DNA of 64,000 bases from Diplonema papillatum (lineage: Eukaryota; Euglenozoa; Diplonemea; Diplonemida; Diplonemidae): the NCBI GenBank assembly GCA_030068145.1, contig JAPJBO010000785.1, positions 1 through 64,000 of the forward strand, written 5' to 3'. Positions within the stretch are counted from its first letter, which is position 1. The number at the start of each line of letters is the position of its first letter. The notes below the pieces were generated by a model. That model did no database searches. It had not been told where the DNA came from and saw nothing but the letters and a program-made list of their open reading frames with translations. Position numbers and translations under genes: made by a program. Below, in pieces: positions 1 through 64,000 of the stretch.

Positions 1-44
1 GGTGACGCTGCTCACCTGCCAGTCTCACAACTGACTGCTGCCCC
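1..44. repeat. 44-bp direct repeat, copy 1
   Basis: The first 44 bases recur without mismatch at 43781-43824. The flanks differ, so this is the edge of a dispersed repeat cut by the window border. No coding content is visible. Confidence 0.8.
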
Positions 45-660
45 TAGTCTAATTCCAAAAAAAAAAAATTCTCGGCAACCAAAAAATATCACCAAAAAAA
101 AAAACTCAAAAAAATTTGCGCGATTATCGCCGGAAACACAACATGATATCGATGACCCGCTCAACGTCTCGGAAGCGACCGCGTTGTAGCCCTGACACTC
201 AAGTTTACTTTCGGAAACTCCCAACACCAGTAAGGAAACCTACACTCTTTTTCGGGTCAAGAACCTGGCCAAAAATGCTGCCAGAAATGTCAGCCAAGCG
301 TAAGAGACGAAGCGGCGGAGATATCCGCCAGTCAAAGGATGAAGAACACAACTGCAGCCTTCGTCCACCAGCACCAAAGCCACAACAGTGCCCGAACCAG
401 CCCCGCCTGGCGCCGAACCTCCCGATGCCAGCAGCATCTATGGCCACCCAAAAACCTACGTAAACCGTGAACTACAACATCAATCTTTCCGCACTTCCGC
501 AATGGACTGCCTGAGCACCGAGAGTTTTCATCATTTCCGCTACAAATTCCCGGCACGTTTCTGCAAACCGTTATTTTCCCACGTACTGCCGCGGTGAAAG
601 AGAAAGCCAAAGCCAAAGATGCTTGCCGGAATGGAGTGTAGCAGCGAGGTTAAGACGCAG
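45..660. other. No gene recognised
   Basis: A-rich tracts are followed by mixed sequence. A plus-strand open frame at 116-463 is rich in Lys, Arg and Pro and has no recognisable domain. I do not call it a gene. Confidence 0.5.
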
Positions 661-786
661 GATGGATGATGGGGGTATTTTTGTGCGGTCGACAATTTCT
701 TTTGAGTCTCGGGCGTTTACTGGATGATGGGGGTGTTCTTTTGAGTCTCGGGCGGTTGCCGGATGATGGGGGTGTTTCTTTTGAGT
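661..786. repeat. Short minisatellite, unit about 38 bp
   Basis: Three to four imperfect units contain GGATGATGGGGGTGTT and GAGTCTCGGGCGG. The same array followed by the same foldback arm recurs at 10021-10140, so minisatellite and arm travel together. Confidence 0.8.
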
Positions 787-911
787 CTCGGGCGTTTATT
801 TTGCAGAATAAAATCATTTATTCGGCCATAAATACCGTTTATTTCACCTCGGGGTCGTTTTTAGCCCCTCGGGAGGGTTTTCAACCCCTCGCCCCTCGCT
901 CCCGCTCGTCG
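787..911. repeat. Single arm of a foldback element
   Basis: This segment matches the left arm of the inverted-repeat element at 10143-10335 (TTTATTCGGCC..., then CCTCGGG-rich sequence). The opposite arm is absent here, so this is a half copy. Confidence 0.7.
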
Positions 912-918
912 TCGGCGG

Positions 919-1195
919 AAGAATAGTTGAGTTGCAGCTCTTGACAAAGATAGATGGAAAAAAGAAGGTGTTTTTATTCTTCGCTTTTTCTCACGAACGG
1001 GGGGGTCGGTCCTGCTTTTGGCTTTGTAGGTTCTCCCGACTCCCCTATTCGTGGTCAGCACAAACTCAAGAGGTCTAGTCAACTATTCCCTGCAGTATTG
1101 GCATACTTTCAAGAATAGTTGAGTTGCAGCTCTTGACAAAGATAGATGGAAAAAAGAAGGTGTTTTTATTCTTCGCTTTTTCTCACGAACGGGAT
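919..1195 (-). repeat. Terminal repeats of DIRS-like element 1
   Basis: An 84-bp block occurs twice (919-1003 and 1112-1195) around a middle block of about 108 bp (1004-1111). The middle block plus part of the outer block recur inverted at 4944-5102. Read on the minus strand this is a B1-A2-B2 arrangement, as in PAT/Ngaro-type tyrosine-recombinase retroelements with split direct repeats. Confidence 0.7.
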
Positions 1196-2900
1196 TAGGG
1201 TCCCTAAGGGCCCCCGCAGATTAGCGAGCTCGTCAATTGTAGACTGCGGGACGACAAGGGTATTCGACGGGTGTAAGCCTCGCGTGTATGGGTCCGCCGC
1301 CTGCAAATGGGTTGGCACCCATCTGACTCTCAACGTGGCCCCGTGTCCCTCCAGCAATTTAAACAACTTTGAAAGGAGCACGTTTCCCACGAAGAGTCGA
1401 CAGTGGCCCTTCAGAATCGCCAGGACTACACCCATGTTATCGACCATCATGTCGATTCCGATTCCCGAACCCCTGACCTCGATCGCCAATTCGACGGCCC
1501 TGACTACCGCAAGCAGTTCCTTCGAGAAGATACCCTCGAGATGGTGAAAAAATCCTGCCTTCACCACACCAGGTCCCACCTCGAGAGCCACGGCCCACAT
1601 GTCGTCCGAAGCATCGCTCCAACCCACTATCCACTCGCGGCACGGTCTAACCGGACGAAACCAGTAATTCGCTCGAATCTCCAGAACCTCCCGCTCGAGC
1701 TCCCCGATTTCCTTCAGGGACAGCTCCACGCAGTTATCCCAGAGCTCGTACCGAACTCCGATCCTACCCGCCAGACGACGGGCAACGTCCATCAAACCTT
1801 GCCGTGCGCAGAGTCTCCTCTTCATCGCGAAACACCGCCATGCGATCCTTCCGAGCCAACCAAACACGGTGCGCGCTGTTATGCGCGGTCCTCTTTCGAA
1901 CCACGAAAGGTCAAGCGTCTTCACCCACGCCGGATCCATTCTCACCGAGCCTTCCGTGAGATCGAACTCCATGCCCAGCGCCTTCAGCCTCTGCGTCGGC
2001 ACCAGGTCTTCCTTCACCTCCAGCCGAGCCTTCTCGATCAGCGCTCTGAACGCTCGAGCCTTCGCCCAGCACGCCTCCTCTGTCTCCGCGCCAAAGAAAA
2101 AATTATCCACCCACGCAAAACCTTGGACCTGATGCGCCAGCACAGTCGCGATGCGTTGCGCGATCGCAGGTGCCCAAGACCAGCCCATTGGAAGCTTGCG
2201 TAGGACAAAGGATTCAAAACCACCCCGGGACGCTGCAAGATTCACGCAGAAGAACTGCGACACAGCTCGGTCCATCGGTATTTGGAAGAAAAAGGACCGT
2301 GCATCGCATGAGATCACCCACTTCCACGACAGGAGCGCAGCCACTGCGTCCTCCAAGCGCGGAAGGCCCATCGGAGGCGGAGGCGCAAACACGTCGTTGA
2401 TCTTTCGCCCATCAACTATTACGCGCAACCCCCCAGACGATTTCGGTACGGTAAACACCGGCAACACGAATTGGGCTTCCCGAAGGCTGGTCGGCTGCAG
2501 CAGGCCACACGCCTGGAGCACGCTGGCATGTCGCAACATCCTACGAGACGTCGAACGGAGCCTCCCCGGCTGATCCTCCCATTCCGGCTTCAACAAAGAC
2601 CGAAAGACCTCCACCGATCCGATTACCTGCAGCAAACGCGCCAGCTCGCCCGTCTCATCCAACTCTTCCACAAAGGCAAGGTCGATTGAATTCGATGAGA
2701 TCGGGGCGATCTCGCCGTCGTAGCAAGGTACAACTGAAGGCTTCTTTCCGTCCACCGGAAGGGCCCACTCGGGACCCGAGTACCCTTCCTGCCATATGCA
2801 TCCTTCATCCGCCTCGCGATCCGGCTCCGGCGCCTCCAGCACGTCGTCTCCAACGTAATCCGTCCAGAAGGCGAATAGGGGAACAGCACGCCTCGCCCGC
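1166..2900 (-). CDS. Reverse transcriptase-RNase H of DIRS-like element 1
   Basis: This is the RT/RNase H part of a long open frame that reaches upstream to 3721 and overlaps the recombinase frame. RT signs are FTVPKSSGGLRVIVDGRKIN, then SCDARSFFFQIP (motif A Asp), then FAWVDNFFFG around 2100-2122 (motif C position). RNase H begins near 1640 with GWSDASDD and has an acidic Glu in FSKELLAVVRA. The family copies element RNA into DNA for recombinase-mediated insertion. Treated as a fossil. Confidence 0.75.
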
Positions 2901-2931
2901 CGCAGCCAGCCCTGCGGAAAAGCCGGCCGCC

Positions 2932-3770
2932 TCAGCAGCACAGCCTCTGCGAGATCTGGAGGAGTTCTCGCACATGGCTCAACTCCGCCATCGGAAGATA
3001 CCGGAGCAGGGCCGACTCCGATGAGTGGCCCGAAAACTGCCGAATCTCGTTGAGGCCCACTCCTCCCCGCAGTAGCTCCGTTAACGCGCCCCTTCGCAGG
3101 GAATGGCACGACAGCTCCGGATTCTCCCGACGCAGCGCCCGTCCCACGCTTCCGAAGGTCGTCGGAAAGAGCTTCTCTCTTGCACACCCCGCCATCGCCC
3201 TCAGCTCCGCCGTCTCCCGCGCCGACAGGGCTATCGCCGACAGGGCCCCCATGTGAAATGGATCCGACTTCGTGATCCACCATGAGATCTTCGCACCCCC
3301 CGGAGTGAACGTCACGTCCTGAGGGCGCAGACGAACTACGTCGCCTACTCTCGCTCCCGACCTCCATGCCACCAGGACGGCCATCGCCACTGCCCGATCC
3401 GTCGACCGACCCACAACAGCGTGAACCTCGGCGCTCGTCGCCGGAACCGCCTGTTTCGCCGGTTTGTTCGCACCTAAACGCCGCAAGGCCCGACGGAGGT
3501 CCTTTATGACGATCGATCCCTGAAGATCGTTGCCAACGCGGCGTTCCGCTGACACCAACGAGTTGACGTAGGTCAGGGCAGACGGAATCGAAATGTCCCC
3601 CCGACGCAACAGCCTCGCGATGAACAGCAGCAACGCAGTCGGCGTCTCCGTCGGTGACAGAACGTCGAGCATGCGCCGAAACTGCAGGAACCTGCGGTGA
3701 ACAGATTCCATACCCCGCCAAGTCGAAGGAGCGAGAGCCGCCTGCATCAGCTCCCTCGCGTCCCCCATCA
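2932..3770 (-). CDS. Tyrosine recombinase of DIRS-like element 1
   Basis: The frame stays open upstream to 4470, but the recognisable recombinase lies here. It has the catalytic Arg region (WRSGARVGDVVRLRP near 3350), the HxxR box (CHSLRRGAL near 3100), the second His region (FSGHSSESAL near 3020), and a likely Tyr nucleophile in LLRYLP near 2990. It would integrate circular element DNA without target duplication. It lies upstream of the RT and overlaps its frame. Treated as a fossil. Confidence 0.75.
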
Positions 3771-3920
3771 CCAAAGAGAGCTCCTGCCGCTGAAGCAGAG
3801 GCTCCTCTTTCCGCGGTCTCCCGAGGCGTGAAACGGAAGAACGGAACTCGCGGCTCACGCCCCGCCAGCCCCGCCTCCAGTTTCCCGTCCCAGTGTCCTC
3901 ATCCCCACAGTAGGAAGCCT

Positions 3921-4270
3921 TCACTTCCTTCCTTCGCCACCGCGACTGGACTTTGCCTTCTGAAAAGCGTTCCCGCCTTGCTTCGCCTTCTCCTTCTTGC
4001 GACGCATCTTCTCGGCGGCAGCCAGCCCCTTCTTCAGGAAATCGGGCGCCTCGTCCTCCTCCCACGCCGTGGCCGCAGCTTCCGCTTCCTGCCACCCGGC
4101 CGTCTGCCCGATGCGGACCACTTCCAGACGCCTGAGAACCGCTTCCGCCACCTTCCGCAAGGCCTCGTCCGCGTCGAATGCGGTCTCCGTCTCTCCAATC
4201 GCCCCCAGGACGATGCCCAACGTCTTGAGGTGGGCCTCGGTCTCGTGGCCCTGCGCTCCCTTCGGAGGAC
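3921..4270 (-). CDS. Gag-like end of DIRS-like element 1
   Basis: A short frame rich in Ala, Glu and Lys runs into the recombinase region and ends in a basic stretch. It has no zinc knuckle. It is called gag-like from position alone, upstream of the recombinase and RT. The right edge abuts the hAT fragment at about 4265. Confidence 0.4.
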
Positions 4271-4843
4271 CCCCCTGCCAGTCGGCACCCTGTGCCACAT
4301 GGAAGGCGTGGGTCGTTGCTGCAACCGCTTATCGAATATGAAACAAGAAGCGGCACATTTGACGGGTTTCGGGTTTTGGCTAACACAGAGCCACCCGAAG
4401 CATGGTGGGGGGCAATACGAAGAACGCACCCCCAGTCTCTTTTGGCACCTTTGGCCAAGAAGATAAGCATAGTTGAACCTCACTCCTCTCAGTGTGGAAG
4501 AGTCTTCTCGGTAATGGGGTGGATGTCCAGTGGGAAGCGGTGCCGGCTCAACTCTGACAAAGTACACAAACTTGCGAGTTTTGGACGACAACCTCTCAGG
4601 AAAGTAAAGGTGGGGGGGGGGGTCGAATAATAACAGTTATTTGACACACGTCTGGTTGTCTAAAAACACTACCACTATTTGATCCTGCTACTGTTCGGCT
4701 ACCCGGAGCTTTTTTTATTATTCGACAAATCGAATAACAACACAGTGTTATTATTCGACCCCCCCCCCCCTTTACAAAACCCCAACAACACTGGTTAGTG
4801 GGATGCAGATGACATTGATCCGAAAGAAAAGCTTGAAGGTGCA
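4265..4843 (+). mobile_element. hAT transposon fragment, copy A
   Basis: One plus-strand frame (about 4293-4630) encodes a C-terminal hAT dimerisation domain: SLLAPLAKKISIVEP, then HSSQCGRVFSVMGWMSSGKR, then RLNSDKVHKLASF. That matches the family pattern of an aliphatic start, an S-x-ERVFS-like box and R-x-RL. The rest of the transposase is absent. It is nearly identical to 20749-21200, so duplication is recent. It is followed by poly-G/poly-C tracts and a TTATTATTCGAC inverted motif (4618-4772). Confidence 0.7.
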
Positions 4844-4940
4844 CGCCCCCCAAAGATGGTATAATACAAGGGTCAAATAATTAAATACAAATTCAATAAT
4901 AAAACATACTATGCAGTCCGCCGCATTCCGCGCAGATTTT
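4844..4940. repeat. Inverted copy of the right end of the 9.46-kb unit
   Basis: The sequence CATACTATGCAGTCCGCCG and its AT-rich flank match the reverse complement of about 20640-20747. A DIRS terminal repeat cuts it at about 4940. In copy A the block lies downstream of the hAT fragment; in copy B it lies upstream, as expected if it is an end of the hAT-fragment element. Confidence 0.75.
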
Positions 4941-4943
4941 TTT

Positions 4944-5697
4944 TTTGAAAGTATGCCAATACTGCAGGGAATAGTTGACTAGACCTCTTGAGTTTGTGCT
5001 GACCACGAATAGGGGAGTCGGGAGAACCTACAAAGCCAAAAGCAGGACCGACCCCCCCGTTCGTGAGAAAAAGCGAAGAATAAAAACAACTTCTTCTTTC
5101 CACATAATAAAAACACTGGGAAATGGCCTTGGACGAATCCGCCGCGAAAGCCCTGGCTGAGGCCGTGGCCACGGGAACAGGGAAGGTTCTGAGGTTCCCA
5201 TCCTGGGAAAAGGACGCGAGGGAAGTGGTCCAGATGAAAGGGCTGTTCGCGGATGCAACGGACAGGGCGGGCCAGATGCGCGCGGCGCTAGGGAAGCTGG
5301 GTTTCGAGGACGTCCCCCAAAGAGCAGCACAGTGGCATCTTTGCTGGCTGTTGAGCCTGTGGGAGGAAAAGGTCACCCGGACGTGGCTTAAGCGTGAAGG
5401 CGTACTGGTTGAGGAGGAGTCGAGCGATGGAGAAGAAGACACCGACGGCGAAGCGGCCGACGGCGAGGCGGCCGCCGAGGAGCCAGGGGTGGCCTCTCTT
5501 CTCACGGAGATGAGGAAGGAAGTGGCGGCCCTACGAGCTGAGCTGGCCGAGGCAAAAAACGGCCAGCGCCCCGGGTCCGCTGGACCCGGGGGTCTGGCTG
5601 TGGGCCTGCAGGCTCTCAAGCCGCAAGCCTGGACGACCCTCGACGGGAAAGAGAGAGCCGTTGTGTACGGCGAGTTGGCGCGCCGCTACGCGGTGGC
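4944..5697 (+). mobile_element. DIRS-like gag-end piece, opposite orientation
   Basis: The terminal repeat 4944-5102 (inverted relative to 1004-1195) is followed by a gag-like frame from 5123. The piece ends at about 5697 where repeat R begins. It is the 5' part of the same family as fossil 1 but points the other way, so it is a separate insertion or a rearranged piece. Broken, with at least one break. Confidence 0.65.
5123..5697 (+). CDS. Gag-like N-terminal part of a DIRS-like element
   Basis: The frame opens with an ATG 21 bases after the terminal repeat. It has a helical N-terminal half, an acidic stretch (EEESSDGEEDTDGEA) and a short heptad-like helix (LLTEMRKEVAALRAELAEA) that could mediate self-association. 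No zinc finger is present. The gag assignment rests on position just inside the 5' terminal repeat. Fossil. Confidence 0.45.
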
Positions 5698-5909
5698 AAT
5701 AGATTACACTTTAATCATGTTCAGGCGCGCACCAGTCACTGGCTGCTGCGGCGAGCCCCGACACACAGAACAGCAAAAAAGGAGACGAAGCGGTTCCCAG
5801 ATTGTCAACGAGGGTATAATTCGGCCTCCGGCACGTCGTAAGCGATTCCGATGATACAGTCACCAACTGCCAACTGTCTTTCGCTACGAGCAACCCGAGA
5901 AAAAAAGAA

Positions 5910-6115
5910 GGTGAATTTCCCTTATATCCCACCACTTCAAATTTTGTTCCCTTATATCCCAATGGGACAACAAATTTTGTTCCCTTATATCCCAATGGGA
6001 TTACCTTGGGCAAGGCAATCCCATTGGGATATAAGGGAACAAAATTTGTTGGTTGGGATATAAGGGAACAAAATTTGTTGTCCCATTGGGATATAAGGGA
6101 ACAAAATTTGTGGTC
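5910..6115. repeat. Left inverted end of the Mutator-like element
   Basis: Built from alternating forward and reverse copies of a 29-bp module (AAATTTTGTTCCCTTATATC and its complement), so the end is itself self-complementary around CCTTGGGCAAGG. It pairs with 7905-8080. Confidence 0.85.
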
Positions 6116-6743
6116 ATGACGATTTTTGGGGGACCCCTTTAAAAAATTTTCCCGGGGGTCAAAGTGACTATTCGGGGACGTTTGGTGCCGTTGAAACAAA
6201 AAAATTCCAATTCTGAGGCTGCGTTTACCTCCAAAATGAGGTTTCAATTTCTCAAATTTTACTGCCACTTCGGCCCTTGTGGTCATGCGGCCAGAGGAAG
6301 AGGAAGCAACCGTCGTAACAAGATTGGCAGCAGGACCAGCACCAGCAATTTCAATCCTGGAAGCAGTCAGCACATGTTTAGCACTGCCCTACTTCGCATC
6401 CGGTTGCGCTGCAGCTTCTTGCATGTTGCGTGTTTTACGTTACGGATAAATTGGCCGATTTTTTCCATCTGCATGAGCCCCGCGTGCTCGTGCACCCGTA
6501 TCCTTTTTTACACTCTGCTCAACGACGCCTTTTCTTTTCGGGAGGGCAAAGAGGGAAGGGAGGGGTAATATTGCATCGTCCTGCGTAAAGTCATCTGCAC
6601 CATGATCGACGGAATTCGCTCTCTAAGTACGGAGTCAAGTCTCGTCTGTATACGCGATGCGGTTTACCGAAGCCATCGAGCGCCACGGCCAGGGATGGAT
6701 ACGTTTACTCGCTGATCGATGCTACGGCAGTTCCGCAAACCCA
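6116..6743. other. Interior of the Mutator-like element
   Basis: Mixed unique sequence; an open frame at 6164-6568 has no recognisable domain. Nothing else supported. Confidence 0.4.
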
Positions 6744-7150
6744 CTATGCAGCCTGAGTTCAGCCCCGCGCATCTACGCTCACAAGGCAACCCATGATCAC
6801 TTCGGTGTGAGGGATCAGTCCTGACCGAGCCTAATGCCTGCCGGGCGCCTGCTCCGTTGCGGTGTTTGCTTTTCTGACCAATGCGTTCCACGTCTGAAGG
6901 GTCCTTGCGTTAAGTTCGCGCCTTCTGTGGGTATACAGACTTGATCACGACTTTTGGAAACGAAGCTTACTCTTGAGATCCGGTGTGGAGGGCCATTGTT
7001 ACCTGACAAAACCCACTCATGCAGCCTGAGTTCAGCCCCGCGCATCTACGCTCACAAGGCAACCCGTGATCACTTCGGTGTGAGGGATCAGTCCTGACCG
7101 AGCCTATTGCCTGCCGGGCGCCTGCTCCGTTGCGGTGTTTTGAAAACTTG
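6744..7150. repeat. Internal direct duplication of about 135 bp
   Basis: Sequence beginning near GCAGCCTGAGTTCAGCCCC occurs at about 6748-6880 and again at about 7019-7147 with only a few differences. I compared it mentally with 5S rRNA and tRNA signatures and found no match. Function unknown. Confidence 0.8.
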
Positions 7151-7391
7151 GTAACTTTGTGCTCAGCGGTCCTACGAATCATGTTCCACGTCCTGTGATT
7201 CGTACTTTCAAACTTAATCCATGAATCATGTTCTACCTCCTGTGATTCGTGTGGACTTTTAACAACCTTGTACCTTCCTACAGCAGGACAGGTTCTGCAT
7301 CTGTTCATTGGGTAACTAATTTTGTTCCCGTTCTTCCCATTGAAAGAAACCAAGGACCTAGAAGACCCACCCTTCCTGTTGATCTTGCAGC

Positions 7392-7895
7392 ACCAACCGC
7401 CAGGGCTTGGTCTGGTCAGGCAGTCCAGGCTGGTCGGACTCTGGGTCAGCCGGACTAGACTGGTCAGGCTCCAGCCTCCAGCCTGCCAAGCTTGTCGGAC
7501 TGTCTGGTCTGTCCAGGCTGTCCGGGCTGTCTGGTCAGTCCGGGCTGGTCGGACTGACTGGTGGTCAGGCTGTCCAGGCTGTCTGGTTTGTCCAGGCTGG
7601 TCGGACTGTCTGGTCAGTCCAGGCTGTCTGGTCAGTCCGGGCTGGTTGGACTGACCGGTCTGGTCAGGCTGTCCAGGCTGTCCAGGCTGTCCAGGCTGTC
7701 CAGGCTGTCCAGGCTGTCCAGGCTGTCCAGGCTGTCCAGGCTGTCCAGGCTGTCCAGGCTGTCCAGGCTGTCCAGGCTGTCCAGGCTGTCCAGGCTGTCC
7801 AGGCTGTCCGGGCTGTCCAGGCTGTCCAGGCTGTCCAGGCTGTCCAGGCTGTCCAGGCTGTCTGGTCTGTCCAGGCTGGTCGGACTGACTGGTGG
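7392..7895. repeat. GTCCAGGCT minisatellite (9-bp unit)
   Basis: A nearly perfect array (about 7665-7860) is preceded by degenerate units. Nine bases keep all frames open, giving artificial Val-Gln-Ala or Leu-Ser-Arg repeats, so these frames are not called as genes. It lies inside the Mutator-like element. Confidence 0.9.
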
Positions 7896-7898
7896 CCA

Positions 7899-8080
7899 GG
7901 TTCTGTGGTCAACAAATTTTGTTCCCTTATATCCCAATGGGACAACAAATTTTGTTCCCTTATATCCCAACCAACAAATTTTGTTCCCTTATATCCCAAT
8001 GGGATTGCCTTGCCCAAGGTAATCCCATTGGGATATAAGGGAACAAAATTTCAAGTGTTGGGATATAAGGGAATTACACC
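7899..8080. repeat. Right inverted end of the Mutator-like element
   Basis: Reverse-complementary to 5910-6115 over nearly its whole length. The same 29-bp modules occur in opposite order around CTTGCCCAAGG. Confidence 0.85.
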
Positions 8081-9404
8081 AAAAAAGAAACACTTGCGTA
8101 CGCTCCTGGACCAGATCAGTGATCGGCTGAGGAAACGGTGGTACCTGAAAAATATGCTCCTATTTTCTTTGGGCTTCGTCAAGTAAGAATACGCCGGTGA
8201 AAGTTATCGAAGTAACGGTTTCATTTTCGTGGTTCAAGAAAAGACGCATCCGGACTGTCCCAATTCACGAGGGCGCCTGAGTTCGAGTGCCATCTGCAAT
8301 GGATTAGCAGTAGTGAATTAGCTTCCGCAAGGCAGATTCCAAGGATTAGGTATTGATCCATCATCGTGCTGTGTTCACGTCTAAAAGCTGCGACTTGAAG
8401 CATGCTTCGCGCAAGTCAGTGGGTTGCATGCATATCTTAGCTTCTTCAGCAAGGTCAGATTTCAAGGATTAGGTGATTGATTCATCATCGTCTTGTCCTC
8501 GCTTCTGAATTCTGAGTTTAGAAACAGCTTTCAGCAGACAAGCGGGGTGGGAGAAAACTGTACCGACCACTCCCACAGGTACCTGGTGTCCTTGTAGAGC
8601 AGCGGAGGCGGACGGCAAGGTGGGACGCTGCGCCGAGGAGGCACAAGGGTGGAAAGGGTGAGTCTTGTCTTCCTACCTTACCTGTAGGAATCATGCAGGT
8701 GTCTCGCACTACGCTGCAGCTCGACACATCGACATTTTGCTTTGTCCGAGAAGTACCCACAGATGAACAGACATTGCTTGAGGACAAAATACGCCCAGGG
8801 CAACGCCGGACGTCTTGAACGCAGCGAGTTGAAATGACGACGGAGAATCCACAGTCGGCATGCAACCGGGCAGCAGCTTCGATGAGCGTGAGAAGCAGCA
8901 GAATCGATGAGCAACGCCTGGGTCTCTTGTCTTCCTCAGCCAGGCATGAAAGATCATCAGACTGGATGCGAAACGGATGCTACCTGCATCGAAACAAACT
9001 GGATGCGATGCGAAATGGATGCGGCACCTGCATCGACTTCACCGCTTGCGGTACACGTTCATTTCTACCGCGCACTTGCTTCCCAAATTGACGCGACACA
9101 CTTTAGTTCCATGTTGCATCCCCCCAATTATGTGCCAAACAAGAGCACATAACAAAGAAAACGGCGCGTGTCAAATAGCTGTTATATTCGACGGTGAGGA
9201 CAGCCCCCCGGTGCGATGGAGCTGTGGCTGAGGCACGGATGTACATGGCCATGTTGGCACGATGACAGGCGAATGAATTGGGCATGCTACTCGGCCGTCG
9301 CAATACACCAGGGGAACCCCGAAAGAACTGCAAGCATTGCACAAGAAACGAAAACTGCCTAGCCAGCTGTTTTTCGTAGGGCGCAACGCGCCGAGTTAAG
9401 GAGG

Positions 9405-10067
9405 ATGCCTCCGGTCGCCACTATTGTGTGTGGAGCGAGTCTATGTATGGGACTTAGGCAAAGACAAGGAGCAACCTACCAATATGCTACACCAGCCGGA
9501 TCAGTGATTTCAATGCTGACAAGCGGAAATCCAAATGACCCAACACACGCCATCCTTGTGACTGGAAGGAATGCAACAGCGCAATCAAGGCTCGATTGGA
9601 GCGCGATGGACCCCGAGGAAGAATTCGGCATGGCGGAGAAATGGGCCAAGGAAGCTGCACACCGGTATCGAGCCGCGCAGGGGGTCGACGCGAAATGGAA
9701 GACGGTGTGCGATGCTGCAGAACAGTACCTGCTGGAGAGGAGTGGAGGGCTACTGGAGAAGCCGCGCCAATACGTCGGGAGAGGGCAGCAGGCGGGAGAG
9801 TGCGTGCGCAGCCCTGCGGCGAGGCAAGTTGACGGAGAGGCGGATGCGGATGACCGGGACACGAGGGCGAGACTCGGCTCCTGCAGAAGACTCGAGGAGC
9901 TGGTGCGGCTGGGAGAGAAGCGGGACACCTGCGGCCAGCCGAGCACGGAGGAGATGAGAGTGTGGAGAAAAGCCCGCAGGGCGGGCGTCAAGCACGTCGA
10001 TTCGCGCCTGTGGGAGGAGGCGTTTATTGGAGGTGTTTCTTTTGAGTCTCGGGCGGTTGCTGGATGA
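9405..10067 (+). CDS. Open frame of unknown function
   Basis: A 220-codon frame starts with ATG just after the end of repeat R and runs into the downstream minisatellite. The middle part (LDWSAMDPEEEFGMAEKWAK, later RRLEELVRLGEK) looks like helical, charged protein. The last about 15 codons derive from the repeat, so the natural end is unclear. I recognise no family. A fragment of a retroelement linker or a decayed exon would both fit. Called because the middle is not low-complexity, but with low confidence. Confidence 0.25.
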   Translation: MPPVATIVCGASLCMGLRQRQGATYQYATPAGSVISMLTSGNPNDPTHAILVTGRNATAQSRLDWSAMDPEEEFGMAEKWAKEAAHRYRAAQGVDAKWKTVCDAAEQYLLERSGGLLEKPRQYVGRGQQAGECVRSPAARQVDGEADADDRDTRARLGSCRRLEELVRLGEKRDTCGQPSTEEMRVWRKARRAGVKHVDSRLWEEAFIGGVSFESRAVAG

Positions 10068-10140
10068 TGGGGTTGTTTCTTTTGAGTCTCGGGCGGTTGC
10101 CGGATGATGGGGGTGTTTCTTTTGAGTCTCGGGCGTTTAT
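10021..10140. repeat. Second copy of the 38-bp minisatellite
   Basis: Three units with TCTTTTGAGTCTCGGGCGGT, as at 661-786, directly followed by the foldback element. Confidence 0.8.
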
Positions 10141-10142
10141 TT

Positions 10143-10335
10143 TGCAGAATAAAATCATTTATTCGGCCATAAATACCGTTTATTTCACCTCGGGGTCGCT
10201 TTTAGTCCCTCGGGAGGGGTTTCAACCCCTCGCCCCTCGCTCCCGCTCGGGGCTCGGGGTTGAAAACCCTCCCTCGGGACTAAAAACGACCCCTCGGTGA
10301 AATAAACGATATTTATTCGGCCGAATAAATGCTTA
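10143..10335. mobile_element. Foldback (MITE-like) element
   Basis: Two arms of about 95 bp are reverse-complementary and meet near 10250 (CTCGCTCCCGCTCG / GGGCTCGGGG). The outer ends are TTATTTTGCAGAATAAAATC and its relative near 10320-10340. No coding capacity. One arm alone is present at 787-911. Confidence 0.7.
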
Positions 10336-11214
10336 TTATTCTGGAGAATTTGTATTTAATACAAGTCTGTATTTGGAATCCCATTTGCCTGTAGTTTGAC
10401 ATGTCTTTATCTTGCCTGTATCCACCTGGTCCAGACGAAAATATCGGGAAGTATCGGGAAACTCGGGGAAATTCAGGGAGTTTCGGGTATTTCCTTTGCG
10501 GTGTAAGGACTCGCCATCATCGAAGACAGAGACGTGCACTCCGCGGCGGGTAGCGGTGCAAGATAAGGTACCAGTGGCGAAGAGAGGTGGCACGAAGAGG
10601 TAGTCACGAAAGAGAGCAGATGCAGATTATCGCCACAGTGCTAACCCTAACCACCAGGACCAGGGGCAGTGACGGTCGAAGACGGCAATTCGAGCGAGAG
10701 TAAAGTTGATAACCAAAATGAGAGGCATGATGGCCATCCTGAAAGCAGGATTGCAGGATGATGTTTGGCCGAGGATAAGGTTGCTATGGCGACTGGGACA
10801 GAGAGATAACGCAAAGATAGAGAGTCCTCCTTATGGGGTGGTCACGCCTTCGCAGTCCCAGGGCCTCTACCACCTGCATACGGTCGTCGACTCGAGACGA
10901 GTTGGAACGCGGGTACCTGTTTTCCGGAGATTTCCGGTTCCTTCCGTACTCTACAACTCCCCACGTAAGTGAACGTGGACTCCCACTCCTTTCAACCGGG
11001 TTAGTTGCCGATATTGACCGGGAAAACAAAGCTGCCGAGGAAACGAAGAAGCGCGAGGAACAGCAGGCTGAAGCCAAGGCAAAAGTCGTCGATGTAGACC
11101 TCGAGAATCAGTGATCATTTAGAGTCAAAGACATGTCAAAAACATCAAGGCAGCTGCACTGTAGCCTACAGGGTCTGTTTTTTATTCTGTATTTAATTGT
11201 ATTTAATTTTATTG
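10336..11214. other. No clear gene
   Basis: A plus frame ending at 11114 has a charged tail (ENKAAEETKKREEQQAEAKA) that might be a decayed exon, but there is no recognisable domain and no clear start. A single CTAACCCTAACC occurs near 10640. The region ends in AT-rich sequence. Confidence 0.4.
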
Positions 11215-11222
11215 TGTTTTAT
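11215..11222. repeat. Probable 8-bp target-site duplication, left
   Basis: TGTTTTAT abuts the outer end of the left inverted repeat and recurs at 20681-20688. Eight bases fits hAT insertion. The AT-rich context and a 2-base offset between the two ends make the exact border uncertain. Confidence 0.5.
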
Positions 11223-11455
11223 CATACTATGCAGTCCGCCGCATTCCGCCCGACTTACACGGACTAAAAATACTCCCACACGGACTTACACGGAATCGGG
11301 GTGAGTCCGTCTGGGGTGCGGGTGGGGTGCGGGTGAACGTTTTCCAATGAAAATACTCAGTATCCTTAGTATTGCTTCGTATTCTTAGTATTTCTATTCT
11401 TGCACATAACAGTCGTTGCGAACTTGGTCATTGCGGTTGCGGAGACCAGCAGCAA
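11223..11455. repeat. Left terminal inverted repeat of the 9.46-kb unit
   Basis: Begins CATACTATGCAGTCCGCCGC. It includes GTGCGGGTGGGGTGCGGGTG, AACGTTTTCCAATGAAAAT and CATAACAGTCGTTGCGAAC, and ends in GCGGAGACCAGCAGCA. The same ordered blocks occur in reverse complement at 20420-20680, at roughly 80% identity by eye outside a poly-A/T insertion. Confidence 0.75.
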
Positions 11456-12166
11456 GAACACAGGAAACAAACACACAACTTCGAAGGGGGGGGGGGGGGG
11501 GGGTCGTTGTATAATGGTTTAGCTTGAAGGGTGTTGGAAAGGTTGAAAAAGGTTTTGGGGGTCACCGTCGGTTTGTGTTTTTATTTTTTTCTGTATATTT
11601 TTTTTGGGGGGTAATTATTTTTTCGGGGGTTCGCGTAACCCTTCTTTTCCGGAAGATAACGTTATCTTTTCTTTTCTCTCTGGCGCTCTTTTTCTCTCTA
11701 TCTCTCTCTTTGGCTAGCAAAGCGACTATTGCGACCGACACCACGACCACACCCGTAATGAATGTGATCAAGGGCCCCCCACGTTCTACATGTTGAGCAG
11801 GGGTTGCCATGTAGCCCGTACCGGTCTAAGCCTTCATTGCAGCTTCCATAAGCACCCCCGTTGGGACGGGTCCGACGGTCCGTTAGTCATCAGCGACATC
11901 GGGCGGGAAAAAGTAAATAAAAAGAAAGGGGAAAAATGGGGGTGTGGGTGGATAAGCTCGTGGTAGGTTGTTCGGAAATAAGTACAACCTCAAACTACGC
12001 CTAGCACAGGGCCAGGCGGCATATACGTGCCTTCATCCTCTCATGTTAGTGTGCGTTCACTCGTACAGACACTTCGAGTTTTTCCCGTTAGTCAGGGTAA
12101 ACGGGTGCGGAGTGAAATATAGACCAGCCAGCAATCAAGAATCCGATGAGGCTCAAACGACGCGGA
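11456..12166. other. Region downstream of the RT-USP gene
   Basis: Contains a poly-G run (about 11486-11504), T-rich sequence, and a 45-bp block (TTCTACATGTTGAGCAGGGG near 11790) that recurs near 34530 and partly at 33890. It probably includes the 3' untranslated region of the minus-strand gene. No gene seen. Confidence 0.45.
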
Positions 12167-15100
12167 TCAGAATCTCACACCCGCGAGGTGGCAACGTCTC
12201 TCATGCGCGCGGAGTCCCCTCAGACCTTGGAACGTCTGGCCATCCTTCGTGCATTCGACGGAGCAGTGTTGACATCGCAGCACCGGGGAACCTGTTAACT
12301 GCTGTTCAAACAACTGACCATGCGGTGTCAGACATTGGGAGTCCGGCAAGGGCGGGCAGGGTGGCGAATTACCAAAGGGGCAGAAGGAGTCAGGTGATCC
12401 TTCCGACTGCCGGCTCATCAAATTACCGGCTGAACCTGGGGGTGCAGGCAAGTCGGGTAGCCGATCCTGAGTGGGAAGCACCATGGAGGGTGACGGGGCA
12501 CGGACAGTCATGTCGTGGGCATTCCGGGGGATCCGGACAAAGGCCGCGAGGTAAACGTCACCCCACGGAATGTCGTCGACAGAGGTGACGTGCAGGTCGT
12601 CGAAGAGGATCCACCCCGTGTCTTGCGCAACGTACGTGACGTAGTGCCCGCTAGCCGTATCCTCCCCCATGTGCACCACGACGGCTGCGAGGCGTAGCAG
12701 ATGGTCCGGCGGTCCGAAGAAGGGGGGCAGTTTCACGTCATTCTGGCGCCTGGCACCGTTTCTCGTGTAGATGCCAAACTGCATCAGAACACATTCAGCT
12801 GTCAGACGGAGATCCATGCTTTCAACCACCGTACCTACAGCCTTGCAGTCGCATACTCTCTCCGGATTCACAAACCCGTGCACGTGGAGAGAGTCTTCCA
12901 GCTTCCTTCCGCAAGGAATTTGCAAACATTGCATTACCTGACTGCTGGAAGAAGTGCGTCCACATGCACTGCATCGTACTGAGCTGGTCCAGCCGTTCTC
13001 CAAGCATGTTACGAAGAGTTGGTAGCCCGGGCAGGGGGTCCCCGTTTCGTCCGGACCCAGCGTCGCACTAGTCGCGCTGAGTATCGCTACCAGAGCTTCG
13101 TGCGCATCGTGCTGCCGTGCATCGCAGAAGTTTGCGAACATGCTCAGGATGGCTTGGACACCCATTCTCCGACAATCCCGGCTACGCTGGTCACCACTGT
13201 CGCGAGAGCTTGACAGCATGGCAAAGTAAGCCAGGAAGTCCCCGAGAAATCCACGGCAGTTGGGGAGGTCCTGCGCAAGGCTCCAGTACATCTCTCTGAT
13301 CGGCCCAACCCGTAGCAGGAGCTGCAGCACCGCACCAAAGAAGCACGTGTTCCCCAGATTCGGGAGGCCGGCGGGGCCAAACAGCGTCGGATCATGCCTC
13401 ACGGAAGGCGGGTGTGTACAAACGTCTGATCGGTAGCACGTGGATGGAGGGGCAACTGTTAGAACCGGTTTGTGGACATTCGAGCGGCGTCGCTTTGAAG
13501 CCCGTTGTTCGTCCTCTTCAGCCTTTCGCTTGTGGCCTTTCCGCGTGGACTCACGGGGGGCGGTCGTGTCAGCCTGTCGGGTCGGTGCTTCGGTGGGCGG
13601 TGATCGGGGGGCGTCATCTTCAGCTTCCGGGACAGGTTGGGGGCGGCCATTGTATTTCACGAAGGGTCTTTCAGCCAGAAGGCGCTCGATCGCAAGGTCC
13701 ATCGCGGCCGGCTCTGGCAGTGATAGAGTGCGTTCCACCTCGTGAATGAGCCAGAAGAAGTGCCTCCGCACCTTCCCGCAATGCTCGCCAAATTTGGCCT
13801 CTGGGTATGTGTCCAGGAGCCATTTGCGGAATCCACTCTTCAAAACGCTTTTCCGGTAACCACGCCGCATGAGTTTCAAGACCGTGTTGTTCATTTCGGT
13901 CTTGAAATCATATATGTTGTTGGCGATCCTACCGTTGCGAACGAGGGCCCCAATGAGGATGCTCGAACCGAAGTTTGACGGGGCCGTAGACAGGACTGAC
14001 GTGTACGCGAGGGGGCGGTACGGGTAGGCTTTCGCCTTGTCCAAGACCGACAGTCGCATGTATCGCCTTCCAGACGCGCCGGAGACCTCATGTCGTATCC
14101 GTATGCCAAGGAAAGTCGCATCCCCTACGCATGCATTCGTCTGCTTGTACCCCATGCTGTAGATGGACTCGGGAGGGGGTTTCGTCCCGAAACAGAGCAG
14201 GTCATCTATAAAACGGCGCGTCATGCTGAGGAGTGTAGCCCGCCGGATGTCCCTTTCAGCCAGGAGTCTCATCATGTACCTCTTCTCCTTTGCGTAGCAG
14301 AAGAGATTGGCAATGTCTGGGGAGGCGTTAGCGCCCATCGGGATGCCCAATATTTGCCGCATGAGGATGCCGTTCACCAGTACGTACGTGTTCGCCAGGC
14401 AGAAAGCGAGGAGGGCCTTGAGGTCGTGTGCAGAATATGCTGCCTGCTGTGAGCTCAGATCCGTCAACAGCATGAACGCAAAACAACGTTTCTTCTTCTG
14501 CGGCCCATGTTGGCTCTTCGGTCGTACTAGGACCAGTTCATCAACCCGAACGCCGAGCCGTTCGGCCTCCGCTGCAAAGGCTTCGTCGATGGTACCAGCG
14601 ATTTCCTCCAGCAGTTCCTCGAGTCCCAGCTGGTCGTACATGGTCGTGAAATCCCATGTACCCGCGACCAGGCCCGAGAGCTCGTCAACATGCGTCTTCA
14701 GAAAGAAGGCGGTGTCGTCACTGGACTCCGTGATCCAGAAGAATCTAAACCCGGTCGCGTTGAATCGGTCGTTGTCCTCCCTCCGTAGGATCTCCATGAC
14801 TGATTTCAACAGACCCGTTAGATCCAGCTGTGCATCCGTCGTCGATGAAAATGTTGCATCGGGGCGGCGTGTTTCGCGTTCAGGAAAAGTCTCCCCCGGG
14901 CCCACAGTGTTTTTGCGGGAGACCCCGGCGATGTACCGCATGGTTATCACCTCCTTGTGTAGTTTCAAGGTGCCATAAAGGTAGGGGAGGGTGTTCGTGG
15001 GGCTCAGCCCTTTTTGCTCCAGGTACGTCTTGTGATCTGCTACGACTTCTTCCGGTGTCTTCTCGCTCGGGGCGTAGTTCACGCTGTGGTTAACCTTCGT

Positions 15101-16666
15101 GTACAGATCCTGGTTGTAGAATCTTCTACACACGAACCCGAAGTCGTGAGAACTCTTGTCGACCGGGAGAATTACGAGGTCCTTGTGCAGTTCTCGCAGG
15201 CGTCGACGCGATGTGGTTGTCACCTCCGGTTCGGCACCAATACGCGTCACGCCGACGGTCGACATTATCTTCTCCCGCAGCAGTCTGGCGAAACTAGGCG
15301 GGGAGTCATTAAAGTACCCCTCGACGAACAAAGCCACCGCCCTATCCACTTCAGTACAAATAGCTTCGTCGCCGCCATCCGGGCGGAACTTGCGACCTTT
15401 GTCGAAGAGCGTAACTAGTTCGCTGCAGGTGTCGAGGAGGTGTGCTTGCCCACACGCATGGCCTTGAATGTGGTATCCTTGCAGCAGATACTTTTGACAC
15501 GGGCAGTCTTCGGGCGGAGGGGCCGGCTCCGGGGTCGTCTGTCTTGAAACCTCTGTGAAGTTGGAAAGGAGGACCCCGAGAGGGGGGTTGAGTGACGTAG
15601 AGACTCTCGTGTTGATGAATTCCGTGGGGTCGGCGAGGAGAGCACGGAGTTGGGCATCATGGCGGAAGATAGCGGCAAGTTTGCGCTCGTCCAGCAGCTT
15701 GCTGACCTGTTGGATGCAGAACCACGGGGTTCGTGCCGCACTTTTCTTCTTTTTCGCGAGGTGGTTTATCTCACCAAGCCGTGCAGTGAGCAGCTCGTCC
15801 AGGATCCCCACCTTCGGATGCTGCAGGTGTTCGATCATGAACCGCCGAACCCACGTCCGAACCCTGTACACCCGGCTCTTCATCCACGGGTTCACGTCAT
15901 ACTCCCGCAGTGCGTCCTCCTCAAGTCCGAAGAGGTGCTGCAACTGCCTACGGATGCCGAAGAATCTACCCCGTCCCTGGTTGATCCGTATCTCTTCGCC
16001 ATCCACGTGAACCCACGGCTCCCCACGCTCGCGTGAAGCTCCTTGGGCGTCCCGTTCGTTGCCCGGTGCCTTTGTGAACGATGGTGCAGTGCGGGGCTTT
16101 TTCCTCCGTCTGTTCAAATCGCTGGCTGTCCTCACCGTGTTGAACATCGGCTGCAGCATCGCGATGAACGCCATCTCTATCGGCTCCGACACCCTGTCGA
16201 ACGAACTCCCGTCGGAGTAAAACGCACCAGGGATGTCGTAGAGCACGAAAGCGTACGGCGGGGAAGGGAGGTTCTGTAAGTGACGCTTGAACTGGTCCTG
16301 TTTGCTGTTCCTGCCAGACCAGTGTTTGGCGACCCTTTCCTGCATCGTCTTGCCTGTCTTGCCGATATATAACAGGTTAGCATGCGAGTCCACGAGTCCA
16401 TAGATGAGACCCGAAGCCTTGTAGTTGCTCGGGTTCTCCGGCTGCTGGAGCTTGAGCGTCGCGTATGTGTGTGCAAGCTTCCTCCCGTATCTTCTCAGGA
16501 ACCGGCTCGTGAATTCCACGCCTTGCTCCTTCCATTTCGACCAGTCGATCTGCGTCGTCTTTTCCGTCTTCGTACGAACGCAGTCGGTTTGGAAGAAGGG
16601 TGCGAGGAATGGTTTCGCAAACTCCGGGCGCCGCCGCATATCCGCGTCGGCAGGCGGTACACGCAT
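12167..16666 (-). CDS. Penelope-like reverse transcriptase with N-terminal GIY-YIG nuclease and C-terminal ubiquitin-specific protease
   Basis: A single uninterrupted protein of 1499 residues from the ATG at 16666; the frame is open to 16918 without an earlier ATG. In order: GIY-YIG nuclease at about 85-180 (GLIYGLV at 86-92, YIGKTG at 100-105, Glu near 161); CPC motif at 388-390 within a Cys/His cluster; Penelope-type RT at about 490-960 (LPVDKS, PYLYGTLKLHK, motif A WDFTTMYDQL with Asp672, motif B GIPMGANASPDIAN, motif C FIDD at 819-822); a basic linker; USP domain with Cys box LPNLGNTCFFGAV (Cys1108), QHDAHE at 1185-1190, paired cysteines, and GHY with His1341 and Asp1357; then a C2H2 finger (Cys1465, Cys1468, His1488, His1493). 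Nuclease-first order and the CxC motif place it with Naiad/Chlamys-type elements. The protease is extra. All catalytic residues are present. It would nick DNA, reverse-transcribe, and possibly remove ubiquitin; the last is inference. Confidence 0.88.
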   Translation of the reverse strand: MRVPPADADMRRRPEFAKPFLAPFFQTDCVRTKTEKTTQIDWSKWKEQGVEFTSRFLRRYGRKLAHTYATLKLQQPENPSNYKASGLIYGLVDSHANLLYIGKTGKTMQERVAKHWSGRNSKQDQFKRHLQNLPSPPYAFVLYDIPGAFYSDGSSFDRVSEPIEMAFIAMLQPMFNTVRTASDLNRRRKKPRTAPSFTKAPGNERDAQGASRERGEPWVHVDGEEIRINQGRGRFFGIRRQLQHLFGLEEDALREYDVNPWMKSRVYRVRTWVRRFMIEHLQHPKVGILDELLTARLGEINHLAKKKKSAARTPWFCIQQVSKLLDERKLAAIFRHDAQLRALLADPTEFINTRVSTSLNPPLGVLLSNFTEVSRQTTPEPAPPPEDCPCQKYLLQGYHIQGHACGQAHLLDTCSELVTLFDKGRKFRPDGGDEAICTEVDRAVALFVEGYFNDSPPSFARLLREKIMSTVGVTRIGAEPEVTTTSRRRLRELHKDLVILPVDKSSHDFGFVCRRFYNQDLYTKVNHSVNYAPSEKTPEEVVADHKTYLEQKGLSPTNTLPYLYGTLKLHKEVITMRYIAGVSRKNTVGPGETFPERETRRPDATFSSTTDAQLDLTGLLKSVMEILRREDNDRFNATGFRFFWITESSDDTAFFLKTHVDELSGLVAGTWDFTTMYDQLGLEELLEEIAGTIDEAFAAEAERLGVRVDELVLVRPKSQHGPQKKKRCFAFMLLTDLSSQQAAYSAHDLKALLAFCLANTYVLVNGILMRQILGIPMGANASPDIANLFCYAKEKRYMMRLLAERDIRRATLLSMTRRFIDDLLCFGTKPPPESIYSMGYKQTNACVGDATFLGIRIRHEVSGASGRRYMRLSVLDKAKAYPYRPLAYTSVLSTAPSNFGSSILIGALVRNGRIANNIYDFKTEMNNTVLKLMRRGYRKSVLKSGFRKWLLDTYPEAKFGEHCGKVRRHFFWLIHEVERTLSLPEPAAMDLAIERLLAERPFVKYNGRPQPVPEAEDDAPRSPPTEAPTRQADTTAPRESTRKGHKRKAEEDEQRASKRRRSNVHKPVLTVAPPSTCYRSDVCTHPPSVRHDPTLFGPAGLPNLGNTCFFGAVLQLLLRVGPIREMYWSLAQDLPNCRGFLGDFLAYFAMLSSSRDSGDQRSRDCRRMGVQAILSMFANFCDARQHDAHEALVAILSATSATLGPDETGTPCPGYQLFVTCLENGWTSSVRCSACGRTSSSSQVMQCLQIPCGRKLEDSLHVHGFVNPERVCDCKAVGTVVESMDLRLTAECVLMQFGIYTRNGARRQNDVKLPPFFGPPDHLLRLAAVVVHMGEDTASGHYVTYVAQDTGWILFDDLHVTSVDDIPWGDVYLAAFVRIPRNAHDMTVRAPSPSMVLPTQDRLPDLPAPPGSAGNLMSRQSEGSPDSFCPFGNSPPCPPLPDSQCLTPHGQLFEQQLTGSPVLRCQHCSVECTKDGQTFQGLRGLRAHERRCHLAGVRF

Positions 16667-17077
16667 CTTGACCCGTTCCGGTAGGACCTCGCGCGTTTGT
16701 GGACCGGGTCGTCGCAAAACCGGACACGCGGAACAGTCGGGGGGTTTTTTTTGGGGGGACGGTGGGTCGTCGTGGAGGAAGGCCAACGAGTCGGAGGGAA
16801 GATCTATGACGTAACGTAACGTAACGGAAGGGGTGATAGGGAGGGGCGGGCGGATGGGGCGGCTTGTTCGTCTGGACGGTCGGCGGTGCAATACACGGGG
16901 GGGTAGGGAATTCACGCTTCTAAACTACTGCTACTGGTTTTTTTGCCAGGCTCAGGGCCCGACGCGTCTTTTGTCGATTTTCTGGGGTTTCGGTTGTACA
17001 ATGGAACAGGTCCCGATTGGTAGTGACGAGACCGTACGGGGGCAGGATGGAGTTCACCTAGACTCTGCCCGGTCTCG
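16667..17077. promoter_or_regulatory. Divergent promoter region between the RT-USP and hAT genes
   Basis: The two genes point away from each other and their open frames begin only about 160 bases apart (16918 and 17078; 410 bases between ATGs). Both promoters must lie here. GTAACGTAACGTAACG occurs near 16812. No TATA box is evident. Confidence 0.45.
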
Positions 17078-17365
17078 ATGCCGTGGTTGGTGGTACAGCG
17101 GGGCGAAGTCGATTTGGGTGGACCGTCTCCCTACCTGTACAAGGCGAAGGCCGGCAAGTCTGAACCGTCCAACAAGAAGAGAAGGGTGACAATGAGCCAG
17201 GCCATGCAGGATGCGGAGTCCAGCAGCGAAGCACCGACCAGCGATTCCGAAGGTGGCTCGTCCGTCCCGATGTCGGTCTCGTCGGTTCTTGGTCCGCTCT
17301 TTGAGGCAGTCGAGGCAGCCTCACAGGCTGACGATGCAGGTTCACAGACAGAAGATGCAGGTTGA
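17078..17365 (+). CDS. N-terminal segment of the hAT transposase, ended by an in-frame TGA
   Basis: From the ATG at 17078 (or 17192) this frame encodes a Lys/Arg-rich nuclear-signal-like stretch (SNKKRRV) and an acidic Ser/Ala/Gln-rich tail. It stops at TGA 17363-17365. The downstream transposase frame is in the same phase, and the sequence around the stop is part of a short repeat in which the neighbouring unit reads TCA. One base change therefore explains the stop, and the element may once have encoded a single longer protein. Confidence 0.5.
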   Translation: MPWLVVQRGEVDLGGPSPYLYKAKAGKSEPSNKKRRVTMSQAMQDAESSSEAPTSDSEGGSSVPMSVSSVLGPLFEAVEAASQADDAGSQTEDAG

Positions 17366-17416
17366 CAGGCCGGCGGGTCAGCCTCACAGGCTGGTACGCC
17401 AGCCTCGCAGACAAAG

Positions 17417-19480
17417 GTGGTCAAAAGACCGTCTAAGCTGCAGCTCCGAAAGGGGCTGGCGAAGGGCGCAGCGAAGGTTGCAGTGGCCGGCAGCAAACGC
17501 CACAATCTGCTGATTACAGCCGTAAAAAGGATGAACAAGCTCACAGACGCAGAAAAGGAAGGCTTGGAGCTCAGGAAGGTGAAGGACCTCCCTTCATCTT
17601 GGAAGTCGTTAGCACTCAGAGACCCCAACGTCACGTTGCAGGAAGAAGTGATCTGGTGCGGTTCATGCCAAAAGAAAATCAACTACCTCGACAGCACCAC
17701 GTGCAAGAAGCATCACACCTACGAAGAACACAAGAAGAGGCACACACTTCTGGTGGCACAAAAAAAGGCTGGCGCGGTTGTTGTGGACGTTGACGCCGGT
17801 ACCGCAAACGTCACTGAAAAGGGGACCGCCGTACAGGACTTCACGAGGTTGGTTGCGATGGCCGGCATGAAGGCAGGGGCAGTGGCTTGCATGCGTGTCT
17901 TTTTCAGAAAGCATGTCTCCCCGGCAATTCCCCACACGAGGACGCTCATGGATATGAGTCGGGGGTGCGATGCGAAGACGCAGATGCAGAAGGATCTAAT
18001 AGAGACGATCGGGACATCGTTTGGCATTGGGTTTGATGGATCCATCATCGACGAGCTCAAGGAGCAGGCATTGGCAGTGGTCGCATACGACAAGGGACGA
18101 GCATACTTGCTGGGACTTCGCGTTGGAGAGGACGGTGAAGCCTTGGACACAACCTCTCAGTCGGAGTTTGTTGCCAACGTCCTCAAGGACTACGGGATCA
18201 AGATACCCAACGTCGCTTACATCGTCGTTGACAAGGCGTCGACGAACGTGGTCGCCCTTCAGGACTGGGAGGGCATTGTGATATACTGCTTCGGTCACCA
18301 TCTGAAAAATGCCATCAAGCCGTGGTTCAAGCTGAGTCACCCGAACGCCCACGACACACTGCGTCTCTTCAGCAACGCTTTCTACAAAGCACCCACGCGT
18401 GAGGTTCGGTGGGTGCAGGCGCAGAAGGCAGTCGTGACCCATGATGTCGATGCAGCCGCTACAGAAGACGAGATTCCGATCGCCCAAAAGCTGACTGCCC
18501 TGCTGTCGTTGCACGAGGATGGCGAAGACGTCGAAGCTGACATCCTTGAGTGTCTTGGTGAAGGAGATGGAGACATGTTGGAGCGTGCAAAGGAGAGGTT
18601 GACGCAAGCTCAAAATGAGAACGTGCCAGTGGACTTGACACCAGAACCACAACGCGAGCAACGTCCCAGCCCGGAATACCCCCCCTCTATCAACGACACG
18701 AGGTGGGATTCCACCTTCAGATGCCTTGCCCACCTGGTCCCCCGCCTGCAGTCTCTTCCAGCATTTCTTGAGAAAGAACTGAAAAGGAACACCACACCCG
18801 AGAGTATCCAACTACTTGCGGGGAAGTTCAGCGATGCAGACGTCACAGAAACGTGTGCAGCTCTTGTAACGGCCTTGGAAGCCATGGAACCCGTCATGCC
18901 CCTTTTCAGTTTTGCTGCTGATCCACCCGCGCGCAAGCCCCTTGCAGCGGAACTCCCCGCCATGGTTGCAAAAGCCATGAAGGCCGTTGGCAACGATCTC
19001 TCCGCCGTCCTGAAAGAGATGTGGAGCACCTATCTTTCCCGGGACATCTTCAAATCCATGTGGCTCTTTTGCCCTGAGAAGCTGGGTACGAAGAAGGCAG
19101 CGGGAATTGCCATCCCCTCAGTGGAGTCAATCACGGACACATTCAAGGGCGTGTTTCACCGCGACGCCAAAACCCAACTGGGCGAGTACCTGAAGGTTTC
19201 GATCAGCGTCCTGACGAAATGGAAGGATGCCGAAGCATTCTGGACTTCGAAGAAGCAGGTATGGCCGGATCTCTCAGCCGTAGCTCTCACGCTGTTGTAC
19301 CTGCCCGTCAGTGTAACGCGGGTGGACGCCGTGTTCAGCCAGTTGGGGGCAATCTCAAATGAGAGAGGGGGGAGAATCAACCCTTCTGCATACGAGACGA
19401 CAGCCCTTTACTACTGCAACAAAGACATCTCTGGGAGGTTCAAGGACTTCGACGACGAACATTCGCTGTCTCGGGTGTGA
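17417..19480 (+). CDS. hAT-family transposase
   Basis: An open frame of 687 codons continuous in phase with 17078-17362 except for one TGA. The first ATG after that stop is near 17531. Counting from 17417: a BED-like finger (WCGSCQKK at 80-87, then HH near 99-100 and H105/H109); RNase H-like core with Asp207 (GFDGSIIDEL) and Asp272 (IVVDKAST); CFGHHLKNA at 291-299, the family C-x2-H motif; C-terminal dimerisation region (about 607-660) with FWTSKKQVWPDL, ALTLLYLPVSVTRVDAVFSQ. The family excises and inserts DNA, leaving 8-bp duplications. It probably acts on the inverted ends at 11223 and 20680. Function is uncertain because of the upstream stop. Confidence 0.75.
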   Translation: MVKRPSKLQLRKGLAKGAAKVAVAGSKRHNLLITAVKRMNKLTDAEKEGLELRKVKDLPSSWKSLALRDPNVTLQEEVIWCGSCQKKINYLDSTTCKKHHTYEEHKKRHTLLVAQKKAGAVVVDVDAGTANVTEKGTAVQDFTRLVAMAGMKAGAVACMRVFFRKHVSPAIPHTRTLMDMSRGCDAKTQMQKDLIETIGTSFGIGFDGSIIDELKEQALAVVAYDKGRAYLLGLRVGEDGEALDTTSQSEFVANVLKDYGIKIPNVAYIVVDKASTNVVALQDWEGIVIYCFGHHLKNAIKPWFKLSHPNAHDTLRLFSNAFYKAPTREVRWVQAQKAVVTHDVDAAATEDEIPIAQKLTALLSLHEDGEDVEADILECLGEGDGDMLERAKERLTQAQNENVPVDLTPEPQREQRPSPEYPPSINDTRWDSTFRCLAHLVPRLQSLPAFLEKELKRNTTPESIQLLAGKFSDADVTETCAALVTALEAMEPVMPLFSFAADPPARKPLAAELPAMVAKAMKAVGNDLSAVLKEMWSTYLSRDIFKSMWLFCPEKLGTKKAAGIAIPSVESITDTFKGVFHRDAKTQLGEYLKVSISVLTKWKDAEAFWTSKKQVWPDLSAVALTLLYLPVSVTRVDAVFSQLGAISNERGGRINPSAYETTALYYCNKDISGRFKDFDDEHSLSRV

Positions 19481-19900
19481 TTCTCAATAACAGGCATCTG
19501 AGAACACAACAGTGCAAGCCTTTTTTCTACGTTCAGTGTTTTTCCGGGACTCCCGGAGTGACTTTTCTGAGCGCACCCTGCTACAGTGTGGCTCGCTGGA
19601 CCGGAAGAGTGAAAGCCACGAGAGGTCCCCGGAAGTGTTCTCTCCCCTGTTTCCCCTGTTCCAGGAGGTTCAAAGACTTCGACGACGAACATTCGCTGTC
19701 TCGGGTGTGATTCTCAATAACAGGCATCTGAGAACAAAAGTGCAAGCCTTTTTCCTACTTTCCTACTTTCAGTGTTTTTCCGGGACTCCTGGAGTGGCTT
19801 TTTTTAGCGCACCATGCTACAGCGTGGCTCGCTGGACCGAAACCCGGGAAGAGTGTGCACCACGAGAGGTCCCCGGAAGTGTTCTTTCCCCTGTTTCCCA
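19434..19900. repeat. Tandem duplication including the last hAT codons
   Basis: A unit of about 235 bp starting with the last 15 transposase codons (GRFKDFDDEHSLSRV then TGA) is repeated at about 19670-19900 with moderate divergence. The second copy keeps the codons and stop but lacks the gene. Confidence 0.85.
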
Positions 19901-20444
19901 TCTTTCCCCTCTTCAGCCACGACGAAGTTACGCACATATCCCTTTGTGCTTTTCTCGTTTCCATGCGCATCTTCCTGGATCAGGTTTCTTGGCGCATGGT
20001 CCAGCCGGGTAGAGAAGAACACCAAGAGACCGTGAGTCGGCATTGCGGATTGTCATGGCGAACTGCGTTCCGTGGCGGAAGACTCGGTCGCCAACACTGT
20101 CCTCGAGTGGGATTACTCCCCGTGTGTACGCCACAATGTACGCGGCATACCGCTGGTGTCGCTGAGAAGTGATAACGGGTCCTTGTCCTGGCTGTTCAAC
20201 CCGGCACAGATGGGCACAGGGGATCGGAAGCAGTCGGGACCGTGCACATACGCAGTGCACATGAGGCAGTGCGCCGCTGTGGCCACACCCTGATTGAACA
20301 GTTGTGCGCCCGTGGACTGCGACCGGCAGACACAGAGCCCACTCGCGGTTGGAGGTGGGCTCATAGTGGCCATAAGCTCTTCCCGAGTGTGGCAAGGATA
20401 CTTGACCGCTCACCATCATCACCATAATTGTGCTGCTGGTCTCC
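19901..20444. other. hAT 3' region without recognised gene
   Basis: A minus-strand frame at 19928-20467 is open but has no recognised domain. Nothing else supported. Confidence 0.4.
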
Positions 20445-20680
20445 GCAGCCGCAATGAAAAGGTTCACAATGACTGTTATGTGCAGGAATGGAAGTAAAAG
20501 TCCACGAATAAATACTAAGACTACTGAGTATTTTTCATTGGAAAACGTTCACCCGCACCCCACCCGCACTCCACACGGACTCACACCGAGTCCGTGTGGA
20601 GTGCGGGTGGGGTGCGGGTAGGAGTCGTCGGCGGAAAAAAAAAAAAAAAATCTGCGCGGAATGCGGCGGACTGCATAGTA
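20445..20680. repeat. Right terminal inverted repeat of the 9.46-kb unit
   Basis: Reverse-complementary to 11223-11455. It contains a near-perfect palindrome of CACCCGCACTCCACACGGAC and its complement (20560-20610), and a poly-A tract at 20635-20650. It ends GGCGGACTGCATAGTA. Confidence 0.75.
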
Positions 20681-20748
20681 TGTTTTATTATTGAATTTGT
20701 ATTTAATTATTTGACCCTTGTATTATACCATCTTTGGGGGGCGGAGGG
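20681..20748. repeat. Right flank, shared with 4844-4890
   Basis: Starts with the probable target duplication TGTTTTAT (20681-20688). The AT-rich remainder matches the inverted block at 4844-4892, so this flank also belongs to a repeated element. Confidence 0.6.
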
Positions 20749-21640
20749 TGAGGACCCCCCTGCCAGTCGGCACCCTGTGCCACATGGAAGGCGTGGGTCG
20801 TTGCTGCAACCGCTTATCGAATATGAAACAAGAAGCGGCACATTTGACGGGTTTCGGGTTTTGGCTAACACAGAGCCACCCGAAGCATGGTGGGGGGCAA
20901 TACGAAGAACGCACCCCCAGTCTCTTTTGGCACCTTTGGCCAAGAAGATAACCATAGTTGTACCTCACTCCTCTCAGTGTGGAAGAGTCTTCTCGGTAAT
21001 GGGGTGGATGTCCAGTGGGAAGCGGTGCCGGCTCAACTCTGACAAAGTACACAAACTTGCGAGTTTTGGACGACAACCTCTTAGGAAAATAAAGGGGGGG
21101 GGGGGGTCGAATAATAACAGTTATTTGACACACGTCTGGTTGTCTAAAAACACTACCACTATTTGATCCTGCTACTGTTCGGCTACCCGGAACTTTTTTT
21201 ATTAGCGTTATTTGTGGATTAGAAGGTCGGTATTTTATAGTCTCCGGTTGACCGTAGAGGCTTGGGTATGGCGGGGGGTTGAGAAAAGTAAAAGAGTGCG
21301 ACTCGTTTCGGGTGTTGTGTCACTCCGTTGTGAAACCTTGTGAAGTCCCCTAACGCGTTTAGAGGGTGCTTGGGTTTGGGTAGGGTGTGGTCGTTCTGCT
21401 GCGGCGTGAAAAGCCAGGAAGTTTCGACGCTAATCTTCGACTCTTGATTAAGTAGTTCACCGGGTTGCGTGCTCGTCAGGAAGATCCCGGTGCCTGGCTT
21501 TTTTTATTATTCGACAAATCGAATAACAACACAGTGTTATTATTCGACCCCCCCCCCCCTTTACAAAACCCCAACAACACTGGTTAGTGGGATGCAGATG
21601 ACATTGATCCGAAAGAAAAGCTTGAAGGTGCACGCCATCC
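20749..21640 (+). mobile_element. hAT transposon fragment, copy B, with an insertion
   Basis: Nearly identical to 4265-4835 (a handful of substitutions). It encodes the same dimerisation tail at about 20781-21110. About 300 bp (21203-21505) absent from copy A is inserted between CCGGAACTTTTTTTATTA and TTATTATTCGAC. The inserted piece starts with the dispersed AGCGTTATTTGTGGATTAGA repeat also seen at 39236. The fragment joins repeat R directly at 21640/21641. Confidence 0.75.
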
Positions 21641-23098
21641 AATAGATTACACTTTAATCATGTTCAGGCGCGCACCAGTCGCTGGCTGCTGCGGCGAGCC
21701 CCGACACACAAGACAGCAAAAAAGGAGACGAAGCGGTTCCCAGATTGTCAACGAGGGTATAATTCGGCCTCCGGCACGTCGTAAGCGATTCCGATGATAC
21801 AGTCACCAACTGCCAAATGTCTTTCGCTACGAGCAACCCGAGAAAAAAAGAAACACTTGCGTACGCTCCTGGACCAGATCAGTGATCGGCTGAGGAAACG
21901 GTGTCTTATTTTCTTGAGGTTTCTACGTTGACGGGCTTCGTCAAGTAAGAACACGCCGGTGAAAGTTATCGAAGTAACGGTTTCATTTTCGTGGTTCAAG
22001 AAAGGACGCATCCGGACTGTCCCGATTCACGAGGGCGCCTGAGTTCGAGTGCCATCTGCAATGGATTAGCAGTAGTGGATTAGCTTCCGCAAGTCAGATT
22101 CCAAGGATTAGGTATTGATCCATCATCGTGCTGTGTTCACGTCTAAAAGCTGCGACTTGAAGCATGCTTCGCGCAAGTCAGTGGGTTGCATGCATATCTT
22201 AGCTTCTTCAGCAAGGTCAGATTTCAAGGATTAGGTGATTGATTCATCATCGTCTTGTCCTCGCTTCTGAATTCTGAGTTTAGAAACAGCTTTCAGCAGA
22301 CAAGCGGGGTGGGAGAAAACTGTACCGACCACTCCCACAGGTACCTGGTGTCCTTGTAGAGCAGCGGAGGCGGACGGCAAGGTGGGACGCTGCTCCGAGG
22401 AGGCACAAGGGTGGAAAGGGTGAGTCTTGTCTTCCTACCTTACCTGTAGGAATCATGCAGGTGTCTCGCACTACGCTGCAGCTCGACACATCGACATTTT
22501 GCTTTGTCCGAGAAGTACCCGCAGATGAACAGACATTGCTTGAGGACAAAATACGCCCAGGGCAACGCCGGACGTCTTGAACGCAGCGAGATGAAATGAC
22601 GACGGTGAATCCACAGTCGGCATGCAACCGGGCAGCAGCTTCGATGAGCGTGAGAAGCAGCAGAATCGATGAGCACCGCCTGGGTCTCTTGTCTTCCTCA
22701 GCCAGGCATGAAAAGATCATCAGACTGGATGCGAAACGGATGCTACCTGCATCGAAACAAACTGGATGCGATGCGAAATGGATGCGGCACCTGCATCGAC
22801 TTCACCGCTTGCGGTACACGTTCATTTCTACCGCGCACTTGCTTCCCAAATTGAGGCGACACACTTTAGTTCCATGTTGCATCCCCCCAATTATGTGCCA
22901 AACAAGAGCACATAACAAAGAAAACGGCGCGTGTCAAATAGCTGTTATATTCGACGGTGAGGACAGCCCCCCGGTGCGATGGAGCTGTACGGATGTACAT
23001 GGCCATGTTGGCACGATGACAGGCGAATGAATTGGGCATGCTACTCGGCCGTCGCAATACACCAGGGGAACCCCGAAAGAACTGCAAGCATTGCACAA
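21641..23098. repeat. Repeat R, copy 2 (uninterrupted)
   Basis: Matches 5699-5909 plus 8090-9344. It shows the empty site for the Mutator-like insertion near 21842-21852. No gene recognised. Confidence 0.85.
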
Positions 23099-24038
<940 letters not shown>

Positions 24039-24491
24039 AGGTGTCACGGCAAGTTTTGGCAGCCGCTGCTTAACAAGCGAGCGGCGCGAGCGCCGCTCGC
24101 GGCAACGAAAAAGGAAACAGCGTCGACCGGACGGGCGACCAAGAGGCCGCCACCAACGCCAGGAACCAGCGAACGACCAGCGCGGAAGAAGAGGGTGCTC
24201 GGCACCCCGAAGGAAGGCCCGATCGCCGGCCGCAAGCGGAAGAAGACGAAGGCGACCACACCCGACTCAGGGGTGCATCGAAGGAAGAAGAAGGTACCGA
24301 GGGCAAGCAGCTCTCAGAAACGACCGGGGACCACGGGCACACCAATGCCCTCGAAAGTGGAAAACGGGCACTCCTGCCCGCCATCGTACTCGCCGACTCA
24401 GTCTTTGGAATCGCAAGAAAGCCAAACCCCGCTAGCTCCACAAATGCTCGACCTCGACGACGCAATGGCAGGTGACGACGTCATCCGATAA
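24039..24491 (+). CDS. Probable terminal exon of a basic nuclear protein
   Basis: Follows a polypyrimidine tract and AG. The open frame (phase with 24195) reads WQPLLNK, then a long basic region (ATKRPPPTPGTSERPARKKR, AGRKRKKTKAT, HRRKKKVPRAS), then an acidic end LDLDDAMAGDDVIR and stop at 24491. Similar pieces occur on the minus strand: WQPLLNK near 38010 and a basic region ending DDVIK at 33964. Basic clusters suggest nuclear location or nucleic-acid binding. No known family. Earlier exons not found. Confidence 0.4.
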   Translation, partial: RCHGKFWQPLLNKRAARAPLAATKKETASTGRATKRPPPTPGTSERPARKKRVLGTPKEGPIAGRKRKKTKATTPDSGVHRRKKKVPRASSSQKRPGTTGTPMPSKVENGHSCPPSYSPTQSLESQESQTPLAPQMLDLDDAMAGDDVIR

Positions 24492-25384
24492 CCTGACTTT
24501 CAAGGCAGTGCATGTTGATCCGTGTGGCTCATGTACTTAAAAGAACTCAATGCTTAACAAAATTTGACGTGGGCGGCTTTGGATTTACATCTGCATGACA
24601 CCTCAATACAAAAGAAGTTGTCGACAACTAACAAGTAAAAGAATAAAACAAAACTACGCATTTCTTCTATGGGGCTCTCCGCCAGCAGCCTTCTTGAAAT
24701 CCCTGTCCATTTACAGTGAAGGGTACGGCGCGCTCCGTTGGTTTCACGCGTAGGTCCGTAATGTGCAGCTGCATCCGTACCTGTTGGCGCACGCAAGTTA
24801 AAAATGGAGTAGAGCGCTGCACAGATTCATCGGAGTCTAGCTTTCGCTTCTTCGTCTTGGCTCGGCACAAGCGGCACACCAAGTGCCCGCTGGGCACACC
24901 TGCACCGAAGCAACACCACCCAGAAACTCTATGGCCTCCCTTCAAACGAAGGGTGGACGGGAGATTCCCTGCTCGTGGGTTGATCGCCTACCTTGCATGA
25001 TAAAAGATGCGCAGGGAAGAGGGGAGCCTTGCGCAGTTCTTACGGGGCTCTTCGTCAACAGCCTCTTGGAATCCTCGCCCCATTTATAGTTGAGCTGCGT
25101 CCGTATCTGCTGGCGCATGCAAATATTATGGATAGAGCGCTGCACGTATTCGTTGGAGTCTAGCTTTCGCTTTTTTTGTGGTTATTGTGAGTTTTGGCTC
25201 AGGCACAAGCGGCACACCAAGTGCCCGCAAGCTTACCCAGTGGCACACCAAAACAGGCGTCCCCCCTGCTGCGCGTAAACTATGGAACTCAAAAAACTGA
25301 CAGCAGCGCGCGCACGGTGTGTCAGGCATGGAAGAAGTGCCAACGTGGCAACTACAGCCGTAGTGCACGAGACTGACGCCGCAC
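24492..25384. repeat. Diverged direct duplication of about 370 bp
   Basis: Sequence at about 24665-25020 recurs at about 25038-25260. Shared landmarks are GAGTCTAGCTTTCGCTT, GGCACAAGCGGCACACCAAG and TGTTGGCGCA/CTGCTGGCGCA. Lys/Arg-rich minus frames have a C-x2-C pair in only one copy, so no gene is called. Confidence 0.65.
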
Positions 25385-26115
25385 ACACAAGGTACTGGAA
25401 TGTCATCAAAGCGTGGCAATGGATTCCAGTCGTGCCAATAGAGTGTTGTCATTGCCAATGTGATTCCTGACAGGACTGCAATGTCATCAGAGCGTGCCAA
25501 TGGATTCCATGCCACAAAATAGCACTCAAAAAAGCACGTGTCAGTAGAGTTTTCCGTTTCATGAGTAAGTTCAATCCAATGAGATTCCTGAAAATACTGG
25601 AATGTCATCAGAGCGTGGCAATGGATTCCATGCCGCAAAATGTCACTCAAAACCCCACGTGGCAGTGGAGTTTGCCGCTACACGCGTCAATTCAATCCAA
25701 TGAGATTCCTCGAAACACTGCAGTGTCCTCAGAGCGTGATCTTACATCCCATGGACAGGACTGCATGCAAAAGGCGCGTGTCAGGAAAGTTTGCCGTTAC
25801 ATGAGTGAATTCAATCCAATGAGATTCCTGAAAGTACTGTATTGTCATCATAGCATGATAGTAGATCCCAGGGACAGTGACCACACAACGACACTCAAAG
25901 CGAACGTGTCAGTAGAGTTTGCCGTTACATGCGTATATTCAATCCAATGAGATTCCTGAAAGTACTGTATTGTCATCATAGCACGATAGTAGATCCCAGG
26001 GACAGTGACCACACAACGACACTCAAAGCGAACGTGTCAGTAGAGTTTGCCGTTACATGCGTATATTCAATCCAATGAGATTCCTGAAAGCACTGTATTG
26101 TCATCAGAGTACCAC
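25385..26115. repeat. Tandem array, 120-128 bp units
   Basis: TTCAATCCAATGAGATTCCT begins units at 25570, 25691, 25810, 25938 and 26066, with degenerate units from 25385. Early units are about 120 bp; the last two are 128 bp and almost identical, so they expanded most recently. Confidence 0.9.
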
Positions 26116-26295
26116 CTGCCCTCTCAGACAGGAACGAAGACAGCAGATGTCAGAATGAAGTGCTGACTGCAGTCGTGGACTTGCACCCGTGGCGAAGAGA
26201 GATTCAGCTCTCTGGCTGGAGGGAACCACGAACACGGCTCGGTACTAGGACCGCAGAACTTGGCTAGTTTCTAGAGACAATCTACGCGTGTACTG
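26116..26295. other. Spacer between tandem arrays
   Basis: Unique 180 bases; no feature seen. Confidence 0.5.
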
Positions 26296-27250
26296 TTGAC
26301 TATGGTTCATTACTATCCACCTTTGCAACTCGAGGGTCTGCGCCGATCACGGGAGCTGGCTGTCTTCTCAGAGGGGATGAAGGCATGCACAGCTGAATAT
26401 GACACATTACTATCCACCCTTCGCAACTCAGGGATCTACGAGCACAGTACACTGCGCAGCGGTGCTGCCTGCCAAGCGGGTCACCTTCTTGAACGCTGAG
26501 CAAAAGTAAGGCAGCCGGCACGTTTCCGACCGGACGACGGTCACTTGCCTCGCCTCGCCTGGGCAGTGCTGTGCGCGGCGACGGCGATGCAGAGCTGATG
26601 CGCACCGGTGCTACAACCTGGCTGCGGTTTGGGGGTTTGATGTTCTTCCTTAAGGAACTGCCTGGGAATTGGCTTGTGGGGGTGATTTCGCCTTGTTTTT
26701 TTGCATTTTGCGGCCATTATTTCAGCCTAAACGAGCGTCCGACCACAGCTGACAATGACTCATTACTATCCACCCTTCGCAACTCGAGGGCCTGCGACGA
26801 TCACGGGAGCTGGCTGTCTTCTTAGGAGAGAGCAAGGCACGCACAGCTGGCTGTGACTCATTACTATCCACCCTTCGCAACTCAAAGAACTGCGACGATC
26901 ACAGGAGAGTGGCTGTCTTCTTCGAAGGGATCAAGGCGTGTACTGCTGACTATGACTCATTACTATCCACCCTTCGCAACTCAAAGATCTGCGACGATCA
27001 CAGGAGAGTGGCTGTCTTCTTCGAAGGGATCAAGGCGTGTACTGCTGACTATGACTCATTACTATCCACCCTTCGCAACTCAAAGAACTGCGACGATCAC
27101 AGGAGAGTGGCTGTCTTCTTCGAAGGGATCAAGGCGTGTACTGCTGACTATGACTCATTACTATCCACCCTTCGCAACTCAAAGATCTGCGACGATCACG
27201 GAAGAGCGGATGTTCTTCTTAGAGGGATCAAGGCACGTACTGCTGACTAC
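26296..27250. repeat. Tandem array, 99-bp unit
   Basis: ATTACTATCCACCCTTCGCA starts units near 26760, 26858, 26958, 27057 and 27156, plus two outliers near 26309 and 26407. The length is a multiple of three, so several frames stay open over hundreds of bases. With at least two frames equally open and no start context, these are not called genes. Confidence 0.9.
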
Positions 27251-27913
27251 ATTGACTTTCTCCTGTTGAGGAGGAATGTAAGCACACTGGACCAAGAAAA
27301 AGGAGAGGAACGCGCGGTTTCGTTTTCGGTTTGTTTCTTCGTCTTTGGATCAGAACGACAAGAGGCACAAGGGGGGCTGCGCCCGGAAATATGAAGTCTA
27401 AGGAGCGGCGGAGAAGGGGAGGGGGATCGCAAGAACGTGCTTGGAATGGATATGTGCTCAACACCGCTCTGGTTCCGTCTGCGTCTGTTTCGGTCCTTGT
27501 TTAAGCCACTGACACAAGGCGGACCACCATCAGCGCGGAACCTGTGTGCCTGCAGACAGGACAGCGGTGTCTGGTTGCGGCTTGTGGGTTTGGCACCCTA
27601 AGCCTCGCACACGTGTTAGACTCCTTGGTCCGTGTTTCGACACGGGTAGTAGGGGCAAGGGAGGGTGGGAAGAAAGAACTCAGTCTTAGAAGACCCGCCT
27701 CAACCCACCCGAATTATTCTGTTGTGGGCTCGGGTGGTGCGTTCATCCTGCCATGCGCTTTTCGTATACTAAAGTAGTTGACCGCTTCGCCGGAAGTTAG
27801 CAAACGCCCGAATTTAGCACCACTCGAACGCAGCATCGCCCGAACTTTACTGTTGCCCGAACTTTAAATGCTGCCTCTCGGCGCCTGTCTTACCCGCGCG
27901 CCACGTCTCTCTT
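27251..27913. repeat. Dispersed repeat pieces
   Basis: GCAAGAACGTGCTTGGAATG (about 27430) with its surroundings recurs near 35370. AACCCACCCGAATT (about 27700) with its surroundings recurs near 39570. CGCCCGAA-type short motifs occur at 27805-27865. No gene. Confidence 0.6.
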
Positions 27914-28070
27914 TTAGCGTTTCTTGTGGTTTAGAGGTTCGGTGTTTTAGGGTCTCCGGTTGACCATTGAGGCTGGGAGTCGGGTAGTGTGTGAGAAATG
28001 TGGGCACAACTACGCACTTCAACTACGGCTCGCCGAGTTTATAACTGGGTGCGACCGACACCAAGAAGAA
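27914..28070. repeat. Dispersed repeat with TTTTAGGGTCTCCGGTTGACC core
   Basis: One of at least eight related copies in the window (also near 21205, 32405, 32530, 33427, 33690, 36350, 37390 and 39236). This copy extends about 150 bp and shares TAGCGTTTxTTGTGGTTTAG, GGGAGTCGGGTAG and CAACTACGGCT with the copies at 32.4 and 33.4 kb. Confidence 0.75.
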
Positions 28071-28127
28071 ATTCGCTTTGAATTTCTTGTCTTGGCCCCC
28101 AACGCACTTCTCTGTGACGAGTGCGCC

Positions 28128-28620
28128 ATATCATGCAGGGTCAAAAACGTGTGTCTTTTTTGGAAAACGCTGCCGCGGGGCCGGTGGCCCCCAAGAAAAA
28201 AAAATTGGGGAAGGAACATTTCCGGAGTTGGGGCTTGCACTGATAAACGAAGCAACGGACGATCAGCATCAACTGACCAAAGGTGATGAAAAATGATAAG
28301 GCAAAAGTTTCTTGTTCATCGCGTGTACAGGGTATAAACCTCTCTGGGGGGGGTTTTCCTGTATTAGCACTTTTTCGTTGGCTTCGTTTTCTCTTTCATG
28401 TGCAACCGTTGTTCCGGAAATGTTCCCGTCAGTACGGATGTACTATTAAAAAAAGAAATTGCTCAGCTTCATCAAAAATCACCGCAGTTTTTGCTCCAAA
28501 TTTATTTTTCTCAAAACCCCAATTTTTTTCCAGAAAAAATGGGTGGCCATTTTTTTTTTGGGCCTAAATCCCTGTTACCAAAAAGACACAAGATTTTGAC
28601 CCTTGATCCATCCCTGGTAT
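28128..28620. repeat. Composite of dispersed repeats
   Basis: CATGCAGGGTCAAAA at 28133 recurs near 51233. About 110 bp from AACATTTCCGGAGTTGGGGC (28216) recurs at 52246. The AT-rich part at 28440-28615 recurs at 58594-58715. This suggests one longer element sampled in several places. Confidence 0.7.
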
Positions 28621-29130
28621 CCAGAAAGGTTGAGCAGCCAGCTCTTGACACGGCAGAGAGGAAGAGAGTGTTCCTATGCGTCGCTTTTTTTTTGCTTTTC
28701 TCTATCATCGCACGCAAGGACAAAGAGCTTCTAAGGGGGGGGTGGGCGGATGAGAGTTGACAAAAGGAAAGGAGATAACACGTATAAAGGGGCGGGGGGA
28801 TCAATAACTACAGGTGGGCGTACTCGTGCTGTGATACTAGGACGGCGCGCTAGCAAGTTACTCATGAGCTCCTGCGCTGATAGCTGCTAGTGCTAGTGCA
28901 TAAGGGCTGCTGAGGTGCTGTACACACATCCCACCATCCACAGTGTGTATGCTGATGGTATTCCAGCACCTACGTACTCATGACGCCGTAGGTACCAGGG
29001 ATGCACAACAGGTGGTATGTGGTCCTCGGGACCTTTACACCATGCTGGTGGTATCCACAGCACCTCGGTATCATCTCGTAGGTATCAGGGATGCACAGCA
29101 GGTATACACTGGACGGGGCGAATGGCCCCG
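28621..29130. other. No gene; short local duplication
   Basis: GTAGGTAxCAGGGATGCACA occurs at about 28988 and 29081. G-rich and AT-rich stretches otherwise. Nothing else supported. Confidence 0.5.
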
Positions 29131-30768
29131 TCAAAGAGAAACCGTCCACTTCGGGCGTGCTGGGTCAGGAAGTTGTAGGAGCACACTTGCTCGGTGGTCA
29201 TCCGCTGCTATCTCCTCCAGTACAAACGCCTATCGGGGAGATCCACATCAGAAATGCGCGAAGGCCGCAATAGGTTCGTTGGACAAAGATTTTGCTGATC
29301 TCCGCGCTCAACAAACGGAGTGTGGCAACCGTCTTCTCAACAGACGCAGCTGAGGTCTACACACAGGGCTCAGGCAGAACAGGATTCTACGGCTCGTCGG
29401 CCACTTCAGGCAAGAAAGGTGCCGAGTATGCTCGATGAGTTCCACAACAAAAGAATATGCGCAAAGGCCGCAATAAGGTTCTTTAGACCAAAATCTTGTT
29501 GATGCCCGCGCTCGGCAAACGGAGTGTGTCAAAATGTCTTCTCAACAGACGCAAGGGGGCCCAAAGACAGGGCTCAGGCTGAACAGAATTATACGGCTCG
29601 TCGGCCACTTCAGCAAAGAAATGTGAAAACGGGAAAGGTGTCGAGTAGAAGTTGAAGTGCTGGGTCAGGAAGTCGTGGTAGCACGCTCGCTCGATGGCCA
29701 TCCGCTTATATCTCCTCCCAGTACATCCACATCAGAAATTCGCGAAGGCCGCAAAAGGTTCTTTAGACCAAAAAGTCACTGATCCCCACGCTCGACGAAC
29801 GGAGTGTGTCAAACGTCTTCTCAACAGACGCAAGGGGGCCCAGCAGAGGTCTCACACAGGGCTCAAGGCAGGACAGAACTCTCAACTCTACGGCTCGTCG
29901 GCTACTTCAGGCAAAAAGGGTGCCGAGTAGAAGTTGAAGTGCTGGGTCAGGAAGTTGTGGTAGCACGCTCGCTCGATGGCCATCCGCTTATATGTCCTCC
30001 CAGTACATCCACATCAGAAATTCGCGAAGGCCGCAAAAGGTTCTTTAGACCAAAAAGTTACTGATCTCCACGCTCGACGAACGGAGTGTGTCAAACGTCT
30101 TCTCAACAGACGTGGAGAGGTAGTGATCCTTCCGTCCTCCTGGAGCTCTAGAGCTTCCAGGAGGGGAGGACCCCCTTTCCTATATTGGGCATGACCCCTT
30201 TTCCCGAACTGGGGGGGTCGGCGACGGCAAGGGGGCCCAGCAGAGGTCACACAGGGCTCAAGGCTGGACAGAACTCTCACCTCTACGGCTCGTCGGCCGC
30301 TGAGCCTCGTCACGGACCAAGATCCGCTTGAAGAAGTCTGTGCACTCGGGGGACAGCCGCCTGTCGGGGAGCTCCACGTCCACGTGCGCGATAGCTGCGA
30401 TGAGATCCTGCTGGTCTTCGTACTCAGCGAACAGCGTGTGTCCGAACGTCATCCCGTACGCCAGAACTCCGAGGGCCCACACGTCGGCCTTCTCCCCCTG
30501 GAGCTTGCCGCCGAGGAACCCCGGGGCAAGGTAATCCAGCGCGCTGGCTCAGGATGTCGCGGTAGCACACTTGTTCGACGGTCATCCGCTTCTGTCTTGT
30601 CCGAGTACAAGTCGCTTATCGGGGAGATCCATCCAAAAATGCGCAAAGGCCACAAAAGTTTCTTGACCAATTTCTTTTTGCTGAGTGTGTCAAACGTCTT
30701 CTCGACAGACGCAAGGGGGCCCAGCAGAGGTCTCACACAGGGCTCAAGGCTGGACAGAACTCTCAACT
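29131..30768 (-). pseudogene. Array of broken kinase 3' ends
   Basis: The segment encoding the kinase tail (GGTCAGGAAGTxGTGGTAGC on the plus strand) occurs at about 29159, 29660, 29941 and 30543 before the intact copy at 30822. It is accompanied by repeated downstream sequence (ACGGCTCGTCGGC, CAGGGCTCA). Spacings are about 280, 500 and 600 bp. Most copies keep only the last 20-40 codons plus 3' flank, so this is local segmental duplication downstream of the gene. Confidence 0.8.
30258..30540 (-). pseudogene. Broken kinase C-lobe copy
   Basis: Within the array, this stretch encodes the kinase segment from VWALGVLAY through DLIAAIAHVDVELPDRRLSP and FFKRILVRDEAQR, nearly identical to the intact gene (30829-31060), then diverges. 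There is no N-lobe. Young duplicate. Confidence 0.85.
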
Positions 30769-31740
30769 CTACGGCTCGTCGGCTACTTCAGGCAAAAAGG
30801 GTGCCGAGTAGAAGTTGGCGTGCTGGGTCAGGAAGTCATGGTAGCACACTTGCTCGATGGTCATCCGCTGAGCCTCGTCACGGACCAAGATCCGCTTGAA
30901 GAAGTCTGTGCACTCGGGGGACAGCCGCCTGTCGGGGAGCTCCACGTCCACGTGCGCGATAGCTGCAATGAGATCCTGCTGGTCTTCGTACTCCGCGAAC
31001 GGCGTGTGTCCGAACGTCATCTCGTACGCCAGAACTCCGAGGGCCCACACGTCGGCCTTCTCCCCCTGGAGCTTGCCGCCGAGGAACTCCGGGGCAAGGT
31101 AATCCAGCGTGCCGCAAAGGGTCCCCCTCCTCTCCTGCGGTGTCAGCAGCACGCCGGCTGACCCAAAATCGGCGAGTTTCACGTTCCGGTTGCTGTCGAT
31201 CAGGCAGTTTTCGAGCTTCAAGTCCCTGTGGATCACCACTGGGCTGTGCTTGTGAAGGTAAGCGAGGGCAAGAGCCACCTGGCGGACGTAGAAGGCAACT
31301 GTGGCCTCTGGCAGTTGTCCGATGGTCCTGTGGAAGTAATGCGCCATATCACCGTGCTCGCAGTATTCGAGTACCAGGTATTTGTACTCAGCATCCTCGA
31401 AGACGCTGTGCAGTCTGACGATGAAGGGGTGCTTCAGGCGGAGGTGGACAGTGGTCTCCGTCTTCCAGCACCGCTTCGCCGCCGCGGCGGCCTCGGCCGT
31501 CATGTCGAGTAGCGCCAGCTTGTCCAACATCTTCACCGCCACGATCCGCCCGGTCTCCCGCTCGCGCGCTTTGTACACGACGGCCATGTTCGTCCTTCCG
31601 ATCTCCTCCACGAGTTCGAGCTGCTCTATGCCCGTCACCGTCGGCAGGGGCCGGTCGTCCTCCAACTCCACCACCCGCTTCTGCACGGGCAGGCCGCTGG
31701 CGTCCCTTCTCACTGTGTACACACGCTTCGCCGCCGACAT
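30769..31740 (-). CDS. Aurora-like serine/threonine protein kinase
   Basis: An intronless 323-residue kinase from ATG at 31740. The N-lobe has VAVK with Lys70 and Glu95 in helix C; the glycine loop is degenerate (IGRTNMAVVYKA, only the first Gly kept). The catalytic loop is HRDLKLEN (171-178), DFG at 191-193, activation segment RRGTLCGTLDYLAPE (205-218) with Thr207 in the position Aurora kinases phosphorylate, then WALGVLAYEMTFGHTPF. Aurora kinases govern mitotic spindle and chromosome segregation; GTLDYLAPE and the C-lobe favour Aurora over polo kinases. It has a very short N-terminal region (about 40 residues). It is surrounded by broken copies on both sides. The loop may reduce activity, but Lys, Asp and DFG are intact. 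Confidence 0.85.
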   Translation of the reverse strand: MSAAKRVYTVRRDASGLPVQKRVVELEDDRPLPTVTGIEQLELVEEIGRTNMAVVYKARERETGRIVAVKMLDKLALLDMTAEAAAAAKRCWKTETTVHLRLKHPFIVRLHSVFEDAEYKYLVLEYCEHGDMAHYFHRTIGQLPEATVAFYVRQVALALAYLHKHSPVVIHRDLKLENCLIDSNRNVKLADFGSAGVLLTPQERRGTLCGTLDYLAPEFLGGKLQGEKADVWALGVLAYEMTFGHTPFAEYEDQQDLIAAIAHVDVELPDRRLSPECTDFFKRILVRDEAQRMTIEQVCYHDFLTQHANFYSAPFLPEVADEP

Positions 31741-31799
31741 CTTTTTTTTTCTTGCTGCCTTTTTTTTCTTTATTTTTTCTTTATTTTCTTGTTTCCTGC

Positions 31800-32330
31800 G
31801 GGGGTGAAATAATCAGTTTTCCGGGCGCATGAGTTTGCGTAGGGTGTTCCAGTTTGCCTTTGTAGAATGCAAGTTCAGGTCTTTGGAAGTAATGCGCCAT
31901 GTCATCGTGCTCGCAGTATCCCAGGACCAGGTATTTGTACTCCACATCCTCGAAGACGCTGTGCCCTCCCACGATGAAAAGGTGCTTCAGGCAGAGGCGG
32001 ACGGTCTCTGTAATCCACAACTTCGAAGACGCTGTGCACTCTCACGATGAAAAGGTGCTTCAGGCAGAGGCGGACGGTCACATCTTCGAAGACGCTGTGC
32101 ACTCTCACGATGAAGAGGTGCTTCAGGCAGAGGCGGACGGTCTCTGTACTCCACAACTTCGAAGACGCTGTGCACTCTCACGATGAAGAGGTGCTTCAGG
32201 CAGAGGCGGACGGTCTCTGTACTCCACAACTTCGAAGACGCTGTGCACTCCCACGATGAAGAGGTGCTTCAGGCGTGGTCTCTGTCTTCCAGCACTGTTT
32301 CGCCGCCGCGGCAGCCTCCGTCATCGGTAA
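31800..32330 (-). pseudogene. Broken kinase N-lobe copy with internal amplification
   Basis: Upstream of the intact gene, this copy keeps the region from helix C to strand 5 (TVRLCLKHLFIVRVHSVFE is close to the gene's TVHLRLKHPFIVRLHSVFE) and FxKGKLEH-type sequence. A 72-bp piece is tandemly repeated about five times (31945-32275). It cannot encode a kinase. Confidence 0.8.
31945..32275. repeat. 72-bp tandem repeat from a kinase segment
   Basis: Five imperfect units containing CTTCGAAGACGCTGTGCACT and GGTGCTTCAGGCAGAGGCGG. Each is 24 codons of the kinase helix C/strand 4 region. One unit is shortened (near 32082-32090). Confidence 0.9.
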
Positions 32331-32404
32331 TGGCTAACCATGTCCGGGCGAGGCCGGGGGGTCCGGTCGATGACGCGAAACGTTTTGCGCGCGGCGATGG
32401 GCAG

Positions 32405-32600
32405 AGCATTTGTTTAGGGTTTATTGTGGGTTAGAGGTTCGGTGGTTTAGGGTCTCCGGAGCATTGAGGCTGGGAGTCGGGTAGCGTGAATGATGATTAC
32501 ACACTTTAACTCCCGGTTAGCCAAGTTTTAGAGTCGGAGTTCGCTTGAGATTCCGTGATTTTAGGGTCTCCGTGTGACCGTTGTTAAATGGGTTCTCTTC
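32405..32600. repeat. Dispersed repeat, two adjacent copies
   Basis: A copy with GGTTCGGTGGTTTAGGGTCT (about 32437) and a second form with GATTTTAGGGTCTCCGTGTG (about 32557), both related to the family at 27914. They separate kinase fragments. Confidence 0.7.
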
Positions 32601-32875
32601 AGGTGGACAGTGGTCTCCGTCTTCCAGCACCGCTTCGCCGCGTCATGTCGAGCAGCGCCAGCTTGTCCAACATCTTCACCGCCACGATCCGCCCGGTCTC
32701 CCGCTCGCGCGCTTTGTACACGACGGCCATGTTCGTCCTTCCGATCTCCTCCACGAGTTCGAGCTGCTCTATGCCCGTCACCGTCGGCAGGGGCCGGTCG
32801 TCCTCCAACTCCACTACCCGCTTCTGCACGGGCAAGCCGCTGGCTCACTGTGGACACACGCTTCGCCGCCGACAT
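32597..32875 (-). pseudogene. Broken kinase N-terminal copy
   Basis: Starts with the same MSAAKRV codons at 32875, then loses phase. It carries the exact VVELEDDRPLPTVTGIEQ and EIGRTNMAVVYKARERETG segments and ends after LDKLALLDMT. Close to the gene at nucleotide level. Confidence 0.85.
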
Positions 32876-32955
32876 CTTTTTTTTTCTAGCTGCGTGTGTG
32901 CGTGCCGTGCTCCTTTTTTTATTGATTTTCTTGTTTCCTGCAGGGGGTAAAAGCT

Positions 32956-33352
32956 TCAATTTTCCGGCGGCGCAAAGTTTGTGTAGTAGTTCCAGTTTGC
33001 CTTGTAGAATGCACGTTCAAGTCTTTGGAAGTCATCGTGCTCGCAGTATCCCAGGACCAGGTACTTGTACTCTGCATTCTCGAAGACGCTGTACACTCTC
33101 ACAATGAAGGGGTGCTTCACTGTGTACCTCGCATCCTCGAAGACGCTGTGTCGAGCAGTGCAAGCTTGTCCAACATCTTCAATCTCGCGCGCTTTGTACA
33201 CGACGGCCATGTTCGTCCTTCCGATCTCCTCCACGAGTTCGAGCTGCTCTATGCCCGTCACCGTCGGCAAGGGCCGGTCGTCCTCCAACTCCACTACCCG
33301 CTTCTGCACAGGCAGGCCGCTGGCGTGTGTGTCACACGCTTCGCTGCCGACA
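32956..33352 (-). pseudogene. Second broken kinase N-terminal copy
   Basis: MSAAKRV codons near 33350, then the VVELEDDRPLPTVTGIEQ to NMAVVYKA region, a gap, and a stretch matching VFEDARYTVKHPFIVRVYSV to VLGYCEHDD. Phase is lost at several points. T-rich sequence just upstream resembles that upstream of the intact gene (31741-31795), so its promoter-proximal region was copied too. Confidence 0.8.
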
Positions 33353-33426
33353 TCTTTTTTTTCTCGCTGCCTTTTTTTTCTTTATTTTTTCTTTTTTTTC
33401 TTGCTGCGTGCGTGCTGTGCTCCTTT

Positions 33427-33770
33427 TTTAGCGTTTATTGTGGTTTAGAGGTTCGGTGTGTTAGGGTCACCGATTGACCATTGAGGCTGGGTGTCGGGTA
33501 GTGAAGGGAAGTAGACACAATTACACACCATTTAACTACGGCTAGCCAAGTTTGAAACTGGTGCTGCCGTTACCCGTGTGTCATGTTCAGGTTCGGAATT
33601 ATGATCAACCACCTAAACACGCTACCTACGTCTTTTTAGCCTGCACAATGCTTGATTGACGGACAACCCGCAAGATTGTTGGTTGGTCTTAGAGTTAAAG
33701 TTCGTTGAAATTCCGGGGGTTTAGGGTCTCCGTGTGACCGTTCATGAATGGGTTCTCTTAGAGCAAGAAA
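33427..33770. repeat. Dispersed repeat, long copy
   Basis: Starts TTTAGCGTTTATTGTGGTTT, shares about 150 bp with 27914-28070, and is followed near 33685 by the second form (AGAGTTAAAGTTCGTTGAAA ... GGTCTCCGTGTGACCG). Confidence 0.75.
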
Positions 33771-33963
33771 GAGCTATATGGTTACGGGTTGTATATTTAG
33801 TGCACGCTTTCGTTGGGTTATGGCTAGCCATGTCCGGGACTGACACCAAGTACATTCCTTCGTGGAGTGTAGTCTTGGGCCCCCCACGTTCTACAAGTTG
33901 AGCATTGAGTTCTTTAAGGTGCAAGTGCCATCAAGGCAGGCGAGCACTGTTCACGGGCTAGTG
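33771..33963. other. Spacer with a short shared block
   Basis: CCCCCCACGTTCTACAAGTT at about 33880 recurs near 11775 and, in part, 34527. No gene. Confidence 0.45.
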
Positions 33964-34530
33964 TTACTTTATGACGTCGTCCGTCGGGAGAGTCAACGAT
34001 GATGAGGATGTGGTCAAACTAGCCATTTCCAAGTCAAGTTCAATTCCCGCTCGCTTTCGCGGTGCGGACTTTCCGGGCCGGTTTGGCTGTTTCCGGGTCG
34101 ACGATGGGGAAGAAGTCAGGCATTCCATTTCGTGATCGAGCGTAGAGTTGTTCACGGCCTGCCGCGATCGCTTCGATCTTCGTGGCTTCCCTGTCGGGGA
34201 CGCGAGCTTCGAGGACTCCTGCAGGGGTCGCTTCCGCCTCCTTCCGGGAGGCGCGTCTTTGGGCTCGCCGGTTGGCGTGCGCGGAAGGGTTGTTTGTACG
34301 GGGATGATGTTCCCCGTTGATGACGTCTTGGGCGACGGTGATGATGACGGTGATGAAGGCGGGGAGGTTGGTGAGCTGGTGAGGTACCGCGCCGTTCGCG
34401 TGCGTTGCCGCGTCGCTGCTTTCTTGGCCGGGCGCTTCGGCCCCCGGTGTCGCGGGGTCTCCTGCAGGATACGCTTCCGCCCCTTCCTGGGCAACTCGGA
34501 CAGTTGCTCAGCCGCAGGCGAGCGCGACGT
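33964..34530 (-). CDS. Basic, Ser/Thr-rich protein fragment of unknown function
   Basis: The open frame extends to 34653, but the upstream part overlaps dispersed repeat, so only this part looks like protein. It has two related basic modules (GRKRILQETPRHRGPKRPAK and RRKRPLQESSKLASPTGKPR), Ser/Pro-rich spacers, and an acidic end (LDLEMASL ... DDVIK, stop at 33964). The end and the basic modules resemble the frame at 24039-24491. It probably encodes the last exon of a nuclear protein family. No known domain. Confidence 0.4.
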   Translation of the reverse strand, partial: TSRSPAAEQLSELPRKGRKRILQETPRHRGPKRPAKKAATRQRTRTARYLTSSPTSPPSSPSSSPSPKTSSTGNIIPVQTTLPRTPTGEPKDAPPGRRRKRPLQESSKLASPTGKPRRSKRSRQAVNNSTLDHEMECLTSSPSSTRKQPNRPGKSAPRKRAGIELDLEMASLTTSSSSLTLPTDDVIK

Positions 34531-34583
34531 TCTACAAGTTGAGCAGGGGTTGCCTTGTAGCCCGTACCGGTCTGTTGTCCGCA

Positions 34584-34725
34584 GTTTTGTTGGACGCATA
34601 CGCCCGCCACTAAACCCAGATTTACCTGTGTCTTCATGTGGGCTACAGCACATTTACATCCTTTGATCTATCGCAACTGGCAGTCTCCTCAAGCATTTCT
34701 TACAAAGCGGGTGCTTATACAAAAA
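34584..34725. repeat. 140-bp dispersed repeat, copy 1
   Basis: TACGCCCGCCACTxAACCCA, TGTGGGCTACAGCACATxTA and GGTGCTTATACAAAAA recur in the same order at 43102-43240, about 90% alike by eye. Confidence 0.85.
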
Positions 34726-34793
34726 GAATGAACGAAGGAGAAATGGTCAGCAACTCCGCACAACTCCACGAATTCTGCCGGTTGTCCAAATCT

Positions 34794-34824
<31 letters not shown>

Positions 34825-35210
34825 CTTTTTTTTTCAGTTGACACGAGCAAGCAAGCAAAAGATAAAGGAAATGCGGTGGGAAATTAACGGGGAAAGGGGT
34901 GGGGGTGGGGGGTGTTGTAGTTGGGTCTTTTAGGGTGGAAAAAAAGGGTGGATGGGGGGGGGGATGAAAAGGCTTTGGGATGAGGGCACGCCGTGTGGCA
35001 ACGTCTGCCGAACCTGTGGACGACTTCATGTTTTCAAGTCCTTAACTTGCGCGCGCTAGTAATAATCATACACGAGTTTGCACATAACACGTGACACGAC
35101 ACGCGAAAGACATAGCATGTGAGCACAGCATGTGGAATCACTTGTAACCGCACTACAACAAGTAGGTGTATATTTGCATCTGGGCGGGGGACACCTTCAA
35201 TTAGATAGGA
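34726..35210. other. Homopolymer-rich spacer
   Basis: Poly-T of about 30 bases at 34794-34824, then TTTTTTTTTCAG at 34828-34839 (a possible but unassigned 3' splice site), then G-rich sequence. No gene seen. Confidence 0.45.
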
Positions 35211-35792
35211 GTGGCGTTCAAATTACCCATCCCCCCTTTCGGAGTGACTGCCGATTATTCTTTTATTAGCGACGCTGTGTTTGAAAGGTGTGGCGGCGCG
35301 CGGAGAGAGAGAGCCGGAGCCGGTGGGTACCTTTTCAGGGGTGTCGTCCGTTTGGTGGTGGGGGGGGGGGTTGCAAGAACGTGCTTGGAATGGGTATGTG
35401 CTCAACACCGCACTGGTCCCGTCTGCGCCGTGATTCGGCCACGGACACGTAAGACAAACCCATCATGAGCGGAACAGCGGTGTGAGAGTCTGGTTTGTCA
35501 GGTGGCTCTTCGTAGCTCGTCGCAGCTAGGACCCACCCCATGCTATGAGAGCACACGCGAATCCGTCGCGGGGGGGCTACTACCGTGTTTGAGCAATCAG
35601 CTTCCCCCCTCAGGGGCCCCTGCTGAATAAGACTGTGACACGCTAGACCACGCTGACTTGCATTATTGTTACGGTGACAATCGGTGACAATCGGTGACGA
35701 CCACTGCGAAGTAAACTCCGCAGAGCACAGGGGGGCAAAGTGCAGCACCTATGGTTGAGGTACCATGGGGGAAAAGAGTCTTAGGGGAGGGG

Positions 35793-35826
<34 letters not shown>

Positions 35827-36110
35827 ATGGGCGACAAACAAAAAAAATAGATGCGTAGTTTGGTTTTGAAAGCAGGGGGCGTGTGGGGAAGCAAGACGAA
35901 CAAGGAGGAAAATCCCCCTGTTAAAAAAAAACATAATATTATGGGGGGGGGGGGTGCGGGTGGCCTCAAAGAAACAGCGCGATGGGATTGGAGGCCGCAA
36001 ATCGTCCTCGTCAGCGTGAAGGTGAAGGATGCAGAATATCTGCGTTCGATGGCTCTGCCGTGTGGTGGGCCAAGAGTCTCCGGAGGACTACTAGTCAAGC
36101 CCCGGTGTTT
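35211..36110. other. Repeat debris and simple sequence
   Basis: Poly-G at about 35361 and 35943, (GA)n at 35791-35823, the block shared with 27430 at about 35370-35420, and a short GGTGACAATC duplication near 35675. No gene supported. Confidence 0.5.
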
Positions 36111-36480
36111 TTTCAGAGTTAAAGTTCGCTTGAAATTCTGGATTTTTTTTATAGATGGTTTAGAGATTTGAGCTTAGCTGGTATTTTTTACACGCACCAA
36201 TTCGTGTCGCGTTGAGATTAGCTGGTGTTTTGAACACACAAAGTCGTGTCGCGAAGGAAGAGACGGACGATGAAGCGCGGGGCCTATTCCGTTCGGATTA
36301 CTTTGAGGTGCTGTCTTGCAGGTTGCAGCGTAAATACTTTTTTTGAGATTTTGAGAGTTACAGGTCCGGAGGTTTAGAGTCTCGGTTGACCATTGAGGCC
36401 GGAAGTTTCTTGGAGTGCAAGTGCACTTTTTCTAGAAGGAAAGTTCGCTTTCTAGAGCGAAAGCTTTTCTTCTTGTTTTT
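36111..36480. repeat. Dispersed repeat copies
   Basis: AGAGTTAAAGTTCGCTTGAA at 36116 and GGTTTAGAGTCTCGGTTGAC at 36371 belong to the 27914 family. GAGxTTAGCTGGTxTTTT is duplicated at 36170 and 36213. Confidence 0.6.
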
Positions 36481-37934
36481 TTGTGTTACCGTTTTTTTTT
36501 TTTTTTTTTTTTTTTCTGTGCCGCGCAGTAGGTATTGAGCTCCGACAACAGTCACAGCTTATGTAGCAGGTTTAGTGCAAGAGAGGTGAGTTAGGTACCT
36601 TACATTTGTGAAAGCATTCGTATGAACGGCAATTCGAGATTTGTGTCTAAGAGCAGAAAAGTCTGCCTTTCGTTTTTCGACTTGTTTGATGCTAGCAAAA
36701 AGTCTTCTTTTGGTGGGAAACCGGATGAAAGCTCGCATTCTATCAGGACGGGGCTGCTGAACATAAGAAGAATTGGATAGAGAAGAAGAAATAGAGGGTG
36801 ACAAAAAAAAAAAGAAGAAGAAGAGCAGAAAAGGGGCACGGTAAAACCGATGGATCGCTTGCATCCCACAAGGATTTCCATCACGTGTATCATACTGCCG
36901 GCTTTTCTTTGCTTTTTTTTTGGGGGGGGGGGCGCTGTTTATTTCTTGCTTCTTTTCTCTCGTTTGCTTCTTCTCCGTCGTGTTCCGTCCAACCGTCCTG
37001 AATTTCGAAAGTGTCTTCGTGCCGTGTGTTTGTGTAGTGACGGAAGAAAAACTTCTGTGGCAAGGCAGCAAGTCGCTCGCCTTTTTTTGTTTCGAAGCAT
37101 TTTTTTCTCTTGCGTCTCGCAGAAGGAAAAAGAAATGAAAGGGATTGTGGACGTCCCCGGATGGCTCGAAAATCTAGCGTTATTTGTGGTACTCATTTGC
37201 ATGCAAATGACTCCTCACAAACGCAACAAGAAGACGTTATTTGTGGATTTTCTGTGAATCTGTGACTTCGCCAAATGAGACTCCTTCTGCTCCCTGCTTG
37301 CTGCTATCTGGCGAAACAGCAGTCAAGGGAACGGACTTGAAACTAGCGCGGAAAGAAGTACGTAGTTTCTAGACTGTTCGACTCAGAGTTAAAGTTCGTT
37401 TTGAGAATCCGGGATTTCAGAGTCTCCGGGGGTGTCCCGTCATCGGATGAGGTTTGCAGTGCGGTATAAAAAAAGAGCACTGCGATTCTTGAGAGTGAAA
37501 ACGGTTCTTGCGGTTGGCGGCCGCCTTGAATGTTTCGCGCAAACGGTCAACGGGAACATCTCAGGGAGCACACGGTCGCACTGGCAAACGCGGTCACGGA
37601 CGATACGATTCACACCGTAAAAAAGACTCTTGTTCTGCGCAGGGACACCTTCTGAATAGGGGTCACCTGCAATAGCAACCTTTTGAAGCCAAGTTGCGTC
37701 TCTCTGAGATTTCCGGAATGTGTTAGAGCGAATGTTTTCGGTAGGTTTCTTTGAACTTCCAAGCGCAGTCGCTGTTCCCTGAATGTTCCCGCCCTATAAG
37801 CACGACAGTACTACCGGAAGAGGGAAGGGGGAAAAAAAATGAAGAAATGTGAAAACGGGTTTTTGCTAGAGGCTTTTCGTGTTATTTTGCAAATGCTTTG
37901 AGCTATCTTTGTGTCTGTGCTTTCAGTCGTCTTC
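36481..37934. other. T/G-rich region without recognised gene
   Basis: Homopolymers (poly-T at 36491-36515, poly-G at about 36920), a palindromic CATTTGCATGCAAATG at 37195, GCGTTATTTGTGG twice (about 37178 and 37234), and another dispersed copy at 37385-37440. Open frames have no domains. Confidence 0.4.
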
Positions 37935-38036
37935 TTAACCATGGTTAAGTGCGCAAATGGTGTCAGCCGAAGCTGGTAAAGCTTCGGCGCCGCCCACGTT
38001 ATGTTTGTTAAGCAGCGGCTGCCAAACATCCCGTGA
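37935..38036 (-). CDS. Short exon-like segment related to 24039
   Basis: On the minus strand GTGTCACGGGATGTTTGGCA at 38036 encodes DVWQPLLNKHN, matching the start of the plus-strand exon at 24039 (GTGTCACGGC..., KFWQPLLNK). It then diverges and stops at 37935. It may be an exon, or fossil, of the same small family and might belong with 33964-34530. Weak. Confidence 0.3.
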   Translation of the reverse strand, partial: SRDVWQPLLNKHNVGGAEALPASADTICALNHG

Positions 38037-38889
38037 CACCGCGCAAGGTGGTAAAACGCTCTTTTGTTTTCTTTTCGTTTGCTTTTGTTGGGGCATGCAG
38101 GCCTGGTATAAGAAGAGAAAAAAGAGCCCGTGCCCCCAGAAAGCGTTGGCTGCCAACTCAGTTTCTTTTTTTTTTCCCCCTCTTTGTTTTGCGTTTTTTT
38201 TCACCACCTTGCCCCAACGGTCGAATTGGAGAAGGTGCGGGCGGCCGTTGCCTTTAGTGGGATCCGGGTTGCTTTCTTTTTTCCATGAATCTCTTTTTTT
38301 TCTCTCTACAACTTTGGCAGTTGTATCCGGCGGAGGACTGAAAGAGACAATCGCTTGCTTTTTTTTTAGAGTGAAAGGCGTGGCACCGCTTGTTGCATTC
38401 CCCTTTTCAGCTGCATAGACGAAGCGCCCGGACAGTGGGCACATTGTGGAGAGTAAATTGTCTTCGTTTAGTGTTTGGGGAGGGATAGATCGGTGGCTAT
38501 GCAGCGACGTTGGGGGGGGGATGGTGCAGTCAGGATTTGGTTGTTTGGATCAAATCTGTCGGAAAGAAAAAAAGAGCCCTGGGGGGGATGGCCTACATCG
38601 ACGGAAAATACTCGGCGGGGGCCGCCCTGTGCTTATTTCGACAGGGAGAATACAAGCTAAAAATGCAACTGCAGATATCTATCTGCATGATGCACCAGCA
38701 CGGTCAGTGTAGTCGCCGTCTTTGTCGTCTATTTCCTCCAATCCATAATTCTTTTTTTTTTTTTTTGCGAACTGGCAGGCCTCCTCGGGTATATTCTACA
38801 ACAGCGGGTGCTCATTCAAAAAAAAAAAAAAAAAAAATAGAACTTTTTTTCTTTTTCTTTTTGCGAGGCACGCGCGATGCACGTATCGG
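38037..38889. other. T-rich region without recognised gene
   Basis: Several poly-T and poly-A runs (38165, 38750, 38820) and G-rich stretches. It lies just downstream of the last exon of the minus-strand gene, so its right end may be 3' untranslated sequence. Confidence 0.4.
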
Positions 38890-39233
38890 TTAGCACACAA
38901 GATCGAGGACTCGCTCCAGCCTTGCGGGGAGCTTCGTGGTGTTCTTGAGGAAGCTGTTCGGAGCGATGACGGAGGCCAGCAGGCCCTTTTGGTCGAGATG
39001 CTCAAAGACGCGTTGCAGCTTCGTCGAGCCGGCCGAGGCCACCAACCGGCGGGTGTTCCCGGCCAATATATCGTTCGACGTCAGTCCTGCGCGCGGTTTC
39101 GGGAGTGTTTGAGAGTTCAGAGCAGGCCGGATACCGGCCAAAACCCCAGTGGGCCTGGTCTCAATGCGGATCGAATGGATGATGTTGCGTATTTCTTGGA
39201 TCCCGCAGGCCACCCGACCCCGAATGGCCATTT
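38890..39233 (-). CDS. Zinc-finger/low-complexity protein gene, last exon
   Basis: Acceptor GCGCAAG at 39234-39240, then frame EMAIRGRVACGIQEIRNIIH to a TAA at 38890-38892. The first two bases complete a codon begun by the exon at 40128-40604 (phase 1 to phase 1). It encodes a helical region (RRLVASAGSTKLQRVFEHL, PARLERVLDLVC) of unknown family. The acceptor lacks a strong pyrimidine tract, so this exon is less certain than the first two. The intron just before it contains a dispersed repeat and a 115-bp tandem array. Confidence 0.5.
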
Positions 39234-39660
39234 CTTGCGCTATTTGTTGATTAGAAGGTCGGTATTTTAAAGTCTCCGGTTGACCGTAGAGGCTTGGGTA
39301 TGGAGGGGGGTTGAGAAAAGTAAGAGGGCGCTCTGGGTGATTACTGGTAGGAACGCGTGGTTCTTGGCTTTGTTGACACATTTGGTAGGGCAAAAAACGG
39401 TCAAACCCCAACAAAGTGCAACCATCGTCGAAAGGGCTCCTTTACGGTATCGTTTACTCGGGTGCACGAATAGAGTGTGCCTGTTGACCATGTCAATGGG
39501 CCAACCAGGCGAGAACACATTGGGGGCAAGGAAGGGCGGGAAGAAAAATTCAGTCTCAGAAGCCCCACCTCAACCCACCCGAATTCTCCTGTTGTAGGCT
39601 CGGGTGGTGTGCTGCTTTGCTCCAGTTCCTACCGTATACGAAAGTAGTACTTCGAGCACT
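39234..39660. repeat. Dispersed repeats within the last intron
   Basis: The copy of the 21205/27914 family (TTAGAAGGTCGGTATTTTAA) starts at the exon border. At 39538-39650 lies the block shared with 27668-27775. Confidence 0.7.
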
Positions 39661-39700
39661 TCCAGGTACTTCCCGTGTACACCCCTTGTACACCCAAGTA

Positions 39701-40075
39701 AGGCCACCGGATCACACCAGTCTTATGTAGTAGTAGTCGTAGTAGTATGTGTCATTCTAATCCGGGAACAAGTCAGGGAGAAGAACGGAGCAATCTTTAC
39801 AAACAAACGAGACTTAAGGCCACCGGATCACACCAGTCTAATTTCGTAGTAGTAGTATGTGTCATCCTAATCCGGAACAAGTCAGGGAGAAGAACGGTGC
39901 AATCGTTACAAACAAACGAGTGACTTAAGGCCACCGGATCATACCAGTCTTATGTAGTAGTAGTAATAGTATGTGTCATTCTAATCCGGGAACAAGTCAG
40001 GGAGAAGAACGGTGCAATCTTTACAAACAAACGAGTGACGACTTAAGGCCACCGAATCACACCAGTCTTATGTTA
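39701..40075. repeat. Tandem array, about 115-bp unit
   Basis: AAGGCCACCGGATCACACCA starts units at about 39700, 39815, 39927 and 40045. Each contains GTAGTAGTA and GGGAGAAGAACGG. Three full units and part of a fourth, within an intron. Confidence 0.9.
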
Positions 40076-40127
40076 AAAAAAAACAAAAAAATCCTTTCAA
40101 TCGAACGCTGCTCTCTTTTTTGCATAC

Positions 40128-40604
40128 CGGTGAGGAACGACGCGAAGTGGTCGTTGAAGGCGCTCGTCGTGAGCAGGCCGGCTGCGAAGAGGTGGGCGGC
40201 GAGGCAGAACACGTCGAGGTACGACGAGATGGCCTTCGCGTTCTTCTCGTCGACGAACGACACCTGCACGGCCTCCATGTCGTCGGTCACGGGGCACACG
40301 GGGGGCGGCGCCTCGAGGAAGGCCAGCAGGTCCTCGCTCAGGTGCTCGGACACTTCTTCCGCTGCCGGCAGGGCCTTGACGAACGTGGTGGCCTGGGCTG
40401 GGCGCTGCTCTTCTCCGGCGGCGTTGAAGCCGCTGCCGAAGGCGCACGCGCGGAGCACTGCTTCCGAGACGACCTCCGGCTCGTGCTCAGCGATCGGTTC
40501 CGTCGCCGGTTCGCTCGAGACCCTTTCGAAGGCTTCGACGAGCTTGTCCACTTTGCTCTCCATGCTGCGCACAGTAGGTGATTCGACGTCGCTGCTGGCA
40601 GCTG
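40128..40604 (-). CDS. Zinc-finger/low-complexity protein gene, third exon
   Basis: Acceptor CATCAG just before 40604 and donor G|GTATGC after 40128; both ends phase 1, consistent with its neighbours. It encodes 159 codons: an Ala/Ser start, an acidic stretch (SSEPATEPIAEHEPEVV), then a hydrophobic helical part (AKAISSYLDVFCLAAHLFAA) faintly like helical-repeat proteins, not assigned. Strong GC-ending codon use fits a real exon. A partial copy lies at 40965-41228. Confidence 0.65.
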
Positions 40605-40964
40605 CTGATGAAATCACGTCGAAGTCCTGTTGTTACGATTAATTAGGGTCAAAATCGCTGGGTCGAAAGGGTTCCTTTACGGTCTCAAAAATTTTGTGGT
40701 AGCAACAGTAGGTACGGGTATGTCGGTACGTGTGGATGCGTGTGCCTGGGCCGCTACTAATTGCCAACTACTCGGCGTAGTTAGAGCGCGCTTCTTCTAG
40801 ACTGTTTCGCTTTTTCCTTATTTTCCCGACGACGGCAAGTGTCAGACTAGCCTACCCGAAGGCGGTTGATTTCCTTAGGCAGGTTTACTCTACCGGCGGA
40901 AGCTGTTTGGGCCAGTGTTTTCTTTTCGTTTGCACTCAACCTTTTACCCCAAAGGCTCAGGTGC
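40605..40964. other. Intron sequence
   Basis: Between the exon and its partial duplicate. T-rich and mixed; nothing else seen. Confidence 0.5.
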
Positions 40965-41228
40965 TCGGACACTTCGTCCGCTGCCGGCAGGGCCTTGACG
41001 AACGTGGTGGCCTGGGCTGGGCGCTGCTCTTCTCCGGCGGCGTTGAAGCCGCTACCGAAGGCGCACGCGCGGAGCACTGCTTCCGAGACGACCTCCGGCT
41101 CGTGCTCAGCGATCGGTTCCGTCGCCGGTTCGCTCGAGACCCTTTCGAAGGCTTCGACGAGCTTGTCCACTTTGCTCTCCATGCTGCGCACAGTAGGTGA
41201 TTCGACGTCGCTGCTGGCAGCTGCTGAT
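40965..41228 (-). pseudogene. Partial duplicate of the third exon
   Basis: Nearly identical to 40341-40604 (for example ADEVSEHLS in place of AEEVSEHLS). It lacks the second half and the donor, joining unrelated sequence at 40965. It keeps a GCATCAG acceptor context, so exon skipping or aberrant inclusion is possible. Confidence 0.8.
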
Positions 41229-41431
41229 GCTCCCCTACTTTGATGGTCTCGTATATTGGTATGCGGTGTCTTATGTGTGGCATGCGTGTGTGTCGTTGTT
41301 CCCTGTTGCCGATTATACGCTTGTTTGCACTCACCTTTTTACCGTGTGTTTCGGACCCGGTTTAACGTGGTGCCTTCCTGCGCACGTGACGTCGTGAGTG
41401 CGTGTGTGTGCATGAAGGAGAATTAACCTGC
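41229..41431. other. Intron spacer
   Basis: G/T-rich sequence between the partial exon and the 28S fragment. No feature. Confidence 0.4.
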
Positions 41432-41568
41432 ATGGTAGCATCACGGCACTGTCCGATCGAACAACCGTAGATACCAGGGACTGGAAACGGGAGTTCCTCT
41501 CGTACTACCCCGTATTGCTGTCGGAATGCGCTGGCCCGATGGGCTCTCTCTCCATCAGTACGGTAAAG

Positions 41569-41599
<31 letters not shown>

Positions 41600-41658
41600 C
41601 TACGTTCCCTGTTAGTGGGTGAGTAATCCAACCCTTAGACAATTCTGCGTGTCTAGGT

Positions 41659-41690
<32 letters not shown>

Positions 41691-41830
41691 AACGTCGCTA
41701 TGAACGCTTGGCTGCCACAAGCCAGTTATCCCTGTGGTAATTTTTCTGTCACCTCCGGCTTCATCCCTTGAACATGAAGCGAGACCAAAGGATCGTTAGG
41801 CCTGAAGATCGTGCATCGAGCAAGTTGAGG
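41432..41830 (-). rRNA. 28S (LSU) rRNA fragment containing the sarcin-ricin loop
   Basis: The minus strand carries conserved LSU landmarks in order: CCACAGGGATAACTGGCTTG, GATCCTTCGATGTCGGCTC, GGGTTTAGACCGTCGTGAGA, AGTACGAGAGGAACTCCCG (sarcin-ricin loop) and TGCCGTGATGCTACC. About 400 bases of the 3' domain; upstream and downstream rRNA is missing, so this is an isolated fragment in an intron. Conservation of the landmarks suggests recent capture or an assembly join. Confidence 0.9.
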
Positions 41831-41867
41831 ATCAAAAAGCAACGCCGCGTATAACATCAGCACACCT

Positions 41868-42361
41868 GGCTCGACGGCGCAGACTTCACGCTCGCGGTGT
41901 CTGACAAATCGATGGCGGCGGTGCTGAAGGAGCGGTTCCGGCGGGCGACGACGGGCGCCTCGTAGCTGCTGTTCGAGCACTGGTCTTCGCCGTCCGTGCA
42001 GTAGTCCCTGTCCGAAGCGCCGTCCGGAGTCGTCCACGCCCTGCAGAGGCCGTTGAACGAGCAAGACCGCCGCAGGCCGCCGCGCTCTCCGCCGCCGCTG
42101 TTGTGGCCGTCGCCGGCCGCGGCTTCTTCCTCTTCTTCTTCGTCGTCGGCTTCCTCTTCGATGCTCACCTGCGAGTCGGCGGACTCGATGTACGACGACG
42201 GGTACACGACATCCTCGTTCCAACGAGTCCTCGATCCGCCCGACGAGACGGTCGGTTCCTCGTAGTGACCGCCGTAGCTGTAGTCATAGTAGTCGCCTCC
42301 GCCGTAGTTGTAGCCTGTTTTGTTGTTGTTATTGCTGTCGTTGTTGTCGTTGGAACTGCAT
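41868..42361 (-). CDS. Exon-like segment, Tyr/Gly/Ser- and Glu-rich
   Basis: Open on the minus strand from ATGCAG (acceptor-like, about 42362-42367) to CAG|GTGTGC (donor-like, 41867). It encodes NDNNDSNNNNKTGYNYGGGD, YDYSYGGHYEEPTVSSGGS, an acidic run, and RRSCSFNGLC. GC-rich codon use looks like protein. Entry phase (2, or 0 with another AG) and exit phase (0) do not fit the flanking exons (phase 1), so it may be a cassette exon with missing partners or a separate gene. It lies between two rRNA fragments. Confidence 0.45.
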
Positions 42362-42371
42362 GTTTTCTACC

Positions 42372-42562
42372 TAACCTCTGTTCTGCTATCCCGATGTGCC
42401 CTGAGTGACTCATGCATTCCTCTAGACTGGGTTCTAGCTTAGAGGCGTTCAGCCATAATCCACCCAGTGGTAGCATCGCGGCACTGTCCGATCGAACAAC
42501 CGTAGATACCAGGGACTAGAAACGGGAGTTCCTCTCGTACTTCCCCGTATATATTGCTGTCG
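42372..42562 (-). rRNA. 28S (LSU) rRNA 3'-terminal fragment
   Basis: The minus strand reads AGTACGAGAGGAACTCCCG, then GGATTATGGCTGAACGCCTC and TAAGCTAGAA, the canonical end of the LSU gene. About 190 bases. It overlaps in content with 41432-41520 (sarcin-ricin loop), so the two fragments come from different rDNA copies or a duplication. Confidence 0.88.
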
Positions 42563-42860
42563 GGAGTTTCCCATCAAAGCGCAATGATAGCCTTGGTGGG
42601 CCGTTCGACATCTGGAACTGAATACTTGCCACCGGGAGCTGTTCTACCGCCTCACATCTTGGCACACGGGAGTTTCCACAGTGATAGCCTTGTGGGTGCT
42701 AATGTGGCCTTTCGACATCTGGAGCTGAATACTTGCCACCGGGAGCTGTTCTACCGTCTCACATCTTGGCACACGGGAGTTTCCCATCAAAGCACGGTGA
42801 TAGCCTCGTGGGTGCTGATGTGGCCTTTCTGTATCTGGAATTGCATGTTTCCTACCTACC
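42563..42860. repeat. Tandem repeat, about 115-bp unit
   Basis: Three units containing CATCTGGAxCTGAATACTTG, GGGAGCTGTTCTACCG and CACATCTTGGCACACGGGAG, immediately beside the rRNA fragment. Confidence 0.9.
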
Positions 42861-43780
42861 TCGAATGGGTTGCTTCCTCCTGGTTCGTTCCACCACATAC
42901 GATGCCATGAGACAAAGTCTTTTCGGCTAGTTGCGAGGAACCACCTGCAAGAGTTGCTCAAAGCATGAACGTCGAGGACGCTCAACAAAGCCTAAGCACT
43001 TGCGCAGCAACAATCTTTGGTGGCAGGGAACCTGTGATGAACCAGAGCTTGGGCCCAGAACTTGGACTCAAAAATTGGACCCAAACTTTGGGCCCAAACC
43101 CTTTTGTTGAACGCTTACGCCCGCCACTGAACCCAGATTCACCTGTGTTTCGTGTGGGCTACAGCACATGTACCTCCTTTGATCTTTTGCAGCTGGCAGC
43201 CTCCTCAAGTATTCCTACAAAGCAGGTGCTTATACAAAAAAAACCCCCCGTACACTGCGAGAGTTGGAGAAAGTAGAAAGGGAAACTAGAGTTTTCGTTG
43301 ACCGCACTGGACGTGGTTTCAGGTGGCAAATTTGGCAAATGATCATGATCAGAAGGTCCTACTTGGGCGGTTCAGTTCCTCATGCATTGCATGTGGCTAG
43401 TATATGTGTCGTCTGCCGAAGCAGCCGGAGACAGCAGGCGCAGGGGGCAGGTCTTGCTTTACAATTCTCTTCTTCATGGAGACCCGCCCCCGGCAATCCC
43501 GACTGGCCAATCACTGTCGAGAAAGGTTTGTGCCCTATAGTGATGAGGTGGCTGACCAGGCCCCCACGAAGCCTTGTACACAACACGGCTACAACACGAG
43601 GATGCAGCCCTGCTTAGGTGTGCACTCAGCCATCACAGGGCCTCAGATCTCGCTACTTGCTGCCACCCAGAAGGCCGCAGCAGTAACCTTCGCAATGAAG
43701 GCACGCGCGGCTGAGTGTATGTTGGCGATCCATACAACAGCTGCATCAGACGCAGCTTGATCCGAGAGCTCGCTAGGGGA
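42861..43780. other. Intron sequence with one dispersed repeat
   Basis: Contains the second 140-bp dispersed repeat (43102-43240). A plus frame at 43404-43760 (ALA-rich end, AVTFAMKARAAECML) is open but unrecognised. GGGCCCA-type short repeats near 43050-43095. Confidence 0.4.
43102..43240. repeat. 140-bp dispersed repeat, copy 2
   Basis: Matches 34584-34725; see that entry. Confidence 0.85.
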
Positions 43781-43824
43781 GGTGACGCTGCTCACCTGCC
43801 AGTCTCACAACTGACTGCTGCCCC
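43781..43824. repeat. 44-bp direct repeat, copy 2
   Basis: Identical to positions 1-44 of the window; the following bases differ. Confidence 0.85.
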
Positions 43825-44065
43825 AAGTGCATGTGGCTAAAAAAAATTAGTATGGCTGGTGTGATCGGTATAACCATGGGGTACTACGGGGGAACTACGG
43901 GGAACTGGCCTTGGGGTGTCCTTTTTTTTTTTGGTGGTTCTTGAGGGGCATAGGTCTCATGTTTCCCTCAGACTGCGGGGGCTTTGGAGTTAGTTAAAGG
44001 GTTTGGGGCTTTTTGGGGGTGTTGGTGGACAGGGGCGCCAGGGGTCTTCAAACCGGCGCGTTTAA

Positions 44066-44415
44066 ATTTAGGGAAAACGACAAAGTGGATTCTATATAAC
44101 TGGATTACGACAAAGTGGATTATAATCCACTTTGTCGCCAATCCACTTTGTCGCCTAATCCACTTTGTCGCCCCGTATGACGGACCTAAGCTCACTTTTG
44201 ATGGTTTCAATGAACTCAAACAGCTCAAAATAGTCACTTTCCCTGTGGGAACTTTTTGTGAAAGGGTCCCCCTATATAATTCATGCCGGTTGTCAGAAGC
44301 GACAAAGTGGATTATCAAAAGCGACAAAGTGGATTATTACTGGATTATAATCCACTAATAATCCACTTTGTCGTAATCCAGTTATATAGAATCCGTTTTG
44401 TCGTTGACCCTAAAT
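44066..44415. mobile_element. 350-bp MITE flanked by TTAA
   Basis: Inverted ends ATTTAGGGAAAACGACAAAG and its relative at 44390-44415 extend about 65 bp through GATTCTATATAACTGGATTA. TTAA lies at both borders (44062-44065, 44416-44419), as with piggyBac-type insertion, though the ends themselves are AT palindromes. The ends are built from repeated CGACAAAGTGGATTA modules. No coding. Confidence 0.65.
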
Positions 44416-44418
44416 TTA

Positions 44419-44473
44419 ACAGAGAAGCATTGCATAATAAAGCTAGACAGCTTTATGAAATGCTTCTCTGTGT
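44419..44473. repeat. Hairpin next to the MITE
   Basis: ACAGAGAAGCATTGCATAAT pairs with ATGAAATGCTTCTCTGT across AGCTAGACAGCT, giving a stem of about 23 bp with a few mismatches. Confidence 0.7.
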
Positions 44474-44606
44474 TCTAACATCTGCTGCTGTAGCCTAAAC
44501 GAAATGTGACCCCAATACGATGCAATCGCCTTACAGGTGACTTTTGCATCCGGAATCTCAAGCGAGCTCGAACTCTAAATAAAGCGCAAATCATCTCTCT
44601 CGTAAA

Positions 44607-45560
44607 ATGATCGTTTCCATTGAACTGGCTACAAAAGAAAGTACCCAAATAAAGGCACGAAACAAAATTCAAAAGCGTAAAATGCAATTCTGTATCGGCG
44701 TTACGTTTCACTGCTTTACGAAATATCTCCAAGTCCGCACGACGGAAGAGCGTGAGGAGAACGACAACAGCGAGACCGAAGAAAGCGACACCATCGACCT
44801 GAAGGAAGAAGACATGAAGTACAACGCCGACTTTATGACTAACGGCTCGCTGCAAACGTTCCACGAGTCCACAATACGGCCGCACCTGCTGGAATGCGGA
44901 AACCAGCTTGCAGAAAAGAAAGACGCTCCTTTCCTTAGGGGGGCTACCGGTGTCGCACGTCGCTGGTTTTATAAGGAGCGCGACGACGAGACGGAAGTGC
45001 TCAACGACGCGGGACTACAAAAGGTCGTCGAAAAGAAGTTGAACCTCCATATAGTGGTCCGTTTGGAGCTGAAAAAGCACTCGGCAAAGCACGTCCGAAA
45101 GCACCTGCTAACACACGACGCGGAAGTGCACGACAACTCATACACATCGCGGGCGGACAGTAGCTCGATGATTACGAACAAGTTGGAGGAGGCGCTGTGT
45201 GACAGGTTCGGCAAGGTGGGGCTGAAGTTCGGACCCTCTTGGGTGCTTTGTATTTGTGGCACAAAGGTCAGCAACCCGCCGGACAGGCTTTCTGACGGGA
45301 CGTCGTTTGTACGACACGGTTGTCGATGCCCGAAGTTCGCCAAGAAGCTGTCAAAGAACGCGAAAGCAGACCTAAAAGCTTTCAGAGAAAAAGAAGCTGC
45401 TAAAAATAAGAAGAAGGTGGCGGCCAGGAAGGATCTCACAAGGGGCATGTCCGAACAAGAAAAGGCCAACGCCAAAAAGATGTTTGAAATGGTTGGCTTC
45501 AAACGAAAGGCAGACGAGGAAGCAGAGGTCGAGAACCCACGCAAAGAGGCAAAAATCTAG
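44607..45560 (+). CDS. Protein of unknown family, first gene of the two-gene locus
   Basis: A 317-codon frame from ATG 44607 to TAG. The middle is acidic (EEREENDNSETEESDTIDLK), then a region with VARRWFYKERDDETEV and paired Cys/His residues (CICGTK, RHGCRCPKF) that could bind metal. The C-terminus is a long Lys/Glu/Ala helix with basic clusters (AAKNKKKVAARKDL, GFKRKADEE) suggesting nuclear location or nucleic-acid contact. It lies 212 bases upstream of a second long frame on the same strand. I recognise no transposase, capsid or host family. Codon use and length argue for a real gene. Confidence 0.6.
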   Translation: MIVSIELATKESTQIKARNKIQKRKMQFCIGVTFHCFTKYLQVRTTEEREENDNSETEESDTIDLKEEDMKYNADFMTNGSLQTFHESTIRPHLLECGNQLAEKKDAPFLRGATGVARRWFYKERDDETEVLNDAGLQKVVEKKLNLHIVVRLELKKHSAKHVRKHLLTHDAEVHDNSYTSRADSSSMITNKLEEALCDRFGKVGLKFGPSWVLCICGTKVSNPPDRLSDGTSFVRHGCRCPKFAKKLSKNAKADLKAFREKEAAKNKKKVAARKDLTRGMSEQEKANAKKMFEMVGFKRKADEEAEVENPRKEAKI

Positions 45561-45772
45561 CTTTCTGGTGATAGCCTCCATCGTAAAGGCATTTCTTTTT
45601 TTGTGTGTTCCCGACGATCAATTATAGTTTTTTGTTGTCTCAATTCTCTTTTGTTCTGGATGTCCATTGGAAGCGACGGCCTGTCTATCCGGCGGCAACT
45701 CGGGTATTCGACTAGCTGACGAAGAGAAATTAACGTTTGTAATGTCGGTGTGTTCAAAACCAATGCAGGGGT
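45561..45772 (+). other. Spacer or intron between the two genes
   Basis: T-rich, ending GGGTTTGTTGCAG at 45769-45781, which resembles a 3' splice site at the start of the second frame. No convincing donor was found in the first gene, so two transcripts are equally possible. Confidence 0.35.
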
Positions 45773-48133
45773 TTGTTGCAGGAAAAGGAACGAGAGCGAG
45801 TCAGGAAAGCCTGGAACAACGGGGAGATGAAGATTGACGTTACTTTCGTGAAGCCGTGTGGAATGCGCCATGAAGGTTTTCTCGTCGAGAATGCTGACTG
45901 GAACGCTATCGTAGGACTTGCGAAGTCGGTTGGCTACGCGCTTGCTGGGACATATGTGCGCCTCGCTACCGGCCCCCCTTCAACAGTTTGTCTGGCCGAC
46001 TGTCCTGTTGTTCTCAGAGAGGACTTGTGGAAGCTCAGTTGCGGCCATTGCGTGCTTGTACCAGTCCTCGACAAGAATCGCGCTGTGGTGACGGACGGCG
46101 GAGGCCTGGCCGACGGAGAACTGCGAGGTATCGTAGACAGCCTGATGGCGGAAGATGTCAAGATCCGACGCATACCCCGGGTACTCCTCATTATCCAGCG
46201 AGTAAAAGTGAGTCGTTTCAGGGTTGAGCGAGCATGGCAGAGCAACCTGGTTGCGCGTGATATCTCGTTTTTGTGTGCCATCGAAGACAAGGATGTCGCC
46301 TTGCAGCACGATAGCACACCTGTTAACGAGAATTGGCATGCAATCCACTTGACAGCAACTTGGATGCAAGGAACATCACAAAGGCACCATTTCCTGAAGG
46401 CGTGCCTTTCAACCGTGCACGATGGCAGCATGGTGGAAGACGCAGTGACAGAAATCTGTTGCTACTTCTCGTCTCTCACGCAAGAACTTCGAGGGCTTGG
46501 CGTTCTCGGCCCTGATGCCTTTTTCGAGCAAGACCGCTTCTGCTGTATGTTTACGGACCGCGGAGCAGGTGTGGGGGGCCTCAAACAACCCCGGGTATAC
46601 GAACCAGTGCACAGGTTGCATCGGACGATGAGCAGGGTTGTGACCGAGCTCAAGATTGGGAAGGAGATGACGTTCCTGTGTGCAGCAGCGAACGACGTGG
46701 CATCTTCACCTGCATTTGCTGTATGGCTGCGGGAACAGGGCGGCCCGGAGTTGAAAGGTGTGTTGTGGCAGAGGGCGACGACAGGGAGATTCGGAACGTC
46801 CTGGGCAGCCGCGTGGTCTCTATCATGCACCGTTGGTCAGAAGACCCTATTGGGATGGTACTTGGACTTCCTCGGCAGCTTTGATGAAACGACAGAGTAT
46901 TCGAAAAAAAAGAAGAATATCGTCATGTACCTGACTCCTCGTGGTACCCAGGAGCGCTTCCGTCGAATAGGTTTAGCATTTGAGATCATTGCATATCCGG
47001 CGTTGAGGCGAATCTGGCAGTACGCTGGGGAAGAAGTACTCGACGACGACTTTACTGCCGGCTTTGCCAGCGATTTGATGGCTACCCTGGGTCTCTATTT
47101 CACAAAAATTCGAACTGGAAAGGACATTTTCGGGAATCCGCTGTGGATGGAAAAAGCGAGACGAGGTGTGACATTTCCTACGAAGGCCCCGGAAGTAAAG
47201 TTTGTGTGCCAGCGGAACTCCGTTCAGCAGTTCATTCGGCGTATGAAAGCCCACTTAGACGCGGCTGGCTCTATTGCGAGCTATTACGGAGGTCCCGGCG
47301 TGCAGATGCCAACCATTAAACCCATAGACGAGGCAACAGATTCAGCTTTCCTGTCTTCTGTTGCCCACAGGTTTGCCTGCGGCATTGTTGCAGAGCTGAC
47401 CATGTACAGCAAGGCAACAGCGGATACCCCAAGACCCGTAAAGCTAGGACCGAGTCTCATAGAGGGCACCGTTGGATCCATGAAACGTCACCTGCAACAG
47501 CAGACAAACACGCGCATCCGCGATGAATGCATCAGGGCAAAGCTATCGAGCACCAACGCTCACCTGAGCATTCACCAGCCCTACCCAAAGACAATTCAGC
47601 AATATGCTGCGCAAAGGATAGAAACTATCCAGGCGAGGAAAGACCGATGCGGTTTGCTGAAGTTGACCCACTACAAGGCGAAGCAAGTTTCTCATGACGA
47701 CAGGAAAAAGTGGCAGGCAGAACGCAATGACTTCATCAAAAGGATTCCTTGGCGATTCGATGCAGACAGTCATTGGCGAAAGGATGCGCTTGTGCAGCAA
47801 GCTGAACGGCGAGGTATCAAGTCCTGCCAAAACTGGAGCAAAGACAAGCTTGTGTCTGCATGTCAGGAAGCTGATGAGAAGTTGCTTCTTGACGAGCTAA
47901 AACAGCACGCCCTTGCCCGAAGCATGCGATTCCGGGCTAATGTTGTTGCTGGCAAGTTGCTCCATGACCTGGAACAGAAGGATGCAAAAACCGAAGAACC
48001 CGAGGCTTTGCCGCGTCCGAGGTCTCCCTCCCGGCAGCGAAAGAAGCAACCCCAAGAAGACGAGCCCCCCCTGAAAAAGGTGCGCTTCGAGACAGCTAAT
48101 AGCGAGGATAGTGAAAGCAGCGAGGAGATGTAG
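45773..48133 (+). CDS. Large protein of unknown family, second gene of the two-gene locus
   Basis: The frame is open for 786 codons; an in-frame stop lies at 45740-45742. The first ATG is near 45827 (MKIDVTFVKPC); otherwise the coding part begins at the GCAG acceptor-like site. Seen features: an N-terminal domain with Cys residues, a large helical core with conserved-looking WYLDFLGSF and GLYFTKIRTGKDIFGNPLW, GTVGSMKRHLQQQTNTRIRD, a SAP-like helical pair near residue 680 (ALVQQAERRGIKSCQNWSKD), and a basic/acidic tail (RSPSRQRKKQPQEDEPPLKK, EDSESSEEM). A SAP-like motif and basic tail fit a DNA-binding nuclear protein. It lacks obvious hAT or other transposase signatures; possibly a new element class or a host gene nested in an intron. 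Confidence 0.65.
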   Translation: MLQEKERERVRKAWNNGEMKIDVTFVKPCGMRHEGFLVENADWNAIVGLAKSVGYALAGTYVRLATGPPSTVCLADCPVVLREDLWKLSCGHCVLVPVLDKNRAVVTDGGGLADGELRGIVDSLMAEDVKIRRIPRVLLIIQRVKVSRFRVERAWQSNLVARDISFLCAIEDKDVALQHDSTPVNENWHAIHLTATWMQGTSQRHHFLKACLSTVHDGSMVEDAVTEICCYFSSLTQELRGLGVLGPDAFFEQDRFCCMFTDRGAGVGGLKQPRVYEPVHRLHRTMSRVVTELKIGKEMTFLCAAANDVASSPAFAVWLREQGGPELKGVLWQRATTGRFGTSWAAAWSLSCTVGQKTLLGWYLDFLGSFDETTEYSKKKKNIVMYLTPRGTQERFRRIGLAFEIIAYPALRRIWQYAGEEVLDDDFTAGFASDLMATLGLYFTKIRTGKDIFGNPLWMEKARRGVTFPTKAPEVKFVCQRNSVQQFIRRMKAHLDAAGSIASYYGGPGVQMPTIKPIDEATDSAFLSSVAHRFACGIVAELTMYSKATADTPRPVKLGPSLIEGTVGSMKRHLQQQTNTRIRDECIRAKLSSTNAHLSIHQPYPKTIQQYAAQRIETIQARKDRCGLLKLTHYKAKQVSHDDRKKWQAERNDFIKRIPWRFDADSHWRKDALVQQAERRGIKSCQNWSKDKLVSACQEADEKLLLDELKQHALARSMRFRANVVAGKLLHDLEQKDAKTEEPEALPRPRSPSRQRKKQPQEDEPPLKKVRFETANSEDSESSEEM

Positions 48134-48574
48134 CGCAGAAACGTCACAGGTTTGCAGACTGGGTTATTTCATCAAGATGTTGGAACCGTTTGACCGTCGA
48201 GATCCCACAAATTTCGCTTTCCAATTTCCGGAGGACGTGTGCCGTCTTGTTTTTTGGTCGTTTTATTTTGTTTTTACGCAGTGTCTTCTTCTTCATCCTC
48301 TTGGCTTTCCGACCTTCGTGGGCCAAATATCATCAGAATTGTCCACATTGTGTGACAGAAAGGTGCAAAGTCGCTAGGAAGTGCTCGCCAAGATCAAGAA
48401 TCACAGCCCTGAAGTACTCAGCAAAAACTGAAAAAGCAAAAAAAAAAACGACACCCCCCCCCCTGGTTGAACTACGGGGGAACTACGGGGAACTGGCCCA
48501 CCGACCACACCAATGGCGCTTTCTTTTGTTTGTGCGCACTAGCGGGCTAAAAAAAAAAAAAGAGAAAACAGCAC
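48134..48574. other. Downstream region of the two-gene locus and intron start
   Basis: T-rich 3' region of the plus-strand gene, poly-A at about 48438, the 28-bp repeat (48471-48498), then intron sequence up to the donor at 48573-48574 of the minus-strand gene. Confidence 0.4.
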
Positions 48575-49072
48575 CCGAGTAGCCGGTGTACAATTCCTCT
48601 TCGCACATCCCGTCCGCGCGATGGTCGGCGTAGTACGTCCCGTAGCCGTGCGCGTAGTGGTTCTGCGACTGCTGCTGCTGCTGCTGGTGGTACTGCTGGT
48701 GCTGGTGCTGCTGCTGCTGCTGCTGCTCCGGGCGGGTGTATCCGCCGTCGAAGGAGTACGGGTCATGCTGCTTGAGCTTGAAGTCGTCGAGGGGCACCGA
48801 GAAGGCCAGCAGCGCCGTCACGGCCGCCATCCGGGTTGACATGCCGCCGCGCGACCGGCTGCTGGCCAGCGGCTTGGCAACCTCGGGCGTCCTGCACTCC
48901 CTGGCCTTGTTGTCGCGGGCGGCCACCCGCTGCACCTGCTGCTTCGGGCGCGCCTCGGGGGTCACGGGCGCCGTGCGGGGCGTCGACACGACGCTGCCGC
49001 ACTCGCTGCTGCTGCTGTGCCCGCCTTCCGTTTTGTCCCTCTTGAAGTACGCCTGCGGCTGCCTCGACGCGC
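48575..49072 (-). CDS. Zinc-finger/low-complexity protein gene, second exon
   Basis: Acceptor CACTCGCAG ends at 49073; donor G|GTGCTG follows 48575. Both ends phase 1, joining the first exon as a Gly codon. It encodes 166 codons: QPQAYFKRDKTEGG, a Ser/Thr/Pro segment, then low-complexity Gln/His/Tyr-rich sequence (RPEQQQQQQHQHQQYHQQQQ, NHYAHGYGTYYADH), typical of prion-like RNA-binding proteins. The CAG/CTG run at 48670-48727 is part of the exon and could vary in length. Confidence 0.75.
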
Positions 49073-49082
49073 CTGCGAGTGT

Positions 49083-49975
49083 CGTGTGTGTGTGTGTGTG
49101 TGTGTATGTATGGATAGTGTGATAGATGTATAGTGTAGTGTGGTGCATCATTGTGTTGTGCACGGTTTGTGTACGAATGCGTACGGTACGTGCACTGTTC
49201 GCGGGCATAATGTGGTAGATAGTGTGTGGTGCTGCACTTGCGTAGTGTGTCGTATGGTGCTTGCAATGTTCGCGGGGTATAGTGTGTTACAGTGCTGTGC
49301 ACAGTTTGCGTATGTATGCGTAGTGTGGATGGTGCGTGCACTATTCGCGGGTATAGTGTGGTAGATAGTGTGTGGTGCTGCTGTGCACTTGCGTAGTATG
49401 GCGCGGGGTATAATGTGGTAGTTAGTGCGTGGTGCATAATTGGTGGTGCATAATTGTGCTGTTGTGCACAGGTTGCGTATGCATGCGGTGTATGGTGCTT
49501 GCATTGTTCGCGGGGTGCGTGGTATGTGTGGTGCATAATTGTGCTGTTGTGCACAGGTTGCGTATGTATGCGTATGCGCGGGTATAGTGTGGTAGATAGT
49601 GTGTGGTACTGCTGTGCACTTGCACGCTTGCACTATTCGCGGGGTATAATGTGGTAGTTAGTGCGTGGTGCATAATTGTGCTGTTGTGCACAGGTTGCGT
49701 ATGCATGCGTTGTATGGTGCTTGCATTGTTCGCGGGGTGCGTGGTATATGTGGTGCATAATTGTGCTGTTGTGCACAGTTTGCGTATGCATGTGTCGTAT
49801 GGTGCTTGCAATGTTCGCGGGGTATAGTGTGTTATAGTGCTGTGCACAGTTTGCGTATGTATGCGTAGTGTGGATGGTGCGTGCACTATTCGCGGGTATA
49901 GTGTGGTAGATAGTGTGTGGTGCTGTTGTGCACTTGCGTAGTACGGCGCTTGCACTATACGAAGCGCAGCGCGAA
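49083..49975. repeat. Intronic GT-rich minisatellite
   Basis: Starts with a (GT)n run (49083-49105), then imperfect units of roughly 95-140 bp with TGTGCACAGTTTGCGTATG and TAGTGTGGTAGATAGTGTGT. Blocks 49277-49415 and 49820-49955 are almost identical. It fills the first intron. Confidence 0.9.
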
Positions 49976-50163
49976 GCGCAGCGCGAAGCAGTGCGCGCTC
50001 TCCGTGCTCCTCCTGCGGTCGTCGCACGTTGCCCCACTCTCTATACAGAGGTACACCCACAGCAGCAGCAGGTGCTACATCCCTACCCCAGTGCCTCAAT
50101 GGTCAACCGGAGACCCCGAAAACACCGAACCGCTAAACCACAATAAACGCTGGTAAACGATAC

Positions 50164-50692
50164 CTGCGGGGGCGTCGGAGAGGTCCAAGGGGATGGCGCC
50201 CGGGGACGTGTACGTCCGCCCGAGCAGGGCCTCCGCCTTCGTCTTCTGCACGAGCGCCTCGGCGTGCCGGGTGCCCTGCGAGTGGATGACGTACTGCGAG
50301 TAGCTGTTGCAGACGACCGAGCACTCCGGGCAGCGGAACCGCTGCGCCTTGATGTTCGACTTGATCTTCGCCTTTTGCGCCGCGTCCGGCCGCGGAGGGT
50401 ACTCGCCGACCCACTCGAGAGCGAGGTTCTCGGTGAGCACGTCGGCCAACCGGCTCGGATGCACCCAGTGGCACACATGTTCCCATCGGTCGCTGAACTC
50501 GTTGCACACGGTGTGCCACGCGCCCCGGTCCATCGGCTGCGTCCCCTCCGCCACCGCGATCAGCTCCCTGAACTCACCCTCGCACGCGTACACATCCTCC
50601 GGACACTCCCCGTGCCTCCTCTCCGGCCGGTACGCCTTCCTCAACAACCTCGAGGAAAACACCTCCAAGCACGCGTGGTGGTCAGGTGCCAT
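50164..50692 (-). CDS. Zinc-finger/low-complexity protein gene, first exon
   Basis: ATG at 50692; donor GCAG|GTATCG after 50164 (phase 1). It encodes 176 codons including RWEHVCHWVHPSRLADVL and a U1/matrin-type C2H2 finger, CPEC at 121-124 with His137 and His143 (RFRCPECSVVCNSYSQYVIH). That finger class binds double-stranded RNA or RNA-protein complexes. With exons at 48575-49072, 40128-40604 and 38890-39233 it gives a 615-residue protein. Codon use is strongly GC-ending, unlike the transposon debris around it. Confidence 0.8.
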
Positions 50693-51140
50693 CGAACGAC
50701 CTCCAACTAACGAGCCTAGTCGGTTCTCCTGCGTCTTAAAAATATGGTAGGGGTGGGGGGGGTTGCGCTGGGGGAATAGAAGGTAAAAACTGAACCTAGA
50801 AGAAAAAACTGGGGGAAAAGGGAAGGGGGTGGGAAAAGCACTCAGGAGGGGGTGGGGCTGGTCTGAGGTTTGGCAACGGGGGGGTTTTTTTTTTATAGCT
50901 TGCTCTTTCTTTGTGGGTGGGTGTGTGCGGGTGTGTAGTGGTGTTGGTGATGCCTGCGGAGAATTGAAGTGGGCCGTGTGTGTGTAGTGGTGGTTACTTA
51001 CTGTGGTACTGAAGCATGCCTTAAATTGCCTCCTTGGAGAGAGTCACTCGGAGCCGTTGTTCCTTCTCCATCCGCCAATTTAACGTCCGTTTAATTCATG
51101 TCACACCAACCAAAGGATCATTCACGGTTAGCTCTCCTTA
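50693..51140 (-). promoter_or_regulatory. Upstream region of the zinc-finger gene
   Basis: 5' of the first exon on the minus strand; G-rich on the plus strand (several GGGGGTGGGG runs). At 50950-51015 lies a repeat (GATGCCTGCGGAGAATTGAA) also at 58803 and 59012. No core promoter element identified. Confidence 0.4.
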
Positions 51141-51745
51141 GCTGGCTTGCTGGTACCTTGGGAACGAGCTGACCGGCGAAGTTGGCTGCCCGGCGGCTGC
51201 CTCAGTTGGGGAGATCGGTCCTCCTGGCTACCATGCAGGGTCAAAACCTTGTGTCTTTTTAAAACGCGGCCGCGGGGCCGATCAGGGGGTTATGCACTGC
51301 AGCGGTTGGGTGAGGTAACTCCAGGGATTTTCCTACACAGGGAAAAAAAATTTTTTCCCCAAAAAAAAAAAAAAAGTGGCCCGGGGTGGCTCTCGAATCT
51401 CTGAGTTTAGGTAGTTTTAGTGGGTAAGTCCCGACGGAAAACGGACAGTCCCACACTCACAAGTTTGGTCCGGCTTGTGGTCGTGCGTCACGCATTTCTC
51501 CCCTCAGTTACCAAAAAAAAAAAAAAAAAGTGGCCCGGGGAAAAAAAAAAAATCCCCGGCAAAAGTCGTTTTTCCCCTGTGGGTTGGCTAGTCCACTGCA
51601 CGAACGACACAGGGTCAAACGGCCGGGGAAGGACGATGTCTCTTGCCAAATTTGGTTTCTCTGCGACGCCGCGCAATACCCCTCGCGATGACCAGCTCCA
51701 GTTCGACTATGCGAACTGGCAGGGGCCCAAAGCTGAAAAGCAAGC
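51141..51745. other. Repeat debris
   Basis: CATGCAGGGTCAAAACCTTG at 51233 resembles 28133 and 58718 (reverse). Two AAAAAAAAGTGGCCCGGGG blocks (about 51360-51380 and 51520-51540). A plus frame at 51636-51788 (MSLAKFGFSATPRNTPRDD) is unassigned but immediately precedes the hAT tail. Confidence 0.5.
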
Positions 51746-52047
51746 GGCCTTGAGTACGTACAGTAGCTACTTCGTCGGCAGAGAGTGAACGCCAGTTCAG
51801 TATGTTGTCTCGCGTGAAAACGCGATTACGCAACCGCCTTCTCAACACGACACTTTGGGCTATCTTCCGGATCGAAGACACAGACGAAGACGAGATGGAT
51901 GATGCGACAGCTGAAGAGGTTATAGACGCGTTCACGACAGGCTTCACCGCGGATACGCTGCGGCAATCGTGGTTTTCTGGCGAGTCTGTGGCAGAAGCAG
52001 GAACTGCGAAGAGGCGCAAGATTGACCTGACCCTTCCTCAGGCATGA
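51746..52047 (+). pseudogene. hAT transposase C-terminal tail
   Basis: The frame ending at 52047 reads VATSSAESERQFSMLSRVKT, then RLRNRLLNTTLWAIFRIED, the classic hAT dimerisation box (SSA-x2-ERxFS ... RNRL ... L-x2-L-x-RI), then an acidic linker and KRRKIDLTLPQA. A TGA lies just upstream (about 51754), so only the tail is readable. It is a different hAT lineage from those at 4.3, 17.4 and 60.0 kb. Confidence 0.7.
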
Positions 52048-52245
52048 CGGCAACCCACTTACTTCTGGCTGAACAAACTGGTGCGTATGCTCTTCGATGT
52101 TCTTGCCCGTCGGTGCGCTAAACCGTGTTGCTTAGCAGTTTTCTCCCGTTTCGGATGCTGCTGCTGTACTTGTGCTGCTAAAGGGCGGAAACTGGAGGCT
52201 GGTAAGGCGGGTGCAGCGTCGCCACAGCAACCAAAAACCGAAAGA
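52048..52245. other. No feature recognised
   Basis: 3' of the hAT tail; mixed sequence. Confidence 0.4.
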
Positions 52246-52420
52246 ACATTTCCGGAGTTGGGGCTTGCACTGATAAACGAAACAACGGACGATCAGCATC
52301 AACTGACCAAAGGTGATGAAAATGATAAGGCAAAAGTTTCGTACAGATGTACTACTAAAAAAAAATTTGCAGCATCATTTTCATATTCTCGGTAACTCAC
52401 CCAAAAAAAAAAAAAAAAAT
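52246..52420. repeat. Dispersed repeat shared with 28216
   Basis: AACATTTCCGGAGTTGGGGC through GATGAAAATGATAAGGCAAA, then a poly-A run. Differs from 28216-28320 at few positions. Confidence 0.85.
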
Positions 52421-53213
52421 CGAAAATCGGGTGGGAGGTTGGGTTGGTTTACACAACCTCGGATTGGGTTGGGCAGGAGTTTGGAGTCTGTAATCTTGGG
52501 TTGGGCAGGAATCGAGCCCACCCCACACCACATGAAGAATGGAAAGCAAGAAGACGAAAAAGGCGTGCGTGAAACCAAGAAAACGGAAAACAAACGCTGT
52601 GGGAAACGAAAAAGCCTTGCCGAAGACAAGGTCACCACGAATTCAAGGCTTTGAGACCACCAACCAAGCAACCTCCCCCCTGGTTCTTAGTACTATTTGT
52701 TGGATAAATAGCTACTAGGGGCTATTCTCTGGAATGTCGATTCCCCAAATGAATCTGCAAGGTTTTGGGTGTCTGTAGTGGTAATTATTTCTCCTTTTCT
52801 GGCTGTGCTACAGGAGAAGGGTGAGACCTTTCATCAGAACAATCATCAGTAGGCTAGGTGTTTTCTGGAGGAGAACACTGGCTTAGCCAGGACATCAGAT
52901 TCTGAGGCACCATGTACCATACCGTCTCGCAGGGGGCGGTGCCCCCTGGACCCCCCATTTATATACCGGTATATAAACTATCTACAAGATTTCGAATTTT
53001 CGCCAGAGGCCTGTAACCAGGTATCAGTTTCCTGTTACAGGTTCCGAACAAGGCAGAATCTGAAGTTCCATGTACCGTACCGTCTCCCGGGGGGCGGTGC
53101 CCCCCGGACCCCCCCTGCATCAAGACTCACCAGAGAAAATGGGCTTGGTGTCTAGTCTGAAGGTGAAAATGGGCTGCATAAGGTCCTGGGGCCGATGGCT
53201 CCCAAAAAAAAAA
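52421..53213. repeat. Spacer with a duplicated GC hairpin
   Basis: CCATGTACCxTACCGTCTC followed by GGGGGCGGTGCCCCC occurs at 52911-52957 and 53069-53116; the GGGGGC/GCCCCC part can form a tight hairpin. TTGGGTTGGGCAGGA is also repeated near 52467 and 52499. No gene. Confidence 0.6.
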
Positions 53214-53525
53214 TTGGATTTTATTTCCCTTCACTGTGTTTGCGACGCAGCGGTCGAAGCGTTCGAATGGTCAGAGAAAAAATAGCAAGAGGTAAGTTCT
53301 TGGGATTTTGTGTAGGGCGCAAGGCGAGCGCCGGGACCCGTGGATTCACACAGGCCACCTTGCTCCAGGGAGGGGCACGGGCTGCCTAAATTTTCACGAA
53401 CTGTCCAGTTTCAGATCCGCTTTGGAGAGGACGCGCCATATAACACGCAGCGACGAGGGGTACTCATTTTGCGTGGCGCCCTCTTCCGTGTGCAATCACG
53501 CGGAAGGAAACATCCGACATGCCCG
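53214..53525 (-). repeat. B2 repeat of DIRS-like element 2
   Basis: Nearly identical over about 305 bp to 53743-54049 (B1), same orientation. Forms the outer 3' repeat of the element. Confidence 0.9.
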
Positions 53526-53591
53526 AAAAACGTCAGAACATCCTGGCCGCAAGGGTTTTTTAACGTCTAAGGCTCTCCCCGTCTGGGAGGG

Positions 53592-54049
53592 TGGGAGGGA
53601 CTTCAAAAAATGTTTCTGACCTGCGGGTCAAGAAAAAAGACGTCGCAAACCACAGGAAAAGGGAAAAAGAGGTGTGTACGGGTGGTTACCTGTTTGTGGC
53701 AGGATAATAAAACCTTCCGGAAAAAGTCTTCGTGTTTTTCCTCTCGATTTTATTTCCCTTCACTGTGTTTGCGACGCAGCGGTCGAAGCGTTCGAATGGT
53801 CAGAGAAAAAATAGCAAGAGGTAAGTTCTTGGGATTTTGTGTAGGGCGCAAGGCGAGCGCCGGGACCCGTGGATTCACACAGGCCACCTTGCTCCAGGGA
53901 GGGGCACGGGCTGCCTAAATTTTCACGAACTGTCCAGTTTCAGATCCGCTTTGGAGAGGACGCGCCATATAACACGCAGCGACGAGGGGTACTCATTTTG
54001 CGTGGCGCCCTCTTCCGTGTGCAATCACGCGGAAGGAAACATCAGACAT
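53592..54049 (-). repeat. A2 and B1 repeats of DIRS-like element 2
   Basis: A2 (about 53592-53742, GACCTGCGGGTCAAGAAAAA) matches A1 at 58462-58594 apart from a short indel. B1 (53743-54049) matches B2. Confidence 0.88.
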
Positions 54050-54222
54050 ATTAAGAAAAAACGATAAGCAGCTCCCCCCCCCCCCTTTTTTCCTTGACCA
54101 CGCATCCTCTCCTCTCAGTTCATCTGACCACTCAGCAACAGTACGTTAGCGTTTCATAATGCGCATCCCCACGCGCAGATCACGACAGAAGCTAGAAGAA
54201 GCGGTGGGGGAAAAGAACGCGC

Positions 54223-55700
54223 TCAGGTTCTTTCTCTGGTGTCCACATCCGCCACCATTTTTGCGCTTGCCACCAGGTGAGTCTCGACCTGTGCCTCCCC
54301 AATGGCCCTGTGCATGTCAACCAGTAGCCGATTTTCTACGGGATGCGGTGACGCCAACTTACGGAACCGGCTCTCTGCGGTGCTGTTATCGTGGAAAACG
54401 CTAAACAGCACCCAGCCGTTCGTGATTCTCCTGGCAACCCGCAGCCCAATCACGGCACATGCGAGCTCTCGGCGCCTGATCGGGACTGGAGGCGAAAGCT
54501 GAGCTAGCTTCATCGTCCATTTCCAGCTGCTTCGTACCAGAACGCATCTCTCCACCGGGTCCAGAATGGCAATGGCACCCCCCTCATCTGAGGCGTCCGT
54601 CCAGACGTGGACGTTGCGCGTTGGGTGCTGAATCCTTCTGGGCTTACAATGCAACAGCCATGCCCTTCCTCTGTTAACCTCCTCTACGATGGCTCGGGGG
54701 AGTCTGATCACAGTGTCCCAGTCCTTGACTGTCGTGCATACGCTGCTTAGCTGTCGATTTGCCCGCAGCAATTCCGGATACACCGCTGCAGGACTCCGCA
54801 TGACGAATAAACCCCATCTGAGACATCCAATGAACTGAGCCAGAGCCCTGTACGACGTAATCTTTTGTCCGAATAGAGCGTTCACCGACTCCGCCCATTG
54901 CCGTGGGATCGAAAGCGTCTTTTCCGTGAGATTGAGTTCTATCCCATCGAAAGTTCCCGATGCCGAGGGTTCTGTCACTTTGTCTTCCCTAACGACAATG
55001 CGGGCCTCCCGGAGGGTCTGCCTCAATCGCTGTTCCTGAGCCCTAACATCGTCAACTCCTTCGCCTCCAAGAGCAATGTCGTCGTAAATTGCCAAGCTCG
55101 AGGAGTCCACGCCTGCACCGCGCCGCACACCCAGTGTCGTCAGCTGCGCAATGGTGGGCGACCGCGATATGCCCGGCACTGCGATGGTAAATAAGTAATA
55201 TTTTCCGTCGCGTGCCCTAAAACCCAGGTTCTCCATCAGAGCCGCTGACACAGGCAGCTGATAAAAATACCCGAGGAGGTCGAGTGTCATGAACACCTCA
55301 AACTCGAGTGTAAACGCCTCGATGTCAGCGAGTGACGGCGTCTTCGGGGAAAGAACTGGGGCTGTTCGGAGGTCAAACGGCCGGCCATCTATGAGAAGCC
55401 GCGTCTCTTGTTTATTTTTCTTCGGGATCTTGAACACACAGAGGGTGATTCGTGGCCTTCGAGCGGCGCGCTTCACCACACCACTTTCGAGCATCGCCTG
55501 CAAATCAGCGTCGGATATATCCCGACTTGGTAGAGCTTGATGTCTTTCTGTAGACGTGAGAAGTGGCTCCTGCGTGCACTGCCTGAGGACAAAAATCTCC
55601 TGTGGTGTCAACCCCTGCTCAACGACTTCGTAATTCGCCCTGGAGGAGGGCAGCTTATCCAACGGCCCCACGGCTCCTCGAAACGGCGTCTTAGGCAGGG
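54223..55700 (-). CDS. RT-RNase H of DIRS-like element 2
   Basis: The frame is open upstream to 57672 and overlaps the recombinase frame. The RT part has LCVFKIPKKNKQETRLLIDG, MTLDLLGYFYQLPV (motif A) and SSLAIYDDIALGG (motif C, YDD). RNase H begins with VHVWTDASDEGGAIAI near 54610. Upstream, the open frame crosses a 48-bp tandem repeat (56100-56600; PQGN/PQSN modules). Fossil entry; family function as for element 1. Confidence 0.8.
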
Positions 55701-56099
55701 AACGCATGTACGTCTTTGTAGTCAGAGTGGCGAGCGCCAGTTCTTGCTTCCTTATTTCGCTTGTGCACTCGCTTCGTTCTTTTTCGACAGTCTCGGCAAT
55801 ATTGAATTCTCCCTCAAAAGCAGCTTCGCTTTGCTCGCCTAAGTCACCACACAGGAGGCTGCTCGCCCAGTTGAGCTCGTCGTCCACGATGTTTGAAATG
55901 TCAGGGTGGTTCTGCCTTTTCCAATCTTTGAGGGGATGCTCCTTCTGCAGGTTCTGGGCATACGCCGGGCAATAAGAACTGACTTTCGATGTTCCTTTAA
56001 CCTTCAGTGCCCCTTGGTCTTGCAGCCTTCTTTGTTCTGGCACTCTGCCTTCTCGCTGCTGCGAGGTATGGGCATCGCTCAGCTTGGCGTGGCGGTCAT

Positions 56100-56600
56100 C
56101 CTGTTGCCCTGCGAGGCAACGGCCCTTGCTCTGCGGAACAGCACTCTGTTTGCCTGGCGAGGCAGCGCTCCTGTTGCTCTGCGGAGCAGAACTCCCGTTA
56201 CCTGGGGAGACGGCGGTTTTGTCGCTCTGCGGAGCTGCATCCTTGTTGCCCTGCGGGGCGGCGGCCTTGTTGCTCTGCGGAGCTGTCTTGTCGTTGCCCT
56301 GCGGGGTGGCGGTCTTGTTGCTCTGCGGAGCTGCTTTCTCGTTGCCCTGCGGGGCAGCGGCCCTGTTGCTCTGCGGAGCTGCCTTGTCATAGCCCTGCGG
56401 GGCGGCGGTCTTGTTGCTCTGCGGAGCTGCTTTCTCGTTGCCCTGCGGGGCAGTGGCCCTGTTGCTCTGCGGAGCTGCCTTCTCGTCGCCCTGCGGGGCT
56501 GTGGCCCTGTTCTGCGGAGCGGCCTTCTCGTTGCCTTGCGAGGCGGCGGCCCGCGTTGTGTGGCTTTCTCGTTGCCCTGCGAGGCGGCGTCCTTGTCGCC
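56100..56600. repeat. 48-bp in-frame tandem repeat in DIRS-like element 2
   Basis: CTGTTGCTCTGCGGAGCTG recurs every 48 bases (for example near 56323, 56371, 56419) about nine times. The unit is 16 codons, so length changes keep phase. Confidence 0.9.
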
Positions 56601-56642
56601 CTGCACAGCGGACTTGTTGTTGCTCTGCGGACCAGGTGCCAC

Positions 56643-57545
56643 TTACTCGCGTAACGCCACATGCAGCCTTGCAGATACCCTTGCCGTTCTCGTGTGGTCT
56701 GGTGTGACGCAGCCCCACAGGTATCTCCTCAGAGTGGCGATGGACGTGTGCCGTGCAATCAACAGGAGCTCGTCCCATTGCGCCCCGCTCTTCGCCAGAT
56801 GCTGCAACGCGCCCCGTTTCCAGCTGTGTTCCGCGCAACCTGGAACCAACTTTCTTGCCAGGGCTAGGAGGTGCCTGATCGTGGCCCTCTGGAACGGCTG
56901 CTTCAGGCCTATCCACCTCTTCACTTTCTCGCGTTGCAAGGGCGGCAGCTGGTAGAGCACTTCTACCTCGCGTAGCCTCAATTTCGCCTCTTTGGTGGTC
57001 CACCAAGCTATCCGTAGCACCCCTCGCGCTGTCAGCGTGACATCCTCTGGCTTGATCTCCAGAAGATCGGCCATCCGCAGGGCGCAGCCCCACATAAGAG
57101 CCGCCGCAGCTACTACTTCCATGCTCTTGTCTGCAGCCGCGTGCATCACGCTTCGCGCTTCCTCGAGCGTCAGAGGGTGTGCGTGATCTGGCATTTCCCG
57201 CCTTTCGAGGCGCCGCTTCAGCAGCGCCCGCTTCGTCTCCTTCATCTCTGCGGCCGAAACGCCCATCTTCGGGCCCAAAGCGCTGAGGTAAGACTCGACG
57301 CTGGTCGTCCGCATGTTGCCCTTCCTGGGGCGGCCTCGCTTTCCGCTTTCCCGTGCGACGAACTTCGCCAACTGCGCTTCGCTCATCCCACCGTCCACCA
57401 TGGCAGCCGCAAAAGCCTTCAACTTGAAAACTGCTGGTGCCTGCTGCAGGTCTGTCGCTTCCGCAAACTTCGCAACGGTCGCTGCCATCGACGCCCGCTG
57501 CGCCGCCGTCCCTTCGGTCGTTGCTGCCGCTTCGAACGTCTCCAC
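56643..57545 (-). CDS. Tyrosine recombinase of DIRS-like element 2
   Basis: About 300 codons. Catalytic Arg region WGCALRMADLLEIKPEDV, then HSWKRGALQHL (H-x2-R box), IARHTSIATLRRYLWG (second His and candidate Tyr). The N-terminal part is helical with a basic RGRPRKGN. It sits between gag and RT, overlapping the RT frame. Fossil entry. Confidence 0.8.
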   Translation of the reverse strand: METFEAAATTEGTAAQRASMAATVAKFAEATDLQQAPAVFKLKAFAAAMVDGGMSEAQLAKFVARESGKRGRPRKGNMRTTSVESYLSALGPKMGVSAAEMKETKRALLKRRLERREMPDHAHPLTLEEARSVMHAAADKSMEVVAAAALMWGCALRMADLLEIKPEDVTLTARGVLRIAWWTTKEAKLRLREVEVLYQLPPLQREKVKRWIGLKQPFQRATIRHLLALARKLVPGCAEHSWKRGALQHLAKSGAQWDELLLIARHTSIATLRRYLWGCVTPDHTRTARVSARLHVALRE

Positions 57546-57575
57546 TTTTTCCTCCCAGCTGTACCGGGAGGAGAG

Positions 57576-58490
57576 TCAATGGTTTTTTGGCGTTTTCTGC
57601 GGAACCTGCTGGTGGACATGCCTGAATCGGCAGTCCCTTCGGAAGCATCGTCCACTTCGAAAATTCTGACACACAGGCCGGGGTCGGTCGGTCGTCTGAC
57701 GGGTTTGCTGCTTGTATGTCGTTGCAAAGCGCCGCCTCGCCTCGCGCTGGCGCTCGGGAAGCCGGTTCGTCTCCTGGACGGTCCGCATAACCCTTCCGGC
57801 CTTCGGGTCTCTCGTGTCGTATATGGCCTGTTGTTGTTCCAGCTCATCGAACATGTGGACAAGTTTCAAGACCCAGAGGCTCGTCCCTGTTCCGGTTCCA
57901 CGCATTCTGAGATGCTCTCTGATCCTCAGCACCGTGTCGTGGCGCTGCTCCTGCAGGCGCTGGTTCTCTTTGAATCGATAGCACCGGGCGATAGCCGACT
58001 CAAGGAGTAGGAGTTTTCCCGCTCCGATGGGCCCTTCCCTCCAGTACCCGGCGTCCAAAAGAGCAAAATCGTCCTCCTTTTCCTCGTCAGACACGGCGTT
58101 GTCCAACGGCGGAAGCAACTGGTCCAGGATCTCCACTGCTTCCTTCTCGTCTGAGATCAGCGCCAGTTCCCGGAGCGCATCTGAGTCGACCCGACTCCAA
58201 AAGCCCGGTTGCGCCTCTTCATAAGCGGATACGAGAACGTCCGCCCTGTCCGAGGGCAGGCTTGGAAATACCTGCTCCGGTCTCACCATAACATCCCTAC
58301 GTCGCCTTTTCGCAGCAGAATTCTCCAGCTCGCCCTCTAAGAGGCGTTTCTCCGCCGTCTGCACCTTCGCCTCACGGTCCATAAGCTCCTTCTCTTTCTC
58401 GGCAGCTTTTCTCTCCCTCTCCAATAAAGTACAGAAACTGTAGCTTTTAAATCGTTGGACTTCAAAAAATGTTTCTGACCTGCGGGTCAA
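57576..58490 (-). CDS. Gag-like protein of DIRS-like element 2
   Basis: About 300 codons just inside A1. It begins with a Glu/Lys-rich coiled coil, followed by a helical core (GAGKLLLLESAIARCYRFKE) and a C-terminal CCCH finger (CQNFRSGRCFRRDCRFRH) that would bind RNA. Fossil entry. Confidence 0.7.
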   Translation of the reverse strand: MTRRSETFFEVQRFKSYSFCTLLERERKAAEKEKELMDREAKVQTAEKRLLEGELENSAAKRRRRDVMVRPEQVFPSLPSDRADVLVSAYEEAQPGFWSRVDSDALRELALISDEKEAVEILDQLLPPLDNAVSDEEKEDDFALLDAGYWREGPIGAGKLLLLESAIARCYRFKENQRLQEQRHDTVLRIREHLRMRGTGTGTSLWVLKLVHMFDELEQQQAIYDTRDPKAGRVMRTVQETNRLPERQREARRRFATTYKQQTRQTTDRPRPVCQNFRSGRCFRRDCRFRHVHQQVPQKTPKNH

Positions 58491-58594
58491 GAAAAAAGAC
58501 GTCGCAACGGGAAAAAGAGGTGTGTACGGGTGGTTACCTGTTTGTGGCAGGATAATAAAACCTTCCGGAAAAAGTCTTCGTGTTTTTCCTCTCG
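58462..58594 (-). repeat. A1 repeat of DIRS-like element 2
   Basis: Matches A2 (about 53592-53742), same orientation; forms the 5' border of the element. Confidence 0.9.
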
Positions 58595-59053
58595 AAAAAA
58601 AAAAGAATTGCGCAACTTCATCAAAAATTACTGCAAAATTTTAAAATTTGAAAACCCCAATTTTTTTCTGGAAAAAATTGGTGGCCATTTACCAAAAAGA
58701 CATAAGGTTTTGACCCTGCATGCTACCGCATCAGTCAGCCAAGACTCCAGCTCAACTGGCCAAGGCCAGAGTTGGCTTCAATCTAACACAACTGGCTGGT
58801 GATGCCTGCGGAGAATTGAAGTGGGCCGTGTGTGTAGTGGTGGTTACTTACTGTGGTACTGAAGCATACCGTTTCGACTATCTGTCGTAAAGTATTGGTA
58901 TGGCAAGCGAAGGTTCCAATTTCCAGCTCGGGCTTTCGAACTTGCCAGTTGCTTCCAGCAGTTGCAACTGGCGAAGGCCTGAGTTGGCTTCAATCTAACA
59001 CAACTGGCTGGTGATGCCTGCGGAGAATTGAAGTGGGCCGTGTGTGTAGTGGT
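58595..59053. repeat. Dispersed repeats
   Basis: 58595-58720 resembles 28440-28615. GATGCCTGCGGAGAATTGAA units at 58803 and 59012 resemble 50953; each carries GGTGGTTACTT, the insertion target of the next element. Confidence 0.75.
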
Positions 59054-59061
59054 GGTTACTT
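59054..59061. repeat. Target-site duplication, left
   Basis: GGTTACTT, repeated at 60917-60924. Empty-site relatives near 50990 and 58845 read GGTTACTTACTGTGGTACTG. Confidence 0.85.
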
Positions 59062-60916
59062 CATAGCTGTCAGCCACAAGATAGCCAGTGGTCCGCTCGT
59101 TCTACAGTGGTCGCCCATGGGCGACCAGGGTTCGACCTCTGGGAGTGGGCAACCCCATACGGCATTGCACCGTCGCATCCCAGTTGAGCACCCTACTGCT
59201 CGACGCGCAACAACCTACTGGCACCGGATGCCTACACTCCAGCTTCCCACAGAGAAATACCGTTCTAGCACTAGTGGCTAATTGGGAGCCACAAAGTAGC
59301 CACAAACCTTGTGGCTACCTTTGTGGCTAATTATGCAAGATTTTGGTACCCAGGAAAACCACGTGAAACTAGCTTTTCCGGCCAGAAAATGCATCTGAAA
59401 CACAATTTCTGACGATTTTGACAGGTTTTTGAGCCAGAACTTGGATATGCTGCTTCGCCCTGGCCTCGGTATCCTCAGCCGCGAGTCAGCGGCAACGTTG
59501 GCAACTCTATCAGTAACTTCGTACAACACCGAAGCAATTCAAGGCTTGAAAAGTTCAGAAAACAACAACAAACTGCTGCATCGTGCCAACACGGTCGCAA
59601 AACTAGTGCTAATGCCATAATTCTAGTACATTTTGAGTCGGAGAGTGCACCGGAGGAAGACGAACCCGTCGAAAGCGAAGTTGATAGTTCAGACAGCAGT
59701 CAGTACGAAGCTGCCAATGCTTCTGTTGACAGGTTTTGGAGCAGGCAAGGAATCAATTTAGTTCAAAGGGTCTCTTGTCCGCAAACTCGTTTCAGTTGCG
59801 GGGTTCATAGTCTCCAACGTTTCCTGCCAAAGGACAAAACCACGCAGGTGGTGACAACCGTGGTCTAAGGTTACTAGTAACGACGACAAAGCACGCTGAT
59901 ATTCTGGGATACGCAGGAGGACAGCAACGACCCAGCAAACGGCAGAGCATTTCACAATTACGACAGCTCTTCTACTCGGTGTGCAAGCTACCCCGTCACC
60001 AGCGAGTTTGCTTGCAAAGTGCGCAGTGCGCGGCCGTTGAGCGCAACTACACGGCAGCAGGCATAGTACTGCAGGAGCACACTGACAGTGTGACTGACTC
60101 CCTGTACCCAACAGCTGTCACTGAGTGGCACTGTTACACTTGTTGCAATCAATGTCCGAAAGAGTTCAAGAAGGAGCCAAGAAAAGTATCCGAGAAAAGT
60201 AGCGGGGGCAATCTCTTACACTCCTCGCGGGCTCCTGTAGCACCCCAGCCAGGGCACAAGGGAAATGGCTTCTGGTGGCTGACTTGCCGACAATACCAGT
60301 CCCAGCCTGCCGGGCAGCACGGGCCGCAGGCCCGCGGCAGGGAGCTCAAGCTCAGTCACCATCCGCCAGCTCCTGACTATTATCAGACGGCTGACACTTT
60401 TCTTTGCAGCTTTCTAGCATCATTCAAATCTGATTGGCTGCGGCGGTACTTGCCGCTCTCTCCCACTCCTCCTCTGGGGTCATTCAAGAGGCTCGGAGAG
60501 CGCCGGTCGCTGGTTGAGAGGCCCTCTCAGAGGGTTTTAGGACAGAAATGGTAAGCGCTTTGCAAGTAGAACGGGTCTGTCACTCTCGCCAACCTGAATT
60601 ATGCACGATTCTGTGTGCATAATGCCTACTACTACTTTAGTAGCAGTAGAGTTTTAGTAAACCGTTTACCAATGGTACCCCAGGGTGCGCAACCAGGATG
60701 CCGAGCTCAGGGCTCGCCAAAATGCTGGCCCAAAAACCTGTCAAAATCATCAGAAAATGCGTTTCAGATGCATTTTCTGGCCGAAAAAGCTAGTTCCACG
60801 CGGTTTTCCGTGATACCAAAATTTTGCATAATTAGCCACAAAGGTAGCCACAAGGTTTGTGGCTACTTTGTGGCTAAATGGGGCCACAATGTGGCAACCT
60901 TGTGGCTGACAGCTAC
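59062..60916 (+). mobile_element. Degraded hAT element with 8-bp target duplication
   Basis: Ends CATAGCTGTCAGCCACAAG and the inverted CTTGTGGCTGACAGCTAC; long subterminal inverted repeats at about 59281-59440 and 60700-60900 carry GTGGCTA modules. Inside, plus-strand pieces of an hAT transposase remain: an acidic segment near 59640-59720 and the dimerisation box AAVERNYTAAGIVLQEH near 60028-60080. No complete frame spans the transposase, so it is non-autonomous now. Confidence 0.85.
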
Positions 60917-60924
60917 GGTTACTT
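60917..60924. repeat. Target-site duplication, right
   Basis: GGTTACTT, as at 59054-59061. Confidence 0.85.
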
Positions 60925-61531
60925 AGAGTGGTACTGAAGCATACCGTTTCGACTATCTGTCTTGAAGCCTAAAGCATTGGTATGGCAAGCGAAGGTTCCA
61001 ATTACCAGCTCGGGCTTTCGAACTTGCCAGTAGCTTCCAGCACTTGCAACTGGCGCGGCTTGAAAGTGACCCTTTCGGGCTCGCCCAGCCATAGGCTGGT
61101 AGAGTTTGGTACGCATTCGCGTTCAAATGACTCCCAGGGAAAGCCTGCTACACGGGAGCCAAGCTTCACGTGTTCGGCAGTACTGCAGAGCCACGGGCCT
61201 ACGGGTCAAGTGGCTACCGATTTCCCAAACTAAAGCATCAAGGCTTGGAGCACCTTGGGGCTTGGCGCTCGCGCTGTACACAAGCTCGTCGAGGACGGGG
61301 TTGTGGCACTGTGCTGCATCCGACGGCTGCCCGTCCGGTCGTCGCCGTCTTCTGCTTCGCTACGGCAGGCGGCGCCTGCGCCGCGCGCTTTCCCGCCGGC
61401 GTTTCTCGTTGTACGCCCACCTGGGTGGGTGAGAGGGGTCTCTTCTTCTTTTTGCTGTGTCCGGGGGTTGCCGGGGCGTTCGGTTCGTTGGGTTGGTGGT
61501 GGCCGCGGCGGCAGTCTTGCTCCTGCTGCTC
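60925..61531. other. Repeat flank and unassigned sequence
   Basis: 60975-61060 matches 58890-58985 (GGTATGGCAAGCGAAGGTTC). From 61240 the sequence is GC-rich; overlapping frames on both strands have no domain and similar openness, so none is called. Confidence 0.5.
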
Positions 61532-62620
61532 CTGCTGCCTTTCTCCGAAGCTGTGGAATTCTCGGAAAACCAAACACTGCAGTCAACGACCTTCCCCACT
61601 TCGAAATGGAAAGGCTTGCAAAGACTGATGTTCATTGCAAGCTTCGATTTCCACCTTAAGCGCTTCAAACAAACTTCGTCTGTGTTTTGATTTTCTGTTT
61701 ATGTTTCTTTAAATTGAAAGCTCCTATTCTATCTGCTGCCTTCTGTTGGTGCTCTTCCTGCTGCTGCCTTACCGCTGCTCCCTTGCTGCTGCTGCCTTGC
61801 CGCTGCTGCCTTGCCGCTGCTGCCTTGCTGCTGCTGCCTTGCTTGCCCCTGCTGCCTTGCTGCTGCCTTGCTCCTGCTCTTGCTGCTGTTCTTGGTGCTA
61901 CTCTTGCTCCTGCTGCTCCTGCTGCCTTTCTCCGAAGCTGTGGAATTCTCGGAAAACCAAACACTGCAGTCAACGACCTTCCCCACTTCGAAATGGAAAG
62001 GCTTGCAAAGACTGATGTTCATTGCAAGCTTCGATTTCCACCTTAAGCGCTTCAAACAAACTTCGTCTGTGTTTTGATTTTCTGTTTATGTTTCTTTAAA
62101 TTGAAAGCTCCTATTCTGTCTGCTGCCTTCTGTTGGTGCTCTTCCTGCTGCTGCCTTACCGCTGCTCCCTTGCTGCTGCTGCCTTGCCGCTGCTGCCTTG
62201 CTGCTGCTGCCTTGCTTGCCCCTGCTGCCTTGCTGCTGCTGCCTTGCCGCTGTTGCCTTGCCGCTCCTGTCTTCTTGCTGCTGCTGCCTTGCTGATGCTG
62301 CCTTGCTACTGCTGCTTTGCTTTGCTGCTGTCTTGCTTCTGCCGCTGCCTTGCCGCTGTTGCCTTGCCGCTGCTGTCTTGCTGCTGCTGTCTTGCTGCTG
62401 CTTCCTAGCTGCTGCTTCCTTGCCGCTGCTGTCTTGCTGCTGCTACTCTTGCTGTTGCTGCTCCTGCTGCTCTGCTGCCTTTCTCCAAAGCTGTGGAATT
62501 CTCGCAAAACCAAACACTGTGGTCAACGACCTTCCCCACTTCGAAATGGAAAGGCTTGCAAAGGCTGATGTTCATCGCAAGCTTCGTTTTCCAACTTAAG
62601 CGCTTGAAACAAACTTCGTC
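61532..62620. repeat. Three large repeat units with CTG-rich spacers
   Basis: A conserved block (GGAATTCTCGGAAAACCAAA to AAACAAACTTCGTCTGTG, about 140 bp, longer in the first two units) occurs at about 61555-61690, 61943-62075 and 62493-62622. Between them lie CTGCTGCTGCCTTG-type arrays of different length. The third block is the most diverged. Confidence 0.9.
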
Positions 62621-62975
62621 TGTTGTTGCTGCTGCTGCCTTGCCGCTGCCTTGCTGCTACTGCCTTGCTGCCTTGTTGCTGCTGCCTTGCTGCTGCTGCT
62701 GCTGCTGCAGCCTTGTTGCTGCCTTTCCGCTGCTATGTTGCTGCTGCTGCTTCCCTGCCGCTGCTGCCTTGCTGCTGCTGCTGCCTTGCTGCTGCTGCTG
62801 CCTTGCTGCTGCTGCTGCCTTGCTGCTGCTGCTGCCTTGTTGCTGCTCCTGCCTAGCTGCAGCTGCTGCTGCTGCTGCCTTGTTGCTGCTGCCTTGGCGC
62901 TGCTGTGTTGCTGCTCCTGCTTCCCTGCCGCTGCTGCCTTGCTGCTGCTGCTGCCTCTTGCTGCTGCTGCTGCCT

Positions 62976-63010
<35 letters not shown>

Positions 63011-64000
63011 TGCTGCTGCCTTGCCGCTGCTGTGTTGCTGCTCCTGCTTCCCTGCCGCTGCTGCCTTGCTGCTGCTGCTGCCTCTTGCTGCTGCTGCTGC
63101 CTTGTTGCTGCTGCTGCTGCTGCTGCTGCCTTGTTGCTGCTGCCTTGCCGCTGCTGTGTTGCTGCTCCTGCTTCCCTGCCGCTGCTGCCTTGCTGCTGCT
63201 GCTGCCTTGCTGGTGCTGCCTTGCTGCTGCTGTCCTGCTGCCTGCTGCTGCCTTGCCTGCTGCTGCCTTGCTGCTGCTGCCTTGCTGCTGCTGCCTTGCT
63301 GATGCTGCCTTGCTGCTGCTGTCCTGCTGCCGCTGCAGCCTTGCTGCTGCTGTCCCGCTGCTGCTGCTCTTGCTGCTGCTGCATTGCTGTTGCTGCATTG
63401 CCGCGGCGGCCTTGCTGCTGCTGCTGCTGCCTTGCTGCTGCTGCCTTACGGCGGCTGCCTTGCTGATACCTTGCTGCTGGTGTCTTGCCGCTGCTGTCTT
63501 GCTTCTGCTGCTGCCTTGCCGCGGCTGCCTTGCTGCTACTGCTGCCTTGCCGCTGCTGCCTTGCTGATGCTGCCTTGCTGCTGCTGTCCTGCTGCTGCTG
63601 CTGCCTTGCCGCTGCAGTCTTGCTTCTGCTGCTGCCTTGCTGCTCCTGCTGCCTTGCTGCTGCTGCCTTGCCGCGGCTGCCTTGCTGCTGCTGCTGCCTT
63701 GCTGCTGCTGCCTTACCGCGGCTGCCTTGCTGATGCCGCCTTGCCGCTGCTATCGAACTGCTGCCGCCTTGCCGCTGTTGCCTTGCCGATGCTGTCTTGC
63801 TGCCGGTGTCTTGCCGCTGCTGTCTTGCTTCTGCTGCTGCCTTGCCGCCGCTGCCTTGTTGCTGCTGTCTTGCTTCTGCTCCTGCCTTGCTGGTGCTGCC
63901 TTGCCGCGGCTGCCTTGCTGCTACTGCTGCCTTGCCGTTGCTGCCTTGCTGCTGCTGCCTTGCTGCTGCTGCCTTGCTGCTCCTGCTGCCTTGCTGCTGA
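62621..64000. repeat. CTGCTGCCTTG minisatellite running to the window end
   Basis: Units of 12-15 bases (CTGCTGCTGCCTTG and variants). All frames stay open, giving Leu/Cys/Pro or Gln/Ser/Ala runs; these are not genes. Larger repeats of about 130 bp with CTCCTGCTTCCCTGCCG occur at 62900-63190. Confidence 0.95.

Follow-up and report, generated by a model that had tools for sequence, protein, structure and literature searches.

A Penelope-like element of Diplonema papillatum whose protein joins a GIY-YIG nuclease, a reverse transcriptase and a ubiquitin-specific protease

A single retroelement protein of the marine protist Diplonema papillatum unites an N-terminal GIY-YIG nuclease, a CxC motif, a reverse transcriptase (RT) of the Penelope/telomerase type and a complete ubiquitin-specific protease (USP). 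This architecture is supported for an open reading frame in the window, i.e. the stretch of 64,000 nucleotides from contig JAPJBO010000785.1 that was analysed. Among retroelements, Penelope-like elements (PLEs) form the class closest to telomerase; how they survive under host control is poorly understood.

Domain architecture of the encoded protein

On the minus strand, an open frame of 1582 codons extends from a GTG at 16915 to 12167. The likely start is the ATG at 16666, which together with the stop at 12167 yields a single ORF of 1499 aa (12167-16666, minus strand; ORF call and comparison of copies). The initial annotation had given the same end points, implying 1499 aa from this ATG, and these are kept here with the strand corrected to minus. 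It had also listed GIY-YIG, CPC, FIDD, a USP Cys box, QHDAHE, GHY and an Asp in one uninterrupted frame, all of which were located in this ORF. The GenBank protein P0001 begins at the same Met, equals the ORF product apart from a few differences and is the closest database protein among the matches listed. It is labelled 'putative ubiquitin carboxyl-terminal hydrolase 16 [Diplonema papillatum]'; databases name such ORFs as host ubiquitin hydrolases. Of the UCH match (Pfam), the gene model P0002 (1146 aa) retains just the initial 31 residues, which may reflect a deletion or a misplaced intron.

All domains are given on the minus strand. The GIY-YIG nuclease domain (aa 86-176, 16139-16411; Pfam and alignment) has its GIY motif at 16411 and its YIG motif at 16375. 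The Pfam profile PF01541 scores 22.4 bits in the window protein, just below the cut-off of 22.6, and exceeds the cut-off in the relatives P0003 (67% identical, 23.0 bits) and the more distant P0013 (23.8 bits). In an alignment of six N-termini that include GIY-YIG, the GIY Tyr, YIG Tyr, Arg, Glu and Asn columns are invariant; the last three are typical of the GIY-YIG fold and have a catalytic role. The CPC at 15497-15505, whose Cys-x-Cys is invariant in the alignments, is taken to be the CxC motif of Naiad/Chlamys elements.

The RT core (aa 483-937, 13856-15220) is delimited by the motifs DK..HD, LKLHK, DFTTMYD, GIPMG and FIDD and by a telomerase-like fold. The D-F..MY motif lies at 14653, GIPMG at 14347 and FIDD at 14218; presumably, DFTTMYD, GIPMG and FIDD represent motifs A, B and C, respectively. 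For the window protein, Pfam yields no RVT_1 match at E-values up to 1, and the homologues give weak RVT_1 matches, every one below the cut-off. In a structure comparison, the predicted fold of the RT part resembles telomerase. Together, the motifs, the weak matches of the homologues and the predicted fold point to an RT. The end of the RT thumb and a Pro/Lys/Arg-rich linker, mostly with a pLDDT <50, follow at 13373-13855.

The USP (C19) domain occupies aa 1100-1365 (12572-13369; Pfam UCH, alignment and fold), with the Cys box at 13360, the QHDAHE box at 13114, the GHY His box at 12649 and FDD at 12607. The UCH profile PF00443 matches with E=1.5e-20 and 74.4 bits (cut-off 23.9) over profile positions 2-240 of 254. 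The triad consists of Cys1108, His1341 and Asp1356, and two cysteine pairs (CSAC at residue 1232, CDC at 1272) correspond to the zinc ribbon pairs of cellular USPs. The predicted structure has the C19 fold (structure comparison). A complete-looking USP, as it was first described, is thus borne out by the whole-domain profile match, the triad and the fold. The profile search proposed at that stage against GIY-YIG, RT and UCH models gave a clear result for UCH, a GIY-YIG score 0.2 bits under the cut-off and no RT by RVT_1.

In an alignment of ten USPs, the window's counted, the catalytic Cys and His are each kept in 10/10 sequences. The triad Asp is replaced by Asn in P0008, P0026 and, on re-reading the alignment by eye, P0007; Asn at this position also occurs in cellular USPs. 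Near the C-terminus, a pattern scan identified a zinc finger at aa 1465-1493 (12188-12274). It had been annotated as C2H2, but its pattern is C-x2-C..H-x3-C, i.e. CCHC, which is present in 6 of 18 scanned proteins including that of the window.

Genomic copies, tandem units and the oligo-C tract

Copies were searched in 271 Mb of genome sequence on 2910 contigs; the assembly as published is given as ~280 Mb in the accessible text of the genome paper (PMC10161547). The ORF DNA has at least 37 matches, the window's own counted, of which at least 18 span all 4500 bases at 100% identity (rounded), with one at 99% and one at 92%. At the protein level, at least 15 of the 32 listed rows cover residues 1-1582 without a stop. 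At least six further rows form a subfamily of 85-86% identity with frames of 1528-1590 aa; their matches reach residue 1581 and so span the USP. In a genome-wide UCH scan, 149 matches were scored among 935 candidates, and 112 of the 149, counted by hand from the table, show the pattern of the element (a match that ends at profile position 240 and spans 774-801 bp). These data support the element as multicopy and recent, and the search for further copies of the same fusion, suggested in the initial annotation, is answered by the many near-identical copies and the 85-86% subfamily.

A copy that lacks the USP with a clean break in the linker had been named as evidence against the fusion. One such copy, L025, was found. 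It matches L024, a copy with the USP, at 99.3-99.4% identity up to the break in the linker and continues as unrelated sequence without the element 3' end. Because the near-identity stops in the linker and no element 3' end follows, L025 is read as a broken copy of the L024 type, and a USP-less ancestral form is rejected for it. Internal deletions of ~163, 47 and 100 bp were seen in the young copies L009, L019 and L027, respectively.

The element boundaries were obtained from the window copy aligned with 27 other loci (28 in all). The copy extends over 11504-17140 (minus strand) and ends at its 3' side with ...ACAACGA. It is 5'-truncated, since the upstream sequence continues beyond 17140 in other copies, and truncation points vary among copies. 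L011, L012, L015 and L027 are mutually 99.9-100% identical over ~2056 bases read upstream of the window truncation point. By eye, the long 5' region has no clear coding frame. In L013 and L010, the element 3' end is followed by an A, C6 and a shared stretch leading into the L015-type 5' region; this stretch measures 239 bases counted from the 3' motif. The same junction is found in L011 up to the contig end. The junctions of L010, L013 and L011 are head-to-tail tandem units, and the full unit comprises ~7.9 kb (read from the tandem copy L013 and L015). Tandem copies are a habit of PLEs according to the available text of PMC11167929. No Rfam match to a hammerhead ribozyme was obtained in the window or in L015. 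Hammerheads are described in several PLEs and are not universal; they are treated here as a non-essential trait for PLE membership.

An oligo-C tract at 11486-11503 (minus strand; C18 in element sense) forms the 3' junction of the window copy and is the presumed target. All 22 recorded 3' ends read ACAACG(A) with a run of 5-29 C behind it. They derive from 21 of the 28 loci, with L010 represented twice, and three of them are tandem junctions; the other seven loci are without the searched 3' motif. C5 occurs at 0.24% of window positions. C tracts are also found next to flank repeats that carry no element, namely in three of five occurrences of TTTGCACTAATAAA (all three in L022) and in one of two occurrences of GGGTCGAGCTAAT (in L005). 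In L010, a copy of the window's hAT-like flank runs 28 bases beyond the window junction into a C26 tract. Due to these flank repeats and the L010 flank, which have C tracts without an element, the tract is not merely an element tail. The TTTTGGCATCG flank repeat in L022 has a G tract at the place where C precedes two elements, which does not fit a simple empty-site picture. C tracts are present on both sides in L006, L014, L016, L017 and L020, where homopolymers are not distinguishable from target-site duplications; in L018, a C tract was read on the 5' side only.

The flank of the window copy encodes a hAT-like transposase ORF (17417-19480, plus strand), whose PF05699 match is under the cut-off (E=0.0013, 18.9 bits vs 21.4). 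The element is located beside or inside this other, hAT-like transposon. Elsewhere in the window, an RT ORF (RVT_1 E=2.2e-10) overlaps a tyrosine-recombinase ORF (Phage_integrase E=8.9e-9) at 1166-4470 on the minus strand, presumably a DIRS-like element. A 1149-aa ORF at 54223-57672 (minus strand) is RT-like by eye and has no Pfam match; an overlapping ORF is recombinase-like by eye. A probable host protein kinase gene (30769-31740, minus strand; Pkinase E=5.8e-64) lies amid mobile elements. Repeat-rich frames (Gln-rich/Leu-Ala-Cys-rich) are open on both strands at 62493-63466, and the AT skew is extreme from 62 kb onward. Two 28S rRNA pieces are found at 41431-41730 on the minus strand (model positions 2825-2984 and 3022-3108); ~3600 such pieces are scattered through the Diplonema genome according to the accessible text of PMC10161547.

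Relatives, selection and descent of the deubiquitinase domains

Protein searches, each of which scored only ~8000 candidates, returned at least 9, 16 and 37 matches. They located the fusion in distant relatives well outside the window family. UCH is above the cut-off (Pfam) in the Diplonema proteins P0003, P0014 and P0019, in P0007, P0008, P0026, P0028 and P0037 (metagenomic or unnamed) and in the EukProt entry P0027. The prefix Rhum of P0027 is taken to denote Rhynchopus humris, another diplonemid, and the gene seems to be transcribed, as its name marks a Trinity assembly. The order of domains varies: the USP of P0007 is found behind five fingers, that of the window protein ahead of its finger.

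Other deubiquitinase folds occur at the same place. P0018 has a Josephin domain after the RT (Pfam, E=1.1e-10), and P0029 has a Josephin match there under the cut-off (E=3e-5, 24.4 bits vs 26). A piece of P0033 after the RT, searched alone, is OTU-like (Pfam, E=5.2e-4, 21.0 bits vs a cut-off of 23.3). The whole P0033 protein gave no OTU match at E-values up to 0.1, and a PDB sequence search of it found no deubiquitinase; an OTU domain is considered probable from the sequence. No deubiquitinase was found by Pfam in P0011, P0030, P0039 and P0042. P0030 was considered as a Josephin protein from a likeness by eye and is not counted, as Pfam gave no deubiquitinase match. P0039 and P0042 have GIY-YIG and RT with no deubiquitinase detected; hence the domain is not needed for such elements as such. 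In viral contigs, 43 pattern matches were obtained and none was confirmed as a relative. PDB sequence matches of single USPs gave no pointer to a cellular USP of origin. Six Diplonema gene models (P0004, P0009, P0010, P0015, P0022 and P0023) fuse RT pieces to host domains (TOG-type, Mg/proton exchanger, kinesin, WD40, UNC93 and TPR); they are probably elements in introns or mis-joined models.

An RT tree was built from 20 rows, i.e. the window protein and 19 of 44 proteins, with fragments and near-duplicates excluded. Fifteen rows around the deubiquitinase-bearing elements are united with support of 98/99. The Josephin pair groups with P0030 (100/99), and the OTU-like P0033 stands beside a USP row (78/89). 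P0034, P0036, P0038 and P0039, without a detected deubiquitinase, fall outside the 15-row group; the first three are short pieces that stop near the RT and carry little weight for absence. Given the very long branch of the outgroup P0044, the root is unsure. P0011, in which no deubiquitinase was detected, is nested among USP-bearing RTs. A single clade of the ten USP-labelled rows, a set that includes P0002, is rejected (p ~3e-11), and the free tree places P0011 and P0033 among the USP rows.

Across nine rows, the identity matrices of USP and RT correlate (r=0.91, p=0.0006), owing to close pairs only; for six lineages, the distances do not (r=-0.04, p=0.56). Identity among these lineages is 16-27% for the USP vs 32-46% for the RT. 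Since USP and RT distances do not covary beyond close pairs, a single ancient USP is not shown. The sequences suggest that the USP either evolves very fast or was captured more than once.

Selection was assessed with the copies L023-L026; L023 has a stop, L024 a 1-bp deletion, and the other two are partial. For the window copy against L024 (92% identical), dS is 0.26 and the overall dN/dS 0.14, with regional values of 0.07 for the RT, 0.07 for GIY-YIG, 0.22 for the USP, 0.25 for the linker and 0.40 for the tail. Drift of L024 after its insertion may inflate all of these values. USP and linker have 0.30 and 0.35 against L023, and 0.21 and 0.35 against L026. Compared with L024, dN of the USP is well under dS (p=1.3e-12; site counts approximate), and its constraint is weaker than that of the RT (p=1.8e-4). 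The dN/dS test across the USP, which the initial annotation had proposed, thus indicates constraint, but no more than in the linker (p=0.86). The USP is constrained by purifying selection, yet the values from copies of one genome would not by themselves establish an active enzyme. The stronger argument for function is that the active site is kept over deep divergence.

Possible roles and comparison with known systems

At about even confidence, the window element is read as an autonomous, recently active PLE with an N-terminal nuclease and a working C19 deubiquitinase acting in cis on its own complex. The GIY-YIG domain would nick at an oligo-G/C tract, and the 3' end of the G-strand would prime the telomerase-like RT on element RNA, with incomplete synthesis leaving 5'-truncated copies. 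The proposed G-strand priming echoes the G-rich primers of telomerase and telomeric PLEs. Telomerase uses G-rich primers. The same is stated for telomeric PLEs in the available text of PMC6431247. The USP, with predicted activity and substrate, would strip ubiquitin placed by host ligases on the RT/nuclease protein in cis and might thereby prolong the life of the element complex in the nucleus. In human, TRIM41, aided by cGAS, ubiquitinates the L1 RT/nuclease ORF2p, leading to its degradation and to repressed retrotransposition (PMC10716122, accessible text). By analogy, a deubiquitinase fused to an RT/nuclease could counter a TRIM41-like ubiquitination in cis.

The presence of USP, Josephin and probably OTU domains after the RT in relatives suggests that deubiquitination as such is what selection favoured. 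That these enzymes are of two or three unrelated kinds suggests a repeated arming against host protein tagging. We lean, by a little, towards a PLE clade that carries USP, Josephin and OTU folds, repeatedly taken or swapped, as a counter-defence shielding the RT/nuclease from ubiquitination. If true, ubiquitin would be a general front in the conflict of eukaryotes with telomerase-related retroelements. With Josephin as a second and OTU as a probable third fold, the relatives would represent a rare repeated capture of one activity by a transposon lineage. As the RT-fused deubiquitinase exists in many near-identical copies in a model diplonemid, a catalytic-dead change could test whether ubiquitin limits retrotransposition.

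Chromatin or repair substrates are a serious rival to the role in cis and are regarded as possible, if less probable. The USP would then be delivered to the nicked target by the C-terminal finger and the nuclease, where its action on chromatin or repair factors (ubiquitinated histones, PCNA or Fanconi proteins) would let target-primed synthesis finish. The DNA-acting modules of the window protein are consistent with this, as are the closest folds, which include the SAGA Ubp8 module with a ubiquitinated nucleosome and USP1 with FANCD2. Unlikely is a USP that works in trans, as a decoy for host signalling or by modifying it (in proteostasis, RNA silencing or the sensing of DNA damage), independently of the element complex: its dosage could be large, given the 112 of 149 scored UCH matches with the element's pattern, but the fusion to an RT/nuclease favours cis or local action. 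Still more doubtful is a passenger, i.e. a captured host fragment that is now a pseudo-enzyme or ubiquitin-binding module. The dN/dS of the USP not being below that of the linker would agree with it, as would P0011 and P0030, from which a deubiquitinase seems to be absent, through loss or from the outset; against it stand the Cys and His kept in 10/10 sequences at 16-27% identity between lineages, the deficit of dN relative to dS (p=1.3e-12, approximate site counts) and the Josephin and OTU-like domains of relatives. A host USP gene next to a retroelement fragment, for which the GenBank label of P0001 could speak, or an assembly join, which the initial annotation had named as a refuter, is ruled out by 18 full-length copies, those fetched differing in flanks and truncations, and by the recurrence of the fusion in other subfamilies, the EukProt transcript and metagenomes.

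The window element behaves as a PLE and, by most features tested, is one. PLEs with permuted domains, Naiad and Chlamys, were reportedly described by Craig et al. in 2021. These have an N-terminal GIY-YIG, a CxC before the RT and a telomerase-like RT, and Chlamys targets CA repeats. The N-terminal nuclease and the CxC ahead of the RT, for which the initial annotation had drawn this comparison, are present in the window protein, and the element likewise has a simple-repeat target and a telomerase-like RT. Unlike in Naiad/Chlamys, its RT is followed by a C19 deubiquitinase and a CCHC finger, and its target is oligo-C. The element is a candidate member of the Naiad/Chlamys clade. With cellular USP12/46, USP36 and USP1, the window USP shares the C19 fold, the Cys-His-Asp triad and the zinc-ribbon cysteine pairs; it is ~19-25% identical to the USP12/46/1 rows over the aligned part and is part of a retroelement protein.

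Penelope/Poseidon elements likewise encode GIY-YIG and a telomerase-like RT in a single ORF, and they also occur as tandem or partial-tandem and as 5'-truncated copies, but their nuclease is C-terminal and a hammerhead is described, whereas the nuclease of the window element is N-terminal and no Rfam hammerhead was found; the accessible text of both sources mentions no ubiquitin-type protease for the canonical elements (PMC11167929, PMC3846280). The available text of PMC6431247 contains no PLE with a ubiquitin-system domain, and the main text of the Diplonema genome paper, as far as accessible, does not contain the word 'Penelope' (PMC10161547). Among the best-ranked titles and abstracts, none describes a PLE that carries a USP or Josephin domain, and novelty is bounded by the literature searched.

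Other mobile elements combine similar activities. In NeSL/Utopia non-LTR elements, which include target-specific families, the RT protein likewise contains a ubiquitin/SUMO-system protease; according to the accessible text (PMC4640811), they differ in RT class, in their restriction-like endonuclease and in the protease, which is an N-terminal Ulp1-like cysteine protease rather than a USP. Ubiquitin-system domains are likewise found in Helentrons (OTU-like protease) and Burro (ubiquitination-related domains), which are DNA transposons and LTR elements, respectively, and have no USP according to the available text (PMC6431247). As far as these sources go, the Ulp1-like protease of NeSL/Utopia and the OTU of Helentrons indicate that mobile elements do acquire ubiquitin-system proteases.
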